A DNA stretch of 64,000 nucleotides, taken from contig NZ_SAYT01000008.1 in the NCBI RefSeq assembly GCF_004296575.1, positions 1 to 64,000 of the forward strand, written 5' to 3'. The position numbers and the translations under genes are program-made. The DNA comes from Dyella amyloliquefaciens. Its GTDB lineage: Bacteria > Pseudomonadota > Gammaproteobacteria > Xanthomonadales > Rhodanobacteraceae. Position 1 is the first letter of the stretch. The number at the start of each line of letters is the position of its first letter. The notes under the pieces were generated by a model, which did no database searches, was not told the DNA's origin, and worked only from the letters and a program-made list of their open reading frames with translations. Of the stretch, positions 1 to 64,000 are shown one piece after another.

Positions 1-325
1 CGGCGCGCGACTAGCCCATCATGGCCCAGCACCGCTATGCGGTGTGGTTGTCAGAGGCCGGATATACGTGTGCAGTCGACACGGACGCCAGAGCACGGGA
101 GGCTTGCAATGGGGAGGAGTCCATATACGGTTGATTGGACGACCCCTGCGCACGTCGACGAGCGTGGCCGGCCTCCCCGAACGGCATAGACCAAGTACCC
201 GGCGCGTTCCGCCCACATGGCCAAGGGTCGCCACACGGACCCGGTGGTAGCTTGCCGCTGCGAAAGATCGGAAGGGCAGGCCGCTCATCGGGCGGCGCCG
301 GTGATCTGACGGGGGGTCGCACACC
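1..325. other. leading stretch without a supported gene
   Basis: No convincing coding region was found before the acyltransferase. Several short frames exist on both strands, but none has a recognisable product together with a plausible ribosome site. The G-rich run at 310-316 probably serves as the ribosome binding site of the downstream gene. Nothing else is claimed here. Confidence 0.5.
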
Positions 326-1474
326 ATGAAATCGCCCATCAGGACGAACAATTTCGACCTCATCCGCTTGCTGGCGGCGGCGCAGGTCGTCGCGCATCAC
401 GGCATCGATCATCTGGGCCTGGACCGCCACAGCGGCATCGTCGGCGTGCTCGCGACGGCGATCCGTTACTTGCCCGGCGTCCCTGTCTTCTTCTTCGTCA
501 GCGGCTTCCTGATCAGCAAATCCTACGAGAGCAGCCCGAGCGTGCTCGAGTACGCGCGCAATCGCGTGCTGCGCATCTATCCCGCGCTCATCGTATGCAC
601 CGTGCTGAGCGTGATGGCCGTGTTCGCGCTCGGCTACCTGCCCAGGCCCGATGCGCCGCCTCCCCGGCTGGCGCTGTGGATGCTCGCGCAGATGAGCATT
701 GTGCAGTTCTACAACCCGGACTTCATGCGCGCGTTCGGCGTGGGCGTGCTCAACGGCAGCCTGTGGACGATCACGGTGGAACTGCAGTTCTATCTCGTCA
801 CGCCGCTGCTCTACGCCGTCCTCGGTCTCAAACACCGGCGCGGCACGCTATCACTGGCGCTGCTGGCCCTGGCTCTGCTCGTGCCGAACCTCGGGTATTG
901 GCATGCCGATCCGGAGAATCACCCCGGCGCGCTGCTCAAATTGTTCGGAGTGACGTTCCTGCCGTGGTACACGATGTTTCTTGTCGGCGTGCTCGCGCAG
1001 CGCAACTTCCATCAGCTGCACAGGCTGCTCGCGGGCAGGGCGCTGCTTGCCGGCGCGATCTACCTCGGCGCCACCCACGTCGCGGTGCAAATGCTGGGCT
1101 GGGGCGCCAGCAACGACATTCATCCCGTGCTCTATCTGCTGCTGGCCGCGTTCGTGTTCTCGCTCGCCTACACGTGGCCCGGCACCGCCGAGAAACTGCT
1201 GCATCGGCAGGACATTTCCTATGGCGTGTACATCTATCACATGCCCTGCATCAACGTGCTGCTGTACCTGGGCATGAAGGGCCACGCGTACGCGCTGGGC
1301 ATCACCTATATCGCCGTTGCGCTGATGGCCACGCTGTCGTGGGTGTGGGTGGAGCGTCCCTGTCTGTCGATGAAGCGCGGCGGCTTGCGTCACGGCTCGG
1401 CAGAAGCCGAACCGTTGCCACCACCGAGCGATGATCTACCCGCCACCGCGCCGCTGCCGACCACGGGAGAGTGA
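326..1474 (+). CDS. acyltransferase family 3 (OafA/YrhL-like) membrane protein
   Basis: A 382-residue polytopic membrane protein. It opens with the family hallmark NNFDLIRLLAA followed by a His-His pair, and repeated hydrophobic segments run to about residue 345. The last 40 residues are hydrophilic and Pro/Ala-rich. Members of this family transfer acyl groups, often acetyl, from the cytoplasm onto sugars of exopolysaccharide, O-antigen or other surface glycans. No polysaccharide cluster surrounds it, so its acceptor cannot be inferred. A G-rich ribosome site sits about 10 bases before the ATG. Its end is only 5 bases from the end of the converging RRM-like gene. Confidence 0.85.
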   Translation: MKSPIRTNNFDLIRLLAAAQVVAHHGIDHLGLDRHSGIVGVLATAIRYLPGVPVFFFVSGFLISKSYESSPSVLEYARNRVLRIYPALIVCTVLSVMAVFALGYLPRPDAPPPRLALWMLAQMSIVQFYNPDFMRAFGVGVLNGSLWTITVELQFYLVTPLLYAVLGLKHRRGTLSLALLALALLVPNLGYWHADPENHPGALLKLFGVTFLPWYTMFLVGVLAQRNFHQLHRLLAGRALLAGAIYLGATHVAVQMLGWGASNDIHPVLYLLLAAFVFSLAYTWPGTAEKLLHRQDISYGVYIYHMPCINVLLYLGMKGHAYALGITYIAVALMATLSWVWVERPCLSMKRGGLRHGSAEAEPLPPPSDDLPATAPLPTTGE

Positions 1475-1479
1475 CGGTT

Positions 1480-1734
1480 TCAGGGCATGTATTGCCCGAT
1501 GATCATGGCGTTGAGCTGGCGCCCCTTCCAGAACATGTGGTGGATCCGCTCGCTCAGCTTCTCCAGTGACTTCGAGCTGATGTCGCCGAAGCTGAGCATC
1601 ACCGCAGGCCGCGAGCCATCGCCCGGAACGTGTTCGATGCCGTCCCAAGCCGGGAAACCGTACTTGGCCAGGAACTCGCCGAGTTCCTCGTCCGACGTTC
1701 CCGGTTCGATGTTGCCCAGCAGTAGACGCAGCAT
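1480..1734 (-). CDS. small RRM-like RNA-binding protein
   Basis: An 84-residue protein starting MLRLLLGNIEPG. The LLLGNI segment resembles the RNP2 strand of an RNA-recognition motif, and it is followed by helix-like EELGEFLAKYG. A second half (VMLSFGDISS) would occupy the RNP1-like strand, but the aromatic RNP1 consensus is not clear. A longer upstream start exists at 1779; the one chosen begins directly at the domain. The gene lies just downstream of the polyphosphate kinase on the same strand (60-base gap) and may be co-transcribed. The RNA-binding role is inferred from the fold-like pattern only. Confidence 0.65.
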   Translation of the reverse strand: MLRLLLGNIEPGTSDEELGEFLAKYGFPAWDGIEHVPGDGSRPAVMLSFGDISSKSLEKLSERIHHMFWKGRQLNAMIIGQYMP

Positions 1735-1794
1735 GGTCGTTCCTCCTGCAACGCCGCCGATCAGCCTCGCTGACGGCAACGATCGTGGCGATCG

Positions 1795-2616
1795 TCAGTA
1801 CTTCACCGGAATGAAGCGGAAGGGATACTCGGGTTCGCGATAGTCGCCGCGCTTCTGACGCTTGGGCAGCTCGATCTTCGGCCGATCCACCTCTTCGTAG
1901 GGAATGCGGCTGAGCAGGTCGGCGATGATGTTGAGGCGCGCGCGTCGCTTGTCGTTGGAATCCACCACCAGCCATGGCGCGAACTGCGTATCGGTCGCCT
2001 TGAACATCTCGTCGCGCGCACGCGAGTAGTCGTACCAGCGGCTGTACGACTTCAGGTCCATCGGCGACAGCTTCCAAACCTTGCGCCCGTCGTGGATGCG
2101 GCCCTTGAGCCGACGGGTCTGCTCTTCCTCGCTCACTTCCAGCCAGTACTTGAGCAGGATGACGCCCGAGGTGACGATGCCCCGCTCCACCAGCGGCGCC
2201 ACGCGCAGGAAGCTTTCGACCTGCTCTTCGCTGCAGAAGCCCATCACCCGTTCCACGCCAGCCCGGTTGTACCAGCTGCGATCGAAGATCACGATCTCGC
2301 CGGCCGCCGGCAGATGCGGCAGGTAGCGCTGGATGTACATTTGGCTTTTCTCGCGCTCGGTCGGCGCCGGCAGCGCCATCACGCGGAACACGCGCGGACT
2401 GACGCGCTCGGTGATCGCCTTGATGGTGCCGCCCTTGCCCGCACCATCGCGCCCTTCGAAGACGATGCAGACCTTGGCGCCCGACTTCTGCACCCACAGC
2501 TGCAGCTTGACCAGCTCGACGTGGAGCTTTTCCAGCTCCTTGGCGTATGCCTTGCCCGTCAGGCGGACATCTTCGACGGGAGCCGGCTGCTCCGCTTCCT
2601 TCTTGCCCTTTGCCAT
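1795..2616 (-). CDS. ppk2: polyphosphate kinase 2 (PPK2 family)
   Basis: A 273-residue cytoplasmic enzyme that moves phosphate between polyphosphate and a nucleotide. A Walker A loop (GRDGAGKGG, residues 55-63), a Walker B-like IVIFDRSWYNR near residue 108 and the lid motif GRIHDGRKVWKLSP are all present, and the length fits single-domain PPK2. The ATG at 2616 was preferred over the in-frame start at 2682 because a GAGGGG ribosome site precedes it and the family sequence begins soon after. Whether it favours ADP, GDP or AMP phosphorylation cannot be decided by eye. It belongs to phosphate or stress metabolism, not to the sugar locus beside it. Confidence 0.9.
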   Translation of the reverse strand: MAKGKKEAEQPAPVEDVRLTGKAYAKELEKLHVELVKLQLWVQKSGAKVCIVFEGRDGAGKGGTIKAITERVSPRVFRVMALPAPTEREKSQMYIQRYLPHLPAAGEIVIFDRSWYNRAGVERVMGFCSEEQVESFLRVAPLVERGIVTSGVILLKYWLEVSEEEQTRRLKGRIHDGRKVWKLSPMDLKSYSRWYDYSRARDEMFKATDTQFAPWLVVDSNDKRRARLNIIADLLSRIPYEEVDRPKIELPKRQKRGDYREPEYPFRFIPVKY

Positions 2617-2829
2617 GGCATCGCGCCCCTCGCTTGAGAGATCACCCGCAACGACTCCGGTAAACCACCCGGCACAAAACACGCACAGAGGCGTCGCCGA
2701 TGCACGGCGCCGCCCTGCCGGCCACCATCACCGGTCGCCGCTTTACACACGATCAGCGTGACAGCAGGGCCATCAAGCCCCCGTCAACCGAAGTGCGACG
2801 GCAACTGCGTAGTTCTACTGGGAAAGCCG

Positions 2830-3675
2830 CTAGAGCCAGTCGATCTGGAACCAGGCCGAAAGCGAGGCGCCCGCGGCGACGGTCGCGGCCAGACCGAGGT
2901 TGAAGGCGTCGGGCGGCCCGGTCTGTGGCTCGACGCAGGTGGCGTGCCGGGGTTCGTCGTACACCACCCAATGGTGGCAGTCGGAGCTGAGCCGGATGCG
3001 CTGCCCGTTCCGGTGCAGCTCCACCGGCCGCTCGTTGAGGAAACAGTCGTCCCACGGTGCGGGAGGCGGCTCGACCAGGGGCAGAAGCGCCAACCCTTCC
3101 GCATCGCGCGGATAGCATCGGCTTGGCTCGAACTCGAGGCGGTCGGGCTTGCGGAACCAGGGGTGCCAGCCAAGCACGGCCGGCATGTCGTGCTCGCCCG
3201 CCGTCAACGTCAACACCAAGCGCAGCTGCCGATCGGCGACCTCGATGCGCTGGATGACTCGCCCACCGAACGGCCAGCGCTTGTCCTGTGGCAGCGCCAG
3301 CGACAGCTCCACGTGGCTCGACGATTGCGCCTCGACCTGCCACGGCAGGGCAAAGCCCACGCCATGGATGGCGTGGTTGCCAAGATTGATCGGCAAGGCG
3401 TGCCGCCTGCCCTGCCATTCGAAACGCCCCGCACGCACGCGACCCGCCCACGGCACCATCGGATAGCTGCCCCAGGCGATCATGGCCTGGGTGTGCTCGT
3501 CGTGGCCCACCAGCCAGTCGAGGCCATCGAAGCGGATTCGCGCCACGCGCCCGCCCGCGGCCGGTGCCACCGTCACTTCCAGCGCAGCATGCCGGATGCC
3601 GACCAGCGGACCGGGGGCCATCGGCGCCAGCGCGTCGTCGCCACCCGACACCGGCACCTGAGCGTCACTCGCCAT
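2830..3675 (-). CDS. galM: aldose 1-epimerase family protein
   Basis: A 281-residue protein of the galactose mutarotase-like fold, which interconverts alpha and beta anomers of free sugars. Family landmarks are the histidine-containing NHAIHGVGF segment near residue 100, HPWF in the middle and the conserved acidic residues of the C-terminal half. Its ATG overlaps the end of the upstream GH43 gene by 11 bases, so translation is probably coupled. As last gene of the receptor-symporter-GH43 operon it would supply the anomer needed for catabolism of xylose or arabinose released by GH43. No signal peptide, so cytoplasmic. Exact sugar preference unknown. Confidence 0.85.
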   Translation of the reverse strand: MASDAQVPVSGGDDALAPMAPGPLVGIRHAALEVTVAPAAGGRVARIRFDGLDWLVGHDEHTQAMIAWGSYPMVPWAGRVRAGRFEWQGRRHALPINLGNHAIHGVGFALPWQVEAQSSSHVELSLALPQDKRWPFGGRVIQRIEVADRQLRLVLTLTAGEHDMPAVLGWHPWFRKPDRLEFEPSRCYPRDAEGLALLPLVEPPPAPWDDCFLNERPVELHRNGQRIRLSSDCHHWVVYDEPRHATCVEPQTGPPDAFNLGLAATVAAGASLSAWFQIDWL

Positions 3676-4681
3676 ACGGATGCAGGCAGACGATGCCGCC
3701 GTCGTCGTCGTAGGTCAGCTTCACCATCTTGATCGAGCGCAGGTGGGTCACGCCGCCCGACAGGATCGAGTCGTGATAGAACAGGAACCAGCGATCACCC
3801 ACTTCGCAGATGGAGTGATGCGTGGTCCAGCCGACCACCTCGGTGAGGATCCTGCCCTGGTAGGTGAACGGACCATACGGGCTGTCGCTGATCGCATAGC
3901 ACAGGAAGTGGGTGTCGCCGGTCGAATACGACAGGTAGTACCTGCCGCGATAGGCGTGCATCCACGGCCCTTCGAAGTAGCGGCGCTCGTGGTCGCCGGC
4001 CAGCAGCGGCCGGCCCTGCCCATCCACGATGCTGATCTCGCGCGGCGCCTCCGCGAACGACTTCATGTCCGCCGCGAGCCTGGCGATGCGCGGCCCCAGC
4101 GCGGGCTCGTGCGCAGGCGGCTCCTCGTGGGACGCGTCATGGAGGTTGTCGCGATACTTCTGCAACTGGCCGCCCCAGATGCCGCCGAAAATCATGTAGA
4201 ACGCGCCGTCCTTGTCCTCGAACACCGCCGGATCGATCGAATAGCTGCCTTCGATGGCTTCGGGTTCGGGAGTGAAGGGTCCCTCCGGCCGATCGGACAC
4301 GGCCACGCCGATCTGGAACAGGCCGTTGCTGCGCTTGGCGGGGAAATACAGGTAGTAGTGGCCATCCTTGCGCGCCGCATCCGGCGCCCACATCTGGCGA
4401 TCGGCCCACGGCACGTCCTTCACATGCAGCGCGACGCCACAGTCGACCGCTTCGCTTTCCGGCGTGTCCATGCGGAAGACGTGGTAGTCCTCCATGCAAA
4501 AATGATCGCCATTGTCGTTGAAGGGCACACCGCCCTCGATGTCATGCGAGGGATAGATGTAGATCTTCCCGTCGAACACATGCGCCGAGGGATCAGCCGT
4601 ATAGATGTGCGTTACCAGCGGCACCGAGATGGCGCGTGCCGCTAGCGCGGCGAGGTCTTGGGTGGGAATGTCGTCCGACAT
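3665..4681 (-). CDS. cytoplasmic glycoside hydrolase family 43 (xylosidase/arabinofuranosidase type)
   Basis: A 338-residue single-domain GH43 five-bladed propeller. The catalytic triad can be read: general base Asp30 in TADPS, pKa-tuning Asp150 in YSIDPAVF and general acid Glu237 in YFEGPWMH. There is no signal peptide, unlike the other GH43 at 20426-22108, so it should act in the cytoplasm on short xylo- or arabinoxylo-oligosaccharides imported by the adjacent symporter. The frame extends further upstream, but the ATG at 4681 begins the family sequence and clears the symporter gene (ends 4714). Beta-xylosidase is most likely; alpha-L-arabinofuranosidase remains possible. Confidence 0.88.
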   Translation of the reverse strand: MSDDIPTQDLAALAARAISVPLVTHIYTADPSAHVFDGKIYIYPSHDIEGGVPFNDNGDHFCMEDYHVFRMDTPESEAVDCGVALHVKDVPWADRQMWAPDAARKDGHYYLYFPAKRSNGLFQIGVAVSDRPEGPFTPEPEAIEGSYSIDPAVFEDKDGAFYMIFGGIWGGQLQKYRDNLHDASHEEPPAHEPALGPRIARLAADMKSFAEAPREISIVDGQGRPLLAGDHERRYFEGPWMHAYRGRYYLSYSTGDTHFLCYAISDSPYGPFTYQGRILTEVVGWTTHHSICEVGDRWFLFYHDSILSGGVTHLRSIKMVKLTYDDDGGIVCLHPYGE

Positions 4682-4713
4682 GGCGATACCTGGTGACTGA
4701 GACCGGCGCCCGC

Positions 4714-6201
4714 TCAGCAGGCGTGGCCTGCGGCGAGGCGGCGGGCGCCGAGTTCCTGCTCGATGCGCAGTTCCATCGACTTGTTGATGCGGTAGAAGAA
4801 CAACAGCCCGACCGCGAGCAGGAACGGCAGCGAGCAGAACAGGCTCACGGTCAGGCGGATGCCGTCGACCACCTCGGGCGTCTGCGTTGCCGCGTCGGGA
4901 ACGTAGCCGTGATGGGCAAGGATGCCCGCCACCAGTGCGCCGCCGATGCTCAGGCCCACCTTCAGGCCACACAGCATCGCCGAGAAGATGATTGCGGTAG
5001 CGCGACGACTGTTCTTCCATTCGGAGTAATCGGCGACGTCCGCGATCATCGCCCACAACAGCGGGATGGTGATGCCGTAGAAGAAGCCGTGGAGGATGTA
5101 CGAGCCCACCACCAGACCGATCGAGGCCGGCGTATACACATAGAACGCCAGCAGGAACACGGTGGAGGCGAGCAGCGCGCCACCGAACACATCGCGCTTG
5201 CCGAAGCGGTCGGCGAGACGCTTGGAAAAGCCGATGCCGACGATCATGAAGATGATCCCCAGCGCGTTGAACAGGCTGAACGCCGAAGTCGGCGCATCCT
5301 TCGGCCAACGGAATTCGGTCAGGCCCAGGTGGCCGAGCAGCGTATTGAGCCCGGCGATGAAGCCGTTGAAGCCGACCTGGTCGAGGAACGCGGACAGCTG
5401 GGCTTCGTCCAGGTAGTACTTGAAGTAATAGATGTACGTACCGCCCTTCAGGGCCAGGTTGACGAACAGCAGCACGGTGATCGCCAGCATGATCTGCCAG
5501 GGTCGGTTGCGCATGAGGTCGGCCAGGTCCTCGCGGACGCTGGAGGCCTGCTCGTTCACCGGCACGATGCGTTCGCGGGTGGTGAGGAAGGTGACCAGGA
5601 AGAACACCGTTCCCACGATGGCGAAGATGGTCATGGTGCGGTGGAAGCCGAGCGCCTTGTCGCCGTCACCGAGGATCAGCACCAACGGCAGCAGCAGGAC
5701 CTGGATAACGAACTGGGCGACCATCACGGCCACGAAGCGATAGGCAGAGAGGCTGTTGCGCTCGGCCATGCTGCCGGTGAGCACGCCGCTCAGGGCCGAG
5801 TAGGGCAGATTGTTGGCCACGTACACCAGCACCAGCAGGGTGTAGGTCGCCATCGCATAGGTGACCTTGGCCTGCTCGCCCAGCGCCGGCGTGCTGAAGG
5901 CCAGCAGCGACAGCGCGCCGAACGGGATCGCCGTCCACAGCACCCAGGGGCGGAACTTGCCCCAGCGCGTACGCGTGCGGTCCGCCACCAGGCCCATGAT
6001 CGGCGTGAACACGAACGCACCCAGCAGGCCAACCACGAAGATCAGCGTGGCCGCCGTGGCCGCGGGAATGCGGAACACGTCGGTGTAGAAGAACGCCAGG
6101 AAGGTCACCAGCGTCTGGAAGATCAGGTTCGCGGCCAGATCGCCCAGGCTGTAGCCGACCTTTTCCACCACCGTGAGCCGTTGCGGAGTACTGCTGTTCA
6201 T
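4714..6201 (-). CDS. GPH-family sugar:cation symporter (MFS)
   Basis: A 495-residue inner-membrane transporter with about twelve hydrophobic segments. It carries the glycoside-pentoside-hexuronide family signature: an N-terminal VGYSLGDLAANLIFQ segment, the loop GLVADRTRTRWGKFRPW and a NNLPYSALSG motif. Such proteins import glycosides such as xylosides or melibiose with H+ or Na+. Its place between a TonB receptor and an unexported GH43 suggests xylo-oligosaccharide uptake. A strong hairpin (6271-6308) separates it from the receptor gene, so its mRNA level may be lower. Substrate is inferred from context. Confidence 0.88.
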   Translation of the reverse strand: MNSSTPQRLTVVEKVGYSLGDLAANLIFQTLVTFLAFFYTDVFRIPAATAATLIFVVGLLGAFVFTPIMGLVADRTRTRWGKFRPWVLWTAIPFGALSLLAFSTPALGEQAKVTYAMATYTLLVLVYVANNLPYSALSGVLTGSMAERNSLSAYRFVAVMVAQFVIQVLLLPLVLILGDGDKALGFHRTMTIFAIVGTVFFLVTFLTTRERIVPVNEQASSVREDLADLMRNRPWQIMLAITVLLFVNLALKGGTYIYYFKYYLDEAQLSAFLDQVGFNGFIAGLNTLLGHLGLTEFRWPKDAPTSAFSLFNALGIIFMIVGIGFSKRLADRFGKRDVFGGALLASTVFLLAFYVYTPASIGLVVGSYILHGFFYGITIPLLWAMIADVADYSEWKNSRRATAIIFSAMLCGLKVGLSIGGALVAGILAHHGYVPDAATQTPEVVDGIRLTVSLFCSLPFLLAVGLLFFYRINKSMELRIEQELGARRLAAGHAC

Positions 6202-6270
6202 GTGCGCTGGTGTGCCTGTGTGAACTTTGCCATCCGATGCTCCTGCGGTCGAACTTCCATCATGACAGGG

Positions 6271-6308
6271 CGCGGTCCGTCCGGCTCGGGTGAGCCGGAC
6301 GGACCGCG
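6271..6308 (-). repeat. intercistronic hairpin after the TonB receptor
   Basis: A 17-base-pair perfect inverted repeat (arms 6271-6287 and 6292-6308, loop of four) lies 21 bases past the receptor stop codon and about 70 bases before the symporter start. No T-run follows it on the minus strand, so a full rho-independent terminator is unlikely. It more probably stabilises the 3' end of the receptor mRNA or attenuates readthrough. Confidence 0.75.
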
Positions 6309-6329
6309 ACTGCTTCAGGCGTGGTGCAA

Positions 6330-9218
6330 TCAGAAGCTGCCGCGGATGCCGAGCATGACGGTGTAGCCCGGCGTGTAGTACGTGTAGGCAGCGTTGTCGT
6401 AGGTGAGCGTCTGACGGAAGTTCTCCTTCGTCAGGTTGATCACGTTGAAGGTGATGCTCGGCTTGGACGGCAGGTTCGGCAGGTCGTAGCTCGCCGACAG
6501 GTCGAGCTGGCCACGGGCGTCGGTCTTGATCACCGCGAACGGCAGGCCGTTCTGGTTCGCCGTGGAGCTGATCTGCGAGGAGTTCCAGGTGTAGGCCAGG
6601 CGGACCATCGCACCGTAGCCTTCCCAGTAACCGGTGAGGTTGTAGGTGTGCGGCGAGATGCCGATCGCCTGTGCGGGCACGCCGCCGCCGATGCTCTTTT
6701 GCGAGACCACGGTGTAGTTCGCCTGGAAGCCCAGGCCCTTGAACACGAAGTCCAGCGGCTGCACCCAGTTCGCTTCCGCACCCTTGATCTGCAGGAGCCC
6801 GTCAGCGTTGACTTGCTGGGTCACCTGCACCATCGCCGAATTCGGCCCGCCGCGCAGGTTGATGGCCTGCTGCTGCGTGTCGGTCAGGGTGGCGAACGGA
6901 ACGCCGAGCTGGCTGAACGGAATGAGGTTGGTTCCGTTCACGGTGAAGCCGGTGATGCGCTTGCCGAACAGATCCAGCGCCACATAGCCTTCGTTGCCGG
7001 TGTACCACTCGCCACCGAGGTCCAGGTTGGTGGACAGGTACGGCTTCAGCTTCGGATTGCCTTCGGAGGCGATTTCCGCCGCCGGGTCGCTGAAGTTGGT
7101 GTTGGGCATCATCGCGCTCGGATCCGGACGGGTCATCGAGCGCGAGGCCGCCAGGCGCAGGATCACGCTGTCGGTAGCGTTGTAGGCGACGTTCAACGAC
7201 GGCAGGTAGTAACCGTAGTTGTTCTTCAGCGTGATGTACTGGATCTGGCCACCGAGATTGGACGGACCGGAAATGGTCTGGTCGGTGGAGGCATGGCGGA
7301 TACCGCCGTTGACGCGCAGGTCATGACCGTTCAGGTCCCACTTGCCGTTGCCTTCCAGGTACATGCCCCAGGTGCTTTCCTCGATGTTGCCGGCGTTGGC
7401 ACCGCTGGCGGCCGAGGTGGTCAGCGGGGCGTTGGCATTGAGGTAGGCATAGTTGGTCGCGGCCATCAGCGCGGCCGAATTGACCGTGATGAAGCCGTTC
7501 GGACCCGCCGACAGGTACGGACCCCAGCCATTCTTGGCGATGACGGCATTCACCTCGGTCTGCCAGGCGGCGCTGTTGTCGTAGGCCTTGATGTCGCGCG
7601 AGATGTCGTCGTAGGCGACACCGGCGCGCAGGTTGTTGCTGTCGTCGCCGTACTGGAAGTCCCAGCGCGTACCCTGGTTGTCGGTGACGCGAGCCTCGTT
7701 CTGGATGTTGACGCGGTACGTGGTCCACGGCAGCGTCGGGTCGTTGAGGTTGATCGCCGGCGAGATCGACGGATAGCTGCCGCCGGTGTTGTTGTAGGAC
7801 ACCGTGGTCGTCGGCGAGCTGACGTCGATCGACGGCGCTTCCTGGCGGTACCAGCTGCGCTGGACATAACCCTGGAAGTCCAGCTTCATGTTGCCTTCGT
7901 CACCGAACAGCAGCTCGCCGCCCGGATTGATGTTGTAGAACTTGGTGTGCTGGTCGTACGGACGATCTTCAAGGAAGTACTGCGCGTTGGCGAAGGTCGC
8001 CTGGGTCACCACGTTGTTCTGGTCGACCTGCATGCCCACCGGGATCATCTGGCCGCTGCGGCCCACCAGGTTCATGTCGGCGCGGTCGAACTCGCGGTCC
8101 TTCTGCGAGAACAAGGTGTCCAGGTAGAAATGCGCCCAGTCGGCCGGACGCCATTCCACCGAGGCCATCGCGGACTGGTGGTCGTTGGTGCCGTCGGTGT
8201 AGGCATCGCGGCCCAGGCGCGGGATCAGCGCATTGGCAAGCTGCGAGGTGGTCAGGCCCGGATTGAGGGCCAGCAGCGACGCGTTGTTGAGCGCCGTGCC
8301 TGCCACGAGGCCCGCGCCAGCGCCGGCCGGCACCGTGCCCGGGATGACCCAGCTGCCACCGGCCGGGCTGCAATGGCCAGCGACGGTGCCGCATTGGGCG
8401 GCGGTCAGCTGCGGCGTGGTCCAGCCCACGGTCTCGAAGCCGCGCACGTCGTAGTCGTTGTTGGACGCCTGCACGCCGACCAGGGCACCGAACGTGTTGT
8501 CGGCGTTGGTCCAGCTGCCGATCAGGGCGCCACGCGGGCGCACGTTGCTGCCGATCGAGTTGTAGCTGGCCTGCGCCGAATAGGTCAGGTGCGTACCCGG
8601 ATTGTCGAACGGACGGGTGGTGCGCATGTCGACCACGCCGGCGATGCCGCCCTCGGTCATGCTCGGCGTCGGCGTCTTGTTGACGGTCAACTGCGTGAAG
8701 AACTCGGTCGGCAGCAGGTCGAGGTCGACCTCGCGGTTCTGGTTCTGTGCGTTCAGGCCGCCGGCAGATGCCACGGCCAGCTGGGATCCGTTGAGCAGGA
8801 TCTTGGTGAAGTCCGTGCCGAGGCCGCGGATCTGCACGTTCACGCCTTCGCCGTCCACGTCGCGGGTCAACTGCACACCCGGCACGCGAGTGAGCGACTC
8901 GGCGATGTTGGTATCGGGGAACTTGCCGATGTCTTCGGCAAATACCGAGTCGGTGACATTGGTGGCATCACGCTTGGCATCCGTGGAGAACTGGATGCTG
9001 CTGCGGTAGCTGCCACTGACGTTGACTGCGCCCAGCGTCTTGGCCGACTGGTCGGCCTTGCCCTGGTCCTGCCCGCTGGCCTGGGTCTTGCCATTGGCCT
9101 GCGGCGCGGCGGCCTGCGTCGTCGACTGATCCTGTGCCTGGGCGGTCCCCACCACGCCAAACAAGGCAAGACTCAATGCGCTGGACAACAGGGTTCTTGC
9201 AAACTGACTCTGCACCAT
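6330..9218 (-). CDS. TonB-dependent receptor, Xanthomonas/Caulobacter type
   Basis: A 962-residue outer-membrane receptor. A signal peptide ending near AQAQD is followed by a Gln/Ala/Lys-rich linker, then the plug domain (VTDSVFAEDIGKFPDTNIAE and IRGLGTDFTKILLNGS) and a long beta barrel ending in a terminal Phe (LGIRGSF) suited to BAM insertion. The plug wording matches the TIGR01782-like family known for carbohydrate uptake in Xanthomonas and Caulobacter. It is first gene of the operon with symporter, GH43 and epimerase, and a xyl-box lies about 120 bases upstream. Probable role: active import of xylo-oligosaccharides into the periplasm. A GAGGGAG-like ribosome site precedes the ATG. Confidence 0.93.
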   Translation of the reverse strand: MVQSQFARTLLSSALSLALFGVVGTAQAQDQSTTQAAAPQANGKTQASGQDQGKADQSAKTLGAVNVSGSYRSSIQFSTDAKRDATNVTDSVFAEDIGKFPDTNIAESLTRVPGVQLTRDVDGEGVNVQIRGLGTDFTKILLNGSQLAVASAGGLNAQNQNREVDLDLLPTEFFTQLTVNKTPTPSMTEGGIAGVVDMRTTRPFDNPGTHLTYSAQASYNSIGSNVRPRGALIGSWTNADNTFGALVGVQASNNDYDVRGFETVGWTTPQLTAAQCGTVAGHCSPAGGSWVIPGTVPAGAGAGLVAGTALNNASLLALNPGLTTSQLANALIPRLGRDAYTDGTNDHQSAMASVEWRPADWAHFYLDTLFSQKDREFDRADMNLVGRSGQMIPVGMQVDQNNVVTQATFANAQYFLEDRPYDQHTKFYNINPGGELLFGDEGNMKLDFQGYVQRSWYRQEAPSIDVSSPTTTVSYNNTGGSYPSISPAINLNDPTLPWTTYRVNIQNEARVTDNQGTRWDFQYGDDSNNLRAGVAYDDISRDIKAYDNSAAWQTEVNAVIAKNGWGPYLSAGPNGFITVNSAALMAATNYAYLNANAPLTTSAASGANAGNIEESTWGMYLEGNGKWDLNGHDLRVNGGIRHASTDQTISGPSNLGGQIQYITLKNNYGYYLPSLNVAYNATDSVILRLAASRSMTRPDPSAMMPNTNFSDPAAEIASEGNPKLKPYLSTNLDLGGEWYTGNEGYVALDLFGKRITGFTVNGTNLIPFSQLGVPFATLTDTQQQAINLRGGPNSAMVQVTQQVNADGLLQIKGAEANWVQPLDFVFKGLGFQANYTVVSQKSIGGGVPAQAIGISPHTYNLTGYWEGYGAMVRLAYTWNSSQISSTANQNGLPFAVIKTDARGQLDLSASYDLPNLPSKPSITFNVINLTKENFRQTLTYDNAAYTYYTPGYTVMLGIRGSF

Positions 9219-9339
9219 ACTCCCCTCTCGATTCTGGTATCGCGATCGTCCCCAGGGCGCTATTGCGGCACCCGCCCGGTGATCTGATTCGGATCAATCC
9301 GCCAACGCGACGCCTGCTGGCATCGCGATGCGCCGAAAA

Positions 9340-9352
9340 GGTAGCGCTAACA
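9340..9352 (-). promoter_or_regulatory. xyl-box operator, receptor promoter
   Basis: GGTAGCGCTAACA, which matches 13 of the 14 bases of the published Xanthomonas xyl-box TGGTAGCGCTAACA (the first T is A here). It sits about 120 bases upstream of the TonB receptor start. It is probably bound by the LacI-family regulator encoded at 27691. Confidence 0.8.
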
Positions 9353-9463
9353 CTTTGGGGCCGCACGCTGCAGGGCAGCATTGGAATTCAGGTTCGTTAA
9401 TAAGCCTTAAAAACGGCCGGATTCGTGAGTCACGGCCCATCGTTTTCTTGCGGGCAGCGAGTG

Positions 9464-9492
9464 ATGACTTTCCTGTTTGGCCTCGCTAATAA
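9464..9492 (+). promoter_or_regulatory. sigma-70-like promoter of the hexuronate/xylanase operon
   Basis: Candidate -35 ATGACT (9464-9469) and -10 TAATAA (9487-9492) with a 17-base spacer. The palindromic operator begins at the next base, so a bound LacI-type repressor would cover the transcription start. The -35 match is moderate (four of six). Confidence 0.55.
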
Positions 9493-9506
9493 TGGTAGCG
9501 CTACCA
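9493..9506. promoter_or_regulatory. perfectly palindromic xyl-box operator
   Basis: TGGTAGCGCTACCA is a fully symmetric 14-base palindrome, the ideal form of a LacI-family operator. It abuts the candidate -10 box of the rightward operon and lies 46 bases before the transporter ATG. It shares the TAGCGCTA core with the sites at 9340 and 33272. Confidence 0.85.
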
Positions 9507-9551
9507 AAACAGGCCATCCGAAGGCCGCCGGTGACGAGGGGAGACGTCCAC

Positions 9552-10946
9552 ATGCAGCGCAGTCCACCGCAGTCCGGAGCCGATGTCGTTTCGCGCCCGC
9601 ATGGCAGCGAACGCGATACCGGCGCAGGTGGCCCTGCGGCGACTCAGGGTGCCGCGCCTGCGCATGGCGCGAGCGTCGGTCGTTATCGCTGGCGTGTTTG
9701 CGCCATGCTGCTTGCGGCAACCACCATCAGTTACGTGGATCGCCAGGTGCTCGGTGTGCTCGCGCCGTTCCTGCAGGACAAGATCGGCTGGAGCGAACTG
9801 GAATACAGCACCATCGTCACCTCGTTCCAGGCGGCCTACGCGATCGGCCTGCTTTGCGCCGGCGCCGTGATCGACCGCTTCGGCACGCGCATTGGCTATG
9901 CGATCGCCATCGGCATCTGGAGCATCGCGGCGATGAGCCATGCGCTCGCCACCGGCGTGGTCAGTTTCGCCGCGGCGCGCTTCGCGCTCGGGCTGGGCGA
10001 GTCCGGCAACTTCCCCGCCGCGATCAAGGCCGTGGCCGAATGGTTTCCGCAGCGCGAACGGGCGCTGGCCGCGGGCATCTTCAATTCCGGATCGAATATT
10101 GGCGCCATCGTTGCACCCCTGGCCGCCCCGTTCATCGCCGCCCGCTGGGGCTGGCAGGCGGCGTTTCTGTTCACCGGTGCATTGAGTGCCACCTGGCTGA
10201 TGGCCTGGCTGATCACCTATCGGACACCCGACAGCCAACCGCGACTGTCAGCCGCCGAACGCGCCTACATCTGCAGCGACCACGAACCACCCGCACGGCG
10301 CGTGGCATGGTCGCAACTGCTGCGCCACCGCCAGACCTGGGCGTTCGCCGCGGCCAAGTTCATCACCGATCCGATCTGGTGGTTCTTCCTGTTCTGGCTG
10401 CCCAAGTTCCTTCACGCGCAATACGGCCTCAGCCTGATGGAACTGGGCCTGCCGCTGATCACCGTGTTCCTGCTTGCCGACGCCGGCAGCATCGCCGGAG
10501 GCTGGCTTGCCGGACGCCTGATCCGTCGCGGCTGGAGCGTCAACCGCGCACGCAAGGGCACCATGCTCCTGTGCGCGCTGGTGATCGTACCCATCGTGTT
10601 CGCCGCCAGGGCCAACCACCTGTGGCTCGCGGTGGTGCTGGTGGGCCTCGCCACGGCGGGCCACCAGGGCTGGTCGGCCAACGTGTACACGCTGACCTCG
10701 GACATGTTTCCCCGTTACGCGGTCGCCTCGGTGGTCGGCATCGGCGGTTTCGCCGGCGCAGTGGGCGGCATGCTGATCTCGACCGTGACGGGTCTGCTGC
10801 TACAGGCCACCGGCAGCTACGTGCCGGTATTCGTGATGGCGGGTGGTGCCTACCTGCTTGCACTGGCGGTCGTGCAACTGCTTTCGCCTACGCTGGCACC
10901 CGCGCAGATGGACGTCCAACCTTCCACCTCAACAACCATGGCGTGA
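9552..10946 (+). CDS. exuT: MFS hexuronate transporter (ExuT-like)
   Basis: A 464-residue MFS permease with about twelve membrane segments after a hydrophilic N-terminus of roughly 50 residues. The segment SYVDRQVLGVLAP and the loop VIDRFGTRIGY fit the anion:cation symporter group that includes hexuronate carriers. The start was set at 9552 because GAGGGGAG precedes it by 8 bases; an earlier in-frame start at 9477 lies upstream of the operator and is unlikely. It leads an operon with GH10 xylanase (4-base gap) and uxaC, so glucuronate released from glucuronoxylan is the likely cargo. Confidence 0.85.
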   Translation: MQRSPPQSGADVVSRPHGSERDTGAGGPAATQGAAPAHGASVGRYRWRVCAMLLAATTISYVDRQVLGVLAPFLQDKIGWSELEYSTIVTSFQAAYAIGLLCAGAVIDRFGTRIGYAIAIGIWSIAAMSHALATGVVSFAAARFALGLGESGNFPAAIKAVAEWFPQRERALAAGIFNSGSNIGAIVAPLAAPFIAARWGWQAAFLFTGALSATWLMAWLITYRTPDSQPRLSAAERAYICSDHEPPARRVAWSQLLRHRQTWAFAAAKFITDPIWWFFLFWLPKFLHAQYGLSLMELGLPLITVFLLADAGSIAGGWLAGRLIRRGWSVNRARKGTMLLCALVIVPIVFAARANHLWLAVVLVGLATAGHQGWSANVYTLTSDMFPRYAVASVVGIGGFAGAVGGMLISTVTGLLLQATGSYVPVFVMAGGAYLLALAVVQLLSPTLAPAQMDVQPSTSTTMA

Positions 10947-10950
10947 AGCG

Positions 10951-11943
10951 ATGAGGGTATCGATCCTGTTCTGGCTCGCACTCGCCGTCGGCGCGCCGGC
11001 GCTGCAGGCGCAGGACGTGCCGCTGGCCGCGGGTTCGCCGAAATTCCTGGGCAGCGCCTACAGCGCAACCCAGGCGCCTGACTTCGCCCGCTACTGGAAC
11101 AAGGTGACGCCCGAGAATGCCGGCAAGTGGGGCAGCGTCGAAGCCGTGCGCGGCACCATGGAATGGACGAAGCTGGACGAGGCCTACCGCTTCGCCAAGG
11201 ACCATGGCTTCCCGTTCCACCTGCACGTGCTGACCTGGGGCCAGCAGCAACCCGCATGGCTGCTCAAGCTGCCGCCCGACGAACAGCGCCGCGCCATCGA
11301 ACATTGGTTCGACGCCGTTTCGGCCCGCTATCCCGACGCCGATTTCGTCGAGGTGGTGAACGAGGCGCTGCACAGCCCGCCCAGTGCCAAGCGCAAGGAT
11401 GGCGGCAACTACCGGCAGGCGCTGGGCGGCGACGGCGCCACCGGCTGGGACTGGGTGGTCACCGCGTTCCGCCTGGCGCGCCAGCGCTTTCCGCATGCCA
11501 GGCTGCTGATCAACGACTACAGCATCACGCGCAGCGACAAATCGACCGGACAGTACCTGCAGATCATCGAGCTGCTGCAGAAGGAGCACCTCGTCGACGG
11601 CATCGGCCTGCAGGAACACGCCTTCGAGACCACGCCGGACGTGCCGATGGCGGTCCATCGCGCCAACCTCGACCGGCTGGCGTCCACGGGGCTGCCGATC
11701 TACATCACGGAGCTGGACATCGACGGCCGCGACGACGCGCGCCAACTGAAGGACTACCAGCGCGTATTCCCCGTGTTCTGGCAGCATCCGGACGTCAAGG
11801 GCATCACCTTGTGGGGCTTCCGGCCAGGCCTGTGGCGCGACAAGCAGGGCGCCTACCTGGTACGCAAGGACGGCAGCGAACGTCCCGCGCTGGCCTGGCT
11901 GCGCTCGTATGTCAGCGGCACGAAGCCCACCCCCGCACCGTGA
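10951..11943 (+). CDS. GH10 endo-beta-1,4-xylanase
   Basis: A 330-residue exported GH10 enzyme consisting of a signal peptide (about residues 1-20, ending LQAQ) and one catalytic TIM barrel, with no carbohydrate-binding module. Catalytic acid/base Glu138 is in EVVNEALHS and nucleophile Glu254 in YITELDI. The substrate-contact segment LTWGQQQPAW is also present. The ATG at 10951 follows the transporter stop by 4 bases and starts exactly at the signal peptide. Lacking a binding module, it likely trims xylan fragments in the periplasm or at the surface. It sits between the hexuronate carrier and glucuronate isomerase. Confidence 0.93.
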   Translation: MRVSILFWLALAVGAPALQAQDVPLAAGSPKFLGSAYSATQAPDFARYWNKVTPENAGKWGSVEAVRGTMEWTKLDEAYRFAKDHGFPFHLHVLTWGQQQPAWLLKLPPDEQRRAIEHWFDAVSARYPDADFVEVVNEALHSPPSAKRKDGGNYRQALGGDGATGWDWVVTAFRLARQRFPHARLLINDYSITRSDKSTGQYLQIIELLQKEHLVDGIGLQEHAFETTPDVPMAVHRANLDRLASTGLPIYITELDIDGRDDARQLKDYQRVFPVFWQHPDVKGITLWGFRPGLWRDKQGAYLVRKDGSERPALAWLRSYVSGTKPTPAP

Positions 11944-11991
11944 TCGTCGCGTCCACGCCTCCACGCATCCCTCTCACCTGATCTCCCGACC

Positions 11992-13419
11992 ATGCCCACC
12001 GCGATCCGCCCCCTGACCCTGCACGAAGACCGCCTGTTCTCCTCCGACCCGCTGCAACGGGCCATCGCCCGGCGCCTGTACGCGGACGTGGCGAACTTGC
12101 CCATCATCAGCCCCCACGGCCATACGGATCCGGCGTGGTTCGCCGGCAACGAGCCGTTCGCCAACGCGACGGAGCTGCTGCTGGTACCGGACCACTACGT
12201 GTTCCGCATGCTCTACAGCCAGGGCGTCCCGCTCGATGCGCTGGGCATTCCGCGTTCCGACGGCTCGCGCGCCGGGGTCGACCCGCGCGATGCATGGCGG
12301 GTGTTCGCCGAGCGCTTCCACCTGTTCCGGGGTACGCCGTCGTCGATGTGGCTGAACCATGTCTTCCACGACGTGTTCGGCCTGCGCGTGAGCCTGGACG
12401 CGGCCACCGCCGACCTGTATTTCGACCACATCAATGAGGCGCTGCGGCAGCCCGGGTTCAGGCCGCGGGCCCTGTTCGAGCGCTTCCAGATCGAAGTGAT
12501 CGCCACCACCGAGTCACCGCTCGATCCGCTCGAGCATCACGCGGCGATCCGCGACAGTGGCTGGCAGGGTCGCGTGATCACCGCGTATCGGCCCGATGCC
12601 GTGGTCGATCCGGAACACGAGCAGTTCCCTGCCGCCCTGCAGCGCTTCGGCGAACTCACCGGCGAGGACGTGCACCGCTGGGACGGCTATCTCAGGGCGC
12701 ATCGCCAGCGGCGCGCCTTCTTCGCCAGCATGGGCGCCACGTCCACCGATCACGGGCATCCCACCGCGGCCACCGCGAACCTCTCGCAGGCCGAGGCGGC
12801 CCGCCTGTTCGACACCGTGGTGCGTGGCCAGGCAAGCGCTGCGGAAGCAGAACTGTTCCGTGCGCAGGTGCTGACCGAGATGGCGGCGATGAGCGTGGAC
12901 GACGGCCTGGTGATGCAACTGCACCCGGGCTGCTATCGCAACCACAACCTCGGGCTGTTCGAGCGCTACGGGCGCGACAAGGGCGCGGATATCCCCCTGC
13001 GCACCGAATACGTTCGCGCGCTCAAGCCGCTGCTCGACCGCTTCGGCAACGAGCCGGGCTTCCAGCTCATCCTGTTCACGCTGGACGAGAGCAACTACAG
13101 CCGCGAACTGGCACCGCTGGCCGGCCACTACCCCTCGCTGTTGCTGGGGCCGGCATGGTGGTTCCACGACGCGCCGGAGGGCATGTGGCGCTTCCGCGAG
13201 CAGACCCTGGCCAGCGGCGGCTTCTACAACACGGTGGGCTTCAACGACGACACGCGCGCCTTCCTCTCCATTCCGGCGCGCCACGACGTGGCCCGCCGCA
13301 TCGACTGCGCGTTCCTGGCCAGGCTGGTGGCGGAACACCGCATGGAGGAGGACGAAGCCGCCGAAGTCGCCCGCGACCTCGCCTATCGCCTGCCGAAGAA
13401 AGCCTACAAGCTCGATTGA
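11992..13419 (+). CDS. uxaC: glucuronate isomerase
   Basis: A 475-residue cytoplasmic enzyme converting D-glucuronate to D-fructuronate (and galacturonate to tagaturonate). The N-terminal metal-binding motif ISPHGHTDPAWF is clear, and the length matches the UxaC family. It is third gene of the transporter-xylanase-uxaC operon, 48 bases after the xylanase. Its product is the substrate of UxuB at 15122-16597. No strong ribosome site precedes the ATG. A symmetrical hairpin follows the stop codon between this gene and the converging GH35 gene. Confidence 0.95.
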   Translation: MPTAIRPLTLHEDRLFSSDPLQRAIARRLYADVANLPIISPHGHTDPAWFAGNEPFANATELLLVPDHYVFRMLYSQGVPLDALGIPRSDGSRAGVDPRDAWRVFAERFHLFRGTPSSMWLNHVFHDVFGLRVSLDAATADLYFDHINEALRQPGFRPRALFERFQIEVIATTESPLDPLEHHAAIRDSGWQGRVITAYRPDAVVDPEHEQFPAALQRFGELTGEDVHRWDGYLRAHRQRRAFFASMGATSTDHGHPTAATANLSQAEAARLFDTVVRGQASAAEAELFRAQVLTEMAAMSVDDGLVMQLHPGCYRNHNLGLFERYGRDKGADIPLRTEYVRALKPLLDRFGNEPGFQLILFTLDESNYSRELAPLAGHYPSLLLGPAWWFHDAPEGMWRFREQTLASGGFYNTVGFNDDTRAFLSIPARHDVARRIDCAFLARLVAEHRMEEDEAAEVARDLAYRLPKKAYKLD

Positions 13420-13427
13420 GGCGACAG

Positions 13428-13460
13428 CCGGCCTCCGCCCCCATGTGCAGCGGAGGCCGG
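13428..13460. terminator. bidirectional hairpin between uxaC and GH35
   Basis: An 11-base-pair perfect GC stem (13428-13438 with 13450-13460) and an 11-base loop occupy almost the whole gap between two converging genes. There is no long T-run on either side, so termination strength is uncertain, but the position fits a shared terminator. Confidence 0.6.
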
Positions 13461-13464
13461 GTGC

Positions 13465-15087
13465 TCAGCGCTCGATGGCGTGCATCCTGACGCGATAGAG
13501 CCGGGCGTGGCGCGGATCCATCATCAACTGCCGTCCCTGGTTGCTCTGGTCACCGTTCAGTCGCCGCAGGGTCTGCCACGCGGCGCCGTTGCGGGACACT
13601 TCCTCGATGCTCCCGATGCCCGCCACGCGCGCATCCACGTCCGGATCCCGACGGATGTTGACGGTAAGGCCGGTGCCGAGGATGTAGAACTCGTCCGGCG
13701 CCGACTGCAGCACCAGCATCGCGCCGTCTTGGGTTTCCAGCGTCTTCGCCGGCCATGAACGCGACAGCGTGCCTTCGAACAGGTAGCCGCCCAGCGCGAC
13801 CGTCTGCGTCGGTCGCGGGCTGCTGGCGTGCAGAACCAGTCCCCGCGTGCGCCCGTCGGCCTGTGCCGCGGGAAGCATGTCGCCCAGATCACGCAGTCCG
13901 CCGTACACCTGCATCAGCAGCGGCGATGCCGCCGCGTCGTCGTCCGGTGCGGGCAGGCTGTCGATGTCGAACGGACTGAAACCAAAGCCGCGCGCCTCGC
14001 CGTACAGGTAAAGCGCGTTGTACGGCGCCACTTCCAGCCGCGCCTCGGGCACGAATACGGGGTTGCCCAGTGCCTGGTAGCGCTGCACCCAATGGGCGAA
14101 CTCCGGCCAGTAGATATCGGGCGAATAGAAGTCGATATGGCTCGCGACCGCCTGGTACACCTGCTGGAAATAGGGGTGGGAGCCGCCGCTTGGATACTCG
14201 CCGGCCCGTTCCTGCGGCGCGGGCAGCTGCACGTTCAGGTACATCGGCAACGCGTACTGCGCCTTGCCGGCACCGGCCACGGCATCGATATAGGTGGCAT
14301 AGCGCCATGCCATGAACACTTCGTCCGCGGCATCGCCGAACACGTCCTTCCACGTGTGTCCCTGCGCATTGAAATGCGCGGCCAGCTCGGGCGACAGCGT
14401 GGCGCGGCGCGCCTGCAACGCCTGCAGCAGGGCGGCAGGCACGTCACCACCGAAGGCGCGATTGGCGGCGTCGGAGCGGTCACGGCGTTCGCCAAGCACG
14501 CCCACCTCGTTCTCCACCTGCACCATCAGCACGGTCTGTTGCCTGTCCTTCGTACGCAGGTGCGCCATCAGCGCCGCGAACGCCTTGCTGTCCAGGCGCA
14601 GCGTTTCCTCGCCGAAGGTGGAGAGGATTTCCAGCGGTGCGCCATCGATGCCACGCGCACGCGGAAAGCGGCGTGTGTCGGCCTTCACCCAGGCCGGCGC
14701 GTACTCGGAGAAGCTGTTCTTCCAGCTGCCGAACCACAGCAGGACGAGGTGCATGCGCTGTGCGCGGGCCTGATCGATCCAACGGTCCAGCAGGCGGAAA
14801 TCGTAGCTGCCTTCACGTGGCTCCAGCTGGTCCCAGGCCACCGGCACCAGCACCGTGTTGACGTGCAGCGAGGCCAGCCGCGGCAGGATGGCCTCGGCCT
14901 GGGCCTCGGTGCCCGCCGACGAATTGCCCAGTTCGCCACCCAGGATCACATACGGCTTGCCGTCCACGATCAGCTGGCTGGCGCCCTGCGCCAAGGTCAC
15001 CCGCGGCAACTCGCTGGCCTGCGCGCTGCAGGCCAGCAGGGCCAGCGCACCCATGCACGCACGCAGGCGATTCGTCGTCTGTTTCAT
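13465..15087 (-). CDS. GH35 beta-galactosidase-like protein with C-terminal extension
   Basis: An exported protein of about 540 residues. A signal peptide (MKQTTNRLRAC to about SAQA) is followed by a TIM-barrel domain of the GH35/GH42 type: LGGELGNSS near the start, NTVLVPVAWDQLEP, and a candidate acid/base Glu in LMVQVENEVG. The C-terminal beta-rich part resembles the DUF5597 domain of this subgroup. The ATG at 15087 was chosen because it opens a clean signal peptide; an alternative at 15120 would touch the uxuB stop. As last gene of the eight-gene operon it may remove galactosyl or related decorations from hemicellulose; activity is inferred. Confidence 0.82.
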   Translation of the reverse strand: MKQTTNRLRACMGALALLACSAQASELPRVTLAQGASQLIVDGKPYVILGGELGNSSAGTEAQAEAILPRLASLHVNTVLVPVAWDQLEPREGSYDFRLLDRWIDQARAQRMHLVLLWFGSWKNSFSEYAPAWVKADTRRFPRARGIDGAPLEILSTFGEETLRLDSKAFAALMAHLRTKDRQQTVLMVQVENEVGVLGERRDRSDAANRAFGGDVPAALLQALQARRATLSPELAAHFNAQGHTWKDVFGDAADEVFMAWRYATYIDAVAGAGKAQYALPMYLNVQLPAPQERAGEYPSGGSHPYFQQVYQAVASHIDFYSPDIYWPEFAHWVQRYQALGNPVFVPEARLEVAPYNALYLYGEARGFGFSPFDIDSLPAPDDDAAASPLLMQVYGGLRDLGDMLPAAQADGRTRGLVLHASSPRPTQTVALGGYLFEGTLSRSWPAKTLETQDGAMLVLQSAPDEFYILGTGLTVNIRRDPDVDARVAGIGSIEEVSRNGAAWQTLRRLNGDQSNQGRQLMMDPRHARLYRVRMHAIER

Positions 15088-15121
15088 CCGGTTCGCTCTC
15101 ATCCGTTGCCGTGCTTCCATG

Positions 15122-16597
15122 TCATGCCGCCTTCAGCACGCGCGCCAACGTGCCTGGCAAGGCATCGCCCAGCGCCCCGTAGGCACGCAACAGCCACGTG
15201 CGGAAGCGCGCATCGCCCGACAGCGGCGCAAACACCGCGTCCAGGGCAAGGAAGGCGGGCACGTCCGTCTCCGGATCGCCGCTGCACTCGCGCCCCACGG
15301 CCGACAGCACCTCGTTGAGCGGATCCACCAGCGCCACGCCGCGATGCGCCTGCCGCCGCACGAAATGCATCCATGCCGCGATCGGCACGCACAAGGGCGC
15401 GATGGTGCGTTGCTGGCGCAGCGCTTCGCCGATGGTGCTGAGCAGGCGCACCGGCAACTTCTGCGAACCGTCCCACGCGATCTGCGAAAGGCGATGGCGA
15501 ATGGAAGGATTGCGGAAGCGCTGCAGGATCGCGTCGATGTAGGCACCCGCATCCAGGCCCTGCGGAAGCGCGATGACCGGCGCGATGTGTTCGCGCATCA
15601 GGCGTTCGACGAAGGCGGCCAGGGCCGGCTCGGCCATCGCATCACCCACGCTGTCGATCTCCATCAGCGAGCCAAGATAGGCTAGCGTCGAATGCGCGCC
15701 GTTGAGCAGTCGCAGCTTGGCGCGATCGTAGCCCGCGATGTCGCTGCTCAGGGTGACACCGGCCAGCTCCAGTGGCGGGCGATCGTTGCAGAAGTGATCC
15801 TCGACCACCCATTGCGTATAGGTCTCGCGCTGGATCGGCCACGCATCCACGAGTCCAAGCTCATGCCGCACACGCTCGCGCAGGGCGTCATCGGTGGCCG
15901 GCGTGATGCTGTCGACCATCGAGCAGGGAAACGCGGCCTGCGCGTCTATCCACGAGGCCAGCGCGGTGTCGACAATGCGTGCGTACTGCAGCAAGGCGCG
16001 GCGCAGGCGGTGACCGTTGTCGGCGAGGTTGTCGCAACTGAGCACCGTGTAGGGCGCGATGCCTTGCTGGTAGCGCGCTCGCAGGCCTGCCACCAGATAG
16101 CCGATGGCACTGCGCGGCTCGTCGGGCGAGGCAAGGTCATGCTCGATGTCGGGATGGGCGAGGTCCAGGTCCTGGCCCGCGAGGCAATAGCCCTTCTCGG
16201 TGATGGTCAGAGTCACCAGCTTCACCGCCGGATCGGCAAGACGCGCGAGCACGGCGGCGGATTCGTCGCGGGCGCACAGCCATTCGCGGATCGAGCCGAT
16301 GATGCGCAACCGGCTTTCCTCGCCGAGCAGGGCCAGCGTGTAGAGCCCGTCCTGCGGACGCATCGCATCGCGGGCGTCGCTGCTGTGCAGCGACACGCCG
16401 CAGATCGCCCAGTCGGGATGGTCGGCCAGCAGGTCGTCGATGGCGACCGCCTGATGCGCGCGATGGAATGCGCCGGCACCGATGTGCACGACGCCGATGT
16501 TCACGCCTTCCCGTGCATAGGCGGGCCGCTGCACGGTCGCTGGAAGTTGGTCCAGAGCCTGCGACGACAGACGCGGTGTCGAAGATTCGATGGCCAT
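15122..16597 (-). CDS. uxuB: fructuronate reductase (mannitol dehydrogenase family)
   Basis: A 491-residue NAD-dependent long-chain polyol dehydrogenase: N-terminal nucleotide fold with VVHIGAGAFHRAHQA and a C-terminal helical domain including KLRLLNGAHS. In this context it should reduce D-fructuronate from UxaC to D-mannonate, the substrate of ManD. The kdgK stop and this ATG share one base (TGATG), so translation is coupled. Mannitol or tagaturonate specificity cannot be excluded from sequence, but every neighbouring gene serves the glucuronate branch. Confidence 0.9.
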   Translation of the reverse strand: MAIESSTPRLSSQALDQLPATVQRPAYAREGVNIGVVHIGAGAFHRAHQAVAIDDLLADHPDWAICGVSLHSSDARDAMRPQDGLYTLALLGEESRLRIIGSIREWLCARDESAAVLARLADPAVKLVTLTITEKGYCLAGQDLDLAHPDIEHDLASPDEPRSAIGYLVAGLRARYQQGIAPYTVLSCDNLADNGHRLRRALLQYARIVDTALASWIDAQAAFPCSMVDSITPATDDALRERVRHELGLVDAWPIQRETYTQWVVEDHFCNDRPPLELAGVTLSSDIAGYDRAKLRLLNGAHSTLAYLGSLMEIDSVGDAMAEPALAAFVERLMREHIAPVIALPQGLDAGAYIDAILQRFRNPSIRHRLSQIAWDGSQKLPVRLLSTIGEALRQQRTIAPLCVPIAAWMHFVRRQAHRGVALVDPLNEVLSAVGRECSGDPETDVPAFLALDAVFAPLSGDARFRTWLLRAYGALGDALPGTLARVLKAA

Positions 16598-17640
16598 CAA
16601 CGCTTCACCTCGAAGCCGCCCTCGGCGAGCAAGGCGTGGATGTCCGCCTCGCGTGACAGGTTCACGTCGCCGGGAATGGCGTGCTTGAGACAGGTCGCCG
16701 CGAGCGCGAACTCCAGCGACGGCGCATCACCCAGGCCCCGCAGAAGACCGTGCAGGAAACCGGCGGCGAAGGCATCACCGCCACCGATGCGATCGACGAT
16801 GCCGGAGAGCCGGCGCGGTGCCGTGGTCAGTACACCGTCACGCAGGGCCAGCATGCCGGTGAGTTCCTGGTCGTCGACGTTGTGGTGATGTCGCTCGGTC
16901 GCCACCAGGCGGCGCAACGCAGGCCATGCCGCAAAGGCGGCCGTGGCCGCCGCACGAAAGCGGTCGGTCGCGCCTGCTTGCTCGAAGGACTGGTCGAGCA
17001 TCAGGGCGATGTCGCGATCATTGCCGAACACCAGTTCGGCCTCCGCCACCAGCTCGCGCAACACCGCGGGCGCTTTCGGTGATCGCGCTCCCCACAGCCT
17101 GCTGCGGTAGTTGCAGTCGAAGGACACGCGCACACCCGCCGCACGCGCTGCACGCACGGCGGCGAGGGCTGCATTCGTCGTGGTCTGACCCAGGGCCAGG
17201 TTGATGCCGGACAGATGCAGCCACTGCGCTCCCGCCAACAGGCGCGGCCAGTCATAGGCCTCCGCAGGCGTACGCGAGAATACCGAGTCGGCACGGTCGT
17301 ACAGCACCTCGGGTGGTCGCTGCATCGCCCCCGGCGAGAGGAAATAGATGCCCATGCGACCGTCGGCATACTGCAAGCCCGACGTATCCACGCCATGGCG
17401 GCGCAACTCGCCCGCGCAGGCATGGCCGATCGCGTGATCCGGCAGGGCACTGACCATCGTGCAGTGATGGCCCAGGATGGCAAGCGACGATGCGACGTTC
17501 GCCTCCGCACCGCCGAAGCGCGCCTCGAAGCGCGGCGACTGCAGTGGCAGTTCATGGCCGGGTGGCGACAACCTCAGCAGAAGTTCGCCGAAAAAAACGA
17601 CGCGGCCCGACCCGGGATGCGTGGTTGTCACGTCAGACAT
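16597..17640 (-). CDS. kdgK: 2-dehydro-3-deoxygluconokinase (PfkB family)
   Basis: A 347-residue PfkB-family sugar kinase. The N-terminal VVFFGELLLRLSP and GGAEANVASSLAILG motifs and the C-terminal DRIGGGDAFAAGF with the catalytic Asp are intact. In the pathway it phosphorylates KDG, made by ManD from mannonate, to KDPG. It overlaps uxuB by one base and follows GH3 by 12 bases. No KDPG aldolase gene is in the window, so the final cleavage must be encoded elsewhere. Confidence 0.93.
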   Translation of the reverse strand: MSDVTTTHPGSGRVVFFGELLLRLSPPGHELPLQSPRFEARFGGAEANVASSLAILGHHCTMVSALPDHAIGHACAGELRRHGVDTSGLQYADGRMGIYFLSPGAMQRPPEVLYDRADSVFSRTPAEAYDWPRLLAGAQWLHLSGINLALGQTTTNAALAAVRAARAAGVRVSFDCNYRSRLWGARSPKAPAVLRELVAEAELVFGNDRDIALMLDQSFEQAGATDRFRAAATAAFAAWPALRRLVATERHHHNVDDQELTGMLALRDGVLTTAPRRLSGIVDRIGGGDAFAAGFLHGLLRGLGDAPSLEFALAATCLKHAIPGDVNLSREADIHALLAEGGFEVKR

Positions 17641-17652
17641 GGATCATCTCTC

Positions 17653-20412
17653 TCACGGTTGTACCTTGAACGTCCTGGCGGCACGCACATCGGAACTGGA
17701 CGCGCCCACCTGCACCTCGTACTCGCCGGGATCGACGGCGTAGGCGTGATGCTGGTCGTCGTAGTAACGCAGATCGTTGCGCGGCACCACGTCAAAGGCG
17801 ACGCTGCGCTCCTCGCCCGGCGCCAGCGATACACGCTGGAAGCCATGCAGCTCGCGGATCGCACGCGACTGGCGCGGATGCAGCGGCCGCAGGTAGAGCT
17901 GGACCACCTCGTCGCCTGCCCGCTTGCCGGTGTTCTTCACCTTCAGCGTGACCTTGAGGTGCCCGTCGGTTCGCACGCTGGCCTGGTCGAGCGCAAGACC
18001 GGAGTACGCGAACGTGGTGTAGGACAGGCCGTAGCCGAACGGATACAGCGGCGTGCCCTCGAAGTAGCGATAGGTGCGCCCTCGCATGCTGTAGTCGTCG
18101 AACGCGGGTAGCTTCTCGCTGGCCTTGTAGAAGGTCACGGGCAGTCGACCAGCGGGGTTGGCGGCGCCGAACAGCACGTCAGCCACGGCATTGCCGCCGC
18201 GCTGGCCCGGATACCACGCCAGCACGATGCCGGGTACATGCTGCTGCGCCCAGTCGATGGCCAGCGCGGAGCCGGAGGTCAGCACCAGCACCACGGGCTT
18301 GCCGGTGGCCTGCAGCGCTTCCAGCAGCTTCTCCTGCGTGGCCGGCAGGCGAATGTCGGTGCGGTCGCCGCCGGCGAAGCCGGGATAGCCGACCTTCATC
18401 TCCTCGCCTTCCACGTCGCTGTTGAGGCCACCGACGAAGACCACCGCATCGGCTTGTTTCGCCGCATCGATCGCTTCGTCGAACGGCGGCTTGGCGCCCG
18501 GCAATCGCCAGGCCAGCCGCACGTCGGAGTTGCCGTAGTGCTTGGCGTATTCCAGCCGTACGTCGTAGGCCTTGCCGGCCTGCAGGTCGACGAACGCGCT
18601 CGCGGGATGCGTCGCCTTGCCGTCCCATGCATCGAGCAACAGGCGGCCGTCGACATACAGGCGGAAGCCCTCGGTGGCAGCGGCGGCGAGTTCGTAGCGT
18701 CCGGTGACCGGCGGCAGCAGCTGGCCGGTCCAGCGCACGCTGAAATGGTCGTTTTCCAGCGCGCGATCGGCGGGAAACTCGCCGCGCGCGACCAGGTCGT
18801 CGGTGGGCGTGCCGTGGTCCCACTTGAAGCCGATCTTCGCATCGACGCGCGTCAGCACCGGCGCCGACTTGAAGTCGTCGCCACGGAAGTACTCGCCCTT
18901 GAGTCCCTGCTCGGCACCGCCGGCCGCCGCCCGAAGGTAGCGTGCGGCGATCACAGTCCCGGCCCCCTGGCCGTCGAAGCCTTCGACCAGTGGCGCACCC
19001 TGGGCATAGGTAACCTCGGCGTGCGGCAGCGCTTCGCGGATGCCTTCGAGGATGGTCACCGGCGCGGCCGGCGTGCCGTGGTAGTTGCCCAGCAGGGCGG
19101 TCACGTCGTCCGCGGTCGGGCCGATCACCGCGACACGGTGCAGGTCGCGCGACAAGGGCAGGATGCCGTCGTTCTTCAGCAGCACGATCGATTCCTGCGC
19201 CGCGCGGCGCGCCAGCGCGTCGTGCGCCGGCGACTGGTTCGCGGAGTACGGGATCTGCGCCCAGCGCACGCGTTCCGGCGGATCGAACATGCCCAGGCGA
19301 AAGCGGGCGAGCATCAGCCGGGTGAGCGCCGTGTCGATGACCGCTTCGCTGACCAGGCCCTGCCGTACCGCGCTGGACAGCGCGGCATAGGTCTTGCCGC
19401 AATTGAGGTCGTCGCCGTTCTTCACCGCGAGTGCCGCGGCCTGCTCGGCTGTCGCGACGATCTTGTGGTGCGCAAAGATGTCTTCCACCGAGTCGCAGTC
19501 GGATACCACGTAGCCCTGGAAACCCCAGGTCTTGCGCAGGATATCGCCGAGCAGGCGCGGGCTGGCCGAGGCGCTCTCGCCGTTCACACGGTTGTACGCG
19601 CCCATCACTGCATCGACCCCGCCTTCCTGCACCAGTGCCTGGAAAGCCGGCAGATAGGTTTCGTGCAGGTCACGCTCACTGGGATGCACGTCGAACCGGT
19701 GACGCTCGGATTCCGGGCCGCTGTGCACCGCGAAGTGCTTGGCAGTGGCGTCGAGCTTGCGATACACCGGATCGTCACCCTGCAGGCCGCGCACGAAGGT
19801 CACGCCCATGCGCGAGGTGAGATAGGGATCTTCGCCGTAGGTTTCCTGGCCGCGTCCCCAGCGTGGATCGCGGAAGATGTTGATGTTGGGCGACCAGAAG
19901 GTAAGGCCCTGGTAGCGCCCGTGCATGTCGCGCTTGAGGAATTCGCTGTGCTTGGCGCGCGCCTCGTCGCTGATCGCCGTGGACAAGTCGCTCATCAGCG
20001 ACGTGTCGAAGGTCGCCGCAAGACCGATGGCCTGCGGAAACACGGTGGCGCCGCCGGCGCGGGCGACACCGTGCAGGGCTTCGTTCCACCAGTCGTACGC
20101 CGGCACGCCGAGGCGTGGAATCGCCGGCGCGCTGTTCTGCATCTGCGCGACTTTCTCCTCCAGCGTCATGTGCGAGACCAGGTCGGCGGCACGCTCCTCG
20201 AAGCTGCGATGGAGATCGAGATAAACCGGCGTCGCGGTCGCGGTCTTCGCCGCCGCGTCGGGCGCTGCCGCCAGCGAAGGCAGCGCCATCGCCAGCCATG
20301 CGACCGACACCATCGCCGCGAGAAGCCGCGTTCCCCGCACGGCGCGCGTCGCGTCCTTGCCACGACGACTGCCCGTCGCCGTCATGCCTGCCATCCCCAA
20401 ACCCTTGCGCAT
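17653..20412 (-). CDS. GH3 beta-glycosidase with inserted PA14 domain
   Basis: A 919-residue exported GH3 enzyme, probably a beta-xylosidase. An N-terminal signal region ends near residue 50. Domain 1 carries the nucleophile Asp305 in VVSDCDS. A PA14 module (about residues 500-640, including GEYFRGDDF and FRLYVDGRLLLDAWDG) is inserted in domain 2, and an Fn3-like domain ends the protein. PA14 inserts in GH3 enzymes shape the active-site entrance and restrict them to short oligosaccharides. The ATG at 20412 has AAAGGTGAG just before it and starts after the upstream GH43 stop, which rules out the longer frame. Substrate assigned by context. Confidence 0.9.
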   Translation of the reverse strand: MRKGLGMAGMTATGSRRGKDATRAVRGTRLLAAMVSVAWLAMALPSLAAAPDAAAKTATATPVYLDLHRSFEERAADLVSHMTLEEKVAQMQNSAPAIPRLGVPAYDWWNEALHGVARAGGATVFPQAIGLAATFDTSLMSDLSTAISDEARAKHSEFLKRDMHGRYQGLTFWSPNINIFRDPRWGRGQETYGEDPYLTSRMGVTFVRGLQGDDPVYRKLDATAKHFAVHSGPESERHRFDVHPSERDLHETYLPAFQALVQEGGVDAVMGAYNRVNGESASASPRLLGDILRKTWGFQGYVVSDCDSVEDIFAHHKIVATAEQAAALAVKNGDDLNCGKTYAALSSAVRQGLVSEAVIDTALTRLMLARFRLGMFDPPERVRWAQIPYSANQSPAHDALARRAAQESIVLLKNDGILPLSRDLHRVAVIGPTADDVTALLGNYHGTPAAPVTILEGIREALPHAEVTYAQGAPLVEGFDGQGAGTVIAARYLRAAAGGAEQGLKGEYFRGDDFKSAPVLTRVDAKIGFKWDHGTPTDDLVARGEFPADRALENDHFSVRWTGQLLPPVTGRYELAAAATEGFRLYVDGRLLLDAWDGKATHPASAFVDLQAGKAYDVRLEYAKHYGNSDVRLAWRLPGAKPPFDEAIDAAKQADAVVFVGGLNSDVEGEEMKVGYPGFAGGDRTDIRLPATQEKLLEALQATGKPVVLVLTSGSALAIDWAQQHVPGIVLAWYPGQRGGNAVADVLFGAANPAGRLPVTFYKASEKLPAFDDYSMRGRTYRYFEGTPLYPFGYGLSYTTFAYSGLALDQASVRTDGHLKVTLKVKNTGKRAGDEVVQLYLRPLHPRQSRAIRELHGFQRVSLAPGEERSVAFDVVPRNDLRYYDDQHHAYAVDPGEYEVQVGASSSDVRAARTFKVQP

Positions 20413-20425
20413 CTCACCTTTCCCC

Positions 20426-22108
20426 TCAGTCCTTGCCCAGCCGGCGGGCATACGGGCCCACCGTCGTGCCAATGAATCCACCAGCCACGTCGGTGCTCAG
20501 CAACGTGCCGTCCTCGTCGCGCCGCAGCCAATGCCAGCCCGTGCCGTCGTCATAAGCAAAACCGTAGTGGCCGCCATCACCCGCGATCTTCAGCTTCAGT
20601 GTCTTGATGTCATGCGGCAGCGTGGTGGTGGCGACCACCGCCACGTCGTCGCCGCGATGCCGGCGCAATGCGAGGATCCACTCGCTGCCATGGCGCTGCA
20701 CGCCGAGCGCGTACCAGTAGTGTTCGTTCTGGAAAGCGGCCAGCCCCGCCTCGACGCCTTCGTGTGCCGGCACGGCCAGGGCGGTGCTTGCTTCGAAGGC
20801 GAGGTGCTGCTGCGGCCGCGCGAGGAAAGAGGGATTGCGCAGGCTGTCCAGGTCTTCCGCCAGCGGATGGATGGTCAGTTGCCCCGGCTGCGATGCCAGG
20901 TCCGCCCAGGGCCGGCTCGGCACGCGTACGAACAGCCACGACGGGTCGAGCGTTGCCTGGTCGAACTCGTCGCGCCAGCTGAAGTTGCCGCTGTGCGGCG
21001 CCTGCGTCGCGTCCTTCTGGAGGAAGGCCGGCCCCTGCGCGACGGGCCCGATCGCCTGCCCCGGCGGCAGGATGGTCGGCCAGCCGTCCTTCCACGTCAC
21101 CGGCAGGACGAAGGTCTCGCGTCCCGTGTTGTAGTGACCGTGCCCATACGCGCGACTCGCCAGGAATACGGCCCACCAGCTGCCGTCGGTCGCATCGACC
21201 AGGTCGGCATGGCCCGCGTTGATGACCGGGTTCGCCCTGTCCGCAGGCAGATCGCGCTGGGTGAGAATCGGATTGCCCTGGTACGGCGTATACGGCCCCC
21301 ATACCGCACGACTGCGCAGCACCACTTCGGAATGCTGGGGGCCGGTGCCGCCCTCGGCGCACATCAGGTAGTACCAGCCATCCCGCTTGTAGACATGCGG
21401 ACCTTCGATCCAGATCGGCTGCTTCGACGGATCGACGCCACCATCGAGGATCACCCGGCGAGGCCCGACCAGCGCGTGCCGCTCGAGGTCCAGTTGCTGC
21501 ATCCAGATCGCGCGATGACCCTGGTATTTCGGCTGGCCCGCGGGAGCGCCGTTGTTGACAAGGTAGACCTTGCCGTCCTCATCGAAGAACAGCGACGGGT
21601 CGATGGCGCCATCCAGACCGGCCAGCCAGATCGGATCGGACCACGGCCCAGCCGGGTCCTTCGCCGTCGCGATGAAGTTGCCGCCGCTGTCCACCGCGGT
21701 GTTGACCACGTAGAACGTGCCGTCGTGATGCGCGATCGCCGGCGCAAATACGCCACGCGACATGCCCAGTCCGTCGAAGCCGAGCTGCGACGGCCGCTCG
21801 ATCACGTGGCCGACCGCCTTCCAGTGCACCAGGTCGCGGCTCTCGTAGACAGGAATGCCGGGGAAGTACGCGAAGCTGGAGTTGACCAGGTAGTAGCGAT
21901 CGCCCACCCGCACGACGCTGGGGTCGGGGCTGAAGCCCGCGAGCACCGGGTTGTAGTAATGGCCCGGTGGCAGCGGCTGTTCGAACGCCGCGTCGTGGCC
22001 GCGGTATTCGAACCAGTCGAACTGCACCGCATCCTGCGCATGCGCGGCCATGCCCGCCAAGGGCAGCAGCCACGCCACGCATGCACGCAACCACCCGGCC
22101 GGCGACAT
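20426..22108 (-). CDS. exported GH43 beta-xylosidase/arabinofuranosidase with C-terminal beta-sandwich
   Basis: A 560-residue two-domain GH43. A signal peptide (to about MAAHAQ, residue 25) precedes the propeller with catalytic Asp62 (FSPDPSVV), Asp170 (AIDPSLFF) and Glu235 (WIEGPHVY). Residues from about 355 form the concanavalin-like C-terminal domain seen in xylosidase-type GH43 (FSWRDEFDQ start). The start at 22108 overlaps the manD stop by one base. Unlike the unexported GH43 at 3665-4681, it should work in the periplasm on xylo-oligosaccharides or arabinose side groups. Confidence 0.9.
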   Translation of the reverse strand: MSPAGWLRACVAWLLPLAGMAAHAQDAVQFDWFEYRGHDAAFEQPLPPGHYYNPVLAGFSPDPSVVRVGDRYYLVNSSFAYFPGIPVYESRDLVHWKAVGHVIERPSQLGFDGLGMSRGVFAPAIAHHDGTFYVVNTAVDSGGNFIATAKDPAGPWSDPIWLAGLDGAIDPSLFFDEDGKVYLVNNGAPAGQPKYQGHRAIWMQQLDLERHALVGPRRVILDGGVDPSKQPIWIEGPHVYKRDGWYYLMCAEGGTGPQHSEVVLRSRAVWGPYTPYQGNPILTQRDLPADRANPVINAGHADLVDATDGSWWAVFLASRAYGHGHYNTGRETFVLPVTWKDGWPTILPPGQAIGPVAQGPAFLQKDATQAPHSGNFSWRDEFDQATLDPSWLFVRVPSRPWADLASQPGQLTIHPLAEDLDSLRNPSFLARPQQHLAFEASTALAVPAHEGVEAGLAAFQNEHYWYALGVQRHGSEWILALRRHRGDDVAVVATTTLPHDIKTLKLKIAGDGGHYGFAYDDGTGWHWLRRDEDGTLLSTDVAGGFIGTTVGPYARRLGKD

Positions 22109-23358
22109 CACCAGTCCCACATCGAGCCGTCTTCCAGGCGCGCGATCGGCAACTGCTTGGGCGCATACGGGAAGCGGGCCGCGAGCTTTTCGTCGAGGCT
22201 GACGCCGTGGCCCGGCGCTTCGCCGCAGTGCAGGCGACCGTCGCGGAACACGTAGTCGTGCGGGAACACCTCGTTCGTCTCGTCGGAATGGAACATGTAT
22301 TCCTGGATGCCGAAGTTCGGTACCCAGGTGTCGAAGTGCAGTGCCGCGCCCATGCATACCGGTGAAAGGTCGGTGGCACCGTGGAAGCCCGTGCGCACCT
22401 GGTGCAACGCGGCGAAGTCCGCCAGTCGGCGCAGGTGGGTGATGCCGCCGCCGTGCACGATGGTGGTGCGGATGTAATCGATCAGCTGGTTCTCGATCAG
22501 GTGCTTGCAGTCCCAGATCGAGTTGAACACCTCGCCCACCGCCAGCGGCGTGACCGAATGCTGGCGAATCAGCTCGAACGACTTCTGGTTTTCGGCGGGC
22601 GTGGCGTCTTCCAGCCAGAACAGTCGATACGGCTCGAGGCTGCGCGCCAGGCGGGCGGCCTCGATCGGGGTGAGGCGATGGTGCACGTCGTGCAGCAGTT
22701 CCACATCGTCGCCATGATCGGCGCGCAGGCGCTCGAACAACTTGGGCACCACCTCGAGGTAGCGCGGCGTGGACCACACGGTTTCCGCCGGCAGCTCGCT
22801 TTCCGCCGGCTCATACGGCTTGCCGCCGACGGAGATGCCATAGGCCTTCTTCACGCCGGGCACGCCGCATTGCGCACGGATGGCGAGGAAACCCTTTTCC
22901 CTGAAACGGCCGACTTCGTCGCTGGCCTCGCTGATGTCGCGACCGTTGGCGTGGCCATACACCAGCGCGCCTTCGCGCGAACGGCCGCCGAGCAGCTGGT
23001 AGACCGGCAGTCCCGCCATCTTGCCCAGGATGTCCCACAGCGCCACGTCCACCGCGGCGATCGCCGTCATGGTGACCGGGCCGCGACGCCAGTACGCGCC
23101 GCGATAGAAGAACTGCCAGATGTCCTCGATGCGGCCGGCGTCGCGACCGATCAGGTTCGGCACGACGTGGTCCTGCAGGTACGAGGCCACCGCCAGTTCG
23201 CGGCCGTTGAGGGTGGCATCGCCGAGGCCGGTGATGCCCGAACGGGTTTCGATCACCAGGGTGACGAAGTTGCGGCCGGGACAGGTGACGACGACGCGCG
23301 CCGCGACGATTTCGCGATCACGCGAGGAGCCCTGGGGAGTGGCGGGGGTGCTGCTCAT
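22108..23358 (-). CDS. manD: D-mannonate dehydratase, enolase superfamily
   Basis: A 416-residue enolase-superfamily enzyme that dehydrates D-mannonate to KDG. Recognisable are the [11 protein letters not shown]-terminal segment, YGHANGRDI, the Asp-x-His pair in LLHDVHHRL, and metal ligands in [10 protein letters not shown] and AVGEVFNS. It replaces the unrelated UxuA used by Escherichia coli, an arrangement also known from Xanthomonas and Caulobacter. It overlaps the esterase gene by 4 bases upstream and the exported GH43 by one base downstream. Low-activity homologues exist in this family, but the surrounding uxaC, uxuB and kdgK argue for the true dehydratase. Confidence 0.93.
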
Positions 23359-25361
23359 GGATGGTTTCTCTGGTCGGGCGTCGGGGAGAGGGACAACTCG
23401 AACGGGCCGGCGGGCAGGCCCGATTCGTCGTAGAGCGTGCAGATCGGGCTGTCGGCCCAGCAGTAGCGCACGCGGGTGATCGGCGAGGACCCCTTCGGCG
23501 CGCGCAGCACCACCTGGTGCTGCTGGATGTCCGCACTGGCGTAATGGCAGGAGCCGGGCTGCTCGCCGCAGAGCTCGAAGCCGATCGGTTGGTCCGCGCC
23601 ATAGGCGAGCAAGGCGCCGGTGACGTCACCGAAGCTCAGCGTCACCGCCTCGCCGTCGCGCTTGGCCGCGTTCGCGACCGGGCCCGAAGGCGGCAACGCC
23701 TCGCCATAGACCACATGTCGCGCTGCACGCGCCAGCCGGCGTCCCAGCTCCTGCTTGTTGGCGGGATGGATGTCGGTGCGCTCGCCGATGTCGACCGCCA
23801 CCGCGAGCCCCGATTGCGCATCGTCCTGTGCGGCAAGCCGCTGCGCTTCGCGCACCTGCGCCGAGCCGCTTTCCACCGGATGGGTCGGCGCCGGACCGTA
23901 GCCGGCCAGCTGCACGATGAGCATCGGCAGGTTCGCGCCGAATTGCGCGCGGAAGTCGCCGCGCAGCGCTTCCAGCAACACGCGGTAGTTGGCTGGATCG
24001 CCGGTGTTGGACTCGCCCTGGTACCACAACGCGCCACGCACGCCGTACGCACCCAGTGGCGCGATCATGCCGTTGTGCAAGGTGGCGAGGCCCGCCGTGG
24101 GATGCCATGGCAGGCTCGGCGCCGAACCGTAGGCCTTGGGCACCACCTGGTATTCCCAGGCATCGCCCAGCGATACGGAGGAACCATCCGCGAGGCGCAG
24201 AGCACGCTTGTCGGCAGGGCCATAGAGGCCATCGTCGCGATAGGTGCCGAGCACGTTGATGGCGATCAGGTTGTCGCCCTCGTGCAGCAGGCCGGCCGGT
24301 ACCTTGTAGGTGCGTTCACCACCGTAGCCGGTACCCACCCAATGACCGTTCACCCAGGTCTGGTCGGTTTCGTTGATGGCGCCCAGCGACAGCTCATGGG
24401 CCTGCGCGGCCTGCGCCCTGGTGAGCTTCAGCGTGGTGCGGTACCACAGCATGCCGGTGAAATTGGCCAGCTCCGGCAGGCCCCAGCGCTGCCACGCGCC
24501 CTTGTCGAGCGGTGCATGCTGCCAGCCCTCGTGGCTGACGCGCCCCGGGTTCCACGGTTCGTTGTCCGCGGTAACGCCGGGCCGGCCGTGCCACCACGCC
24601 TGCCACTGCCGGCTCCATTGCTCGCCGGCCTGCGCGGCATCCTTCTGGTGCAGCTCGAGCAGATCCAGCCCGCCGTCGAAGCCGCCGACCTTGCGCAGCG
24701 CCTGCATGCTCATCCACGGCTCGATGCGCGAGCCGCCCCAGGCGGAGACGATCAGGCCCATCGGCACGGCCTCGGTCTTCTGCAGCTCGCGGGCAAAGTA
24801 GTAGCAGGCCGCCGAGAATTCGCCGACGTTCTCCGGCGTGGTCTTCAGCCAGTGATCGCCCGCGGGGATGCGATCCAGCGGCGTGATGCTGCTGACGTTG
24901 TCCACGGTGAGCATGCGGATGCGGTCGTTGTCCGCGTTCTGCACTTCCGAACGGGCATCGAGCGTGCGCTTCACCTGCAGCACCATGTTCGACTGGCCGG
25001 AACAGAGCCACACGTCACCCAGCAGCACATCGTCGATGCTCTGCGATGCACCGCCGGCCACGGATACCCGCAGCGTGTACGGACCGCCGGCCTTGAGCGC
25101 CGGCAACGTGGCCTGCCAGCGACCCTGTGCATCGGCACGGGCACTGATGCGCTTGCCGGCGAACTCGACGGTGAGCTTTTCGCCCGGCCTGGCCTGGCCC
25201 CATACCGGGTTCGCGTGCTCGCGCTGCAGCACCGCATGGTCCTGGAACAGCGGGTTGAGCAGGGCCTCGTCGGCATGGGCCGCACCGGCGCCGAGGCAAC
25301 ACAGCAGCAGCGTGGCGGCAAGGCGACGCTTCATGGGAACGGCGGACACAGCACGGATCAT
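23355..25361 (-). CDS. exported SGNH esterase of the sialate O-acetylesterase family (probable acetylxylan esterase)
   Basis: A 668-residue secreted esterase. A signal peptide of about 30 residues (ending GAAHA) precedes a beta domain, then the SGNH/SASA hydrolase domain with nucleophile Ser124 in CSGQSNM, a galactose-binding-like insert ([13 protein letters not shown]) and the later ALWYQGESN block. Homologues named for sialate in fact often deacetylate plant polysaccharides. Its place between GH67 and manD suggests removal of acetyl groups from glucuronoxylan so that GH67, GH43 and GH3 can act. Start 25361 overlaps the GH67 stop by 4 bases (ATGA); an alternative Met at 25334 gives a shorter signal peptide. 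Confidence 0.85.
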
Positions 25362-27583
25362 GGTCGATAGCCCGGCACGAAGGGAAAGGAAAGCGATTCG
25401 TAATAGGAGAGCGGGTGTTGCGGCGGCGCGTAGCCGGCCGGCAGCGGCAGGCCGTTGAGGCTCTGGAAATAGGCGATGCTGGCATCGCGCCACCACAGCG
25501 CCTCCTTCTCCTGGATGCCGAGGAAGACCGCGGCCTTGCGATAGCGTTCGGCGTCGATCCGGCCATCCATGCGCTGCCAGGTCGCGCGCATCTGCTTCAC
25601 CTCGTCGACGCCCTGCGTGTAATGCACGACGAGTTCGTCCCACAGCGTGCGGCCCGAACGCATGCGGTAATTCCACGGCACATGGTGGAACCACAGCAGA
25701 TAGGCATCGGGAATCTTGCTCAGGTCGTTGAAGGTGCCCGCCACGGGTGGCGCGTACTGCGCCACGGCATTGCTGCCGCTGCTGCTGCGGTCGAAGCCGA
25801 TGCCATCATGGTCGGCGCGGTGGTAGTACACCGGCGTCCAGTCGGCGCGCGGGCCGCTGGCATCCCACGGTGCCGGCCCATAGTGATGGCCCTTGCCCAT
25901 CAGGTGGTGCAGGCCCAGCGGCGTCATGTAGTCGACCACCGCTTCGCGCGACTGCATCATCATGTCGACCACCGGCTTCACGAACGCCGCGTCGTCGGAG
26001 AAGGTCATGCGTACCCATTCTTCCGCGATGCTGCGCGCGTCCAGCATGGGGTTCCAGGCCAGGCGCCCGTAGGCGTACCAGTTGGCCTGGTTGAAATCCG
26101 AACCGCTCCAGTCGCGATCGGTGCCGATGTTCGCCACGCCGGCGATGCCGGTGAGCGCATGGCCGTCGAGTTCGCCGTCGATCACCCTGGCGACGGTGGA
26201 GCCCTTGCCCCGGGCCATGGTGTCGGCACGCAGCGTCTCTTCGAACAGCGGGCCGAGGTAGGCCAGGTGCGTGGCAAAGCCCAGGTACTCCTTGGTGACC
26301 TGGAACTCCATCATCAGCGGCGTCTTGGGCATCGCGCCGAACAGCGGGTTGAACGGCTCGCGCGGCTGAAAGTCGATCGGGCCGTTCTTCACCTGCAGCA
26401 GCACATTCGCGCGGAACTTGCCGTCCAGCGGCTTGAACTCGGTATAGGCCTGCTTGGCGCGGTCGTCCGTATTGGCCTGCGAGTACACGAACGCACGCCA
26501 CATCACGATACCGCCATGCGGCGCCACGGCATCGGCGAGCATGTTGGCGCCGTCGGCGTGGGTGCGGCCGTAATCCTGCGGACCGGGCTGGCCTTCGGAG
26601 TTCGCCTTGACCAGGAAGCCGCCGAAGTCGGGAATCAGCGCATAGATCTCGTCCGCCTTGGCACGCCACCAGCGCTGCACGGCGGGGTCGAGCGGATCGG
26701 CGGTCTTCAGGCCGCCGATCTCGATCGGCGCGCTGAACTTCACGCTGAGGTAGACGCGGATGCCGTACGGGCGGAACACGCCCGCCAGCGCCTTCACCTT
26801 GTCGAGGTACGGCGGCGTGAGGATCGCGGCATTCGCATTGACGTTGTTGAGCACCGTGCCGTTGATGCCGATGGAGGCATTGGCGCGCGCGTAGTCGGTG
26901 TAGCGCGGCTCGAGCCAGTCGGGCAGCTTCTGCCAGCCCCAGATCGAGTTGCCGGCGTAGCCGCGCTCCACGTGGCCGTTCAGATCGTCCCAGTGGTCGA
27001 GTACGCGCAGCTTCATGCGCGTGGTCTCGCGCAGGTCCAGTCCGGCGATGGAGCCGCCGGTCTGCAGCAGGCGAAGCAGGTGGAACGCGCCGTACAGGGC
27101 GCCGACATCGTCCGCAGCAGCAACCACCGTCACCGGATGGCCGGCTATCACCGCGCTGCGGATGAGGTAGCCATCATGACCGAGACCGCGGGTGTCGAGC
27201 CTCAGACGCGCGATGGTGGGCGACGAGGCCGGCGTGCCGACCACGACGGCGCCGTCCACGCTCACTGCATCGGAGGTGGGGGGCGTCTGTCCCAGCAGGC
27301 CGCCCAGACCACGCAGCAACTCGTCGCGTGCGGCCTGCTGTCTCGGCGTGGCGGCCGGCAGCACCAGCTGCGCCACATGGCCTCGGTAAGCAGCCGCCTG
27401 CGCCTCGGGTAGCGGGCGATAGCGCAGCCACAGGTCGTAGCCGTCCTCCGCGTGCGCCAGGCCCGCCCCCGACAGCGCAAGCACGAGCACCAGCACGAGC
27501 CGAAACGCAGCCGTCAGGCGGCTTCCCGCATGCTTTGCGCAGCGAAATGGTAGAAAAAGTCCGACGGCGGTTATCGCTAACAT
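25358..27583 (-). CDS. GH67 alpha-glucuronidase
   Basis: About 740 residues, first gene of the eight-gene operon. GH67 enzymes cut (4-O-methyl)glucuronic acid from the non-reducing end of xylo-oligosaccharides. Family segments include YRPLPEA near the start, WGWQKLPDW, GGFLVKANSEGQPGPQDYG holding the catalytic acid Glu, and FHHVPWNYRM near the end. A hydrophobic stretch ending GAGLAHA at about residue 45 looks like a signal peptide, so the enzyme is probably periplasmic. The start is uncertain: the ATG at 27583 lies on the operator at 27569-27582, and the signal peptide would be unusually long, so a non-ATG start nearer 27520 is possible. Confidence 0.9.
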   Translation of the reverse strand: MLAITAVGLFLPFRCAKHAGSRLTAAFRLVLVLVLALSGAGLAHAEDGYDLWLRYRPLPEAQAAAYRGHVAQLVLPAATPRQQAARDELLRGLGGLLGQTPPTSDAVSVDGAVVVGTPASSPTIARLRLDTRGLGHDGYLIRSAVIAGHPVTVVAAADDVGALYGAFHLLRLLQTGGSIAGLDLRETTRMKLRVLDHWDDLNGHVERGYAGNSIWGWQKLPDWLEPRYTDYARANASIGINGTVLNNVNANAAILTPPYLDKVKALAGVFRPYGIRVYLSVKFSAPIEIGGLKTADPLDPAVQRWWRAKADEIYALIPDFGGFLVKANSEGQPGPQDYGRTHADGANMLADAVAPHGGIVMWRAFVYSQANTDDRAKQAYTEFKPLDGKFRANVLLQVKNGPIDFQPREPFNPLFGAMPKTPLMMEFQVTKEYLGFATHLAYLGPLFEETLRADTMARGKGSTVARVIDGELDGHALTGIAGVANIGTDRDWSGSDFNQANWYAYGRLAWNPMLDARSIAEEWVRMTFSDDAAFVKPVVDMMMQSREAVVDYMTPLGLHHLMGKGHHYGPAPWDASGPRADWTPVYYHRADHDGIGFDRSSSGSNAVAQYAPPVAGTFNDLSKIPDAYLLWFHHVPWNYRMRSGRTLWDELVVHYTQGVDEVKQMRATWQRMDGRIDAERYRKAAVFLGIQEKEALWWRDASIAYFQSLNGLPLPAGYAPPQHPLSYYESLSFPFVPGYRP
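27569..27582 (-). promoter_or_regulatory. xyl-box-like operator at the GH67 operon
   Basis: GGTTATCGCTAACA keeps the CGCTAACA half of the xyl-box, while the other half is changed (TTAT instead of GTAG). It lies between the GH67 operon and the divergent LacI gene and overlaps the GH67 ATG at 27583. GATAAC inside it could serve as a -10 box. Autoregulation of the LacI gene from the same site is possible. Confidence 0.65.
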
Positions 27584-27690
27584 ATGCAAGAATGAACTCC
27601 TATCCGATCCGACATCAGCACTGACAGCGACGGCCGAGGCCGGTGCAGCACGGGCCTCGTGGTGTCAGCGCCGCGCGAGGAAAAACGGCA

Positions 27691-28770
27691 TTGAAGAAGA
27701 CAGGCAGGAAGTCGGTTCGCCGCAAGGGGGCCGCGGTAACCATCGACGACGTGGCCGCACTGGCGAAAGTCTCGGCCATGACGGTATCGCGTGTCGTCAA
27801 CGGCCACAGCAAGGTGCGCGACGCCACGCGTGAACGGGTGATGGCAGCGGTGCGCGAACTGGGCTACATCCCCAATCTCGCGGCCAGCTCTCTGGCCGCG
27901 GCGCAGGACGCGCGTATCGCGCTGATCTACACCAACCCCAGCGCCGGCTACCTGCGCGAACTGCTGCTCGGTGCGCTGCGCGGCTCCGCGCGCACCGCGG
28001 CCCAGCTGGTCATCGACGACTGGGACGAACTCGGCGCCGGCGGCGAACGCAAGGCCGCGCGGACGCTGGCCAAGAGCGTGGCCGGCGTGATCCTGCCGCC
28101 ACCGCTGTGCGAATCGAAGGTGGTGATCGAGGAACTGGTCAACGCCGGCGTGCCGGTGGTGGCGATCGCCTCGGGCCGCTTCAACCACGACATCTCCAGC
28201 GTACGCATCGACGACCACCTCGCCAGCAAGGAGGTCACCGAGCACCTGATCCGCATGGGCCATGCGCGCATCGCCTTCATCAAGGGCCACCCGAACCAGA
28301 CCGCCAGCGCACGCCGCTTCGAGGGCTACCAGGCGGCGCTGAAGGACGCCGGCATCGCGTATGACGCCAGCCTGGTGCAGCAGGGCTACTTCACCTATCG
28401 CTCCGGGCTGGAGGCGGTGGAAAAACTGCTGTCGCTGCGCAAGGCGCCCACCGCGATCTTCGCCAGCAACGACGACATGGCGGCCGCGGCGATCTCGGTG
28501 GCGCATCGCCGGGGGCTGGACGTGCCGCGCGATGTCTCCATCGTCGGCTTCGACGATACCTCGGCCGCCACCACCGTCTGGCCGGAGCTGTCCACCGTGC
28601 GCCAGCCGATCGCCAGCATGGCCGACTCGGCGATCGACATCCTGCAGCGCGCGATCCGCCGCAAGGATACCGAGACGAAGGTGGTGGTCGATCATGTGGT
28701 CGCCCATCAGCTGATCAAGCGCGATTCCGTAGCGCCACCGGTGGGTGCCGGCACCAAGCCCAGGGGCTGA
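27691..28770 (+). CDS. LacI-family transcriptional regulator
   Basis: A 359-residue LacI-type repressor: helix-turn-helix near residues 16-40 (TIDDVAALAKVSAMTVSRVVNG), then a periplasmic-binding-like effector domain ending around PVGAG. A TTG start at 27691 is preferred because GAGGAAAA lies 7 bases before it; the GTG at 27643 lacks a ribosome site. It is divergent from the GH67 operon. The LacI-type operators at 9340, 9493, 27569 and 33272 make it the best candidate for the regulon repressor. The inducer is unknown: xylose, xylobiose and glucuronate pathway intermediates are all possible. Confidence 0.93.
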   Translation: MKKTGRKSVRRKGAAVTIDDVAALAKVSAMTVSRVVNGHSKVRDATRERVMAAVRELGYIPNLAASSLAAAQDARIALIYTNPSAGYLRELLLGALRGSARTAAQLVIDDWDELGAGGERKAARTLAKSVAGVILPPPLCESKVVIEELVNAGVPVVAIASGRFNHDISSVRIDDHLASKEVTEHLIRMGHARIAFIKGHPNQTASARRFEGYQAALKDAGIAYDASLVQQGYFTYRSGLEAVEKLLSLRKAPTAIFASNDDMAAAAISVAHRRGLDVPRDVSIVGFDDTSAATTVWPELSTVRQPIASMADSAIDILQRAIRRKDTETKVVVDHVVAHQLIKRDSVAPPVGAGTKPRG

Positions 28771-28807
28771 GCGCCGGCAACGGGGGAGGCTGGCGCCACG
28801 CACCACG

Positions 28808-30241
28808 CTAGCCCTCCATCTGTTCCAGTTCCTTGCCGCGCGTCTCGTGCACGCAGCGCAGCACGAATACCGCGGAGATCGCGGCTGCCACGGCGTAGAT
28901 GCCGTAGGCGCCGGCAAGGCCGATGCTGGCCAGCAGGATCGGGAAGGTCACGGTGATGGCGAAGTTGGAGGTCCACTGCGCCGCGCCGGCCACCGCCAGA
29001 CCCGAGCCGCGGATCTGGTTGGGGAACATCTCGCCCAGCATCACCCACATCACCGGGCCCCACGACATGTTGAAGAACGCCACGTAGACGTTGGCCGCCA
29101 CCAGCGCGAGCGTGCCCATGGCCGGCGGGAGCGCCAGCTTGCCGCTGGCATCGAGGCCGGCATGCGCGAACGCGAAGGTGACCAGCGCAAGCGACACCGT
29201 CATGCCCACCGAGCCGATCCACAGCAATGGCTTGCGGCCCACGCGGTCGATCAGCATCACCGCGACCAGACAGGCGCCGATGCTGAGCGCGCCGGAGAAC
29301 ACGTTGATCAGCAGTGCGTCGTTTTCGGAGAAGCCCACGGCCTGCCACAACACCGCGCCGTAGTAGAACACCACGTTGATGCCCACCAGCTGCTGGAAGG
29401 TGGCCAGGCCGATGCCCACCCATACGATGCGCCGCATGCGGCCACTGGTCTTGTCGATAAGGTCGGACAGCTTCGGGCGATGCCGATCCTGCGACAGCGA
29501 CGCGCCGATCTCGGCCAGCGTCGTGTCGGCCGCCCGTTCGCCATACAGGCGTGCCAGCACGGCGCGGGCTTCGCTGTCGCGTTTGCGCACCACCAGGAAG
29601 CGGGGACTCTCGGGGATGAACAGCAGCGACACCAGGAACAACGAGGACGGCAGTACCTGCATCCAGAACATCCAGCGCCATGCATCCTGATTCAGCCAGA
29701 GTACGCCGGTGGATGCACCCGCCGCCTTGGCCAGCAGGAAGTTGCTGAGGAAGGCGCTGAACAGGCCGCTGATGATGGCGATCTGCTGCACGGTGGCGAG
29801 CCTGCCGCGATAGCGCGCCGGCGCGACCTCCGCGATGTAGGCCGGTGCGATCACGCTGGCCGCGCCGACGGCGAAGCCACCCATGATGCGCGCCATCACG
29901 AACAAGGTGGCGTCATGCGCCGCGCCAGCGCCCAGCGCCGACAGCAGGAACAACACCGCCGAGATGATGAGCACCGAGCGGCGCCCCCAGACATCGGCCA
30001 CGCGACCGGCGAAGAATGCGCCGAGTGCGCAGCCGAGCAGCATCGACGCCACTTCGAAGCCGATCTGGGCCGAGGTGGACTGGAAGGCCTGCTTGATGCC
30101 GTCCACCGTGCCGTTGATGACGCCGCTGTCGAACCCGAACAGGAAGCCGCCGAGCGTGGCGACGCAACTGATCTGGACGATGAGTCGGGTGTTTTCCGCG
30201 CTGACCGTGCCTGGTGCGCTATCGAGCGTTACGCTGTTCAT
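28808..30241 (-). CDS. MFS sugar porter (xylose:H+ symporter type)
   Basis: A 477-residue sugar-porter family permease with twelve expected membrane segments. Family signatures are FGFDSGVINGTVDG in helix 1, DVWGRRSVLI, PESPRFLVVRKR after helix 6 and DRVGRKPLL. It lies downstream of xylA on the same strand, so D-xylose is the probable cargo. A hairpin at 30279-30312 separates it from xylA. Its symbol is left open because arabinose and glucose porters share these motifs. Confidence 0.88.
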   Translation of the reverse strand: MNSVTLDSAPGTVSAENTRLIVQISCVATLGGFLFGFDSGVINGTVDGIKQAFQSTSAQIGFEVASMLLGCALGAFFAGRVADVWGRRSVLIISAVLFLLSALGAGAAHDATLFVMARIMGGFAVGAASVIAPAYIAEVAPARYRGRLATVQQIAIISGLFSAFLSNFLLAKAAGASTGVLWLNQDAWRWMFWMQVLPSSLFLVSLLFIPESPRFLVVRKRDSEARAVLARLYGERAADTTLAEIGASLSQDRHRPKLSDLIDKTSGRMRRIVWVGIGLATFQQLVGINVVFYYGAVLWQAVGFSENDALLINVFSGALSIGACLVAVMLIDRVGRKPLLWIGSVGMTVSLALVTFAFAHAGLDASGKLALPPAMGTLALVAANVYVAFFNMSWGPVMWVMLGEMFPNQIRGSGLAVAGAAQWTSNFAITVTFPILLASIGLAGAYGIYAVAAAISAVFVLRCVHETRGKELEQMEG

Positions 30242-30278
30242 GCCGTCGGTGTCTCATGTCGTATTTCCGGCTCCCCAA

Positions 30279-30312
30279 GTCGGCAAGGCACGTCCCCGTG
30301 CACCTTGCCGAC
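30279..30312 (-). repeat. intercistronic hairpin between xylA and the sugar porter
   Basis: Ten-base perfect arms (30279-30288 with 30303-30312), extended by an inner CACG/CGTG pairing across a two-base bulge. It lies about 40 bases after the xylA stop and 40 before the porter start. No T-run follows, so attenuation or mRNA 3'-end stabilisation is more likely than full termination. Confidence 0.6.
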
Positions 30313-30350
30313 CACTCAGATCAGACCCGCGGGCATGACCCGCGATGCCG

Positions 30351-31688
30351 TCAGCGCAGCAGGTACTGGTTGATCAGGTTCTCGTAGCGCTCCTGCTTGC
30401 CGCTGCGCTTGGCCGGCTCACCGGCTTTCACGGCCAGCGCGTGCAGGTCGGCCAGGCTGAGCTTGCCCTGGGCGAAATCGCGCCCCGCGCCATGGTCGAA
30501 GCTGGCGTAGCGCTCCGCGCGCCACTGCTCCAGCGGCGACTGCGTGAGCAGCGCGTGCGCCACTTCCAGGCCGCGCGCAAACGCATCCATGCCGCCGATG
30601 TGGGCGATGAACAGATCATCCGCGTCGGTGGATTCGCGACGCACCTTCGCATCGAAATTGAGGCCGCCCGGAGCGAGCCCGCCCTGGCGCAGCACCACCA
30701 GCATGGCGCCCACGGTGTCGTACAGGTCGGACGGGAACTGGTCGGTGTCCCAGCCGTTCTGCGCATTGCCGCGGTTGGCGTCGATGCTGCCAAGCAGGCC
30801 GTGATCGGAAGCCACCTGCAGGTCGTGCTCGAAGGTGTGGCCCGACAGCGTGGCGTGGTTCGCTTCGATGTTGAGCTTGAAGTCCTTCTCCAGGCCGTGC
30901 TGCTGCAGGAAGCCCGCAACCGTCGCCGAATCAAAGTCGTACTGGTGCTTCATCGGCTCCATCGGCTTGGGCTCGATCAGGAAGTTGCCCTTGAAGCCGA
31001 TGCTGCGACCGTAATCGCGCGCCATGGTGAGGAAACGCGCAAAGTGCTCGAGCTCACGCTTCATCTGCGTGTTGTGCAGCGAGGCGTAGCCTTCGCGGCC
31101 ACCCCAGAACACGTAGTTGCTGCCGCCCAGTTCCACGGTGGCATCCAGCGCCGCCTTGATCTGCACGCCCGCGCGGGCCACCACGGCAAAATCCGGATTG
31201 GTCGCCGCACCGTTCATGTAGCGCGGATGGCTGAACAGGTTCGCCGTACCCCACAGCAGCTTGATGCCGGTGGCCTGCTGACGCTCCTTGGCGAGCGCGA
31301 CCATGTGCTTGAGGTTCTTCTCGTACTCGCCCACGTCATCGGCGTCGGGCGCCATGTCGATGTCGTGGAAGCAGTAGTAGGGCACGCCGAGCTTGGTGAA
31401 GAACTCGAACGCGGCGTCCATCTTCGCCTCGGCGCGCGCGATCGGCGTGCCTTCCGCATCCCACGGGTAATTGCGCGTGCCCGGACCGAACGGATCGTGG
31501 CCGGCGTTGCAGAAGCTGTGCCAGTAGCACACCGCGAAACGCAGGTGCTCGGCCATGGTCTTGTCGCCGATCTTCTTGTTGGCGTCGTAGTGCTTGAACG
31601 CCAGCGGATTGTCCGAACCCAGCCCCTCGAACGGGACACGGCCGATGCCGGGGAAGAATTCACGCTTGCCGATGAAGGGGGTGCTCAT
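30351..31688 (-). CDS. xylA: xylose isomerase
   Basis: A 445-residue class II xylose isomerase, which converts D-xylose to D-xylulose using two divalent metals. The N-terminal GIGRVPFEG and LAFKHYD segments, the catalytic His in [11 protein letters not shown] and the metal-binding region [18 protein letters not shown] are intact. It is the middle gene of xylB-xylA-porter, 51 bases after xylB, and is probably expressed from the xyl-box-controlled promoter upstream of xylB. Confidence 0.97.
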
Positions 31689-31739
31689 GATCTTGTGGTC
31701 CTGGTCGAGGATGGATGAGGCAACAGGCTGGGCGGGGCG

Positions 31740-33251
31740 TCAGGCGATGCCCGCCGGGTGACTGGCGTAGAAGGTCTTGGCGCCATCGAGATGGCGCAGG
31801 AACTGCTGGTACGACGCCTGGTAGGCGGGGATGTTCTTGCCGTCCGGGCGCGTGGAAAGTCCGGGGGCGATCAGTACGTGCTCGCGGGCCATCGCGGCGA
31901 GGTCGGCATCGCGGTCGAGCGCGCGCTCCTGTGCCCACAGCGCCTGCAGCGCGGCGCCGAAGGCGGCGCCTTCCGCCTGCAGCGGCACTTCCACCGGCAG
32001 CTCGAACACGTCGGCGATCATCTGGCGCCACGCCGCGCTGTGGCTGCCGCCGCCGGTGAGGCGGATCGCGTCGAAGCGCAGGCCGGCGGCCAGCAGCGCG
32101 TCGTAGCCGTTGCGCAGCGCATAGGTCGCGCCTTCCATCGCGGCGCGATAGATGTTGCCACGCGTGAAGTTGCCCAGGTCCATGCCCTGCAGGCTTCCGC
32201 GCGCATGCGGCAGGTCCGGCGTGCGCTCGCCGTTGAAGAACGGCAGCATCACCAGGCCCGCGGCGCCCGGCGAGGTGCCCACCATCACGGCATCACCGTC
32301 ACGCGTGCTGAAACCGAAGGCCTTGGCCACGCCTTCGGTGGCGATCGTGCAGTTCATGGTGCAGATCAGCGGCAGCCAGCCGCCGGTCGACGAACAGAAC
32401 GCGGCCCAGCCGGCGCCGTCATCCACGACGGGATGGTCGGCAAACGCGAACAGCGTGCCCGAGGTGCCCAGGCTCATGCTGAGCACGCCCGGCTCCACGT
32501 TGCCGGTGCCGATCGCCGCCATCATGTTGTCGCCGCCACCGGCGGACACGCGCACCGAACGCGACAAGCCGAGCTCGTCAGCAATCGCGGGCGCGATCGG
32601 GAAGCTCGCGTCCGCTTGCACCAGCGGCGGCAGGCACGCGGCCAGGTCGCGGCCCGCGTCGGTGGCCGCCAGCAGCTCGGGCGACCATTGGCGCGTGCGC
32701 ACGTCCAGCCAGCCGGTGCCGGAGGCGTCGCCGTATTCCATCCAGCGCTCGCCGGTGAGCCAGAAATTCACGTAGTCGTGCGGCAACAGGATCGTCGCCA
32801 GCTGCGCATAGACATCGGGCCGATGCTTGCGCGTCCAGGGCAGCTTGGACGCCGTGTAGCCGGCCAGGATCGGATTGCCCGCCAGTTCGACGCAGCATCC
32901 GGGGCCACCGGCCGCGCCCATGATTTCGTCGCATTCGCGCTGCGTGCTGGTGTCGCACCACAGCTTCGCCGGCGCCAGCACCTTGCCCGCCGCATCCAGC
33001 GGCACGAAACCGTGCTGCTGGCCGGACACGCCGATCGCGCTCACGCGCGCGCGCGACGCGGGATCCAGTTTGGCGAAGCAGGCGCGGATCGCATCGATCC
33101 ACCACTGGGCCTGCTGCTCGCGACTGCCGTCATCGCCGGCGATCAGCTCCAGTGGATGGCCATGGGTGGAAACCACGCGACGCGCGGCCGCGTCGTATGC
33201 GACCAGCTTGACGCTCTGGGTACCGACATCGAGTCCAACCACAAGGCTCAT
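31740..33251 (-). CDS. xylB: xylulokinase
   Basis: A 503-residue FGGY-family kinase that phosphorylates D-xylulose to xylulose 5-phosphate for the pentose phosphate route. The N-terminal VVGLDVGTQSVKLV phosphate loop, SGQQHGFVPLD with the substrate-contacting region, and the C-terminal LTGGGSHSAAWRQM ATP-binding segment are present. It is first gene of its operon, and an exact xyl-box lies 20 bases before its ATG in the presumed leader. No strong ribosome site is visible. Confidence 0.96.
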   Translation of the reverse strand: MSLVVGLDVGTQSVKLVAYDAAARRVVSTHGHPLELIAGDDGSREQQAQWWIDAIRACFAKLDPASRARVSAIGVSGQQHGFVPLDAAGKVLAPAKLWCDTSTQRECDEIMGAAGGPGCCVELAGNPILAGYTASKLPWTRKHRPDVYAQLATILLPHDYVNFWLTGERWMEYGDASGTGWLDVRTRQWSPELLAATDAGRDLAACLPPLVQADASFPIAPAIADELGLSRSVRVSAGGGDNMMAAIGTGNVEPGVLSMSLGTSGTLFAFADHPVVDDGAGWAAFCSSTGGWLPLICTMNCTIATEGVAKAFGFSTRDGDAVMVGTSPGAAGLVMLPFFNGERTPDLPHARGSLQGMDLGNFTRGNIYRAAMEGATYALRNGYDALLAAGLRFDAIRLTGGGSHSAAWRQMIADVFELPVEVPLQAEGAAFGAALQALWAQERALDRDADLAAMAREHVLIAPGLSTRPDGKNIPAYQASYQQFLRHLDGAKTFYASHPAGIA

Positions 33252-33727
33252 ACGTTTTCAGGGGTCCGAAATGTTAGCGCTACCATGAATCGGTCTAATA
33301 AAACCCCCGATCCATTCCGCAGCGCCTGGAACGGCCCTGCCACCGGAAGGGGGGTGAACGCTGCAGACTGTACTAGCGCTTTGCGGAAATGCCATGCCGC
33401 AATGCAAAAAAGCCGAAAAAGCGGTGTTCGGGCACGGCGCCCGCGGCGCCTGGATGACCGTTCCGGCAGCCACGGGGCCAGGCACCCCCCATCGGCGACC
33501 GGCGGGGCCGATCGCGCCGGCAGGAGCGAAACGACCGGGTTTCCCCTGCCGCGATCCGCGCAGCGGGCCGTCCGCCGCGGCACGATCGAACGGCAGTATA
33601 GACGTCCGAGTGGCGACATCGACGACGTGCACCGACACGCCGGCACCCGGATGATGCAGCGCAGCGTGTCGCGGGAAATTCAAGACGCTACCTTCCGGCG
33701 TCTGTGCCCATCGCCAAGGGTTGACGG
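33252..33727. promoter_or_regulatory. divergent promoter region xylB / xylR
   Basis: A 476-base intergenic stretch. It holds an exact xyl-box at 33272-33285 near xylB. It also holds a weak TAGCGCT core at 33373-33379 and a small inverted repeat TTGCGG/CCGCAA around 33385-33406 that could be part of a XylR site. No clear promoter for xylR was found, and no gene is supported in it. Confidence 0.5.
33272..33285 (-). promoter_or_regulatory. exact xyl-box operator, xylB promoter
   Basis: TGTTAGCGCTACCA, the exact reverse complement of the published Xanthomonas xyl-box TGGTAGCGCTAACA, 20 bases upstream of the xylB ATG. The AT-rich TTTTATTAG just upstream on the minus strand could contain the -10 box, which would place the operator at or just past the transcription start. 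Confidence 0.85.
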
Positions 33728-34894
33728 ATGCTGCCCCATCGCGTCGCACTGCTCTTCAATGCAAACAAGGTCTACGACCGGCAGGTCATCGCAGGCATCG
33801 GGGAATACCTCACGTTTACCCGCGTGAAGTGGGACCTCTTCATGGAAGAGGACTTCCGCTGTCGCACCCTGGGCATCCGCCAGTGGCGGGGCGACGGCAT
33901 CATTGCCGACTTCGACGACCCGGTCGTGGCCGAGTCTGTGTCGGCGCTCCCCATTCCGGTAGTGGCCGTGGGCGGCTCGTACGCCGATGACTCGCACTAT
34001 CCGTCGGGCATTCCCTATGTCGCGACAGACAACCGCAAGCTCGTGCAGCTGGCCTACGGCCATCTGACCGAGCACGGGCTGGAACGCTTCGCATTCTTCG
34101 GCAAGCCGCCCGAGCCCGACAACCGCTGGGCCCACGAACGCGAGATGTGGTTCCGTCACCTGACCGCGGCTGACGGGCTGGAAGGTATCGTCTACCACGG
34201 CTCGTCCACCAGCGCGGGCGGCTGGGGCCGCGCGCAGCATGAGGTGGCCGAATGGATCCGCGGACTGCCCAAGCCGATAGGCATCATCGCCGCGACCGAC
34301 GCGCGGGCAAGGCAGCTGCTGCAGGCCTGCATCGTCGGCGACGTGCCGGTGCCCGAGCAGGTGGCCATCATCGGCATCGACAACGATCCCATCGTGCAGG
34401 TGCTCAGCTCCATCCGCCTCAGCTCGGTGATGCAGGGCGCCGAGGAGATGGGCCGTACGGCCGCGCAGTTGCTGCACCAGATGTTGCATGGCGGTGATTG
34501 CTCCGGGTCACGCGTGCTGGTGCCGCCGGCCGGCATCAACGTGCAGGCCAGCAGCCAGTACCAGTGCATCCGCAGCCCGCACGTGATGCGGGCGCGGCAC
34601 TACATCCGCCAGTACGCCTGCATGGGCATCAAGGCCGAGCAGGTGGCCGGCTACGTCAACGTCTCGCGCACGCTGCTGGAAGAGCACTTCAAGCGCGAGC
34701 TGAAGAAATCGGTGCACCAGGTGATCCTGGAGCACAAGCTGGAACGCGCACGCCACCTGCTGACCGACCCCGCGATGTCGCTGACCGACGTGGCCGTGCG
34801 CAGCGGCTTCACCTCGCTGCAATACATGTACGTGGTGTTCCGCCGCGAGTTCGACTGCACGCCCAAGCAGTACCAGGAACAGCTGCGGACGTAG
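33728..34894 (+). CDS. xylR: AraC-type xylose operon regulator XylR
   Basis: A 388-residue activator with the architecture of enterobacterial XylR: a LacI-like sugar-binding N-terminal domain (RVALLFNANKVYDRQVIAGI) lacking its own N-terminal helix-turn-helix, and a C-terminal AraC-type domain (about residues 285-385) with paired helices ending VAVRSGFTSLQYMYVVFRREF. Xylose binding would activate nearby promoters. It is divergent from xylB. A pathway-type XylR beside a LacI repressor with xyl-boxes implies two-layer control of the same xylose genes. Confidence 0.92.
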   Translation: MLPHRVALLFNANKVYDRQVIAGIGEYLTFTRVKWDLFMEEDFRCRTLGIRQWRGDGIIADFDDPVVAESVSALPIPVVAVGGSYADDSHYPSGIPYVATDNRKLVQLAYGHLTEHGLERFAFFGKPPEPDNRWAHEREMWFRHLTAADGLEGIVYHGSSTSAGGWGRAQHEVAEWIRGLPKPIGIIAATDARARQLLQACIVGDVPVPEQVAIIGIDNDPIVQVLSSIRLSSVMQGAEEMGRTAAQLLHQMLHGGDCSGSRVLVPPAGINVQASSQYQCIRSPHVMRARHYIRQYACMGIKAEQVAGYVNVSRTLLEEHFKRELKKSVHQVILEHKLERARHLLTDPAMSLTDVAVRSGFTSLQYMYVVFRREFDCTPKQYQEQLRT

Positions 34895-34910
34895 ACCGCA
34901 AAGTCGCCAC

Positions 34911-34952
34911 GTCCGCTGCCAGCATGCACGGGAGGGCATGACGGCAGCGGAC
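34911..34952. terminator. hairpin between convergent xylR and TonB receptor
   Basis: A 10-base-pair perfect outer stem (34911-34920 with 34943-34952) continues after a small internal loop into CATGC/GCATG inner pairing, giving a long two-part stem. It fills the gap between converging genes and probably ends both transcripts, although T-runs are weak. Confidence 0.6.
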
Positions 34953-34982
34953 GCGGACTTGCCTACGGGACCGTGAAGCCCG

Positions 34983-37900
34983 TCAGAACGTGGCGCGGAA
35001 CACCAGTTCGTAGCGGCGGTCGTTCTCGAAGATCGCACGGGTGTACAGCTTCGGATCCACCACGCCATCGACGTAGGTAGCCGGGCCCATCAGCACGCGC
35101 GTGGTCGAGTTGGTGAGGTTGTTCATCTGCAGGCCGACCTGCATGTTCTTGTTGATGTGGTAGAACACCGAGGCGTCGAGCTGGCCGTAGGCGTCGTTCC
35201 ACATCGGCAGGTAGGTATCGCCCGAATCCTCCGCCGTGATCAGGTAGCGGCTGCGCCACGACCACGCCACGCGGGCCGACCAGTTGGAGTACTCGTACAT
35301 GCCGATCAGGTTGTAGCTGTTCTGTGACAGGCCGGCCATCGGCAACGGCGGATTGGTGACGATGAAGTCTGCACCGCAGGAGCCGTTGGCGTGGTCGGGA
35401 TCGCAGGACGTGGTGCCGGCGATCTTGCTGCTGCGCAGGAACGTGTAGTTGGCCTGCACGCCCAGTCCCTTCCATGCCCCCGGCAGGAAGTCGAAGAACT
35501 GCGAGTAGCCCGCCTCGATGCCCTTTACGTTGCCGTTGCCGGCGTTCTGCGGACCGGTCACCGCGAAGTCCTGGCCACCGATGTTCTCGACCGTGACTTC
35601 ATTGGTGATGTAGTTCTTGATCTTCTTGTAGAACACCGTCGTGTACAGCATGCCGGTGGGCGAGAAGTACCATTCGAGCGCGGAGTCGAACTGGGTGGCC
35701 TCCAGCGGCTTCAGGTCCGGATTGCCGCCGGTGCTCGCAGTCCAGCCGGTGATGGTCGGCTCCTGTCCGGCCGGGCCGCCCCACGAAGCGCCGAGCTTCA
35801 TGTACGAGTTGAGCTGGTTGATGTCCGGGCGAGTCATCGCCTTGGAGCCGGCGAAGCGCAGCTGCAGCTGGTCGGTGAGCTTGAAGCGCACGTTCAGGCT
35901 GGGCAACAGGTTGTGGTAGCTGCCCTTGCCGGAGATCGGCACGTAGGCGCCACTGAACAGGGCCAGCTGTTCCGGCGTGAGGTTGGCGGTGCTGCCGCTG
36001 ATGTTGCTGGCGGACGGGTACTGGATGGCACCGTTCGCGCTGACGTCGGTAGTCACGTAGCGCAGGCCGATGTTGCCATCGAAGGGAACACCCAGCGCGT
36101 CGTCGTTGCCGAAGTACAGCGAGCCGTAGATGGCCTTGGTGTCTTCGTTCTGTTGGTTGTTTTCACCGGCCAGGCCCGGCACCTGTGCCTGCCAGCCACC
36201 ATCGGCCTCGATCGCGTACAGGGCCTGGATCGCCTTGCGGTAGTTGCTCACCAGCGCGGTGCTGGGGAACCACAGCGTGGTCGGCAGCTTGGCGCCACGG
36301 TAGAAGTTGGACATCGTGTACTGCTCGGACATCCACGCCGGAATCTGGTTGAACCAGTCCAGGCCGGTCGAGGTGTAACCGGACGCCTTCCAGATCTGGC
36401 TGATCGCGCCCCAGTTGTAGTTGCCGCTGGTGTTGTTGCTGGAGGCATCGCGATTGGTGGCGCGCACGCCGACGCGGGCGAACTGCAGCCAGCTGCTGTC
36501 CTGGAAGTTGTATTCCAGGTCCAGGCGACCGGTGCGCTGCACGGCGTAGTCGTATTCCAGGTGATCCATCGCCGCGCCGAGGTAATAGTTGGCGGGGTTG
36601 GCGAGATAGCTGGGATCGGCCAGCGTCAGGCTCGGCGTGCCCACCACGCTCACGTTGGCCGGCGGCATGTAGAACTGGCCGAACACCGAGAAGTCGTTCA
36701 TGTCACTGGTCGACTTCACGAACTGGAAGTCACCGCTGAGCAGGACGTGATCGTTGATGTTGTACTTGAAGCCGTTCGACCAGTCCGTGGTGCGCGTGTG
36801 CTGGTGCTGGATGCGGTTGTCCGTGTAGTAGTTCACGTAGCCGTCGGGAATGCCCATCGATGCGTCGCCACGCCACGCATTTGACGCCATGGTGCCACTC
36901 TGGAACACACCCTGTCCGTTGTAGTTGAACTGGGTGCCCGGCGCCGGCAGCACGTTGTTGTACGCGCTCTCGTTGGTCTGCACGTTGTGCTGGTCCCACT
37001 CCAGGTTGTAGTCGGAGCGGAAGAACTGCGAGTAGAACTCGAGATCGCTGGTCGGGCGCCACTGGAGCGCGCCGTACAGGCCGATGCGGCGGCGCTGCAT
37101 CTCCATTTCCAGCCAGTTGATGTCGCCGGGCACGTACACGGTGCTGGTGGGTGATCCGGCGGCGATATTCGGCGCGTAGTACGCCGTATCCGTCGCATTC
37201 GGGCGCATCACGTACGGGTTGGTCTGGATGCCGTCGTTGCGCGACGCCAGCTCCGAGTAGGAGACGTCGATCAGCGCGCCGAACTCGCCCAGGCTGTCGG
37301 TCTTCCAGCGGTTGCTGTACAGGAACGAGGCCGACGGCTTGCTCTTCTTCGCCATGTCGCCTTCGTTGATGCCGTAGGAGAAGCTGGTCACCTCGCCCGG
37401 ATTGTCGAACGGCATGCGCGTGCGCAGGTTCACCGTGCCGGCGATGCCGCCCTCGATGAGCTCCGCCGACGGGTTCTTGTACACGTCCACGCCGGCCATC
37501 AGCTCGGCCGGCACATCCTCGAAGCCCAGCGAGCGGCCGTTGTTGGCCGAGAAGCTGTCGCGGCCGTTCAACTGGCTGGCCACGTAGGGCAGGCCGCGGA
37601 TCAGCACGCCGCTGCCTTCGGAGGACGGATGATCGGGATCGTTGTCGGCGAGGAAGTGGTCCACCGTGACGCCACTGATGCGCTGCAGGGTTTCGGTCAC
37701 GCTGCGATCAGGCAGGGCATTCATGTCCGTCGCGGTGATGGAATCCACGATCTGGCTGGCGTTCTGCTTCAGCGACTGCGAGGACTCGAGGCTGGCGCGG
37801 ATGCCGGTCACGGTCACGCCGTCGAGGTTCTGCACATCCTTCTTGTCGTCGTCCTTCTTGCCGTCTTTCTTCTTGTTGGCGTCGGCCTTGGCGGCAGCCG

Positions 37901-38084
37901 TGGACGGCCCCTGCGCCGCGCTGCCTGCCGGCTGCGTGCTGTCCTGGGAGAATGCCAGGGTCGGCGCGTGCATCAGCGCCAGGCCGAGGGCGATACCTGC
38001 CGCCAGGCGGCCACGGGACAGCGTGGCGGCGAACAACGGGTGCGCCCCATGCTGCAAATCAGTCGTTTGCATCTTGCCCTTCAT
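34983..38084 (-). CDS. second TonB-dependent receptor, Xanthomonas/Caulobacter type
   Basis: A 1033-residue outer-membrane receptor. The leader (about residues 1-46, ending LAFSQ) is followed by a charged Lys/Asp linker, the plug (ASQIVDSITATDMNALPDRS, IRGLPYVASQLNGRDSFS) and a barrel ending in Phe (ELVFRATF). It belongs to the same broad family as the receptor at 6330-9218 but is clearly diverged and longer. It stands alone, with xylR converging on its 3' end. No xyl-box was seen upstream, so it may answer to a different signal or substrate. GGGGGAG precedes the ATG. Confidence 0.92.
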   Translation of the reverse strand: MKGKMQTTDLQHGAHPLFAATLSRGRLAAGIALGLALMHAPTLAFSQDSTQPAGSAAQGPSTAAAKADANKKKDGKKDDDKKDVQNLDGVTVTGIRASLESSQSLKQNASQIVDSITATDMNALPDRSVTETLQRISGVTVDHFLADNDPDHPSSEGSGVLIRGLPYVASQLNGRDSFSANNGRSLGFEDVPAELMAGVDVYKNPSAELIEGGIAGTVNLRTRMPFDNPGEVTSFSYGINEGDMAKKSKPSASFLYSNRWKTDSLGEFGALIDVSYSELASRNDGIQTNPYVMRPNATDTAYYAPNIAAGSPTSTVYVPGDINWLEMEMQRRRIGLYGALQWRPTSDLEFYSQFFRSDYNLEWDQHNVQTNESAYNNVLPAPGTQFNYNGQGVFQSGTMASNAWRGDASMGIPDGYVNYYTDNRIQHQHTRTTDWSNGFKYNINDHVLLSGDFQFVKSTSDMNDFSVFGQFYMPPANVSVVGTPSLTLADPSYLANPANYYLGAAMDHLEYDYAVQRTGRLDLEYNFQDSSWLQFARVGVRATNRDASSNNTSGNYNWGAISQIWKASGYTSTGLDWFNQIPAWMSEQYTMSNFYRGAKLPTTLWFPSTALVSNYRKAIQALYAIEADGGWQAQVPGLAGENNQQNEDTKAIYGSLYFGNDDALGVPFDGNIGLRYVTTDVSANGAIQYPSASNISGSTANLTPEQLALFSGAYVPISGKGSYHNLLPSLNVRFKLTDQLQLRFAGSKAMTRPDINQLNSYMKLGASWGGPAGQEPTITGWTASTGGNPDLKPLEATQFDSALEWYFSPTGMLYTTVFYKKIKNYITNEVTVENIGGQDFAVTGPQNAGNGNVKGIEAGYSQFFDFLPGAWKGLGVQANYTFLRSSKIAGTTSCDPDHANGSCGADFIVTNPPLPMAGLSQNSYNLIGMYEYSNWSARVAWSWRSRYLITAEDSGDTYLPMWNDAYGQLDASVFYHINKNMQVGLQMNNLTNSTTRVLMGPATYVDGVVDPKLYTRAIFENDRRYELVFRATF

Positions 38085-38227
38085 TCGAACTCACTCCCCC
38101 GGGATGTGATGTCACCGATGGCCTTGGCCGCTCGGTTCCTGTTATGTGCCTACGCTGGAAGCCTGCCCCGCAGTTCGCTGGGCGGCGCGATCCCCATCGC
38201 GCGGTCTTCGGCGTCGGCGTAGTGAAT

Positions 38228-38240
38228 AGGACGGCGTCCT
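38228..38240. promoter_or_regulatory. candidate operator palindrome of the second receptor
   Basis: AGGACG-G-CGTCCT is a 6+1+6 symmetric site between the candidate -35 and -10 boxes and about 145 bases upstream of the receptor start. It does not resemble the xyl-box. The binding protein is unknown. Confidence 0.35.
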
Positions 38241-38544
38241 GCCAAACAATTGTCAAAAAGCGGGCGGCGCTTCATGTTTCTTCGTTTGCTGTCGCCGCAT
38301 TTACTGCGAACAGCGCGCGTATGGAGCCTCCCTCCCGCCCGGAAGCTTTTTGAAATCGTGCGGTGCAGCGCACCAAGAAAAGGGTGGACCCGCCCTCCAT
38401 GCCCCCGCTGCCTCCGGGTGTCATGGCCGTACCCCGGAGGGTCCGTTCGGTGCCGCTCCCAAAGGCACGGCGCGCGGATGCCCGCGTACCCGTCGCGGCG
38501 GATCAAATTCGACGAGACACGGTTGGCGCGCATGCCACCAAAAC

Positions 38545-38572
38545 AAAAAGCCCCGCATGGCTGCAGGGCTTT
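38545..38572 (-). terminator. rho-independent terminator after tRNA-Met
   Basis: On the minus strand AAAGCCCTGC pairs with GCGGGGCTTT and is followed by a short T-run (TTTTTG), about 13 bases after the tRNA 3' end. This is the usual layout for a single tRNA transcript. Confidence 0.75.
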
Positions 38573-38585
38573 CGAATACGCGCAA

Positions 38586-38662
38586 TGGTGGCTATGGGTG
38601 GACTCGAACCACCGACCCCAGCATTATGAGTGCTGTGCTCTAACCGGCTGAGCTACATAGCC
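38586..38662 (-). tRNA. tRNA-Met (anticodon CAU)
   Basis: A 77-base cloverleaf. The acceptor arm GGCTATG pairs with CATAGCC, the D arm contains AGCTCAGCCGGTTAGAGC, the anticodon loop reads CTCATAA with CAU, the T arm holds GGTTCGAGTCC, and the CCA end is encoded. The sequence resembles the elongator methionine tRNA. The lysidine-modified Ile2 form also has a genomic CAU anticodon but usually differs in the acceptor stem. Confidence 0.95.
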
Positions 38663-38718
38663 TTGGGTGCGTCCCCGACCAGGGTCGTCGACGTGGCGTC
38701 GATCAGGCGGGGCCCGGC

Positions 38719-38747
38719 AGTCTAGTCGGACCGGCTCTCCGGTTCAA
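38719..38747 (-). promoter_or_regulatory. sigma-70 promoter of tRNA-Met
   Basis: On the minus strand TTGAAC (38742-38747) and TAGACT (38719-38724) are separated by 17 bases. Transcription would start about 50 bases before the tRNA. A GC-rich stretch follows the -10 box, as is common for stable RNA promoters. Confidence 0.75.
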
Positions 38748-38848
38748 GTGTTTGGCTTGCCGCGTCCTGGTGGGCGTGATTGAATCGACCCCGGGCAGCC
38801 TTATCTGGAAACCTGTGTTTCCTTCATGCGGCCGGCCCAGGAGGCAAC

Positions 38849-39406
38849 ATGATCGACGTCGATGGTTATCGTCCGAATGTGGGCATCGTTCTGCTGAATG
38901 CGGACGGCCGACTGTTCTGGGCGCGCCGCGTCAATCGTGATGGCTGGCAGTTTCCCCAGGGCGGCATGCGCAGCGACGAGACGCCGCTGGAAGCCATGTA
39001 CCGCGAACTGGAAGAGGAAACCGGCCTCGCCGCGCATCATGTGGAAGTGATCGGCGCCACCCGTGGCTGGTTGCGCTACCGCCTGCCCAGCCGTTACGTA
39101 CGCCACCACCAGCGCCCGACCTGCATCGGGCAGAAGCAGGTGTGGTTCCTGCTGCGCCTGGTCGGCAATGAGCAGGACCTGCGCCTCGATGCCTGTGAGA
39201 AGCCCGAGTTCGACCATTGGCGCTGGGTGGACTTCTGGTATCCGGCCTCCCACGTGGTCAACTTCAAGCGCCAGGTCTACGAACGCGCGCTACGGCATTT
39301 CGCACCGTTGGTGGAAGCCCTGCTGAGCCTGGAACTGGGCGAGCTGCCCCAGCGCCCGGGTCAGGAACCGGGACACACGCCCCGCAAGGGCCACGCCGCC
39401 GCCTGA
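38849..39406 (+). CDS. rppH: RNA pyrophosphohydrolase (Nudix)
   Basis: A 185-residue Nudix hydrolase that removes pyrophosphate from the 5' end of triphosphorylated mRNA and so triggers RNase E decay. The N-terminal [16 protein letters not shown] is characteristic of RppH, and the Nudix box [20 protein letters not shown] is complete. The ATG at 38849 follows a perfect AGGAGG ribosome site; the earlier frame start at 38780 overlaps the promoter area. The last 20 residues are Pro/Gly-rich and variable. Confidence 0.95.
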
Positions 39407-39445
39407 GCGGCGGACCGGCCCCAGCGGCCCCGGAGTCACCGCTAG

Positions 39446-39474
39446 TTGACAATCATTCGCATTTGCGTTCCCAT
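39446..39474 (+). promoter_or_regulatory. promoter with overlapping Fur box before bfd
   Basis: A perfect -35 box TTGACA (39446-39451) overlaps a Fur-like site at 39448-39466, whose reverse complement matches 13 of 19 bases of GATAATGATAATCATTATC. A -10 box is weak (TCCCAT at 17-base spacing). Transcription would begin almost at the bfd start codon. Iron-bound Fur should block this promoter. Confidence 0.6.
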
Positions 39475-39482
39475 ATGCACCC

Positions 39483-39683
39483 ATGTATATCTGCATGTGC
39501 AACGCCGTCACCGACGGTGACATCCGACGGGCCGCCGCCGAGGGCGTCCATCACTTCGCCGACCTGCAGGCGCGCACCGGTTGTTCCGACTGCTGCGGCT
39601 GCTGCGAGCAGGAAGCGCGCACCACGCTCGACAAGGCGGTGCAGCAAGTGATGCTTGCCTTGCCGATCGCCGCCGTCGCCTGA
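39483..39683 (+). CDS. bfd: bacterioferritin-associated ferredoxin
   Basis: A 66-residue [2Fe-2S] protein that binds bacterioferritin and reduces its stored ferric iron for release. The cluster ligands are the CMC pair near the start (Cys4, Cys6) and the later GCSDCCGCC block. It stands just before bfr and has a Fur box upstream, fitting induction under iron shortage. No Shine-Dalgarno sequence precedes the ATG, and the candidate promoter would leave almost no leader. Confidence 0.92.
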   Translation: MYICMCNAVTDGDIRRAAAEGVHHFADLQARTGCSDCCGCCEQEARTTLDKAVQQVMLALPIAAVA

Positions 39684-39712
39684 GTCGCACGCGGACAACA
39701 CGAATGCCCCGG

Positions 39713-39739
39713 AACGCGCAGCTTTGGCTGCGCGTTTTT
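39713..39739 (+). terminator. rho-independent terminator between bfd and bfr
   Basis: A 10-base-pair perfect stem AACGCGCAGC/GCTGCGCGTT with loop TTTG, followed by TTT, sits 30 bases after the bfd stop. It separates bfd from bfr, so the two can be regulated in opposite directions. Confidence 0.85.
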
Positions 39740-39826
39740 GTTTGGCCGATTCGGACTTATTCTCGTTCCGTCATCGCCGTCAAGGGCGACGTATAGTCGT
39801 TCGCTGTAGACGCAAGGAGACTTCTC

Positions 39827-40297
39827 ATGAAGGGCGACGCGAAGGTCATCGAGTTCCTCAACAAGGTGCTCTACAACGAGCTCACCGCCATCAACCAGTA
39901 CTGGCTGCATTACCGCATGTACAAGGACTGGGGCTACGGCGAACTGGCGGAGCACGAGCACAAGGAATCGATCGAGGAAATGAAGCATGCCGATCACCTG
40001 ATCGAGCGCATCCTGTTCCTCGACGGCCTGCCGAACCTTCAGCACCTGGGCAAGCTGCGCATCGGCGAGAACCCGGTGGAATGCCTGCAGGGCGACCTGG
40101 ATCTGGAAATGGCCGCGGTGAAGGACCTGCGCGAAGCCATCGCCTACAGCGAAGGCATCTCCGACTACGTCAGCCGCGACCTGTTCAAGTCCATCCTGCA
40201 CGATGAGGAAGAACACATCGACTGGCTGGAGACCCAGTTCAGCCTGATCAAGGACCTCAGCGCCGAGCGCTACCTGCAGTCCAAGATCGACAGCTGA
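39827..40297 (+). CDS. bfr: bacterioferritin
   Basis: A 156-residue iron-storage subunit that forms a haem-containing 24-mer. Ferroxidase ligands Glu18, Glu51 and His54 and the haem-binding Met52 (IEEMKHADH) are visible, and the DEEEH motif of the fourth helix supplies the remaining ligands. AAGGAG precedes the ATG. A TATAGT -10 box at 39792-39797 lies before it, and a weak Fur-like AACGAGAATAAGT can be read on the minus strand around 39755-39769. Confidence 0.96.
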
Positions 40298-40397
40298 CCG
40301 GGCGGGGCCGTCCTGGCCCGCCCCAAAGCGTGGCGTCGTTCCTTGACGCTTTCGTCACGGCGCGGCTATACCTTGGTTTTCTCCGGGAAGGCCGCGC

Positions 40398-41150
40398 ATG
40401 GCTTCACGCCCACCACCGCGCTTCGTGGTACGTCCGCATGACGCGGCCGGCTGGCGGCGGCGTGCCTGGTGGCTGGCCGGCGCATGGCTGCTCAGCCTCG
40501 CGCTGACGGGCGTGATCGTGGGGGCCTTGGTACGCCATGCGACACCCGCCGCCACCGAACAACGCGAGCTCAAGGTGTTGGGCAGGCAGAACGACGATTT
40601 GCAGCAGCAGGTAGCCAACCTGCAGCGCGGCGGCCAGGTGGGAGACATCGCCAACCAGTCGCTGCGCAAGACCCTCGCCGAGCGCGAGGAGGAAATCAGC
40701 GGGCTGCGCGCCGATCTCGGCTTTTACTCGCGCCTCACCGGCGGCGATGCGCAGCGCGAAGGGCTCAAGGTGCAGGAAGTGCGGCTGCAGCCGGTCAGCG
40801 GCTCGCGCGCCTGGAACCTCACCCTCAGCCTCACACAGAACGCCAAGCGTGGCGAAGACGTGACTGGCAACGCCACCGTCGCCGTGGAAGGGCTGCGCGG
40901 TGACAAGGTGGTGCGGCTCACCTGGGACACGCTGGGCGACACCTCGCAAAGCGGCGGCATGGCGTTCCGCTTCAAATATTTTCAACAGTTGCACGCGACC
41001 ATCGTGCTGCCCGCCGATTTCCAGCCGACCCGGCTGGTAGTCACCGCCCAGCCGGCAGGGGACGACGCGGTCAGCCGGGCCGTGACCTGGGGCGACGCCC
41101 TGTCCGGCCATCTCACACCGACTCAAGGGGAACAAGATGCTCAACCGTAA
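40398..41150 (+). CDS. DUF6776-like single-pass membrane protein
   Basis: A 250-residue protein with a basic N-terminus, one membrane segment at about residues 24-45, a coiled coil at about 55-105 (LGRQNDDLQQQVANL and LAEREEEISGL) and a periplasmic beta-rich domain (VQEVRLQPVSGSRAWNLTLSLTQ). Its function is unknown. Its stop lies inside the bactofilin gene, an overlap of 14 bases, so the two are translated together and may act together at the envelope. The family assignment is from recollection of sequence style and should be checked. Confidence 0.8.
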   Translation: MASRPPPRFVVRPHDAAGWRRRAWWLAGAWLLSLALTGVIVGALVRHATPAATEQRELKVLGRQNDDLQQQVANLQRGGQVGDIANQSLRKTLAEREEEISGLRADLGFYSRLTGGDAQREGLKVQEVRLQPVSGSRAWNLTLSLTQNAKRGEDVTGNATVAVEGLRGDKVVRLTWDTLGDTSQSGGMAFRFKYFQQLHATIVLPADFQPTRLVVTAQPAGDDAVSRAVTWGDALSGHLTPTQGEQDAQP

Positions 41151-41565
41151 GCGCTCCGACCGCGCGCCCGCCTCTCACGCTTCCGACACCAGCCTGATCG
41201 CACGCGGCACCCTGATTCGCGGCGACGTGCGCTTCAGCGGCACGCTGCACCTGGATGGGCAGATCGAGGGCTCGGTGCTGGCCGAAGAGGACGGCGCCGT
41301 GTTCACGTTGAGCGAGAGCGGTATCGTGCAGGGTGAGATTCGCGTGCCGCACGCCATCATCAATGGGCGCGTGCAAGGCGACATCCATGCCACCGAGCGC
41401 CTGGAACTGGCTCCGGAGGCCCGCATCATCGGCGACGTGCACTACCGCACCCTGGAAATGGCTGCCGGCGCCCAGGTGAACGGCCGCATGAGCCATCACG
41501 CCGTCGAGCTGCCGCGTGAACTGCCGGCACCCTCGCTGGCCGGCGCGGAACCGGTACCGGCCTGA
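41137..41565 (+). CDS. bactofilin (polymer-forming cytoskeletal protein)
   Basis: A 142-residue bactofilin. The central domain from about residue 20 to 120 shows the repeated short beta-helix turns typical of the family ([37 protein letters not shown]). N- and C-terminal ends are short and Pro/Ala-rich. Bactofilins form non-nucleotide filaments that position cell-wall or envelope enzymes. It overlaps the upstream membrane coiled-coil gene by 14 bases, which suggests that protein as a membrane partner. Confidence 0.92.
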
Positions 41566-41608
41566 TCGGGGTATCCTTGCGCGCAAGCCGCATCACCCCC
41601 ACCTGAGC

Positions 41609-41989
41609 ATGATGGATACCGTCGTTCCCCTTCCCAGCATTCCCGACTATCGCAGCGCCAACGTGCCTCTGGTCTTCACCGAGGCCGCCGCCCGCAAGGT
41701 GCGCGAGCTGATCGTCGAGGAAGGCAATCCGGAGCTGAAGCTGCGCGTGTACATCACGGGCGGCGGCTGCTCGGGCTTCCAGTACGGCTTCACCTTCGAT
41801 GAGGCCCAGGCCGAAGACGACTTCGCGATCAACCGCGAAGGTGTCACCCTGCTGGTCGACCCGCTGTCGCTGCAGTACCTCACCGGCGCCGAGATCGACT
41901 ATTCGGAAAGCCTGAGCGGCTCGCAGTTCGTCATCCGCAACCCCAACGCCAAGACCACCTGCGGCTGCGGCTCCTCCTTCTCTACCTGA
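41609..41989 (+). CDS. erpA: A-type iron-sulfur carrier protein ErpA
   Basis: A 126-residue A-type carrier that delivers Fe-S clusters to target enzymes, classically those of isoprenoid synthesis. The three conserved cysteines are in [11 protein letters not shown] and the terminal CGCGSSFS. The N-terminal extension before [13 protein letters not shown] is about 20 residues, usual for ErpA. ATG at 41609 and an adjacent ATG at 41612 are both possible. nudC follows after 13 bases. Confidence 0.92.
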
Positions 41990-42002
41990 GCGCCGACGAG
42001 GC

Positions 42003-42974
42003 ATGGACCGCACCACGACGCCGCGCCTCAACACCTTCGCGGGACTAAGCCTCATCCTCGACCGGGTCGCCGAGAAGCGCGACGAGTCGATGTGGGTGAA
42101 TGAACACGCCGCGTCCGAACATGCCCGCTACCTCCTGCTCGACGCGCTGGGCCAGACCTATCTGCTGCCCGGCAGCGACACGCTGCGCTGGCTGGACAGC
42201 GGCGAGCGCGAACGACTGCTCGGCGAAGTGAAGGCGACGTTCCTCGGCTTTGCGAGCGAACGGCCGCATTTCCTGCTCGCACTCGACAACACCGATCGCG
42301 CCGCCGAGCTGGAAGCCGAACTCGGTGCGCGTCGCGCCGGCCTGCGCGACGTAGGCCTGCTGCTCGCCGCCGACGAAGCCGGGTTGTTCGCCTATGCCAA
42401 GGGCCTCGCCCACTGGCAGCGTGAAACCCGTTATTGCGCCTACTGCGGATCGCCACTGATCCTGGTGGCTTCCGGCCACCGCGCCCAGTGCACCAACAAC
42501 AACTGCGGCCGCATGCATTTCCCGCGCACCGATGCCGCGGTCATCGTCATCGTGGAACACGAAGGCGCCTGCCTGCTGGGCCGCCAGGCCGGCTGGCCGA
42601 AGGGTCGCTACTCGACCCTCGCCGGTTTTGTCGAACCGGGCGAAGCACTGGAAGACGCCGTCCGCCGCGAGGTGGCCGAGGAATCGGGCGTGATCGTCGG
42701 CGAGGTGCATTACCACTCTTCGCAACCGTGGCCACTGCCGCAATCGCTGATGGTGGGGTTTACCGCCAAGGCGATCTCGCGCGAGATCCGGCTGCGTGAC
42801 CGCGAACTGGAGGAAGCCCGCTGGTTCACCCCACAGGACATCGTGGATGGCCTGGCGGATGGAAGTTTCCTGCCCTCGTTGCCGTTGTCGGTGTCCTATC
42901 GCCTGCTCGAGCATTGGCTGAAGCAGCGAGCAGGGCTGGACCTCGATGCGTTGGTGGCGCAGTACAGGCGTTGA
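42003..42974 (+). CDS. nudC: NAD+/NADH pyrophosphatase / RNA decapping Nudix enzyme
   Basis: A 323-residue NudC: a variable N-terminal domain, a zinc ribbon (CAYCGS with CTNNNCG), the Nudix box (GFVEPGEALEDAVRREVAEE) and the diagnostic SQPWPLPQSLM motif. It hydrolyses NADH and removes NAD caps from RNA. The last ribbon cysteine is shifted relative to the first pair (C-x4-C), which is common in this group. It is 13 bases downstream of erpA and probably co-transcribed. Confidence 0.95.
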   Translation: MDRTTTPRLNTFAGLSLILDRVAEKRDESMWVNEHAASEHARYLLLDALGQTYLLPGSDTLRWLDSGERERLLGEVKATFLGFASERPHFLLALDNTDRAAELEAELGARRAGLRDVGLLLAADEAGLFAYAKGLAHWQRETRYCAYCGSPLILVASGHRAQCTNNNCGRMHFPRTDAAVIVIVEHEGACLLGRQAGWPKGRYSTLAGFVEPGEALEDAVRREVAEESGVIVGEVHYHSSQPWPLPQSLMVGFTAKAISREIRLRDRELEEARWFTPQDIVDGLADGSFLPSLPLSVSYRLLEHWLKQRAGLDLDALVAQYRR

Positions 42975-42986
42975 GCCTCGCTGTTC

Positions 42987-43097
42987 CCTGTAGGAGCGCA
43001 CCCAGTGCGCGACCGCAGAACGGCACCCCACCTCGACCACCGGTTTTCGCGGGCACAACCAGGCACTGATCGCGCACTGGGTGCGCTCCTACAAGGG
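42987..43097. repeat. REP inverted pair (REPIN-like) upstream of ampE
   Basis: The left arm 42987-43013 begins CCCTGTAGGAGCGCACCCAG, and its near-perfect inverted copy is at 43070-43097, about 56 bases apart. Each arm has a GTAGGAGCG head followed by a short palindrome (GCGCACccaGTGCGC), the structure of proteobacterial REP elements mobilised by RAYT transposases. No RAYT gene is in the window. Confidence 0.8.
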
Positions 43098-43171
43098 ATA
43101 GGCATGGGTGCACTGGCTGCTTGCCGTCATACCCATGACCTACAATGCGGCCAACGACCGGAGACCGTTTC

Positions 43172-44041
43172 ATGGCTGTCAGCCTGCTCACTGCCCTTAT
43201 CGCACTCGGACTGGTGCACGTTGCGCCGCAACTGACGCACTGGCGTGGCGATGGCGGTTTCCGGCGCTGGGTGGCGCAACTCGGCGACACCAGCGGCCCG
43301 GCGCGTGCCACGGTTACGCTCGGCGTACCGGTGGTGCTGTGCCTGCTGGTGATGTGGCTGATCGGCCTGATGCCCGCCAGCGACCTGCTGCGCCTGATCT
43401 TCTCGCTGGTCGTGCTGCTTTATTGCTTTGGCCCGCATGCATTCGAAGCGGACCTTGAAGCCATCCTCAAGGCGCCCGACCAACCGTCACGCGAGGCTGC
43501 CGCGCAGGCGCTTTCCGATGACGGCGAAGCGGTGCAGTGGAATGCCATCGCGCTCGGCGAAGCCACGGCCTATGCCGCGCTGCGCCGTCGCTTCGGTGTG
43601 CTGCTGTGGTTTTTCATACTCGGCCCTGCCGGCGCGCTGTTGTATCGCCTCGCACAGACGATGGGACACGATCCCAGCCTGCGCCTCGATCCGCAGGCCC
43701 ACAATGCAGCCCGCGCCTTCGCCAACGTGGCGGACTGGCTGCCGGCGCAGCTCATGGTGTTCACCCTGGCCCTGGTCGGCCATTGGGACGCGGTGATCGG
43801 CGCGTGGAAGCGCTGGCACCAGCAGCAGTCGCCGAACAGCTGGTACGTGGAAGGCCCGGGTTTTCTCGGCGCCGCCGCGCGTGCCGACGTGCGGGTCGAT
43901 ATCGAAGCCGGCGACGGTTATGCCGAAGAGCGCACCGACATCATCGGCGAGCTGATCCGTTTGCGCGGCGCATTGCTGCGTGCCCTGCTCGCCTGGTTGA
44001 GCGTGGTCGCACTGGTCGTGCTGGCGGGTTGGATGGCCTGA
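43172..44041 (+). CDS. ampE: AmpE-like inner-membrane protein
   Basis: A 289-residue polytopic protein resembling AmpE, which works with AmpD in peptidoglycan recycling and beta-lactamase signalling and shares a fold with cobalamin-synthesis CobD. Family segments include the N-terminal helix, the DLEAILKAPD region and YRLAQTMG. The start at 43172 has GGAGA about 10 bases before it; an in-frame start at 43145 is less likely. REP pairs lie on both sides. No ampD or ampC is in the window. Confidence 0.85.
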   Translation: MAVSLLTALIALGLVHVAPQLTHWRGDGGFRRWVAQLGDTSGPARATVTLGVPVVLCLLVMWLIGLMPASDLLRLIFSLVVLLYCFGPHAFEADLEAILKAPDQPSREAAAQALSDDGEAVQWNAIALGEATAYAALRRRFGVLLWFFILGPAGALLYRLAQTMGHDPSLRLDPQAHNAARAFANVADWLPAQLMVFTLALVGHWDAVIGAWKRWHQQQSPNSWYVEGPGFLGAAARADVRVDIEAGDGYAEERTDIIGELIRLRGALLRALLAWLSVVALVVLAGWMA

Positions 44042-44053
44042 CGACGCCTTCCG

Positions 44054-44137
44054 CTGTGGGAGCGCACCCTGTGCGCGACCGCGGAATATCGCCGTTACCA
44101 CTCCGTAGGCTTGTCGCGCACAGGGTGCGCTCCCACA
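44054..44137. repeat. REP inverted pair (REPIN-like) downstream of ampE
   Basis: Arms 44054-44079 (starting CTGTGGGAGCGCACCCTGTG) and 44113-44137 form an inverted pair with a spacer of about 33 bases. It belongs to the same family as 42987-43097, with GGGAGCG for GGAGCG and CCTG for CCAG in the core. It fills the gap between converging ampE and the LplT-PlsC gene and may also stop transcription. Confidence 0.8.
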
Positions 44138-44153
44138 AACAGGCAAAACGCGC

Positions 44154-46028
44154 TCAGGCGAAATCGCCGCGCAACTCCCGCACCCGTGCCTCCAGCGTCG
44201 CCATGCGCGCATCCGTCGGTGCGATCGGCGCACCCGCCACCAGCTCCACCCTCGCACGGAAGCGCCGCGGCAAGCGCGACCGGTGCAGCATCGAATCGCG
44301 CCGGCTCCACACGCTGCCCCACAGGCCGCGCAGCGCCAGCGGCACCACGGGCACCGGGCGGCGGTCGAGGATGCGCGCCACGCCCGGGCGGAACGGCGCG
44401 ATGTCGCCGTCACGCGTCAGCCCACCTTCGGGAAAGATGCACACCAGTTCGCCATCGGCGAGCGCCGCATCCACGTCGTCGTAGGCGCGCTGCAGCACCG
44501 CGGGATCTTCCTTCTGCCCGGCGATGGGTATCGCCTTCGCGGTGTGGAACACGAAGTTCAGCACCGGGATGTTGAATATCTTGTAATACATGACGAAGCG
44601 GGCAGGGCGGCGCAGGTTCGCCATCAGCACCAGCGGGTCCATGAAGCTGACGTGGTTGCACACCAGCAAAGCGGGCCCCTCCTCCGGAATCTGCTCCAGC
44701 CCGTCCATGCGCACGCGGTACAGCGTGTTCACCAGCACCCAGGTGATGAAGCGCATCAGGAACTCGGGCACGATCGTGAAGATGTAGACCGCCACCACCA
44801 CGTTGAGCACCGCCGCCGCGAGGAAAATCTGTACCGCAGTGAGGCCGAGCGCACCCAGGGCGAGGCCGAAGCCGGAGGCCATGCAGATCAGCAACGCGTT
44901 GAGGATGTTGTTGCCCGCGATCACGCGCGAGAGTCGCTCGCGCGGCGTGCGCGCCTGCACGTAGGCGAACAGCGGCACCACGTAGAAGCCGCTGAACACG
45001 CCGATCAGCGTGAGATCCATCACCACGCGCCAGCTTCCGGCGCTGCGCAGGAAGCCATGCCAGTCCAGGCCGTGCACGGCGGCCAGGTGCGGATGCGCGA
45101 AATACAGATCCACGCCGAAGGCCGTGAGACCAAACGCGCCCAGCGGCACCAGGCCCACCTCCACGCGACGCCCCGACATGCGCTCGCACAACAGCGCGCC
45201 GATGCCGGTGCCGAGCGAAAACAGCGTGAGCACCAGCGTGTTCACCGAGCCGTCTCCGCCCAGGTTCATGCGCGTGTAGTTGGGCAGTTGCGCCACCAGC
45301 ACCGTGCCAAAGAACCAGAACCAAGAGATGCCGAGCACCGCATTGAATACCCGGCGGTCCTCGCGCGTGATGCCCAGCACGCGCACCGTTTCGGTAATCG
45401 GGTTCCAGTTGAACACCAGGTCCGGTGCCGTGGCCGGCGCCGGCGGAATACGGCGGCTGGCAAGGTAGCCCAGCACCGCGATGAGGATCGTGGCCGAAGA
45501 GGCCGCCACCGGCCCGTAACCAGCGATGAGCATCAGCGAGTTGCCGGCAATCATGCCGATCAGCATGGCCAGCTGCGTACCCATTTCCACCAGGCCGTTG
45601 CCGCCCACCAGTTCCTCGGGCTTGAGCGCCTGCGGCAGGATCGCGTACTTGATCGGGCCGAACGTGGTCGAGTGCAGGCCCATCAGGAACAGCACCACCA
45701 GCAGCAGCGTGGTGTGGTGCGTGTAGAAGCCGATCGCCGCGATCACCATCGCGGCGATCTCGAACAGCTTCACGTAGCGGATGATGCGCGACTTCTCGTA
45801 CTTCTCCGCCAGCTGTCCTGCCGTAGCCGAGAACAGGAAATAGGGCAGGATGAACAATGCCGGCGCGAGGTTGGTGTAGAGCGACACCGTGTGGTCATCC
45901 AGCCCCATCTGGAACGCCACCAGCATGACCATCGCATTACGGAACGCGTTGTCGTTGAACGCACCCAGAGCCTGCGTCCAGAAGAACGGGGCGAAGCGGC
46001 GGCTTCCAAGCAGGTTGAACTGGCTCAT
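44154..46028 (-). CDS. fusion of MFS (LplT-like) permease and PlsC-type acyltransferase
   Basis: A 624-residue inner-membrane protein. Residues 1 to about 420 form a twelve-helix MFS domain like the lysophospholipid flippase LplT (FFWTQALGAFNDNAFRNA). Residues from about 425 form a glycerolipid acyltransferase with the His-x4-Asp site (NHVSFMD) and FPEGG. It likely flips lysophospholipid inward and re-acylates it. In Escherichia coli the acyltransferase is joined to an acyl-ACP synthetase (Aas); that ligase domain is absent here, so acyl-ACP or acyl-CoA must come from another enzyme. Confidence 0.9.
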   Translation of the reverse strand: MSQFNLLGSRRFAPFFWTQALGAFNDNAFRNAMVMLVAFQMGLDDHTVSLYTNLAPALFILPYFLFSATAGQLAEKYEKSRIIRYVKLFEIAAMVIAAIGFYTHHTTLLLVVLFLMGLHSTTFGPIKYAILPQALKPEELVGGNGLVEMGTQLAMLIGMIAGNSLMLIAGYGPVAASSATILIAVLGYLASRRIPPAPATAPDLVFNWNPITETVRVLGITREDRRVFNAVLGISWFWFFGTVLVAQLPNYTRMNLGGDGSVNTLVLTLFSLGTGIGALLCERMSGRRVEVGLVPLGAFGLTAFGVDLYFAHPHLAAVHGLDWHGFLRSAGSWRVVMDLTLIGVFSGFYVVPLFAYVQARTPRERLSRVIAGNNILNALLICMASGFGLALGALGLTAVQIFLAAAVLNVVVAVYIFTIVPEFLMRFITWVLVNTLYRVRMDGLEQIPEEGPALLVCNHVSFMDPLVLMANLRRPARFVMYYKIFNIPVLNFVFHTAKAIPIAGQKEDPAVLQRAYDDVDAALADGELVCIFPEGGLTRDGDIAPFRPGVARILDRRPVPVVPLALRGLWGSVWSRRDSMLHRSRLPRRFRARVELVAGAPIAPTDARMATLEARVRELRGDFA

Positions 46029-46297
46029 GCGGGTCCCTGGCGCGATGACGGCGCAAGCCTAGCGCGAAAACTAGCTGTCGATCATCCGGACTGGGACACC
46101 GCTGTCGGCAACAGGTGGGCGCGTCGCCTCGTCAACCACACCATGCGCTATACGTGGCCGCGGATCGGGTGGTGTATGTATTCGCCGCCTTCAGGATGCC
46201 ATGGGCGTTGACGCAAAAATGCCTACCGGGCTCCTAGGCTCGAGTATTCCCCGGCTCCAACTCGCCCGGGGGTAGACTTGTTCAATGGAGAAGTGAC

Positions 46298-46783
46298 ATG
46301 GCAAACCCGGCGAAGAACACGGTGTGTCTCTGGTTCGATGGCAACGCCGAGGAAGCGGCACGTTTCTACGCAGCGACCTTTCCCGATTCATCCGTCAACG
46401 CGGTGCACCGCGCCCCGGGGGAATATCCGTCAGGCAAGCAAGGAGACGTATTGACCGTCGAGTTCACCGTGATGGGTATTCCGTGCCTCGGACTCAACGG
46501 CGGCCCGGTGTTCAAGCACAGCGAGGCGTTCTCGTTCCAGGTCGCGACGGCCGACCAGGCCGAAACGGATCGCTACTGGAATGCGATCGTCGGCAACGGC
46601 GGGCAGGAGAGCGATTGCGGCTGGTGCAAGGATCGCTGGGGATTGTCATGGCAGATCACGCCGATCGCGCTGACCAGGGCGTTCACCGATCCCGACCGCG
46701 TCGCCGCCAAGCGTGCGTTCGACGCAATGATGACGATGAAGAAGATCGATATCGCAACCATCGAGGCGGCGCATCGCGGCTGA
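46298..46783 (+). CDS. VOC-superfamily protein (PhnB-like)
   Basis: A 161-residue glyoxalase/VOC-fold protein of the PhnB-like group (KNTVCLWFDGNAEEAARFYAATFPD). Such proteins are often mislabelled ubiquinone methyltransferases; the substrate is unknown. The motif CGWCKDRWGLSWQ near the end is typical. GGAGAAG precedes the ATG. It is first of seven small single-function genes on the plus strand. Confidence 0.85.
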   Translation: MANPAKNTVCLWFDGNAEEAARFYAATFPDSSVNAVHRAPGEYPSGKQGDVLTVEFTVMGIPCLGLNGGPVFKHSEAFSFQVATADQAETDRYWNAIVGNGGQESDCGWCKDRWGLSWQITPIALTRAFTDPDRVAAKRAFDAMMTMKKIDIATIEAAHRG

Positions 46784-46933
46784 ACACGCGTTTTCGACAC
46801 GCGCATCTCGACTTCGCCCTATGCAAGACTGCAGAGCCCCACCGTCGTCCCCGGCAATGCTGCGGAAGTGAATTGCTTCGACGGATATCGCCCGGCCCAA
46901 GTCAAACGCCGGACACCGATCAAAGGACTGCAC

Positions 46934-47458
46934 ATGACAACATCCCATCGTCGCCCCCAGGTATGCGTCCTGGGTAGCGCGGAGCCGGACTCCGCAGCCT
47001 ACGAGCTGGCCGGCGCAGCCGGAGCGCTGCTCACGAAACTCGGCATCACCGTGGTCAGCGGTTGCGGAAGCCCGGCCACCCGTGTAGCCGCCGAGCGCGC
47101 CATCGAAGCTGGTGGCATGGTGGTCAGTATCATTCCCCCGGGCCAGATGCCCGCCCCGGAGTGGCCCGCCAACGTCGTCATCCCTTGCGGCATGGGCGAT
47201 GCCCGCAACCTGCTGATGGCGCTTGCCGGCGATGCCTGCATCGTCATCGGCGGTCGTGCAGGCACGATCTCGGAAGTCTGTCTGGCCTGGCTGCACAAGC
47301 GACCGCTGCTTCCGCTCGTGGGCTGCGGCGGCTGGTCCGACGGGCTTCCATCTAACCCACCGGACGAACGCCAGAACTCACCCATCCTGCCCTGGGGCTC
47401 GGTGGTGGAACTCGAGCAACAGCTTCGCGCCCTGGGCCTTGTCCAGGCTCACGCCTGA
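46934..47458 (+). CDS. LOG/TIGR00725-like Rossmann protein
   Basis: A 174-residue single-domain Rossmann protein related to the lysine-decarboxylase-like (LOG) and DprA nucleotide-binding folds. It shows VCVLGSAEPD at the start, VVSGCGSPATRVAAE, and a GGRAGTISEVCLAW segment in place of the classical PGGxGTxxE of true LOG cytokinin enzymes. A nucleotide or sugar-phosphate ligand is likely; the reaction is unknown. The start at 46934 follows AAAGGA. Confidence 0.75.
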   Translation: MTTSHRRPQVCVLGSAEPDSAAYELAGAAGALLTKLGITVVSGCGSPATRVAAERAIEAGGMVVSIIPPGQMPAPEWPANVVIPCGMGDARNLLMALAGDACIVIGGRAGTISEVCLAWLHKRPLLPLVGCGGWSDGLPSNPPDERQNSPILPWGSVVELEQQLRALGLVQAHA

Positions 47459-47523
47459 CGCCACGGTTCGCGACGCGTTTCAACCGAAACATGGAACCTG
47501 TCGATTCTTCTGCGAGGCAACCC

Positions 47524-47928
47524 ATGACTTCACGAACAGCATCCTGCAGTTGCGGCCAGCTTCGTATCGAGGTCAACGGTGAACCGCGCGGCGTCGGTGT
47601 ATGCCACTGCCTTGCCTGCCAGCGCCGGACGGGTAGCGTCTTTGCGGCACTGGCGGGTTTCAGCGCACCGTTTCGCGTCTTCGGCACGGCGACAGAATAC
47701 GTACGTACCGGCGACCACGGCTCGCGTTTCACCTTCCGGTTCTGCCCGGTATGCGGAACCACGGTCTTTCATACCGAAGAAGGTGAAGACGATCGCGTGA
47801 GCGTCGCCGTAGGGGCGTTCGCCGATCCGGGTTTTCCCGCGCCGACGGTTTCGGTCTATGACTGCCGCAGGCACCCCTGGGTCCGGTTGCCCGCGGGAGC
47901 GCAGGCGTTCGACAAGGATCCCGGATAA
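47524..47928 (+). CDS. GFA-family zinc protein
   Basis: A 134-residue protein of the glutathione-dependent formaldehyde-activating (GFA) fold. Zinc-binding Cys pairs are in CSCGQL, CHCLACQRRTG and FRFCPVCGT. Most members are not Gfa enzymes, and function is commonly unknown. GAGG lies about 7 bases before the ATG at 47524. Independent of its neighbours apart from shared direction. Confidence 0.88.
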   Translation: MTSRTASCSCGQLRIEVNGEPRGVGVCHCLACQRRTGSVFAALAGFSAPFRVFGTATEYVRTGDHGSRFTFRFCPVCGTTVFHTEEGEDDRVSVAVGAFADPGFPAPTVSVYDCRRHPWVRLPAGAQAFDKDPG

Positions 47929-47961
47929 CGGCTTTTTCCCTGGACAGGATGGCCATCGATC

Positions 47962-48447
47962 ATGCAAGCCACGCATATCGTGTTGAAACAGGTGACGGAC
48001 ACCGGACTCGCCGCGGATGCACGCGATCTCTTTCGCGAGTACGCCGAAGCCATTGGCACCGATCTCGAATACCAGGGCTTTTCCGCCGAACTCGCGGCAT
48101 TGCCAGATCCTTATGTACCGCCCAGGGGCGCGCTGTATCTCGCACACGTGGACGAGGAGCTCGCCGGTTGCGTGGCGCTGCGCCCCCTGCATGGCCAGAT
48201 GGGTGAGATGAAGCGGTTGTACGTGCGGCCGGCGTATCGCAGCCTGGGCCTGGGGCGGCAATTGGTGGAGGCCGTGATTGCCGCCGCGCGGCATGCGGGA
48301 TTCCGCGAGCTTCTTCTCGATACGTTGCCCACCATGGCATCAGCACAGTCGCTCTATCGACGCCTCGGCTTCGTCGAGATTCCGCCGTACAACGACAAGC
48401 ACCTGCCGGGCACGCGGTTCTACGCCCTGGCACTGGCCGACGCATGA
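47962..48447 (+). CDS. GNAT N-acetyltransferase
   Basis: A 161-residue GNAT protein. The acetyl-CoA-binding motif A is MKRLYVRPAYRSLGLGRQLVEA, with the Arg/Gln-x-x-Gly-x-Gly/Ala loop as RSLGLG, and motif B is AQSLYRRLGFVEIPPY. The substrate cannot be told from sequence. GGATGG precedes the ATG. Confidence 0.9.
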   Translation: MQATHIVLKQVTDTGLAADARDLFREYAEAIGTDLEYQGFSAELAALPDPYVPPRGALYLAHVDEELAGCVALRPLHGQMGEMKRLYVRPAYRSLGLGRQLVEAVIAAARHAGFRELLLDTLPTMASAQSLYRRLGFVEIPPYNDKHLPGTRFYALALADA

Positions 48448-48598
48448 TGGCGCACACTGTGCCAGCGACCGCGTCGACGCGCAGGGCGCCGTCGGAAGGT
48501 GCGTGCATGATCCATCCCACCACGACCGGGTTTCATGTCGAAATCCACGCAGGTGATTCGTCGTATAGATGATCCCGTCCACTGACTGCGAGCAGGCC

Positions 48599-49246
48599 AT
48601 GTCGAAACTCCGCGTGCAGAGCTTTTCCTTGTCCCTCGATGGATATGGCGCCGGCCCCCGCCAGGATCTGGAAAACCCGCTGGGCGTGGGCGGCCCGGAA
48701 CTGATGGAATGGTTCTTCCACACGCGCCTGTGGCAGACCATGTATGGCGGTGACGTCGGCGCGACCGGCGTGGACAACACGATGGCGGAGGAAGGGTTCA
48801 ACGGCATCGGCGCCTGGATCCTGGGCCGCAACATGTTCGGCCCGATTCGCGGACCGTGGCCGGACGAGAGCTGGAGAGGATGGTGGGGCGAGGAGCCGCC
48901 GTATCACGTGCCCGTGTTCGTGCTGACGAACTATCCGCGGCCATCGCTGACGATGCAGGGTGGCACAGTGTTCCATTTCGTCACCGAAGGCATCCAGGCC
49001 GCTCTGGCGCAGGCGAAGGCCGCAGCCGGGGACCTCGATGTTCGCCTTGGCGGCGGCGTATCCACGGTGCGCCAGTATTTGCAGGCAGGACTGGTCGATG
49101 AGTTGCATCTGGCCGTCCGTCCGGTGCTGCTAGGCTCCGGCGAGAACCTGTTCCAGGGTCTCGACCTGCGGTCTCTCGGTTATGAGTGCCATCGCAGCGT
49201 GCCCGGTGAGCGGACGCAGCATGTCTTCCTGCGCAAGCGGGCCTAA
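48599..49246 (+). CDS. dihydrofolate reductase-like (RibD C-terminal domain) protein
   Basis: A 215-residue NADPH-binding reductase of the RibD-C/DHFR-like fold: LGRNMFGPIRGPW, VRLGGGVSTVRQYLQAGLVDEL and VLLGSGENLF. Such stand-alone proteins are common accessory reductases of unknown substrate. The start at 48599 was chosen because the family sequence begins SKLRVQSFSLSLDGY; an upstream Met at 48569 adds ten unrelated residues. Confidence 0.88.
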   Translation: MSKLRVQSFSLSLDGYGAGPRQDLENPLGVGGPELMEWFFHTRLWQTMYGGDVGATGVDNTMAEEGFNGIGAWILGRNMFGPIRGPWPDESWRGWWGEEPPYHVPVFVLTNYPRPSLTMQGGTVFHFVTEGIQAALAQAKAAAGDLDVRLGGGVSTVRQYLQAGLVDELHLAVRPVLLGSGENLFQGLDLRSLGYECHRSVPGERTQHVFLRKRA

Positions 49247-49360
49247 GCACGACGTGCTCGTCAGCGCCCTGTGTCGAATGGCGTTCCGCTGATTCGTCAA
49301 ACCCATGCCAACACGGCGCGCTTGAACTTCACGCTCCAGCGATCATCAGGAGAACGAGTC

Positions 49361-49807
49361 ATGGGCAGCAACACCGTCAAGCTTCACCGAGTGCTCCGCA
49401 CCACGCCGGAGAAGATCTATCGCGCTTTCACGGACGTGGATGCCATGGCGCGCTGGCTGCCGCCTAATGGTTTCACCGGCAAGGTGCATCAGCTGGATGC
49501 CAAGGTGGGTGGCACCTACCGGATGTCGTTCACCAACTTCAGCACGGGCCACAGCCACGCCTTCGGTGGCACCTATCACGAGCTCGTTCCGGGCGAGCGC
49601 CTGCGTTATTCGGGCACGTTCGACGATCCGAACCTGCCGGGCGAGATGCAGACCACCATCACGCTGCGCAAGGTGTCCTGCGGTACCGAGCTGAACGTCG
49701 TGCAGGAAGGCATCCCCGACATCATCCCCGTCGATGGGTGCTATCTCGGCTGGCAGGAGTCGCTGCTTCATCTGGCGGCTCTGGTTGAGCCGGAGATCCC
49801 GGGATAA
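49361..49807 (+). CDS. SRPBCC/AHSA1-type ligand-binding protein
   Basis: A 148-residue START/Bet v1-like protein of the AHSA1 group (VLRTTPEKIYRAFTDVDAMARWLPP, then GTYHELVPGERLRYSGTF and a C-terminal GWQESLLHLAALVE helix). The hydrophobic pocket usually binds a small lipid or aromatic ligand. AGGAG lies about 9 bases before the ATG. Another SRPBCC gene follows 92 bases downstream. Confidence 0.88.
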   Translation: MGSNTVKLHRVLRTTPEKIYRAFTDVDAMARWLPPNGFTGKVHQLDAKVGGTYRMSFTNFSTGHSHAFGGTYHELVPGERLRYSGTFDDPNLPGEMQTTITLRKVSCGTELNVVQEGIPDIIPVDGCYLGWQESLLHLAALVEPEIPG

Positions 49808-49899
49808 GAAGCGGTCTGTCGCTCGACAGACGGGAACGTACGCATCACACCCGCCCATTGCGAACGAAGTTCATCGATCGCACACAACAGGAAGTTGCC

Positions 49900-50307
49900 A
49901 TGTGGACTCATGAAGAGAGCATAGACATCCGCACCTCGCCCGAACGCATCTGGCAGCTGTTCGCGGATGTTCCAGGATGGAAGGCGTGGAACGCAGGCAT
50001 CGATCGCATCGAACTGCATGGCCCCTTCGTCGCCGGTACGACCTTCACGATGCAACCGCCGGGCTCGGAAGCCTTCGTCAGTACGCTGGTTGATGTCCGT
50101 GACCACGAAGGCTTTACGGACGAGACCGTCATCGACGGTACCTGTGTCGTCGTCGAGCACTGCATCGAGCCTCAGGGCTCGGGTGGTGTGCGTGTCGTTT
50201 ATCGCACCCGGATCACCGGCCCCTCCGCCGAAGCCTTCGGGCCCATGGTGACCGGTGATTTCGGTGAGGTGCTGCGCGGGCTGAAGGCGCTGGCCGAACA
50301 ACCTTGA
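49900..50307 (+). CDS. SRPBCC polyketide-cyclase-like protein
   Basis: A 135-residue SRPBCC protein, different in sequence from the preceding one (IDIRTSPERIWQLFADVPGWKAWN, C-terminal GDFGEVLRGLKALAEQ). Members bind hydrophobic ligands; the function is unknown. The start at 49900 has AGGAAG 6 bases upstream; the earlier Met at 49858 lacks a ribosome site. A strong bidirectional terminator follows. Confidence 0.88.
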   Translation: MWTHEESIDIRTSPERIWQLFADVPGWKAWNAGIDRIELHGPFVAGTTFTMQPPGSEAFVSTLVDVRDHEGFTDETVIDGTCVVVEHCIEPQGSGGVRVVYRTRITGPSAEAFGPMVTGDFGEVLRGLKALAEQP

Positions 50308-50360
50308 GTGTGCGGTGGCATGAGCCACCCGAAACGCCGCAAGTGCGCCTTGATCAAAAC

Positions 50361-50390
50361 GAAAGCCCCGGCAAAACCGGGGCTTTCGTT
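50361..50390. terminator. bidirectional rho-independent terminator
   Basis: An 11-base-pair perfect stem GAAAGCCCCGG/CCGGGGCTTTC with loop CAAAA lies between the converging SRPBCC gene and purD. A/T-rich flanks on both sides (GAAA with CTTTCGTT) let it work in both directions. Confidence 0.9.
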
Positions 50391-50409
50391 ATCGTGCGGG
50401 ATGATGCGC

Positions 50410-51693
50410 TCAACCGCGATGCAGGGCCCGATGGGCGATGTCGCGGCGACAGAACGCGCCTTCGTAATGGATCTTGCCGACCGCGGCGTAGGCATGTTCG
50501 CGTGCCGCGGCGATGTCCTTGCCGAGCGCGCACACGGTGAGCACACGGCCGCCCGCCGTCACGACCTCACCCTTGCCATCGAGCTGGGTGCCCGCGTGGA
50601 AAACCTTGGAGTCAGGACCGAAGTCGCTGTCCAGGCCAGTGATGACGTCGCCGTTGCGTACCTTGCCCGGATAGCCTCCTGCCGCCATCACCACGCCCAG
50701 CGACGGACGCGGATCCCACTGCGCGTGGGTGTGGTGCAGCTCTCCGTCGAGCGCGGCTTCGATCAGCTCGACCAGGTCGGACTTCAGGCGCAGCATGACG
50801 GGCTGCGTTTCCGGGTCGCCGAAACGCACGTTGAATTCGATGACCTTGGGCGCTCCGCTCTTGTCGATCATCAGGCCCGCGTAGAGGAAACCGATGAAGG
50901 GCGCACCTTCCATCGCCATGCCGCGCAGCGTCGGCTCGATGACTTCCTTGAGGATGCGCTTTTCCACGTCCGGGGTGACTACCGGCGCGGGCGAATAGGC
51001 ACCCATGCCGCCGGTATTCGGACCGAGGTCGCCTTCGTCGCGGCGCTTGTGGTCCTGGCTGCTGGCCATCGGGAGCGCGTGCTGGCCATCGCTCATCACG
51101 ATGTAGCTGGCTTCCTCGCCATCGAGGAATTCCTCGATCACCACGCGCGCGGACGCGTCGCCGAACTGGTGCGCGCCGAGCATGTCGTGCAGTGCCTGTT
51201 CCGCGTCGGCCTGGGTCAGCGCGACCACCACGCCCTTGCCGGCGGCAAGGCCATCGGCCTTGATGACGATCGGCGCGCCGTGCTTGCGCACGTAGGCCAG
51301 TGCCGGATTGAGCTCGGTGAACACCGCGTAGTAGGCGGTGGGAATGTTGTGGCGGTGCAGGAAGTCCTTGGCGAAGGCCTTGGAGCCCTCCAGCTGGGCG
51401 GCCACGGCGCGCGGGCCGAAGCAGCGCAGGCTCGCCGCACGGAACTTGTCGACCACACCGGCCACCAGCGGCACTTCGGGGCCGACCACGGTCAGCTCGA
51501 TCTTCTCGTCCTTGGCCAACTTGAGCAGGCCATCGATGTCAGTGACGGCCACATTCACATTGCGCAGGCCCTTCTCGCGCGCCGTGCCGGCGTTGCCGGG
51601 AGCAACGATCACCTCGCTCACGCGCGGCGACTGCTTGAGCTTCCACGCCAGCGCGTGTTCGCGCCCACCGCTGCCGATGACCAGGACTTTCAT
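50410..51693 (-). CDS. purD: phosphoribosylamine-glycine ligase
   Basis: A 427-residue ATP-grasp enzyme of purine synthesis (GAR synthetase). N-terminal MKVLVIGSGGREHALAWKL, the VVVALTQADAEQAL and EEFLDGEEAS segments and NVRFGDPETQ are diagnostic. The ATG at 51693 begins exactly at the conserved start; longer in-frame extension runs into repeat DNA. purH, often adjacent in other genomes, is not in the window. Confidence 0.96.
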   Translation of the reverse strand: MKVLVIGSGGREHALAWKLKQSPRVSEVIVAPGNAGTAREKGLRNVNVAVTDIDGLLKLAKDEKIELTVVGPEVPLVAGVVDKFRAASLRCFGPRAVAAQLEGSKAFAKDFLHRHNIPTAYYAVFTELNPALAYVRKHGAPIVIKADGLAAGKGVVVALTQADAEQALHDMLGAHQFGDASARVVIEEFLDGEEASYIVMSDGQHALPMASSQDHKRRDEGDLGPNTGGMGAYSPAPVVTPDVEKRILKEVIEPTLRGMAMEGAPFIGFLYAGLMIDKSGAPKVIEFNVRFGDPETQPVMLRLKSDLVELIEAALDGELHHTHAQWDPRPSLGVVMAAGGYPGKVRNGDVITGLDSDFGPDSKVFHAGTQLDGKGEVVTAGGRVLTVCALGKDIAAAREHAYAAVGKIHYEGAFCRRDIAHRALHRG

Positions 51694-52045
51694 GCTCACT
51701 CCACTGCTTGAGGACAGCGCCGAGGGGGCGCAGTCGGTCATTGTAGTGGTTGGGGTGGGTTTGCGCAGCGCAGCAAGGGGGCGGCAACCAGGTAACCAAG
51801 GGCGGGGTATCCCTGGTAGGTGATCCCGCCGCGAGCACCCGCCCCTCACCCCGACCCTCTCCCCGGCGGGGAGAGGGAGAAGTGATAGACCGGTGGAAAC
51901 AACGGGGCTGCCTTAAGTCCTCAGCGTCACGGCGCGTTGCGGTGTAGCCGCTGTTTGACGGCGGAGGCAGTCGCAATCCGTGCTCGGGAACCTTCAAAGC
52001 TTTTCCCATCGAAATGCTGCCAGCTCTTCAGGTCGTTTTCTTTGG

Positions 52046-52081
52046 GTTACTTTTCTTTTGGACCAGCAAAAGAAAAGTGAC
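52046..52081. repeat. 15-base-pair stem-loop repeat
   Basis: Arms GTTACTTTTCTTTTG (52046-52060) and CAAAAGAAAAGTGAC (52067-52081) pair over 15 positions with one G-T mismatch and a six-base loop. The AT-rich stem differs sharply from the surrounding GC-rich DNA. It resembles widely repeated intergenic elements of beta- and gammaproteobacteria. Confidence 0.7.
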
Positions 52082-52334
52082 TCGAGCGCCGGCAGGGGAT
52101 CGAAACGCCCGCCGCGTAGGCGGCACGCTGGCGATCGCGCATCAAGCAGGAGCCGAGCCCTGGATGACCAGCCTTTGGCTGTTGTAAAGCCCTTCTGGCC
52201 TGCGCAGTGATGACGAACAGGGGCGAGAACCGCACCCTCTCCCCAACCCTCTCTCCCACAGGGACTACCTTCGGGTCGCCGGAGGGAGAGGGAGCTACCG
52301 CTCGCTCACCTGAGAGGTGGGGCATGATGCGCCT

Positions 52335-52358
52335 GTCGCGCACAGGGTCCGCCCCCAC
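52335..52358. repeat. single degenerate REP arm
   Basis: GTCGCGCACAGGGTccGCcCCCACA resembles one arm of the REP pair at 44113-44137 with two substitutions. No inverted partner is seen nearby, so it is probably a decayed copy. Confidence 0.6.
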
Positions 52359-52388
52359 AAAATCGCGCGGAAGCTAGAAGAGCCGGGC

Positions 52389-53759
52389 CTACAGCAGCGC
52401 CAGCAACGCCGCCCGCGGCAACTTACCCGTCTCGTTACGCGGCAATGCATCCACCAGCTTGAGCGGCCGCGGCAGGAACACCGGATCCACCGCCTGGCGC
52501 AAACCATCGAGGATGGAGTGCTCGTGCATGCCGGGGGCCACGGCCAACGCTGCGATGCGATGGACACCCAGCGGGTCGCCGCCATCGAGCTGGAACACGA
52601 CGCCGTCCTTCACGCCCGGGATCGCCAGCAGACGGCGCGTCAGGTCACCGAGCGAAGCGCGCTTGCCGGCGATTTCCAGCATGTCGGCATGGCGTCCACG
52701 CAGGCGGAAGCGCTGGCCGCCGTCATGCAGGGAGACGATGTCGGCCAGCGTCATCGGCTCGTCCAGCTGCGGCGCGCGTACCTGCGTGCCATCGGGCTGC
52801 GGGTGCAGGTGAACGCCGTCGAACAGGGTCCACGGCTCGTCTGCCGCCGCGCGGCGGCTGGCGAAGACGCAGGTCTCGGTGGAGCCGAAGACCTCCAGCA
52901 GCGGGGCGCCGTAGCGCTCCTCGGCCGCCTGCGCCAGCTCCACCGGCATGGGCGCGGTAGCGGACACCATGGCAGCAATGGATGGCATCGCCACGCCGGA
53001 TTCGATCAGGGCGCGCAGATGCACGGGCGTGGTCACCAGGACACGTGGCTCGGGTACCTCCGCCAGCGCAGCGGCGACATCGCCAGGAAAGAACGGGCGC
53101 CCGGCATGCACGCTGACGTCGTCCAGCAGCGGCAGCAGCACGGACATCTCCATGCCGTACATGTGCTGGGGCGGCACCGTCGCCACCACGTGGAAACCCT
53201 TGCCTACCGCGGCATGCAGCATGCGCAGGTTGCCGGCGTTGCTGGCGTGGAAACTGCGCCAGGTCTTGGCATTGCCCTTGGGCACGCCGGTGGAGCCGGA
53301 GGTGTAGCCGATGGCCACCACCTGCTCGGCGGGAATATCCATCCAGGCGCAGCCGTCGGCAGCGTCGGGCGTATCGAGCAGGGCGGGCAGGTGGCGGTAG
53401 TGCGGCGGCGGGTTGTCCAGCGCCAACTCGCCTACGGCATAGCAACCCGGATGCGTGGCCATCACCTCGGCCACGGCTTGCGGTGCGCGCGAGGACGGCA
53501 GCAGGTTGGCCTGGCCACGCAGCGCGATGGCGCAGAACGCCACCAGGAAGGCATAGCGGTCTTCGCACAGGTTCACCGCGGTGGCGGCAGGCGGCAACTG
53601 GGCGGCGATTGCCTGCACATGCGCCAGGAACTGCGCAGCGCTCACGGGCTTGCCCTCGCGCCAGGCCACGGTGCGCTCCGGCCGGCCGGCCACCAGCAAG
53701 GGCAGGCCGTTGGCCGCCTGATCCCGCTGGAAGCTTTCGAAAACGATGGCCAAGCTCAT
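52389..53759 (-). CDS. AMP-dependent acyl/aryl ligase
   Basis: A 456-residue ANL-superfamily adenylating enzyme. The phosphate loop YTSGSTGVPKG, the FGSTETC motif, the hinge RLRGRHADMLEIAGKRAS and the catalytic Lys region PRNETGKLPR are all present. It is shorter than typical acyl-CoA synthetases and resembles the stand-alone AMP ligases of aryl-polyene/xanthomonadin clusters, but no ketosynthase, ACP or dehydratase genes are near. The substrate (fatty acid or aromatic acid; CoA or ACP acceptor) is unknown. Start at the ATG 53759; a TTG lies two codons upstream. Confidence 0.82.
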   Translation of the reverse strand: MSLAIVFESFQRDQAANGLPLLVAGRPERTVAWREGKPVSAAQFLAHVQAIAAQLPPAATAVNLCEDRYAFLVAFCAIALRGQANLLPSSRAPQAVAEVMATHPGCYAVGELALDNPPPHYRHLPALLDTPDAADGCAWMDIPAEQVVAIGYTSGSTGVPKGNAKTWRSFHASNAGNLRMLHAAVGKGFHVVATVPPQHMYGMEMSVLLPLLDDVSVHAGRPFFPGDVAAALAEVPEPRVLVTTPVHLRALIESGVAMPSIAAMVSATAPMPVELAQAAEERYGAPLLEVFGSTETCVFASRRAAADEPWTLFDGVHLHPQPDGTQVRAPQLDEPMTLADIVSLHDGGQRFRLRGRHADMLEIAGKRASLGDLTRRLLAIPGVKDGVVFQLDGGDPLGVHRIAALAVAPGMHEHSILDGLRQAVDPVFLPRPLKLVDALPRNETGKLPRAALLALL

Positions 53760-53942
53760 CTCCAAGGCTGCAAGTCAAACCGACGAGCCGGCAAGCGCAG
53801 GCCGCCATGCGAACGGGTAAACGCTGTGAGCCCGTTGAGGTCCCCATCCTCAGGGCAGCCACTGAATCCGCCCCTACCGGCGAGCCGTGGCATGCGGAGG
53901 CTGTTCATGATTCGCACCATTTTGCGAAACGAACAACCTCAG

Positions 53943-54515
53943 TCAGGCTCGGATGATAGCGCCTGAGATGGCGTCGCGTATGACGGTCGGTTTCTGCTGA
54001 TCCCCCACCGGGGCATCCAGCATGCCCTCGAGGGCGTCGCCGAAGTAGGCCTCGACGGTCGCCGCGGTACGCGCCGGTGGCTCGCCATGGGGGTTGGCGC
54101 TGGTGGACACCAGCGCGCCACCGAAGGCGCGGCAGAGTGCGGCGGCGGGGGCGTGCGCGGTCACCCGCAAGGCGATGCCGGCGTGCGCACCGGCCACCCA
54201 GTCGGGCACCGCCGGCGAACGGGGGAAGATCCAGGTATGGGGACCCGGCCAGCTGGCCCGCACCTGGGCCAGCACCTCGGACGGCACGGCACTGAGGTCG
54301 ATGTAGCGTTCGACCTGGGAAAAATCCGCCGCGATCAGCAGCACGCCCTGCGTGGCCGGGCGCTGTTTGAGCGCGAACACATGCTCGAACGCTCCCTGAT
54401 CATGTGGATCGCAGCCGAGGCCGAAGACGGCCTCGGTGGGGTAGGCGAGGACGCCGCCACGGCGCAGCAGCGCAGCGGCGGCATCAAGGTCGGCAAGAGT
54501 GAAGCGAGCCGCCAC
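53943..54515 (-). CDS. tsaC: threonylcarbamoyl-AMP synthase
   Basis: A 190-residue Sua5/YciO/YrdC-domain enzyme that makes threonylcarbamoyl-adenylate for the t6A modification of ANN-decoding tRNAs. It shows GGVLAYPTEAVFGLGCDP, KQRPATQGVLLI and STSANPHGEPPA. The length is that of the short TsaC form without the Sua5 extension. It starts with GTG immediately after the topA stop, indicating translational coupling. Confidence 0.92.
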   Translation of the reverse strand: MAARFTLADLDAAAALLRRGGVLAYPTEAVFGLGCDPHDQGAFEHVFALKQRPATQGVLLIAADFSQVERYIDLSAVPSEVLAQVRASWPGPHTWIFPRSPAVPDWVAGAHAGIALRVTAHAPAAALCRAFGGALVSTSANPHGEPPARTAATVEAYFGDALEGMLDAPVGDQQKPTVIRDAISGAIIRA

Positions 54516-57047
54516 TCAGGCGGTCGTCTTCTTGCTGGCCGCCTTTTTGGCGGTGGCCTTCTTCGTGGCGGCCTTCTTCGCCGTGGTCTTCTTGGCGACC
54601 GTCTTCTTCGTGGCCGTCTTGGTTGCCGCAGCCTTCTTGGTCGCAGCCTTCTTGGCGGTCGCCGTCTTGGCCGTGGCCTTCTTCGCGGCGGGCTTCTTCT
54701 CCGCAGCAGCCTTCTTTGCCGCTGCCTTCTTGAACGCGCCACGCCCCTTCTTGACCGGCGCCGCCGCGAGCAACTCGATGCACTGGGCCTCGGTCAGCGC
54801 CTTCGGCTCCTGGTCCTTCGGGATGCGCGCGTTCTTCTCGCCATCGGTGATGTAAGGACCAAAGCGGCCATTGAGCACCTGCACGCCGTTGCCGAAGTCC
54901 AGGATGGTGCGGTTGGCAATCATCTCCAGCTTTTCCTGCACGATCTGCAGGGCGCGCGGCAGCTCGATGGTGTACGGATCGTCCTCGGGCTTGAGCGAGG
55001 CATAGGTGCTGCCCTGCTTCACGAACGGACCGAAGCGGCCCACGCCCACGCTCACCTCGTCACCGTTGTCGGCCTGGCCGAGCTTGCGCGGCAGCTTGAA
55101 CAGCTCCAGTGCCTCTTCCAGCGTGATGGTGTGCATGCTGGTGCCCGGACGCAGGCTGGCGAACTGCAGCTTCTCGTCGGTGTCCTTGTCGCCGATCTGC
55201 GCATACGGCCCGTAGCGGCCCAGGCGCACCGAAACCGGCTTGCCGGATTTCGGATCAGTGCCCAGCTCGCGCGCGCCGGTGGCTTCGCTGCGATCGACCG
55301 ACTCGGTCTTTTCGTCCACCTGCTGCTTGAACGGCTGCCAGAAGCGCTCCATCAGCGGCACCCAGGCTTCCTCGCCACGGCTCACCGCGTCCAGCTCATC
55401 CTCGAGCTTGGCGGTGAAGTCGTAGTCGACGTAGCGGGTGAAATGCGAGGTGAGGAACTTGCTCACCGCGCGACCCACGTCGGTCGGCTTGAAGCGGCGA
55501 CTGTCGAGCAACACGTATTCGCGGTTCAACAGCACCTGGATGATGCTGGCGTAGGTGGACGGACGGCCGATGCCGTATTCCTCCAGTGTCTTCACCAGGC
55601 TCGCTTCGGAATAGCGCGGCGGCGGTTCGGTGAAATGCTGGTCGGCCGCGATGTCGTGCAGCGCGACCTGCTCGCCCACTTCGAGCTTCGGCAGGCGGCG
55701 GCCTTCGTCGTCATCGTCCGCGTTCTTCTGGTCGCGACCTTCCTCGTACACCGCCAGGAAGCCCGGATCGATCACGGTCGTGCCGGTCGAGCGGAACGCG
55801 GCGTCGCCACCGGCGACATGCTTGACTTCGAAGTCCACCGACACGGTGTTCATCGTGGCGTGGATCATCTGGCAGGCGACCGTGCGCTTCCAGATCAACT
55901 CGTACAGCTTGCGCTGCTCGTCGTTGAGGAACGAGGCCACTTCGCGCGGCGTGCGCATGGCCGAGGTCGGACGGATCGCCTCATGCGCTTCCTGCGCATT
56001 CTTGGACTTGGACTTGTAGGTCTGCGGATGGTCCGGCAACGCCTTGCGGCCGAAGTCGCGCGTGATCAGCTCGCGCAGCTCGCCCAGCGCATCCTCGGAC
56101 AGCGCCACCGAGTCGGTACGCATGTAGGTGATCAGGCCGACGTTGCCTTCGCTGCCCAGCGAGACGCCTTCGTACAAACCCTGCGCCACCTTCATGGTGC
56201 GGCTGGTGGAGAAGCCGAGCTTGCGCGCGGCCTCCTGCTGCAGCGTGGAGGTGGTGAACGGCGGCGCCGGACGGCGCTTGCGTTCCTTGCTGCCCACGTC
56301 GCTGACGGTGAGGCGGCCATGCGCTGCTTCCTTCAGCGCCGCACGCGCAGCCATCGCGTCGTGCTCGTTGGTGAGGTCGAACTGCTCGAACTTCTTGCCG
56401 TGCAGCTTGGTGAGCCTGGCGGTGAAATCACCCTCGGCATGGCGCAGCTGCGCCTCGATGGTCCAGTACTCGCGCGCCTTGAACGCTTCGATCTCTTCCT
56501 CGCGCTCGACGATCATGCGCAAGGCCGGCGACTGCACGCGGCCGGCGGACAGGCCGCGCTGTACCTTGCGCCACAACACCGGCGACAGGTTGAAGCCGAC
56601 CAGGTAGTCCAGCGCGCGGCGCGCCTGCTGCGCGTCGACCATGTCCAGCGACAGTTCGCGCGGCGCCGCGACGGCAGCCTTGATCGCCTTGGGCGTGATC
56701 TCGGAGAACACCACGCGATGGAGCTGCTTGCCCTTGGTCAGGCCGCGCTCCTTGAGGATCTCGCTGATGTGCCAGGAAATGGCCTCACCCTCGCGATCCA
56801 AGTCGGTCGCGAGGTAGATGTCGTCGGCCACCTTGGCCGCCTTGGCGATGGCATCGACGTGTTTCTCGTTGCGGTCGATGACCTCATAGGCCATGGCAAA
56901 GCCGTGGTCGGGGTCCACGGCCCCTTCCTTCGGCTTCAGGTCACGCACGTGACCGTACGAGGCGAGGACCTGGAAGTCCTTGCCGAGGTACTTGTTGATC
57001 GTCTTGGCCTTGGCCGGCGACTCGACGATAAGCAGGTTTTTTGCCAT
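54516..57047 (-). CDS. topA: DNA topoisomerase I
   Basis: An 843-residue type IA topoisomerase. The N-terminal Toprim domain has NLLIVESPAKAKTI and ATDLDREGEA; the active-site Tyr is in LITYMRTDSVAL. C-terminal Toprim-associated repeats can be read three times (VRLGRYGPYAQIG, VGVGRFGPFVKQG, LNGRFGPYITDG). No four-cysteine zinc ribbons are visible, unlike the Escherichia coli enzyme. About the last 75 residues are a Lys/Ala/Thr repeat tail, probably disordered and DNA-binding. tsaC follows without a gap. Confidence 0.96.
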   Translation of the reverse strand: MAKNLLIVESPAKAKTINKYLGKDFQVLASYGHVRDLKPKEGAVDPDHGFAMAYEVIDRNEKHVDAIAKAAKVADDIYLATDLDREGEAISWHISEILKERGLTKGKQLHRVVFSEITPKAIKAAVAAPRELSLDMVDAQQARRALDYLVGFNLSPVLWRKVQRGLSAGRVQSPALRMIVEREEEIEAFKAREYWTIEAQLRHAEGDFTARLTKLHGKKFEQFDLTNEHDAMAARAALKEAAHGRLTVSDVGSKERKRRPAPPFTTSTLQQEAARKLGFSTSRTMKVAQGLYEGVSLGSEGNVGLITYMRTDSVALSEDALGELRELITRDFGRKALPDHPQTYKSKSKNAQEAHEAIRPTSAMRTPREVASFLNDEQRKLYELIWKRTVACQMIHATMNTVSVDFEVKHVAGGDAAFRSTGTTVIDPGFLAVYEEGRDQKNADDDDEGRRLPKLEVGEQVALHDIAADQHFTEPPPRYSEASLVKTLEEYGIGRPSTYASIIQVLLNREYVLLDSRRFKPTDVGRAVSKFLTSHFTRYVDYDFTAKLEDELDAVSRGEEAWVPLMERFWQPFKQQVDEKTESVDRSEATGARELGTDPKSGKPVSVRLGRYGPYAQIGDKDTDEKLQFASLRPGTSMHTITLEEALELFKLPRKLGQADNGDEVSVGVGRFGPFVKQGSTYASLKPEDDPYTIELPRALQIVQEKLEMIANRTILDFGNGVQVLNGRFGPYITDGEKNARIPKDQEPKALTEAQCIELLAAAPVKKGRGAFKKAAAKKAAAEKKPAAKKATAKTATAKKAATKKAAATKTATKKTVAKKTTAKKAATKKATAKKAASKKTTA

Positions 57048-57096
57048 GAAACTCGGTATCCGCCATCAATGGCCACGCCCGTCCGGGGCCAGCCTC

Positions 57097-57125
57097 TATA
57101 TTTAGTTAAAGGCATGCCGACTCAA
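57097..57125 (-). promoter_or_regulatory. sigma-70 promoter of topA-tsaC
   Basis: On the minus strand TTGAGT (57120-57125) and AATATA (57097-57102) are spaced by 17 bases, in an AT-rich pocket about 50 bases upstream of the topA ATG. The spacing is ideal, and the hexamers match in four of six and about four of six positions. Confidence 0.65.
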
Positions 57126-57173
57126 CCGCGTCAAGCTCGATCATGTGAAAACGAGTCGCGCTACGGCTTTGCC

Positions 57174-58292
57174 TCAATCCGGCAGGCGCTGAAAGCGATT
57201 GCCGGGCAGGGCTTCGACCTTGCCTTCCAGTTCCAGCAACAACAGGGCGGACGTCAGGCCGGCGACAGCTTGACCCGTGCGGTCGGCCAACTCGTCGATG
57301 GCCGTGGGCGCATGCCCCAGCGCATCCAGCAACGCCTCGCTGGCCGCATCCATCGGTGCGGGCGGCGAGAGGGCTGCCGTATCTTCGAGCCGGCTGGCCA
57401 GTTCCCGCCCCAGCGCAATCGCCGCCGGGACAAGCACTTCCACGATCTCACTGGCCGTCTCAACCAGTCGTGCGCCATCGCGGATCAATTGGTGGCAGCC
57501 GCGGGCGAGCGGATTATGAATGGAACCGGGCAAGGCGAATACCTCCCGGCTCTGCTCGACTGCCAAGCGGGCGGTGATCAGCGAGCCCGAATGCAGCCCC
57601 GCCTCCACCACCAGCGTGCCCAGGGAGAGGCCCGCCAGCAGACGATTGCGGCGTGGGAAGTGGTCGGCCCGAGCCTGGGTTCCCGGCGGAAACTCGCTTA
57701 CCACTGCCCCTTGGGCCGCGATACGGCGAGCCAGCTCGTGATGCTTGCGTGGATAGACGCGATCCGGCCCGGTGCCGATCACCGCCACCGTGGGCACGCC
57801 GGCGTCCAGCGCCGCCAGGTGCGCCGCGCCGTCGATCCCGTCCGCCATGCCGCTGGTGATGACCAGCCCTGCCCGTCCCAGCGCCTGGGCGAAGGCACGC
57901 GCATGCGCCCGCCCGCTCAGGCTGGCAGCGCGTGCGCCGACGATGGCCACCTGCGGATACAGCAGCCACTGCGGCTCGCCCGCCACGAAGAGGGCAGCAG
58001 GCGGCTGCGGAATGGTCTCCAGCAGCGGCGGGAAGTCTTCATCGGTGCAGCACAGCAGGCGATGACCCGGCCGGGCCAGCCACGCCAGGTCCGCGGCCAC
58101 GCGTGCTGCGTCCGGTTGCCTCAGCCAGCCACGAGCGGCCTCGGGCAGCGTCGCCGCGTGCCGCCGGAGGCCATCCAGCACGCACTGGATGTCACCGTCA
58201 TGGGCGACGAGCTGTTCGCGCAAGCCGGCTGGCCCCAGGCCTGGCGTACGCAACAGGATCAGCCAGGCGCGGCATAGGTCGGTATCGATCAT
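57174..58292 (-). CDS. dprA: DNA-processing protein DprA
   Basis: A 372-residue DprA/Smf that loads RecA on incoming single-stranded DNA during natural transformation. N-terminal helical domain (LCRAWLILLRTPGLGPAGLREQL), central Rossmann fold (AIVGARAASLSGRAHA, TSGMADGIDGAAH, EFPPGTQARADHFPRRNRL) and C-terminal winged helix (about the last 60 residues). The ATG at 58292 begins at the conserved MIDTDLCRAW. The LysM gene lies upstream, separated by a terminator. Confidence 0.94.
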   Translation of the reverse strand: MIDTDLCRAWLILLRTPGLGPAGLREQLVAHDGDIQCVLDGLRRHAATLPEAARGWLRQPDAARVAADLAWLARPGHRLLCCTDEDFPPLLETIPQPPAALFVAGEPQWLLYPQVAIVGARAASLSGRAHARAFAQALGRAGLVITSGMADGIDGAAHLAALDAGVPTVAVIGTGPDRVYPRKHHELARRIAAQGAVVSEFPPGTQARADHFPRRNRLLAGLSLGTLVVEAGLHSGSLITARLAVEQSREVFALPGSIHNPLARGCHQLIRDGARLVETASEIVEVLVPAAIALGRELASRLEDTAALSPPAPMDAASEALLDALGHAPTAIDELADRTGQAVAGLTSALLLLELEGKVEALPGNRFQRLPD

Positions 58293-58314
58293 GGCCGCCC
58301 AGCCTAGGGCGGCC

Positions 58315-58349
58315 CCAAAAAGAAACGGCGCGGTGGTCACCGCGCCGTT
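58315..58349 (-). terminator. rho-independent terminator of the LysM gene
   Basis: A 12-base-pair stem (58324-58335 with 58338-58349) followed on the minus strand by TTTCTTTTTGGGG. It lies between the LysM stop and the dprA start, so the LysM transcript ends before dprA. Confidence 0.8.
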
Positions 58350-58371
58350 CTGTCATCCGATGCCGCGAGGC

Positions 58372-59499
58372 TTATTCCGGCAGTTCGAGCTTGTCCTGCC
58401 TGTGCACGGGGCGCAGGCCGTCCATGATCAGGCCGTAGCTCACGCGATCGAAGGTGCGGAACACCATCACGTGGCCCACGAACTCCTGCGGCAGCGTCAC
58501 GCTCTGGCCGGTGCCGCGATCCCAGCTGTTGCTGGCCACGTCGTCGGCAATCGTTTCGCCCGGCTGGTAGATCGAGTAGGTCTGGCCGTTCTCCACGCCG
58601 TCCTGCGCACCGATGTTCAGTGCCACCACCTGGCGCGGACCCACCGCGTCGTAGGCATCGGTGAAGGCGATGACGCGTGCATTGCCCGGCAGCGACTTCG
58701 GCGCATGCGGGTAGTAATACGGGTCGTACGGCTTGTCATCGACCGGCAGGATGCGGTCGCCCTTGCGGATCTCCATAGTGGAATCCAGCAGGAGCAGGGT
58801 AGACGGATCACCCGTGCGCAGCACTTCGGCGGTGCCGATGACGCTGACTTCAGTGCCGATTTCCTTGCCGCGGCCGTAGTGGCCGTCATTGCGAAAATCT
58901 TCCTTCCACGGCGTACGGATCATGGACACATCGCTGTCCAGCGGATGGGCCACAAGGTCGGCGCCGTTATCGCGGCCCTTGTCGCCGTCGAAATTGCGGA
59001 AGACCTGGGTCGGACGCACGATGACGAAACGCTGGCCGGGCTGGGCATCAAGATGTCGCACATAGACATTCCTGCCCACCGTGCCACGCAAATCCGCCTC
59101 TTCGAAACCCACGACGTACGGCAGCGCCGATACCTCGTTGGAGTCCAGCACGCGCATTTCCTTGAGAAACATGTGCAGCTCGGAAAGCGGAATCGCAGGA
59201 ATCGCGTCACCTTCGGTGCGTACGCGGGGCTGCAAGCCCACGCGCGGACCGTTGATGAAGGACAGGTTGAGCACATCCCCCGGATAAATCAGGTGCGGAT
59301 TCTGCACCTGCGGATTGGCCTGCCAGATCTCGGGCCACAGCCACGGCTTGGACAGGAATCGTGCAGAGATCGCCCAGAGCGTGTCGCCCTTGCGCACCGT
59401 ATAGGTATCGGGGTGATCGGCGCGCAGTTGCGCACCTGCAGCATAAACAGCCACTGTGACCAGCATGCCGGCCAGCAGCCCAATGGACTTTCTGATCAT
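58372..59499 (-). CDS. LysM-domain envelope protein
   Basis: A 375-residue exported protein. A signal peptide (about residues 1-22, ending VYAAGA) precedes one LysM module (about 32-80: DTYTVRKGDTLWAISARFL, WPEIWQANPQVQNPHLIYPGDVL) that should bind peptidoglycan. The remaining 290 residues form a beta-rich region with repeated RGTVGRNVYV / KGDRILP-like strands and no recognised enzyme motif. A role in envelope maintenance is likely; its common position next to dprA in this lineage is noted from general knowledge. A promoter is visible upstream. Confidence 0.9.
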   Translation of the reverse strand: MIRKSIGLLAGMLVTVAVYAAGAQLRADHPDTYTVRKGDTLWAISARFLSKPWLWPEIWQANPQVQNPHLIYPGDVLNLSFINGPRVGLQPRVRTEGDAIPAIPLSELHMFLKEMRVLDSNEVSALPYVVGFEEADLRGTVGRNVYVRHLDAQPGQRFVIVRPTQVFRNFDGDKGRDNGADLVAHPLDSDVSMIRTPWKEDFRNDGHYGRGKEIGTEVSVIGTAEVLRTGDPSTLLLLDSTMEIRKGDRILPVDDKPYDPYYYPHAPKSLPGNARVIAFTDAYDAVGPRQVVALNIGAQDGVENGQTYSIYQPGETIADDVASNSWDRGTGQSVTLPQEFVGHVMVFRTFDRVSYGLIMDGLRPVHRQDKLELPE

Positions 59500-59533
59500 A
59501 AACGGGAATCCCCCATCCCCCGACGCTCGGGCG

Positions 59534-59561
59534 AGTGTAACCGAACCGCTTGTTCACGCAA
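59534..59561 (-). promoter_or_regulatory. sigma-70 promoter of the LysM gene
   Basis: TTGCGT (59556-59561) and TACACT (59534-59539) on the minus strand with a 16-base spacer, about 40 bases upstream of the LysM ATG. Confidence 0.6.
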
Positions 59562-59688
59562 CCGTGCCCAGTTGGCAAAATGGCATGCCTTCCGGGGGCT
59601 TGGCGGCGTACAATAAGGCCCATTCTAGATCGCGCCCGGGCTTGGTTTTCACCGATTCGCCCGCAGTTTGAGCGCCTGAGGTAAAGCC

Positions 59689-60198
59689 ATGTCCGTCCTG
59701 ACCATTCTCGAATTCCCCGATCCCCGCCTGCGTACCAAGGCCGAGCCCGTGCGCGTTTTCGACGCGGAGCTCAAGCAGTTCGTGGCTGACATGTTCGAAA
59801 CCATGTACGACGCCAACGGCGTGGGCTTGGCCGCCACCCAGGTCAACGTGCACCAGCAGGTACTGGTGGCCGACATGAGCGAGGAAAGCAACCAGCCGCT
59901 GGCGCTGATCAATGCGCAGATCGTCGAAAAGGACGGTGCGCAGGTCTACCAGGAAGGCTGCCTGTCGTTCCCCGGTATCTATGCCGACGTCACCCGCGCG
60001 CTCAAGGTGAAGGTGAAGGCTCAGGACGTGGACGGCAACACCATCGAGCGCGAGTTCGAAGGGCCGCTGGCCGTATGCATCCAGCACGAGATGGACCACC
60101 TCGCCGGCAAGGTCTTCGTGGATTACCTCTCGCCGCTCAAGCGCTCCATGCTGCTCAAGCGCCTGGAGAAGCAGCGCAAGCAGGCGGCCAGCGCTTGA
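59689..60198 (+). CDS. def: peptide deformylase
   Basis: A 169-residue metal hydrolase that removes the formyl group from nascent proteins. The three signature motifs are complete: [15 protein letters not shown] (metal-binding Cys) and [10 protein letters not shown] (two metal His and the catalytic Glu). It is divergent from the LysM gene. A TACAAT -10 box lies at 59609-59614. The TGA overlaps the presumed TTG start of fmt. Confidence 0.96.
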
Positions 60199-61121
60199 AG
60201 CTCCGCGTCGTTTTCGCGGGCACCCCCGACTTTTCCGTCCCCTGCCTTGAAGCCTGCCGCGCCAGCGGCGCCGAGGTGGTGGCCGTTTACACCCAGCCGG
60301 ACCGCCCGGCCGGTCGCGGCCGCAAGCTGACGCCCAGCCCGGTGAAGCAGGCGGCCGAAGCGGCCGGCATCCCGGTCGAACAGCCCGAATCCCTGAAGTC
60401 CGCCGAGGCGCAGGCCACGCTCGCGTCCTATGCCCCCGACCTGATGGTGGTCGTGGCGTATGGCCTGATCCTGCCGCGCAAGGTGCTGGCGATCCCGCGC
60501 CTGGGCTGCTGGAACGTGCATGCCAGCCTGCTGCCGCGCTGGCGCGGCGCCGCGCCGATCCAGCGCGCGATCCTCGCCGGCGATGCCGAGAGCGGCGTCG
60601 ACCTGATGCAGATGGAGGCGGGCCTCGATACCGGTCCGGTACTGCTGGAACGGCGCACGCCCATCAGCCGCGACGACACCGGCGGCTCGCTGCACGACCG
60701 CCTCGCCGCACTGGGCGCGGACGTGCTCGCCGAAGGCCTGGCTCGGGTCATGGCCGGCGAAACGCTGGCGGCGCGCGTGCAGCCGGAAGAGGGCGTCACT
60801 TACGCACACAAGCTGGACAAGGCCGAGGCTCGGCTGGATTTCCAGCGTCCCGCGATCGAACTGGAGCGCCAGGTGCGTGCGTTCGATCCGTGGCCGGTGG
60901 CCGAGGGCGAGATCAGCGGCGAGCTGCTGCGCGTATGGGCAGCCCGCGCCGTCGATGGTCGCCCCGATGCCACGCCCGGCACCGTGATCGGCATGAGCCG
61001 CGATGGCATCGACGTCGCCTGCGCCGAGGGTGCCCTGCGCATCACCGCGCTGCAGCGCGCCGGCGGCAAGCGCATCACCGCGGCTGACTACCTCAATGGG
61101 ATGAAGACCCGCAGCAGCTGA
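60195..61121 (+). CDS. fmt: methionyl-tRNA formyltransferase
   Basis: A 308-residue enzyme that formylates initiator Met-tRNA using 10-formyltetrahydrofolate. N-terminal [19 protein letters not shown], the catalytic motif [14 protein letters not shown] and the C-terminal tRNA-binding domain are intact. No ATG fits; the TTG at 60195 overlaps the def stop (TTGA) and directly precedes the conserved start. The def-fmt pairing is the standard bacterial arrangement. Confidence 0.95.
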
Positions 61122-61206
61122 AGCTTTCCGTTCCCGGCGGACCGGAAGCGATTGAGGGCCTGGTCGTTGACTCCGCTTTTCATTCCCCTCCGCTAAGTTT
61201 CCTGCC

Positions 61207-62502
61207 ATGACCGATACCCGCGCCCTTGCCGCACAGGCCCTTGCCGACGTCGCCCTGCGCGGTGCTTCGCTGCGCGACGCCATGGAACGTTACGCGCCGC
61301 GCCTGGCGGATGCGCGCGACCGCGCGCTGCTGATGGCACTGCTGAGCGATGGATCACGCTGGTGGCTGCGCTTCGACCCGGCGCTCGACCGCCTGCTCGA
61401 CAAACCGCTGCGCCAGAAGGAACCGGCCATCCATGCGCTGCTCGTGTTGGGCCTGGTGCAACTGGAAATCCTGCAACTGCCCGACTATGCCGCGGTAGCC
61501 GCCACCGTGCAGGCTGCCAAGGCACTGCAACGCCCACGGCACGCGGGGCTGGTCAACGCCGTATTGCGACGCTGGCAGCGCGAACGCGTCGAACTGCTGG
61601 CCGCGCTCGATGCGAAGCCGCAGACGCGCCATGCGCACCCGGCGTGGCTGGCCAAGGCGATCACGCGCGACTGGCCGGAACAGGCCGACGCGGTCATGGC
61701 CGCCGACAATCGCGAGCCGCCACTGATGCTGCGCGTGAATCGCCGGCGCACCGACCGCGAGTCGCTCATCGAGCGCCTGCGTTTGGATGGCTATACGGCG
61801 GATGCACACCCTTGGCTGGCGGACGGCATCGTGCTCCCACACAGCACCGACGTCACCCGCATGCCCGGCTTCGCCGCCGGGGAATTCGCCGTGCAGGACG
61901 GTGCCGCGCAGATCGCGGGCGACCTGGCCGATCTTCACCGTGCACAGCGCGTGCTCGACGCCTGCGCCGCCCCGGGCGGCAAGGCCTGTCACCTGCTGGA
62001 GCGCGAGGACATCGCGCTCACCGCGCTGGAGTTCGATCCGAAGCGCGCGCAGCGCATCACCCAGAACCTCGAACGCCTCGGCCTCAAGGCCGACGTCGTC
62101 ATCGGCGACGCCGGCGAGCCGTCGGCCTGGTGGGACGGCAAGGCTTTCGATCGCATCTTCATCGATGCGCCCTGCTCCGCCACCGGTGTATTGCGCCGCC
62201 GCCCCGACGTGCGCCTGCACCGTCGCGACAGCGATATTGCGCCGCTGGTCGCACAGCAGCAGCGCATCCTGGACGCGTTGTGGCCCTTGCTGGCCCCGGG
62301 CGGCAAGCTCGTCTACATCACCTGCTCGCTGTTGCGCACCGAGAACGAAGCCGTGGTGAGCCGTTGGCTGGAAGGGCGCCAGGACGCCCGGGCCGTGAGT
62401 TTCTCGCTGCCTGCGGGACAGCCGGCCGCCGTGGGCTGGCAGGTGCTGCCCGGCGATGGCGATCTGGACGGCATGTACTATGCCGTCCTCGAGAAGCCCT
62501 GA
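61207..62502 (+). CDS. rsmB: 16S rRNA m5C967 methyltransferase
   Basis: A 431-residue SAM-dependent RNA methyltransferase. An N-terminal NusB-like RNA-binding domain (about residues 1-135) is followed by the catalytic domain with DACAAPGGKACHLLE, FIDAPCSATGVLRR and the Cys nucleophile region YITCSLLRTENEAVV. It lies 85 bases after fmt, the usual def-fmt-rsmB order. Confidence 0.95.
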   Translation: MTDTRALAAQALADVALRGASLRDAMERYAPRLADARDRALLMALLSDGSRWWLRFDPALDRLLDKPLRQKEPAIHALLVLGLVQLEILQLPDYAAVAATVQAAKALQRPRHAGLVNAVLRRWQRERVELLAALDAKPQTRHAHPAWLAKAITRDWPEQADAVMAADNREPPLMLRVNRRRTDRESLIERLRLDGYTADAHPWLADGIVLPHSTDVTRMPGFAAGEFAVQDGAAQIAGDLADLHRAQRVLDACAAPGGKACHLLEREDIALTALEFDPKRAQRITQNLERLGLKADVVIGDAGEPSAWWDGKAFDRIFIDAPCSATGVLRRRPDVRLHRRDSDIAPLVAQQQRILDALWPLLAPGGKLVYITCSLLRTENEAVVSRWLEGRQDARAVSFSLPAGQPAAVGWQVLPGDGDLDGMYYAVLEKP

Positions 62503-62618
62503 GGCCACCCTTCGCGCGCCACGAGCGCGCCCGCCACGGCGCCGCACGGCGTGGGCGATGGCCCGTTACGCTATAGAACGTTTGCGACGCGGCCACGCCG
62601 TCTCCCCGGAACCCACGC

Positions 62619-64000
62619 ATGCACGCCACCTCCCAAGCCACCTCGCAGGAACGCCGCCAGTTCTGGCTGCTTTTGTTGATCGCCCTGGTGGTGATCGGCG
62701 CCGGCATGGGCCTGCGCGATCCCTGGCCCTCCGACGAGCCGCGCTTCGCGCTGGCCGCCAAGCAGATGGTGGAAAGCGGCGACTGGTTGTTCCCGCATCG
62801 CGGCAGTGAGCTTTACTCGGACAAACCGCCGATGCTGTTCTGGCTGGAGGCTGCCAGCTACACGGTGATCGGCAACTGGCGCATCGCGTTCCTGCTGCCG
62901 TCGTTGCTGGCTGCACTCGGTTGCCTGCTGTGCGTGTACGACCTCGGTCGGCGCCTGTGGAACCGCCAGGTGGGCCTGTACGCCGCCTCGGCGCTGCTGA
63001 TCACCTTCCAGTTCGTCTACCAGACCAAGCGCGCGCAGATCGATCCGTTGGTGATGTTCTACATCACCGCGGCGAACTGGGGCCTGCTGGTGCATCTGCT
63101 CAAGGGACCTAACTGGCGGGCGTTCTGGTTCGGCTGTTTCTGCGCGGGATTGGGCGTGATCACCAAGGGCGTGGGCGTGCTCGCGCTGTTGATGCTGGTG
63201 CCGTACCTCGTCGCCAGCTTCGGCCATTGGAACGGCGTCGCGCGCATGGGCCCCGGCGCATGGTGGCGCTGGGCGATGGGATTGGTCGCTTTGCTGATTG
63301 CCATGGCGTTGTGGCTGGTGCCGATGCTGCTGGGCGCGAAGGCCCACGCGAACGATCCGGCGTACGCTGCCTACGTCAACGACATCCTGTTCCACCAGAC
63401 CGCGGGGCGCTACGGCAAGTCGTGGGACCACCACCACCCGGTGCTGTACTACCTGCCCATCGTGCTGTTCACCTGGCTGCCGCTGTCGCTGACCTATCCG
63501 GGCACGCTGCCGCGCTGGTGGCGCGCGTTGAAGGCGAAGGATGCGCGCATCCTGCTGCCGCTGGGCTGGATCGTGCTGCTGCTGGTGTTCTTCTCCATTC
63601 CCAAGGGCAAGCGCGATGTCTACATCATGCCGGCGCTGCCGATGCTGGCGCTGGTGACTGCGCCTTATCTGGGCGAACTGCTGCAGAAGCGCTGGCTGCG
63701 CATCGCGGGGCTGGCCTTCATCGGCGTGATGGGCGCGGCGATGCTCGGCGTGGGCGCAGCGGCACTGGTGGCGCATCCCAAGTTCGCCAGCGAGTTCGCC
63801 ACCGCGCGTGGCTTCGAAGATGGCGGGCGGGCGCTGCTGTGGATGGCCGCGACCCTCGGCGCCGTCCTGTTGTTGCTGGTTGCGGTGCTGCGCGAGCGCC
63901 GGGCCGTGACGGCCGTGGCATGCGGCATGGCGGCGATGTGGCTGGTGCTGGGTTTCTGGGCCTACCCGATCCTCAACGATTCGAGCTCCGCCGCCGGCGT
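62619..64000 (+). CDS. GT39/ArnT-like membrane glycosyltransferase (cut by window end)
   Basis: At least 460 residues, open to the end of the window. It is a polytopic membrane transferase using a polyprenyl-phosphate sugar donor. The first loop RDPWPSDEPRFALAAKQM carries the Asp-Glu pair that binds metal or donor in this family, followed by YSDKPPMLFWLEA and KRAQIDPLVMFY. Likely acts on lipid A or another periplasmic glycan. The start codon lies about 115 bases after rsmB; no strong ribosome site is seen. The C-terminus is missing. Confidence 0.9.
   Translation, partial: MHATSQATSQERRQFWLLLLIALVVIGAGMGLRDPWPSDEPRFALAAKQMVESGDWLFPHRGSELYSDKPPMLFWLEAASYTVIGNWRIAFLLPSLLAALGCLLCVYDLGRRLWNRQVGLYAASALLITFQFVYQTKRAQIDPLVMFYITAANWGLLVHLLKGPNWRAFWFGCFCAGLGVITKGVGVLALLMLVPYLVASFGHWNGVARMGPGAWWRWAMGLVALLIAMALWLVPMLLGAKAHANDPAYAAYVNDILFHQTAGRYGKSWDHHHPVLYYLPIVLFTWLPLSLTYPGTLPRWWRALKAKDARILLPLGWIVLLLVFFSIPKGKRDVYIMPALPMLALVTAPYLGELLQKRWLRIAGLAFIGVMGAAMLGVGAAALVAHPKFASEFATARGFEDGGRALLWMAATLGAVLLLLVAVLRERRAVTAVACGMAAMWLVLGFWAYPILNDSSSAAG

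Follow-up and report, generated by a model that had tools for sequence, protein, structure and literature searches.

In the Dyella amyloliquefaciens genome, a gene for a TonB-dependent receptor and genes for a sugar carrier, a xylanase and a glucuronate isomerase diverge from a region that contains a perfect 14-bp palindrome. This arrangement raises the questions of which regulator would bind the palindrome, how the palindrome is placed relative to the promoter, and whether its complete symmetry distinguishes it from similar sites nearby. These questions were addressed using a window of 64,000 nucleotides (contig NZ_SAYT01000008.1, positions 1 to 64,000) and the corresponding loci of related genomes.

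The palindrome and similar sites in the window

The sequence at 9493-9506 is TGGTAGCGCTACCA, which equals its own reverse complement and has 7-bp arms, beyond which the symmetry ends; the full symmetry ascribed to this copy in the initial annotation is therefore confirmed. Palindromes of such length are not rare, and 12 perfect palindromes of at least 14 bp were observed in the window compared to approximately 7.9 expected from base composition. It is the sequence itself that goes beyond chance: it has a single exact copy in the 4,834,900-base genome by whole-genome search, and relatives have a homologous box in the corresponding position. The pattern NGGTAGCGCTANCN was found at three genome sites (9339, 9493 and 33272), all inside the window, and the reversed control pattern gave 23 matches.

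Three further operator copies, described earlier as asymmetric and left unplaced, were taken here as 9339-9352 (AGGTAGCGCTAACA), 33272-33285 (TGTTAGCGCTACCA) and 27569-27582 (GGTTATCGCTAACA), and all three are indeed asymmetric as identified in this way. The site at 39068-39081 (TGGTTGCGCTACCG), likewise asymmetric, outscores 27569 and is an alternative candidate for one of the three.

Relationship to the XylR/xyl-box regulon

The xyl-box TGGTAGCGCTAACA, which PMC10380989 and PMC7748154 give for X. campestris with reference to Dejean et al., is present without change at 33272-33285 on the minus strand, 20 bp before the gene for the xylulokinase XylB (31740-33251, minus strand). Relative to this published box, there is one mismatch at 9493, one at 9339 (the distal box, on the TonB-receptor side), and three at 27569. 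The LacI-family regulator encoded at 27643-28770 on the plus strand, among xylan-degradation genes, contains LacI and Peripla_BP_3 domains and is the XylR orthologue. Among the best 80 of 583 matches in named genomes, its nearest relatives include those of Dyella sp. C9 (89%) and Dyella halodurans (83%), and its identity to nine Xanthomonas loci within the same best 80 is 63-70%. A LacI-type XylR orthologue was found in all 32 of the tested genomes that bear the carrier locus.

As summarized in PMC13282271, a LacI-type XylR represses the xylan loci of X. campestris and X. oryzae, and xylose and short xylo-oligosaccharides are the inducers. The XylR regulon of Xanthomonas campestris pv. campestris (Dejean et al. 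2013, as relayed in PMC10380989, PMC7748154 and PMC13282271) shares its exact box with the window, and is also similar in having a LacI-type XylR orthologue and xylan, xylose and TonB-receptor gene targets. The operator form, the orthologous LacI-type regulator in the genome and the same three classes of target genes were all found here. With the exact published box and the Xanthomonas regulon quoted in this way, the kind of system is already known, namely the XylR/xyl-box regulon, which is here extended, together with its promoter geometry, to Dyella. The sequence at 9493-9506 is very probably the proximal of two XylR operators in the divergent promoter region of a xylan/glucuronoxylan locus, and it appears to be an ordinary, well-conserved repressor-type operator of a known regulon. 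The regulon of this genome differs from that of Xanthomonas in that its proximal box is the G/G symmetric form. In addition, of the nine Xanthomonas loci in the best-80 set, seven (L150, L157, L158, L160, L161, L165 and L169) carry TGGTAGCGCAACCA as the box near xylR, whereas the window has the weak xyl-box-like site at 27569-27582 there, between xylR and the GH67 gene, with a score of 10.36.

A palindromic xylose-regulon motif is also described upstream of two TonB-receptor genes of X. campestris (PMC1790865). For the Caulobacter crescentus xylose regulon, as cited there, a palindrome precedes xylose and TonB-receptor genes and is also reported before XCC2828 and XCC4120 in Xcc; the Caulobacter motif is related to the xyl-box by citation. 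In terms of the wider LacI/GalR family, the window's regulator aligns to CcpA (1zvv, E 4.8e-51) and PurR (1bdh, 8e-39). The operators of CcpA and PurR are, like the xyl-box, even palindromes with a central CpG, and these proteins differ from XylR in half-site sequence and ligand class.

Several observations lie beside this assignment. An AraC-type XylR with PBP1_XylR and HTH_18 domains (33728-34894, plus strand) adjoins xylB, and the locus has both LacI-type and AraC-type xylose regulators. A box-like sequence, TGGTATCGCTACCA, differing by one base from the palindrome at 9493-9506 and with a score of 18.55, was observed at L005:1501-1514 (own contig C1, 1082993-1083006); it was set aside as it lies between threonyl-tRNA-synthetase-like and IF-3 genes with no xylan context. 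A literature text search whose coverage leaves out most subscription journals found no paper with the sequences of three boxes and three dyad forms.

Gene context and the start of the carrier gene

The box region is flanked on one side by the divergent TonB-dependent receptor gene (6330-9218, minus strand) and on the other by a plus-strand gene for an MFS carrier (9552-10946, stop codon at 10944-10946). The best models for the carrier are D-galactonate transporters, with a score under the NCBIfam cut-off, and its substrates, judged from context, are probably hexuronates or related sugar acids. The GH10 xylanase gene (10951-11943, plus strand) begins with an ATG at 10951, 4 nt past the carrier stop, and is followed by uxaC, encoding glucuronate isomerase (11992-13419, plus strand, ATG 11992); no plus-strand terminator-like sites were found from 10946 to 13419. 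The control of carrier, xylanase and uxaC by this site, as proposed initially, stands as a prediction from the gene spacing and the lack of a terminator-like site, while the label "hexuronate" is context-based. Downstream of uxaC are genes for fructuronate-reductase-like and PfkB sugar-kinase-like proteins, both below the NCBIfam cut-offs for a specific name, as are those for GH3, GH43 and GH67 enzymes, the LacI-family regulator at 27643-28770, and XylB. At 34983-38084, the minus strand encodes another TonB-dependent receptor, which belongs to the TonB-Xanth-Caul subfamily; the top-scoring sites near the start of its gene include no strong xyl-box.

An ATG at 9492 overlaps the palindrome and is in frame with the ATG at 9552, so that the palindrome could be read as the beginning of the carrier coding region rather than as an operator. 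The corresponding ATG is in frame in seven of the nine genus loci possessing it; however, L043 and L044 have it out of frame, and it is missing from L041 and L042. The ATG at 9552 has its own probable ribosome-binding site (AGGGGAG, 9537-9543, plus strand), and the same box precedes xylB and a related box the receptor gene. A gene start at 9492 was thus rejected, and the coding explanation of the palindrome is extremely unlikely.

Conservation of the two boxes

Carrier orthologues were collected from 20 genus genomes, giving 11 loci at 81% identity or more (own genome counted), and from 398 order genomes, giving 57 loci at E 1e-120 or better, of which nine were shared with the genus set, for a total of 59 loci. 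A box was defined as a sequence with up to two mismatches to TGKTAGCGCTAMCA in the first 32 loci, and with up to two mismatches to TGNTAGCGCTANCA in the upstream regions of the remaining 27. Two boxes were found upstream of the orthologous carrier gene in 53 of the 59 loci (31/32 in the first set and 22/27 in the second). L075 has one box only, and L246-L250 have none; the carriers of the latter, at 51-56% identity, are probably paralogues.

Of the genus loci, eight have TGGTAGCGCTATCA as the proximal box, two have TGTTAGCGCTACCA, and one, that of the Dyella amyloliquefaciens genome, has the palindrome. In all, 14 of 53 loci have a symmetric proximal box, which is TGATAGCGCTATCA in 12 and TGGTAGCGCTACCA in two. 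The two bases TA stand at -3 and -2 before the proximal box in 49 of 53 loci, and together with the 53 loci that have two boxes this marks the two-box promoter geometry, on the evidence of sequence comparison, as old.

Promoter geometry and proposed repression

A candidate -35 element, ATGACT (9464-9469, plus strand), is separated by 18 bp from a candidate -10 element, AATAAT (9488-9493, plus strand), whose last base is the first base of the operator. The initial annotation placed the start of the palindrome directly after the -10 box. This is true if the -10 is taken as TAATAA (9487-9492), but with AATAAT the two overlap by one base, at 9493. ATGACT-18-AATAAT is the sole sigma-70-like pair in positions 1-20000 of the window; since shuffled sequences give 2.1 such pairs, the pair alone is no evidence for a promoter, and outside evidence is needed.

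The pair beside the palindrome is kept in most genus loci, and a -35 of the form RTGACW at the same 18-bp spacing was found in nine of 11; in the other two, L041 and L042, no -35 was found and TAGTG precedes the box. When hexamers at 32 offsets were compared over 31 loci, the one ending at operator base 1 had the most matches to TATAAT (4.16 of 6; runner-up, 3.06). For the 11 genus loci, agreement with TTGACA at an 18-bp spacer was 3.64 of 6, compared to at most 1.73 for the six other spacings; over all 31 loci, it was 2.19 of 6. In the 20 loci from outside the genus, T at -6, G at -5, T at -3 and A at -2 are each present in 19. Outside the genus, then, the -10 resembles an extended TGnTA element without a clear -35, and the promoter type may differ.

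From the observed sequence, conservation, geometry, gene context and presence of XylR, a mechanism can be proposed in which the binding, start site, inducer and operon transcript are all predicted. Transcription would be expected to start approximately seven bases past the -10, near 9500 and within the operator. In the absence of inducer, a XylR dimer would occupy the abutting half-sites TGNTAGC and GCTANCA, covering the final -10 base and the expected start, and this would keep RNA polymerase off the MFS-GH10-uxaC operon. Xylose or short xylo-oligosaccharides would free XylR from the operator. The box at 9339-9352 would work likewise on the TonB receptor gene.

With two boxes 154 bp apart and kept in 53 of 59 loci, XylR could also be imagined to bind both and hold a DNA loop that shuts both promoters. 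The genus spacings of 154-156 or 164-165 bp, about one helical turn apart, gave a hint of this, but the hint vanished over 53 loci. The spacing is 149-184 bp in 52 loci and 251 bp in one, and it has no 10.5-bp phase (R 0.07, p ~0.76; the related loci are not independent, and a flexible loop would be compatible with this result), so looping is unsupported by helical phase. The C-terminus of the regulator, which we take to be unlike the LacI tetramer helix, also counts against it. A loop is quite unlikely.

Effect of symmetry on the operator

Another proposal was that full symmetry makes 9493-9506 distinctly the tightest and most repressing of the four sites, and that it was selected for this reason. 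By a matrix built from boxes picked by similarity, with named and unnamed sets that may share species, the palindrome does have the highest score in the window (25.48, compared to 25.22 at 33272, 22.62 at 9339, 13.40 at 39068 and 10.36 at 27569). Its margin is only 0.26 bit over the xylB box, and 2.9 and 15.1 bits over 9339 and 27569, respectively; the sister species' asymmetric box TGGTAGCGCTATCA, at 25.37, is 0.11 bit lower. As these margins are small for 33272 and large for 9339 and 27569, a clear difference in strength is predicted for the last two alone, mainly via bases other than the symmetric position. The palindrome would accordingly be nominally the best site in the window and not a distinctly tighter one.

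The frequency of symmetric boxes was determined in a pool of 145 boxes (30 proximal, 31 distal and 84 near XylR in named genomes), which left out the window genome's own two boxes and the 27 later loci. After removal of 68 boxes without an exact TGnTAGCGCTAnCA, 77 were analysed. Half-site position 3 is G, A or T, and 29 of the 77 boxes were symmetric compared to 30.1 expected under free combination of halves, so no excess of symmetric boxes was found in this pool. The named subset alone was slightly over expectation (17/33 compared to 14.5; the control pattern had nine matches in the same 1.48 Mb). In all 10 other genus loci the proximal box is asymmetric, overall it is symmetric in 14 of 53 loci, and the halves combine as if independent; the claim that full symmetry sets the site apart is not supported, and symmetry as a selected trait is unlikely. 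The perfect symmetry of 9493-9506 appears instead to result from two interchangeable half-sites that came together by chance, and not to be a special feature; it would be complete because position 3 may be G, A or T and both halves happen to match, and little added binding would be expected from it. Through the natural variation at position 3, operators of both kinds, symmetric and asymmetric, are already available for a comparison of affinities.

A conserved dyad beside the receptor-side box

The part of this region that a specialist might not expect is a 17-bp dyad, TGCTGCCCTGCAGCGTG (9364-9380, minus strand), which on the receptor strand precedes the distal box by 11 bp and is a candidate site for a second regulator. 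Of the first 32 loci, 31 contain the form TG(C/T/G)TGC-NNN-GCAGCGTG, lying on the receptor strand 10-12 bp before the distal box, and 13 of its positions are invariant in those 31. It was also found in 15 of the 27 later loci, for 46 of 59 overall. Seven loci have the boxes without the dyad; by eye, three are one base off and four have lost it. A stricter form, ATGYTGCYNTGCAGCGTG, occurs once each in 24 of 32 genomes and not in the other eight (reversed control, two matches), and all 24 sites are 188-358 bp away from where the carrier match begins.

The AraC-type XylR was considered as the binding protein. It is present in 12 of 32 genomes (E 1e-40), compared to the dyad in 31 of 32 loci, and in 19 loci the dyad is present but the protein is absent. 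With the LacI-type protein in 32 of 32 genomes, the AraC-type protein cannot be the general binder of the dyad and was rejected. The dyad was also considered as a small reading frame, as 27 of the 31 begin with ATG and four with TTG, and 24 of 31 continue as LPCSV. The frames range from eight to at least 100 codons with no conserved continuation, the frame shifts with the 10-12 bp gap, and later loci have other codons there, and this reading was likewise rejected. When the dyad was considered as a known RNA, no Rfam match was obtained up to E 1 in 9150-9650.

We tentatively propose, as a possibility somewhat short of even, a dual control of the divergent promoter by XylR and a further dimeric regulator, which most of the two families examined would share and which would bind ATGYTGC-NNN-GCAGCGTG (9364-9381, minus strand), perhaps with this promoter as its sole target. 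The dyad, 10-12 bp from the distal XylR box on its upstream side, would overlie the expected -35/spacer region of the TonB-receptor promoter, and the main alternative is that it is an unusual promoter element. In the Dyella amyloliquefaciens genome, the looser pattern TGYTGCNNNGCAGCGTG has two exact matches, the dyad and C1:90702. With one mismatch allowed, it has 53 matches compared to 10 for the control, and such loose forms are common.
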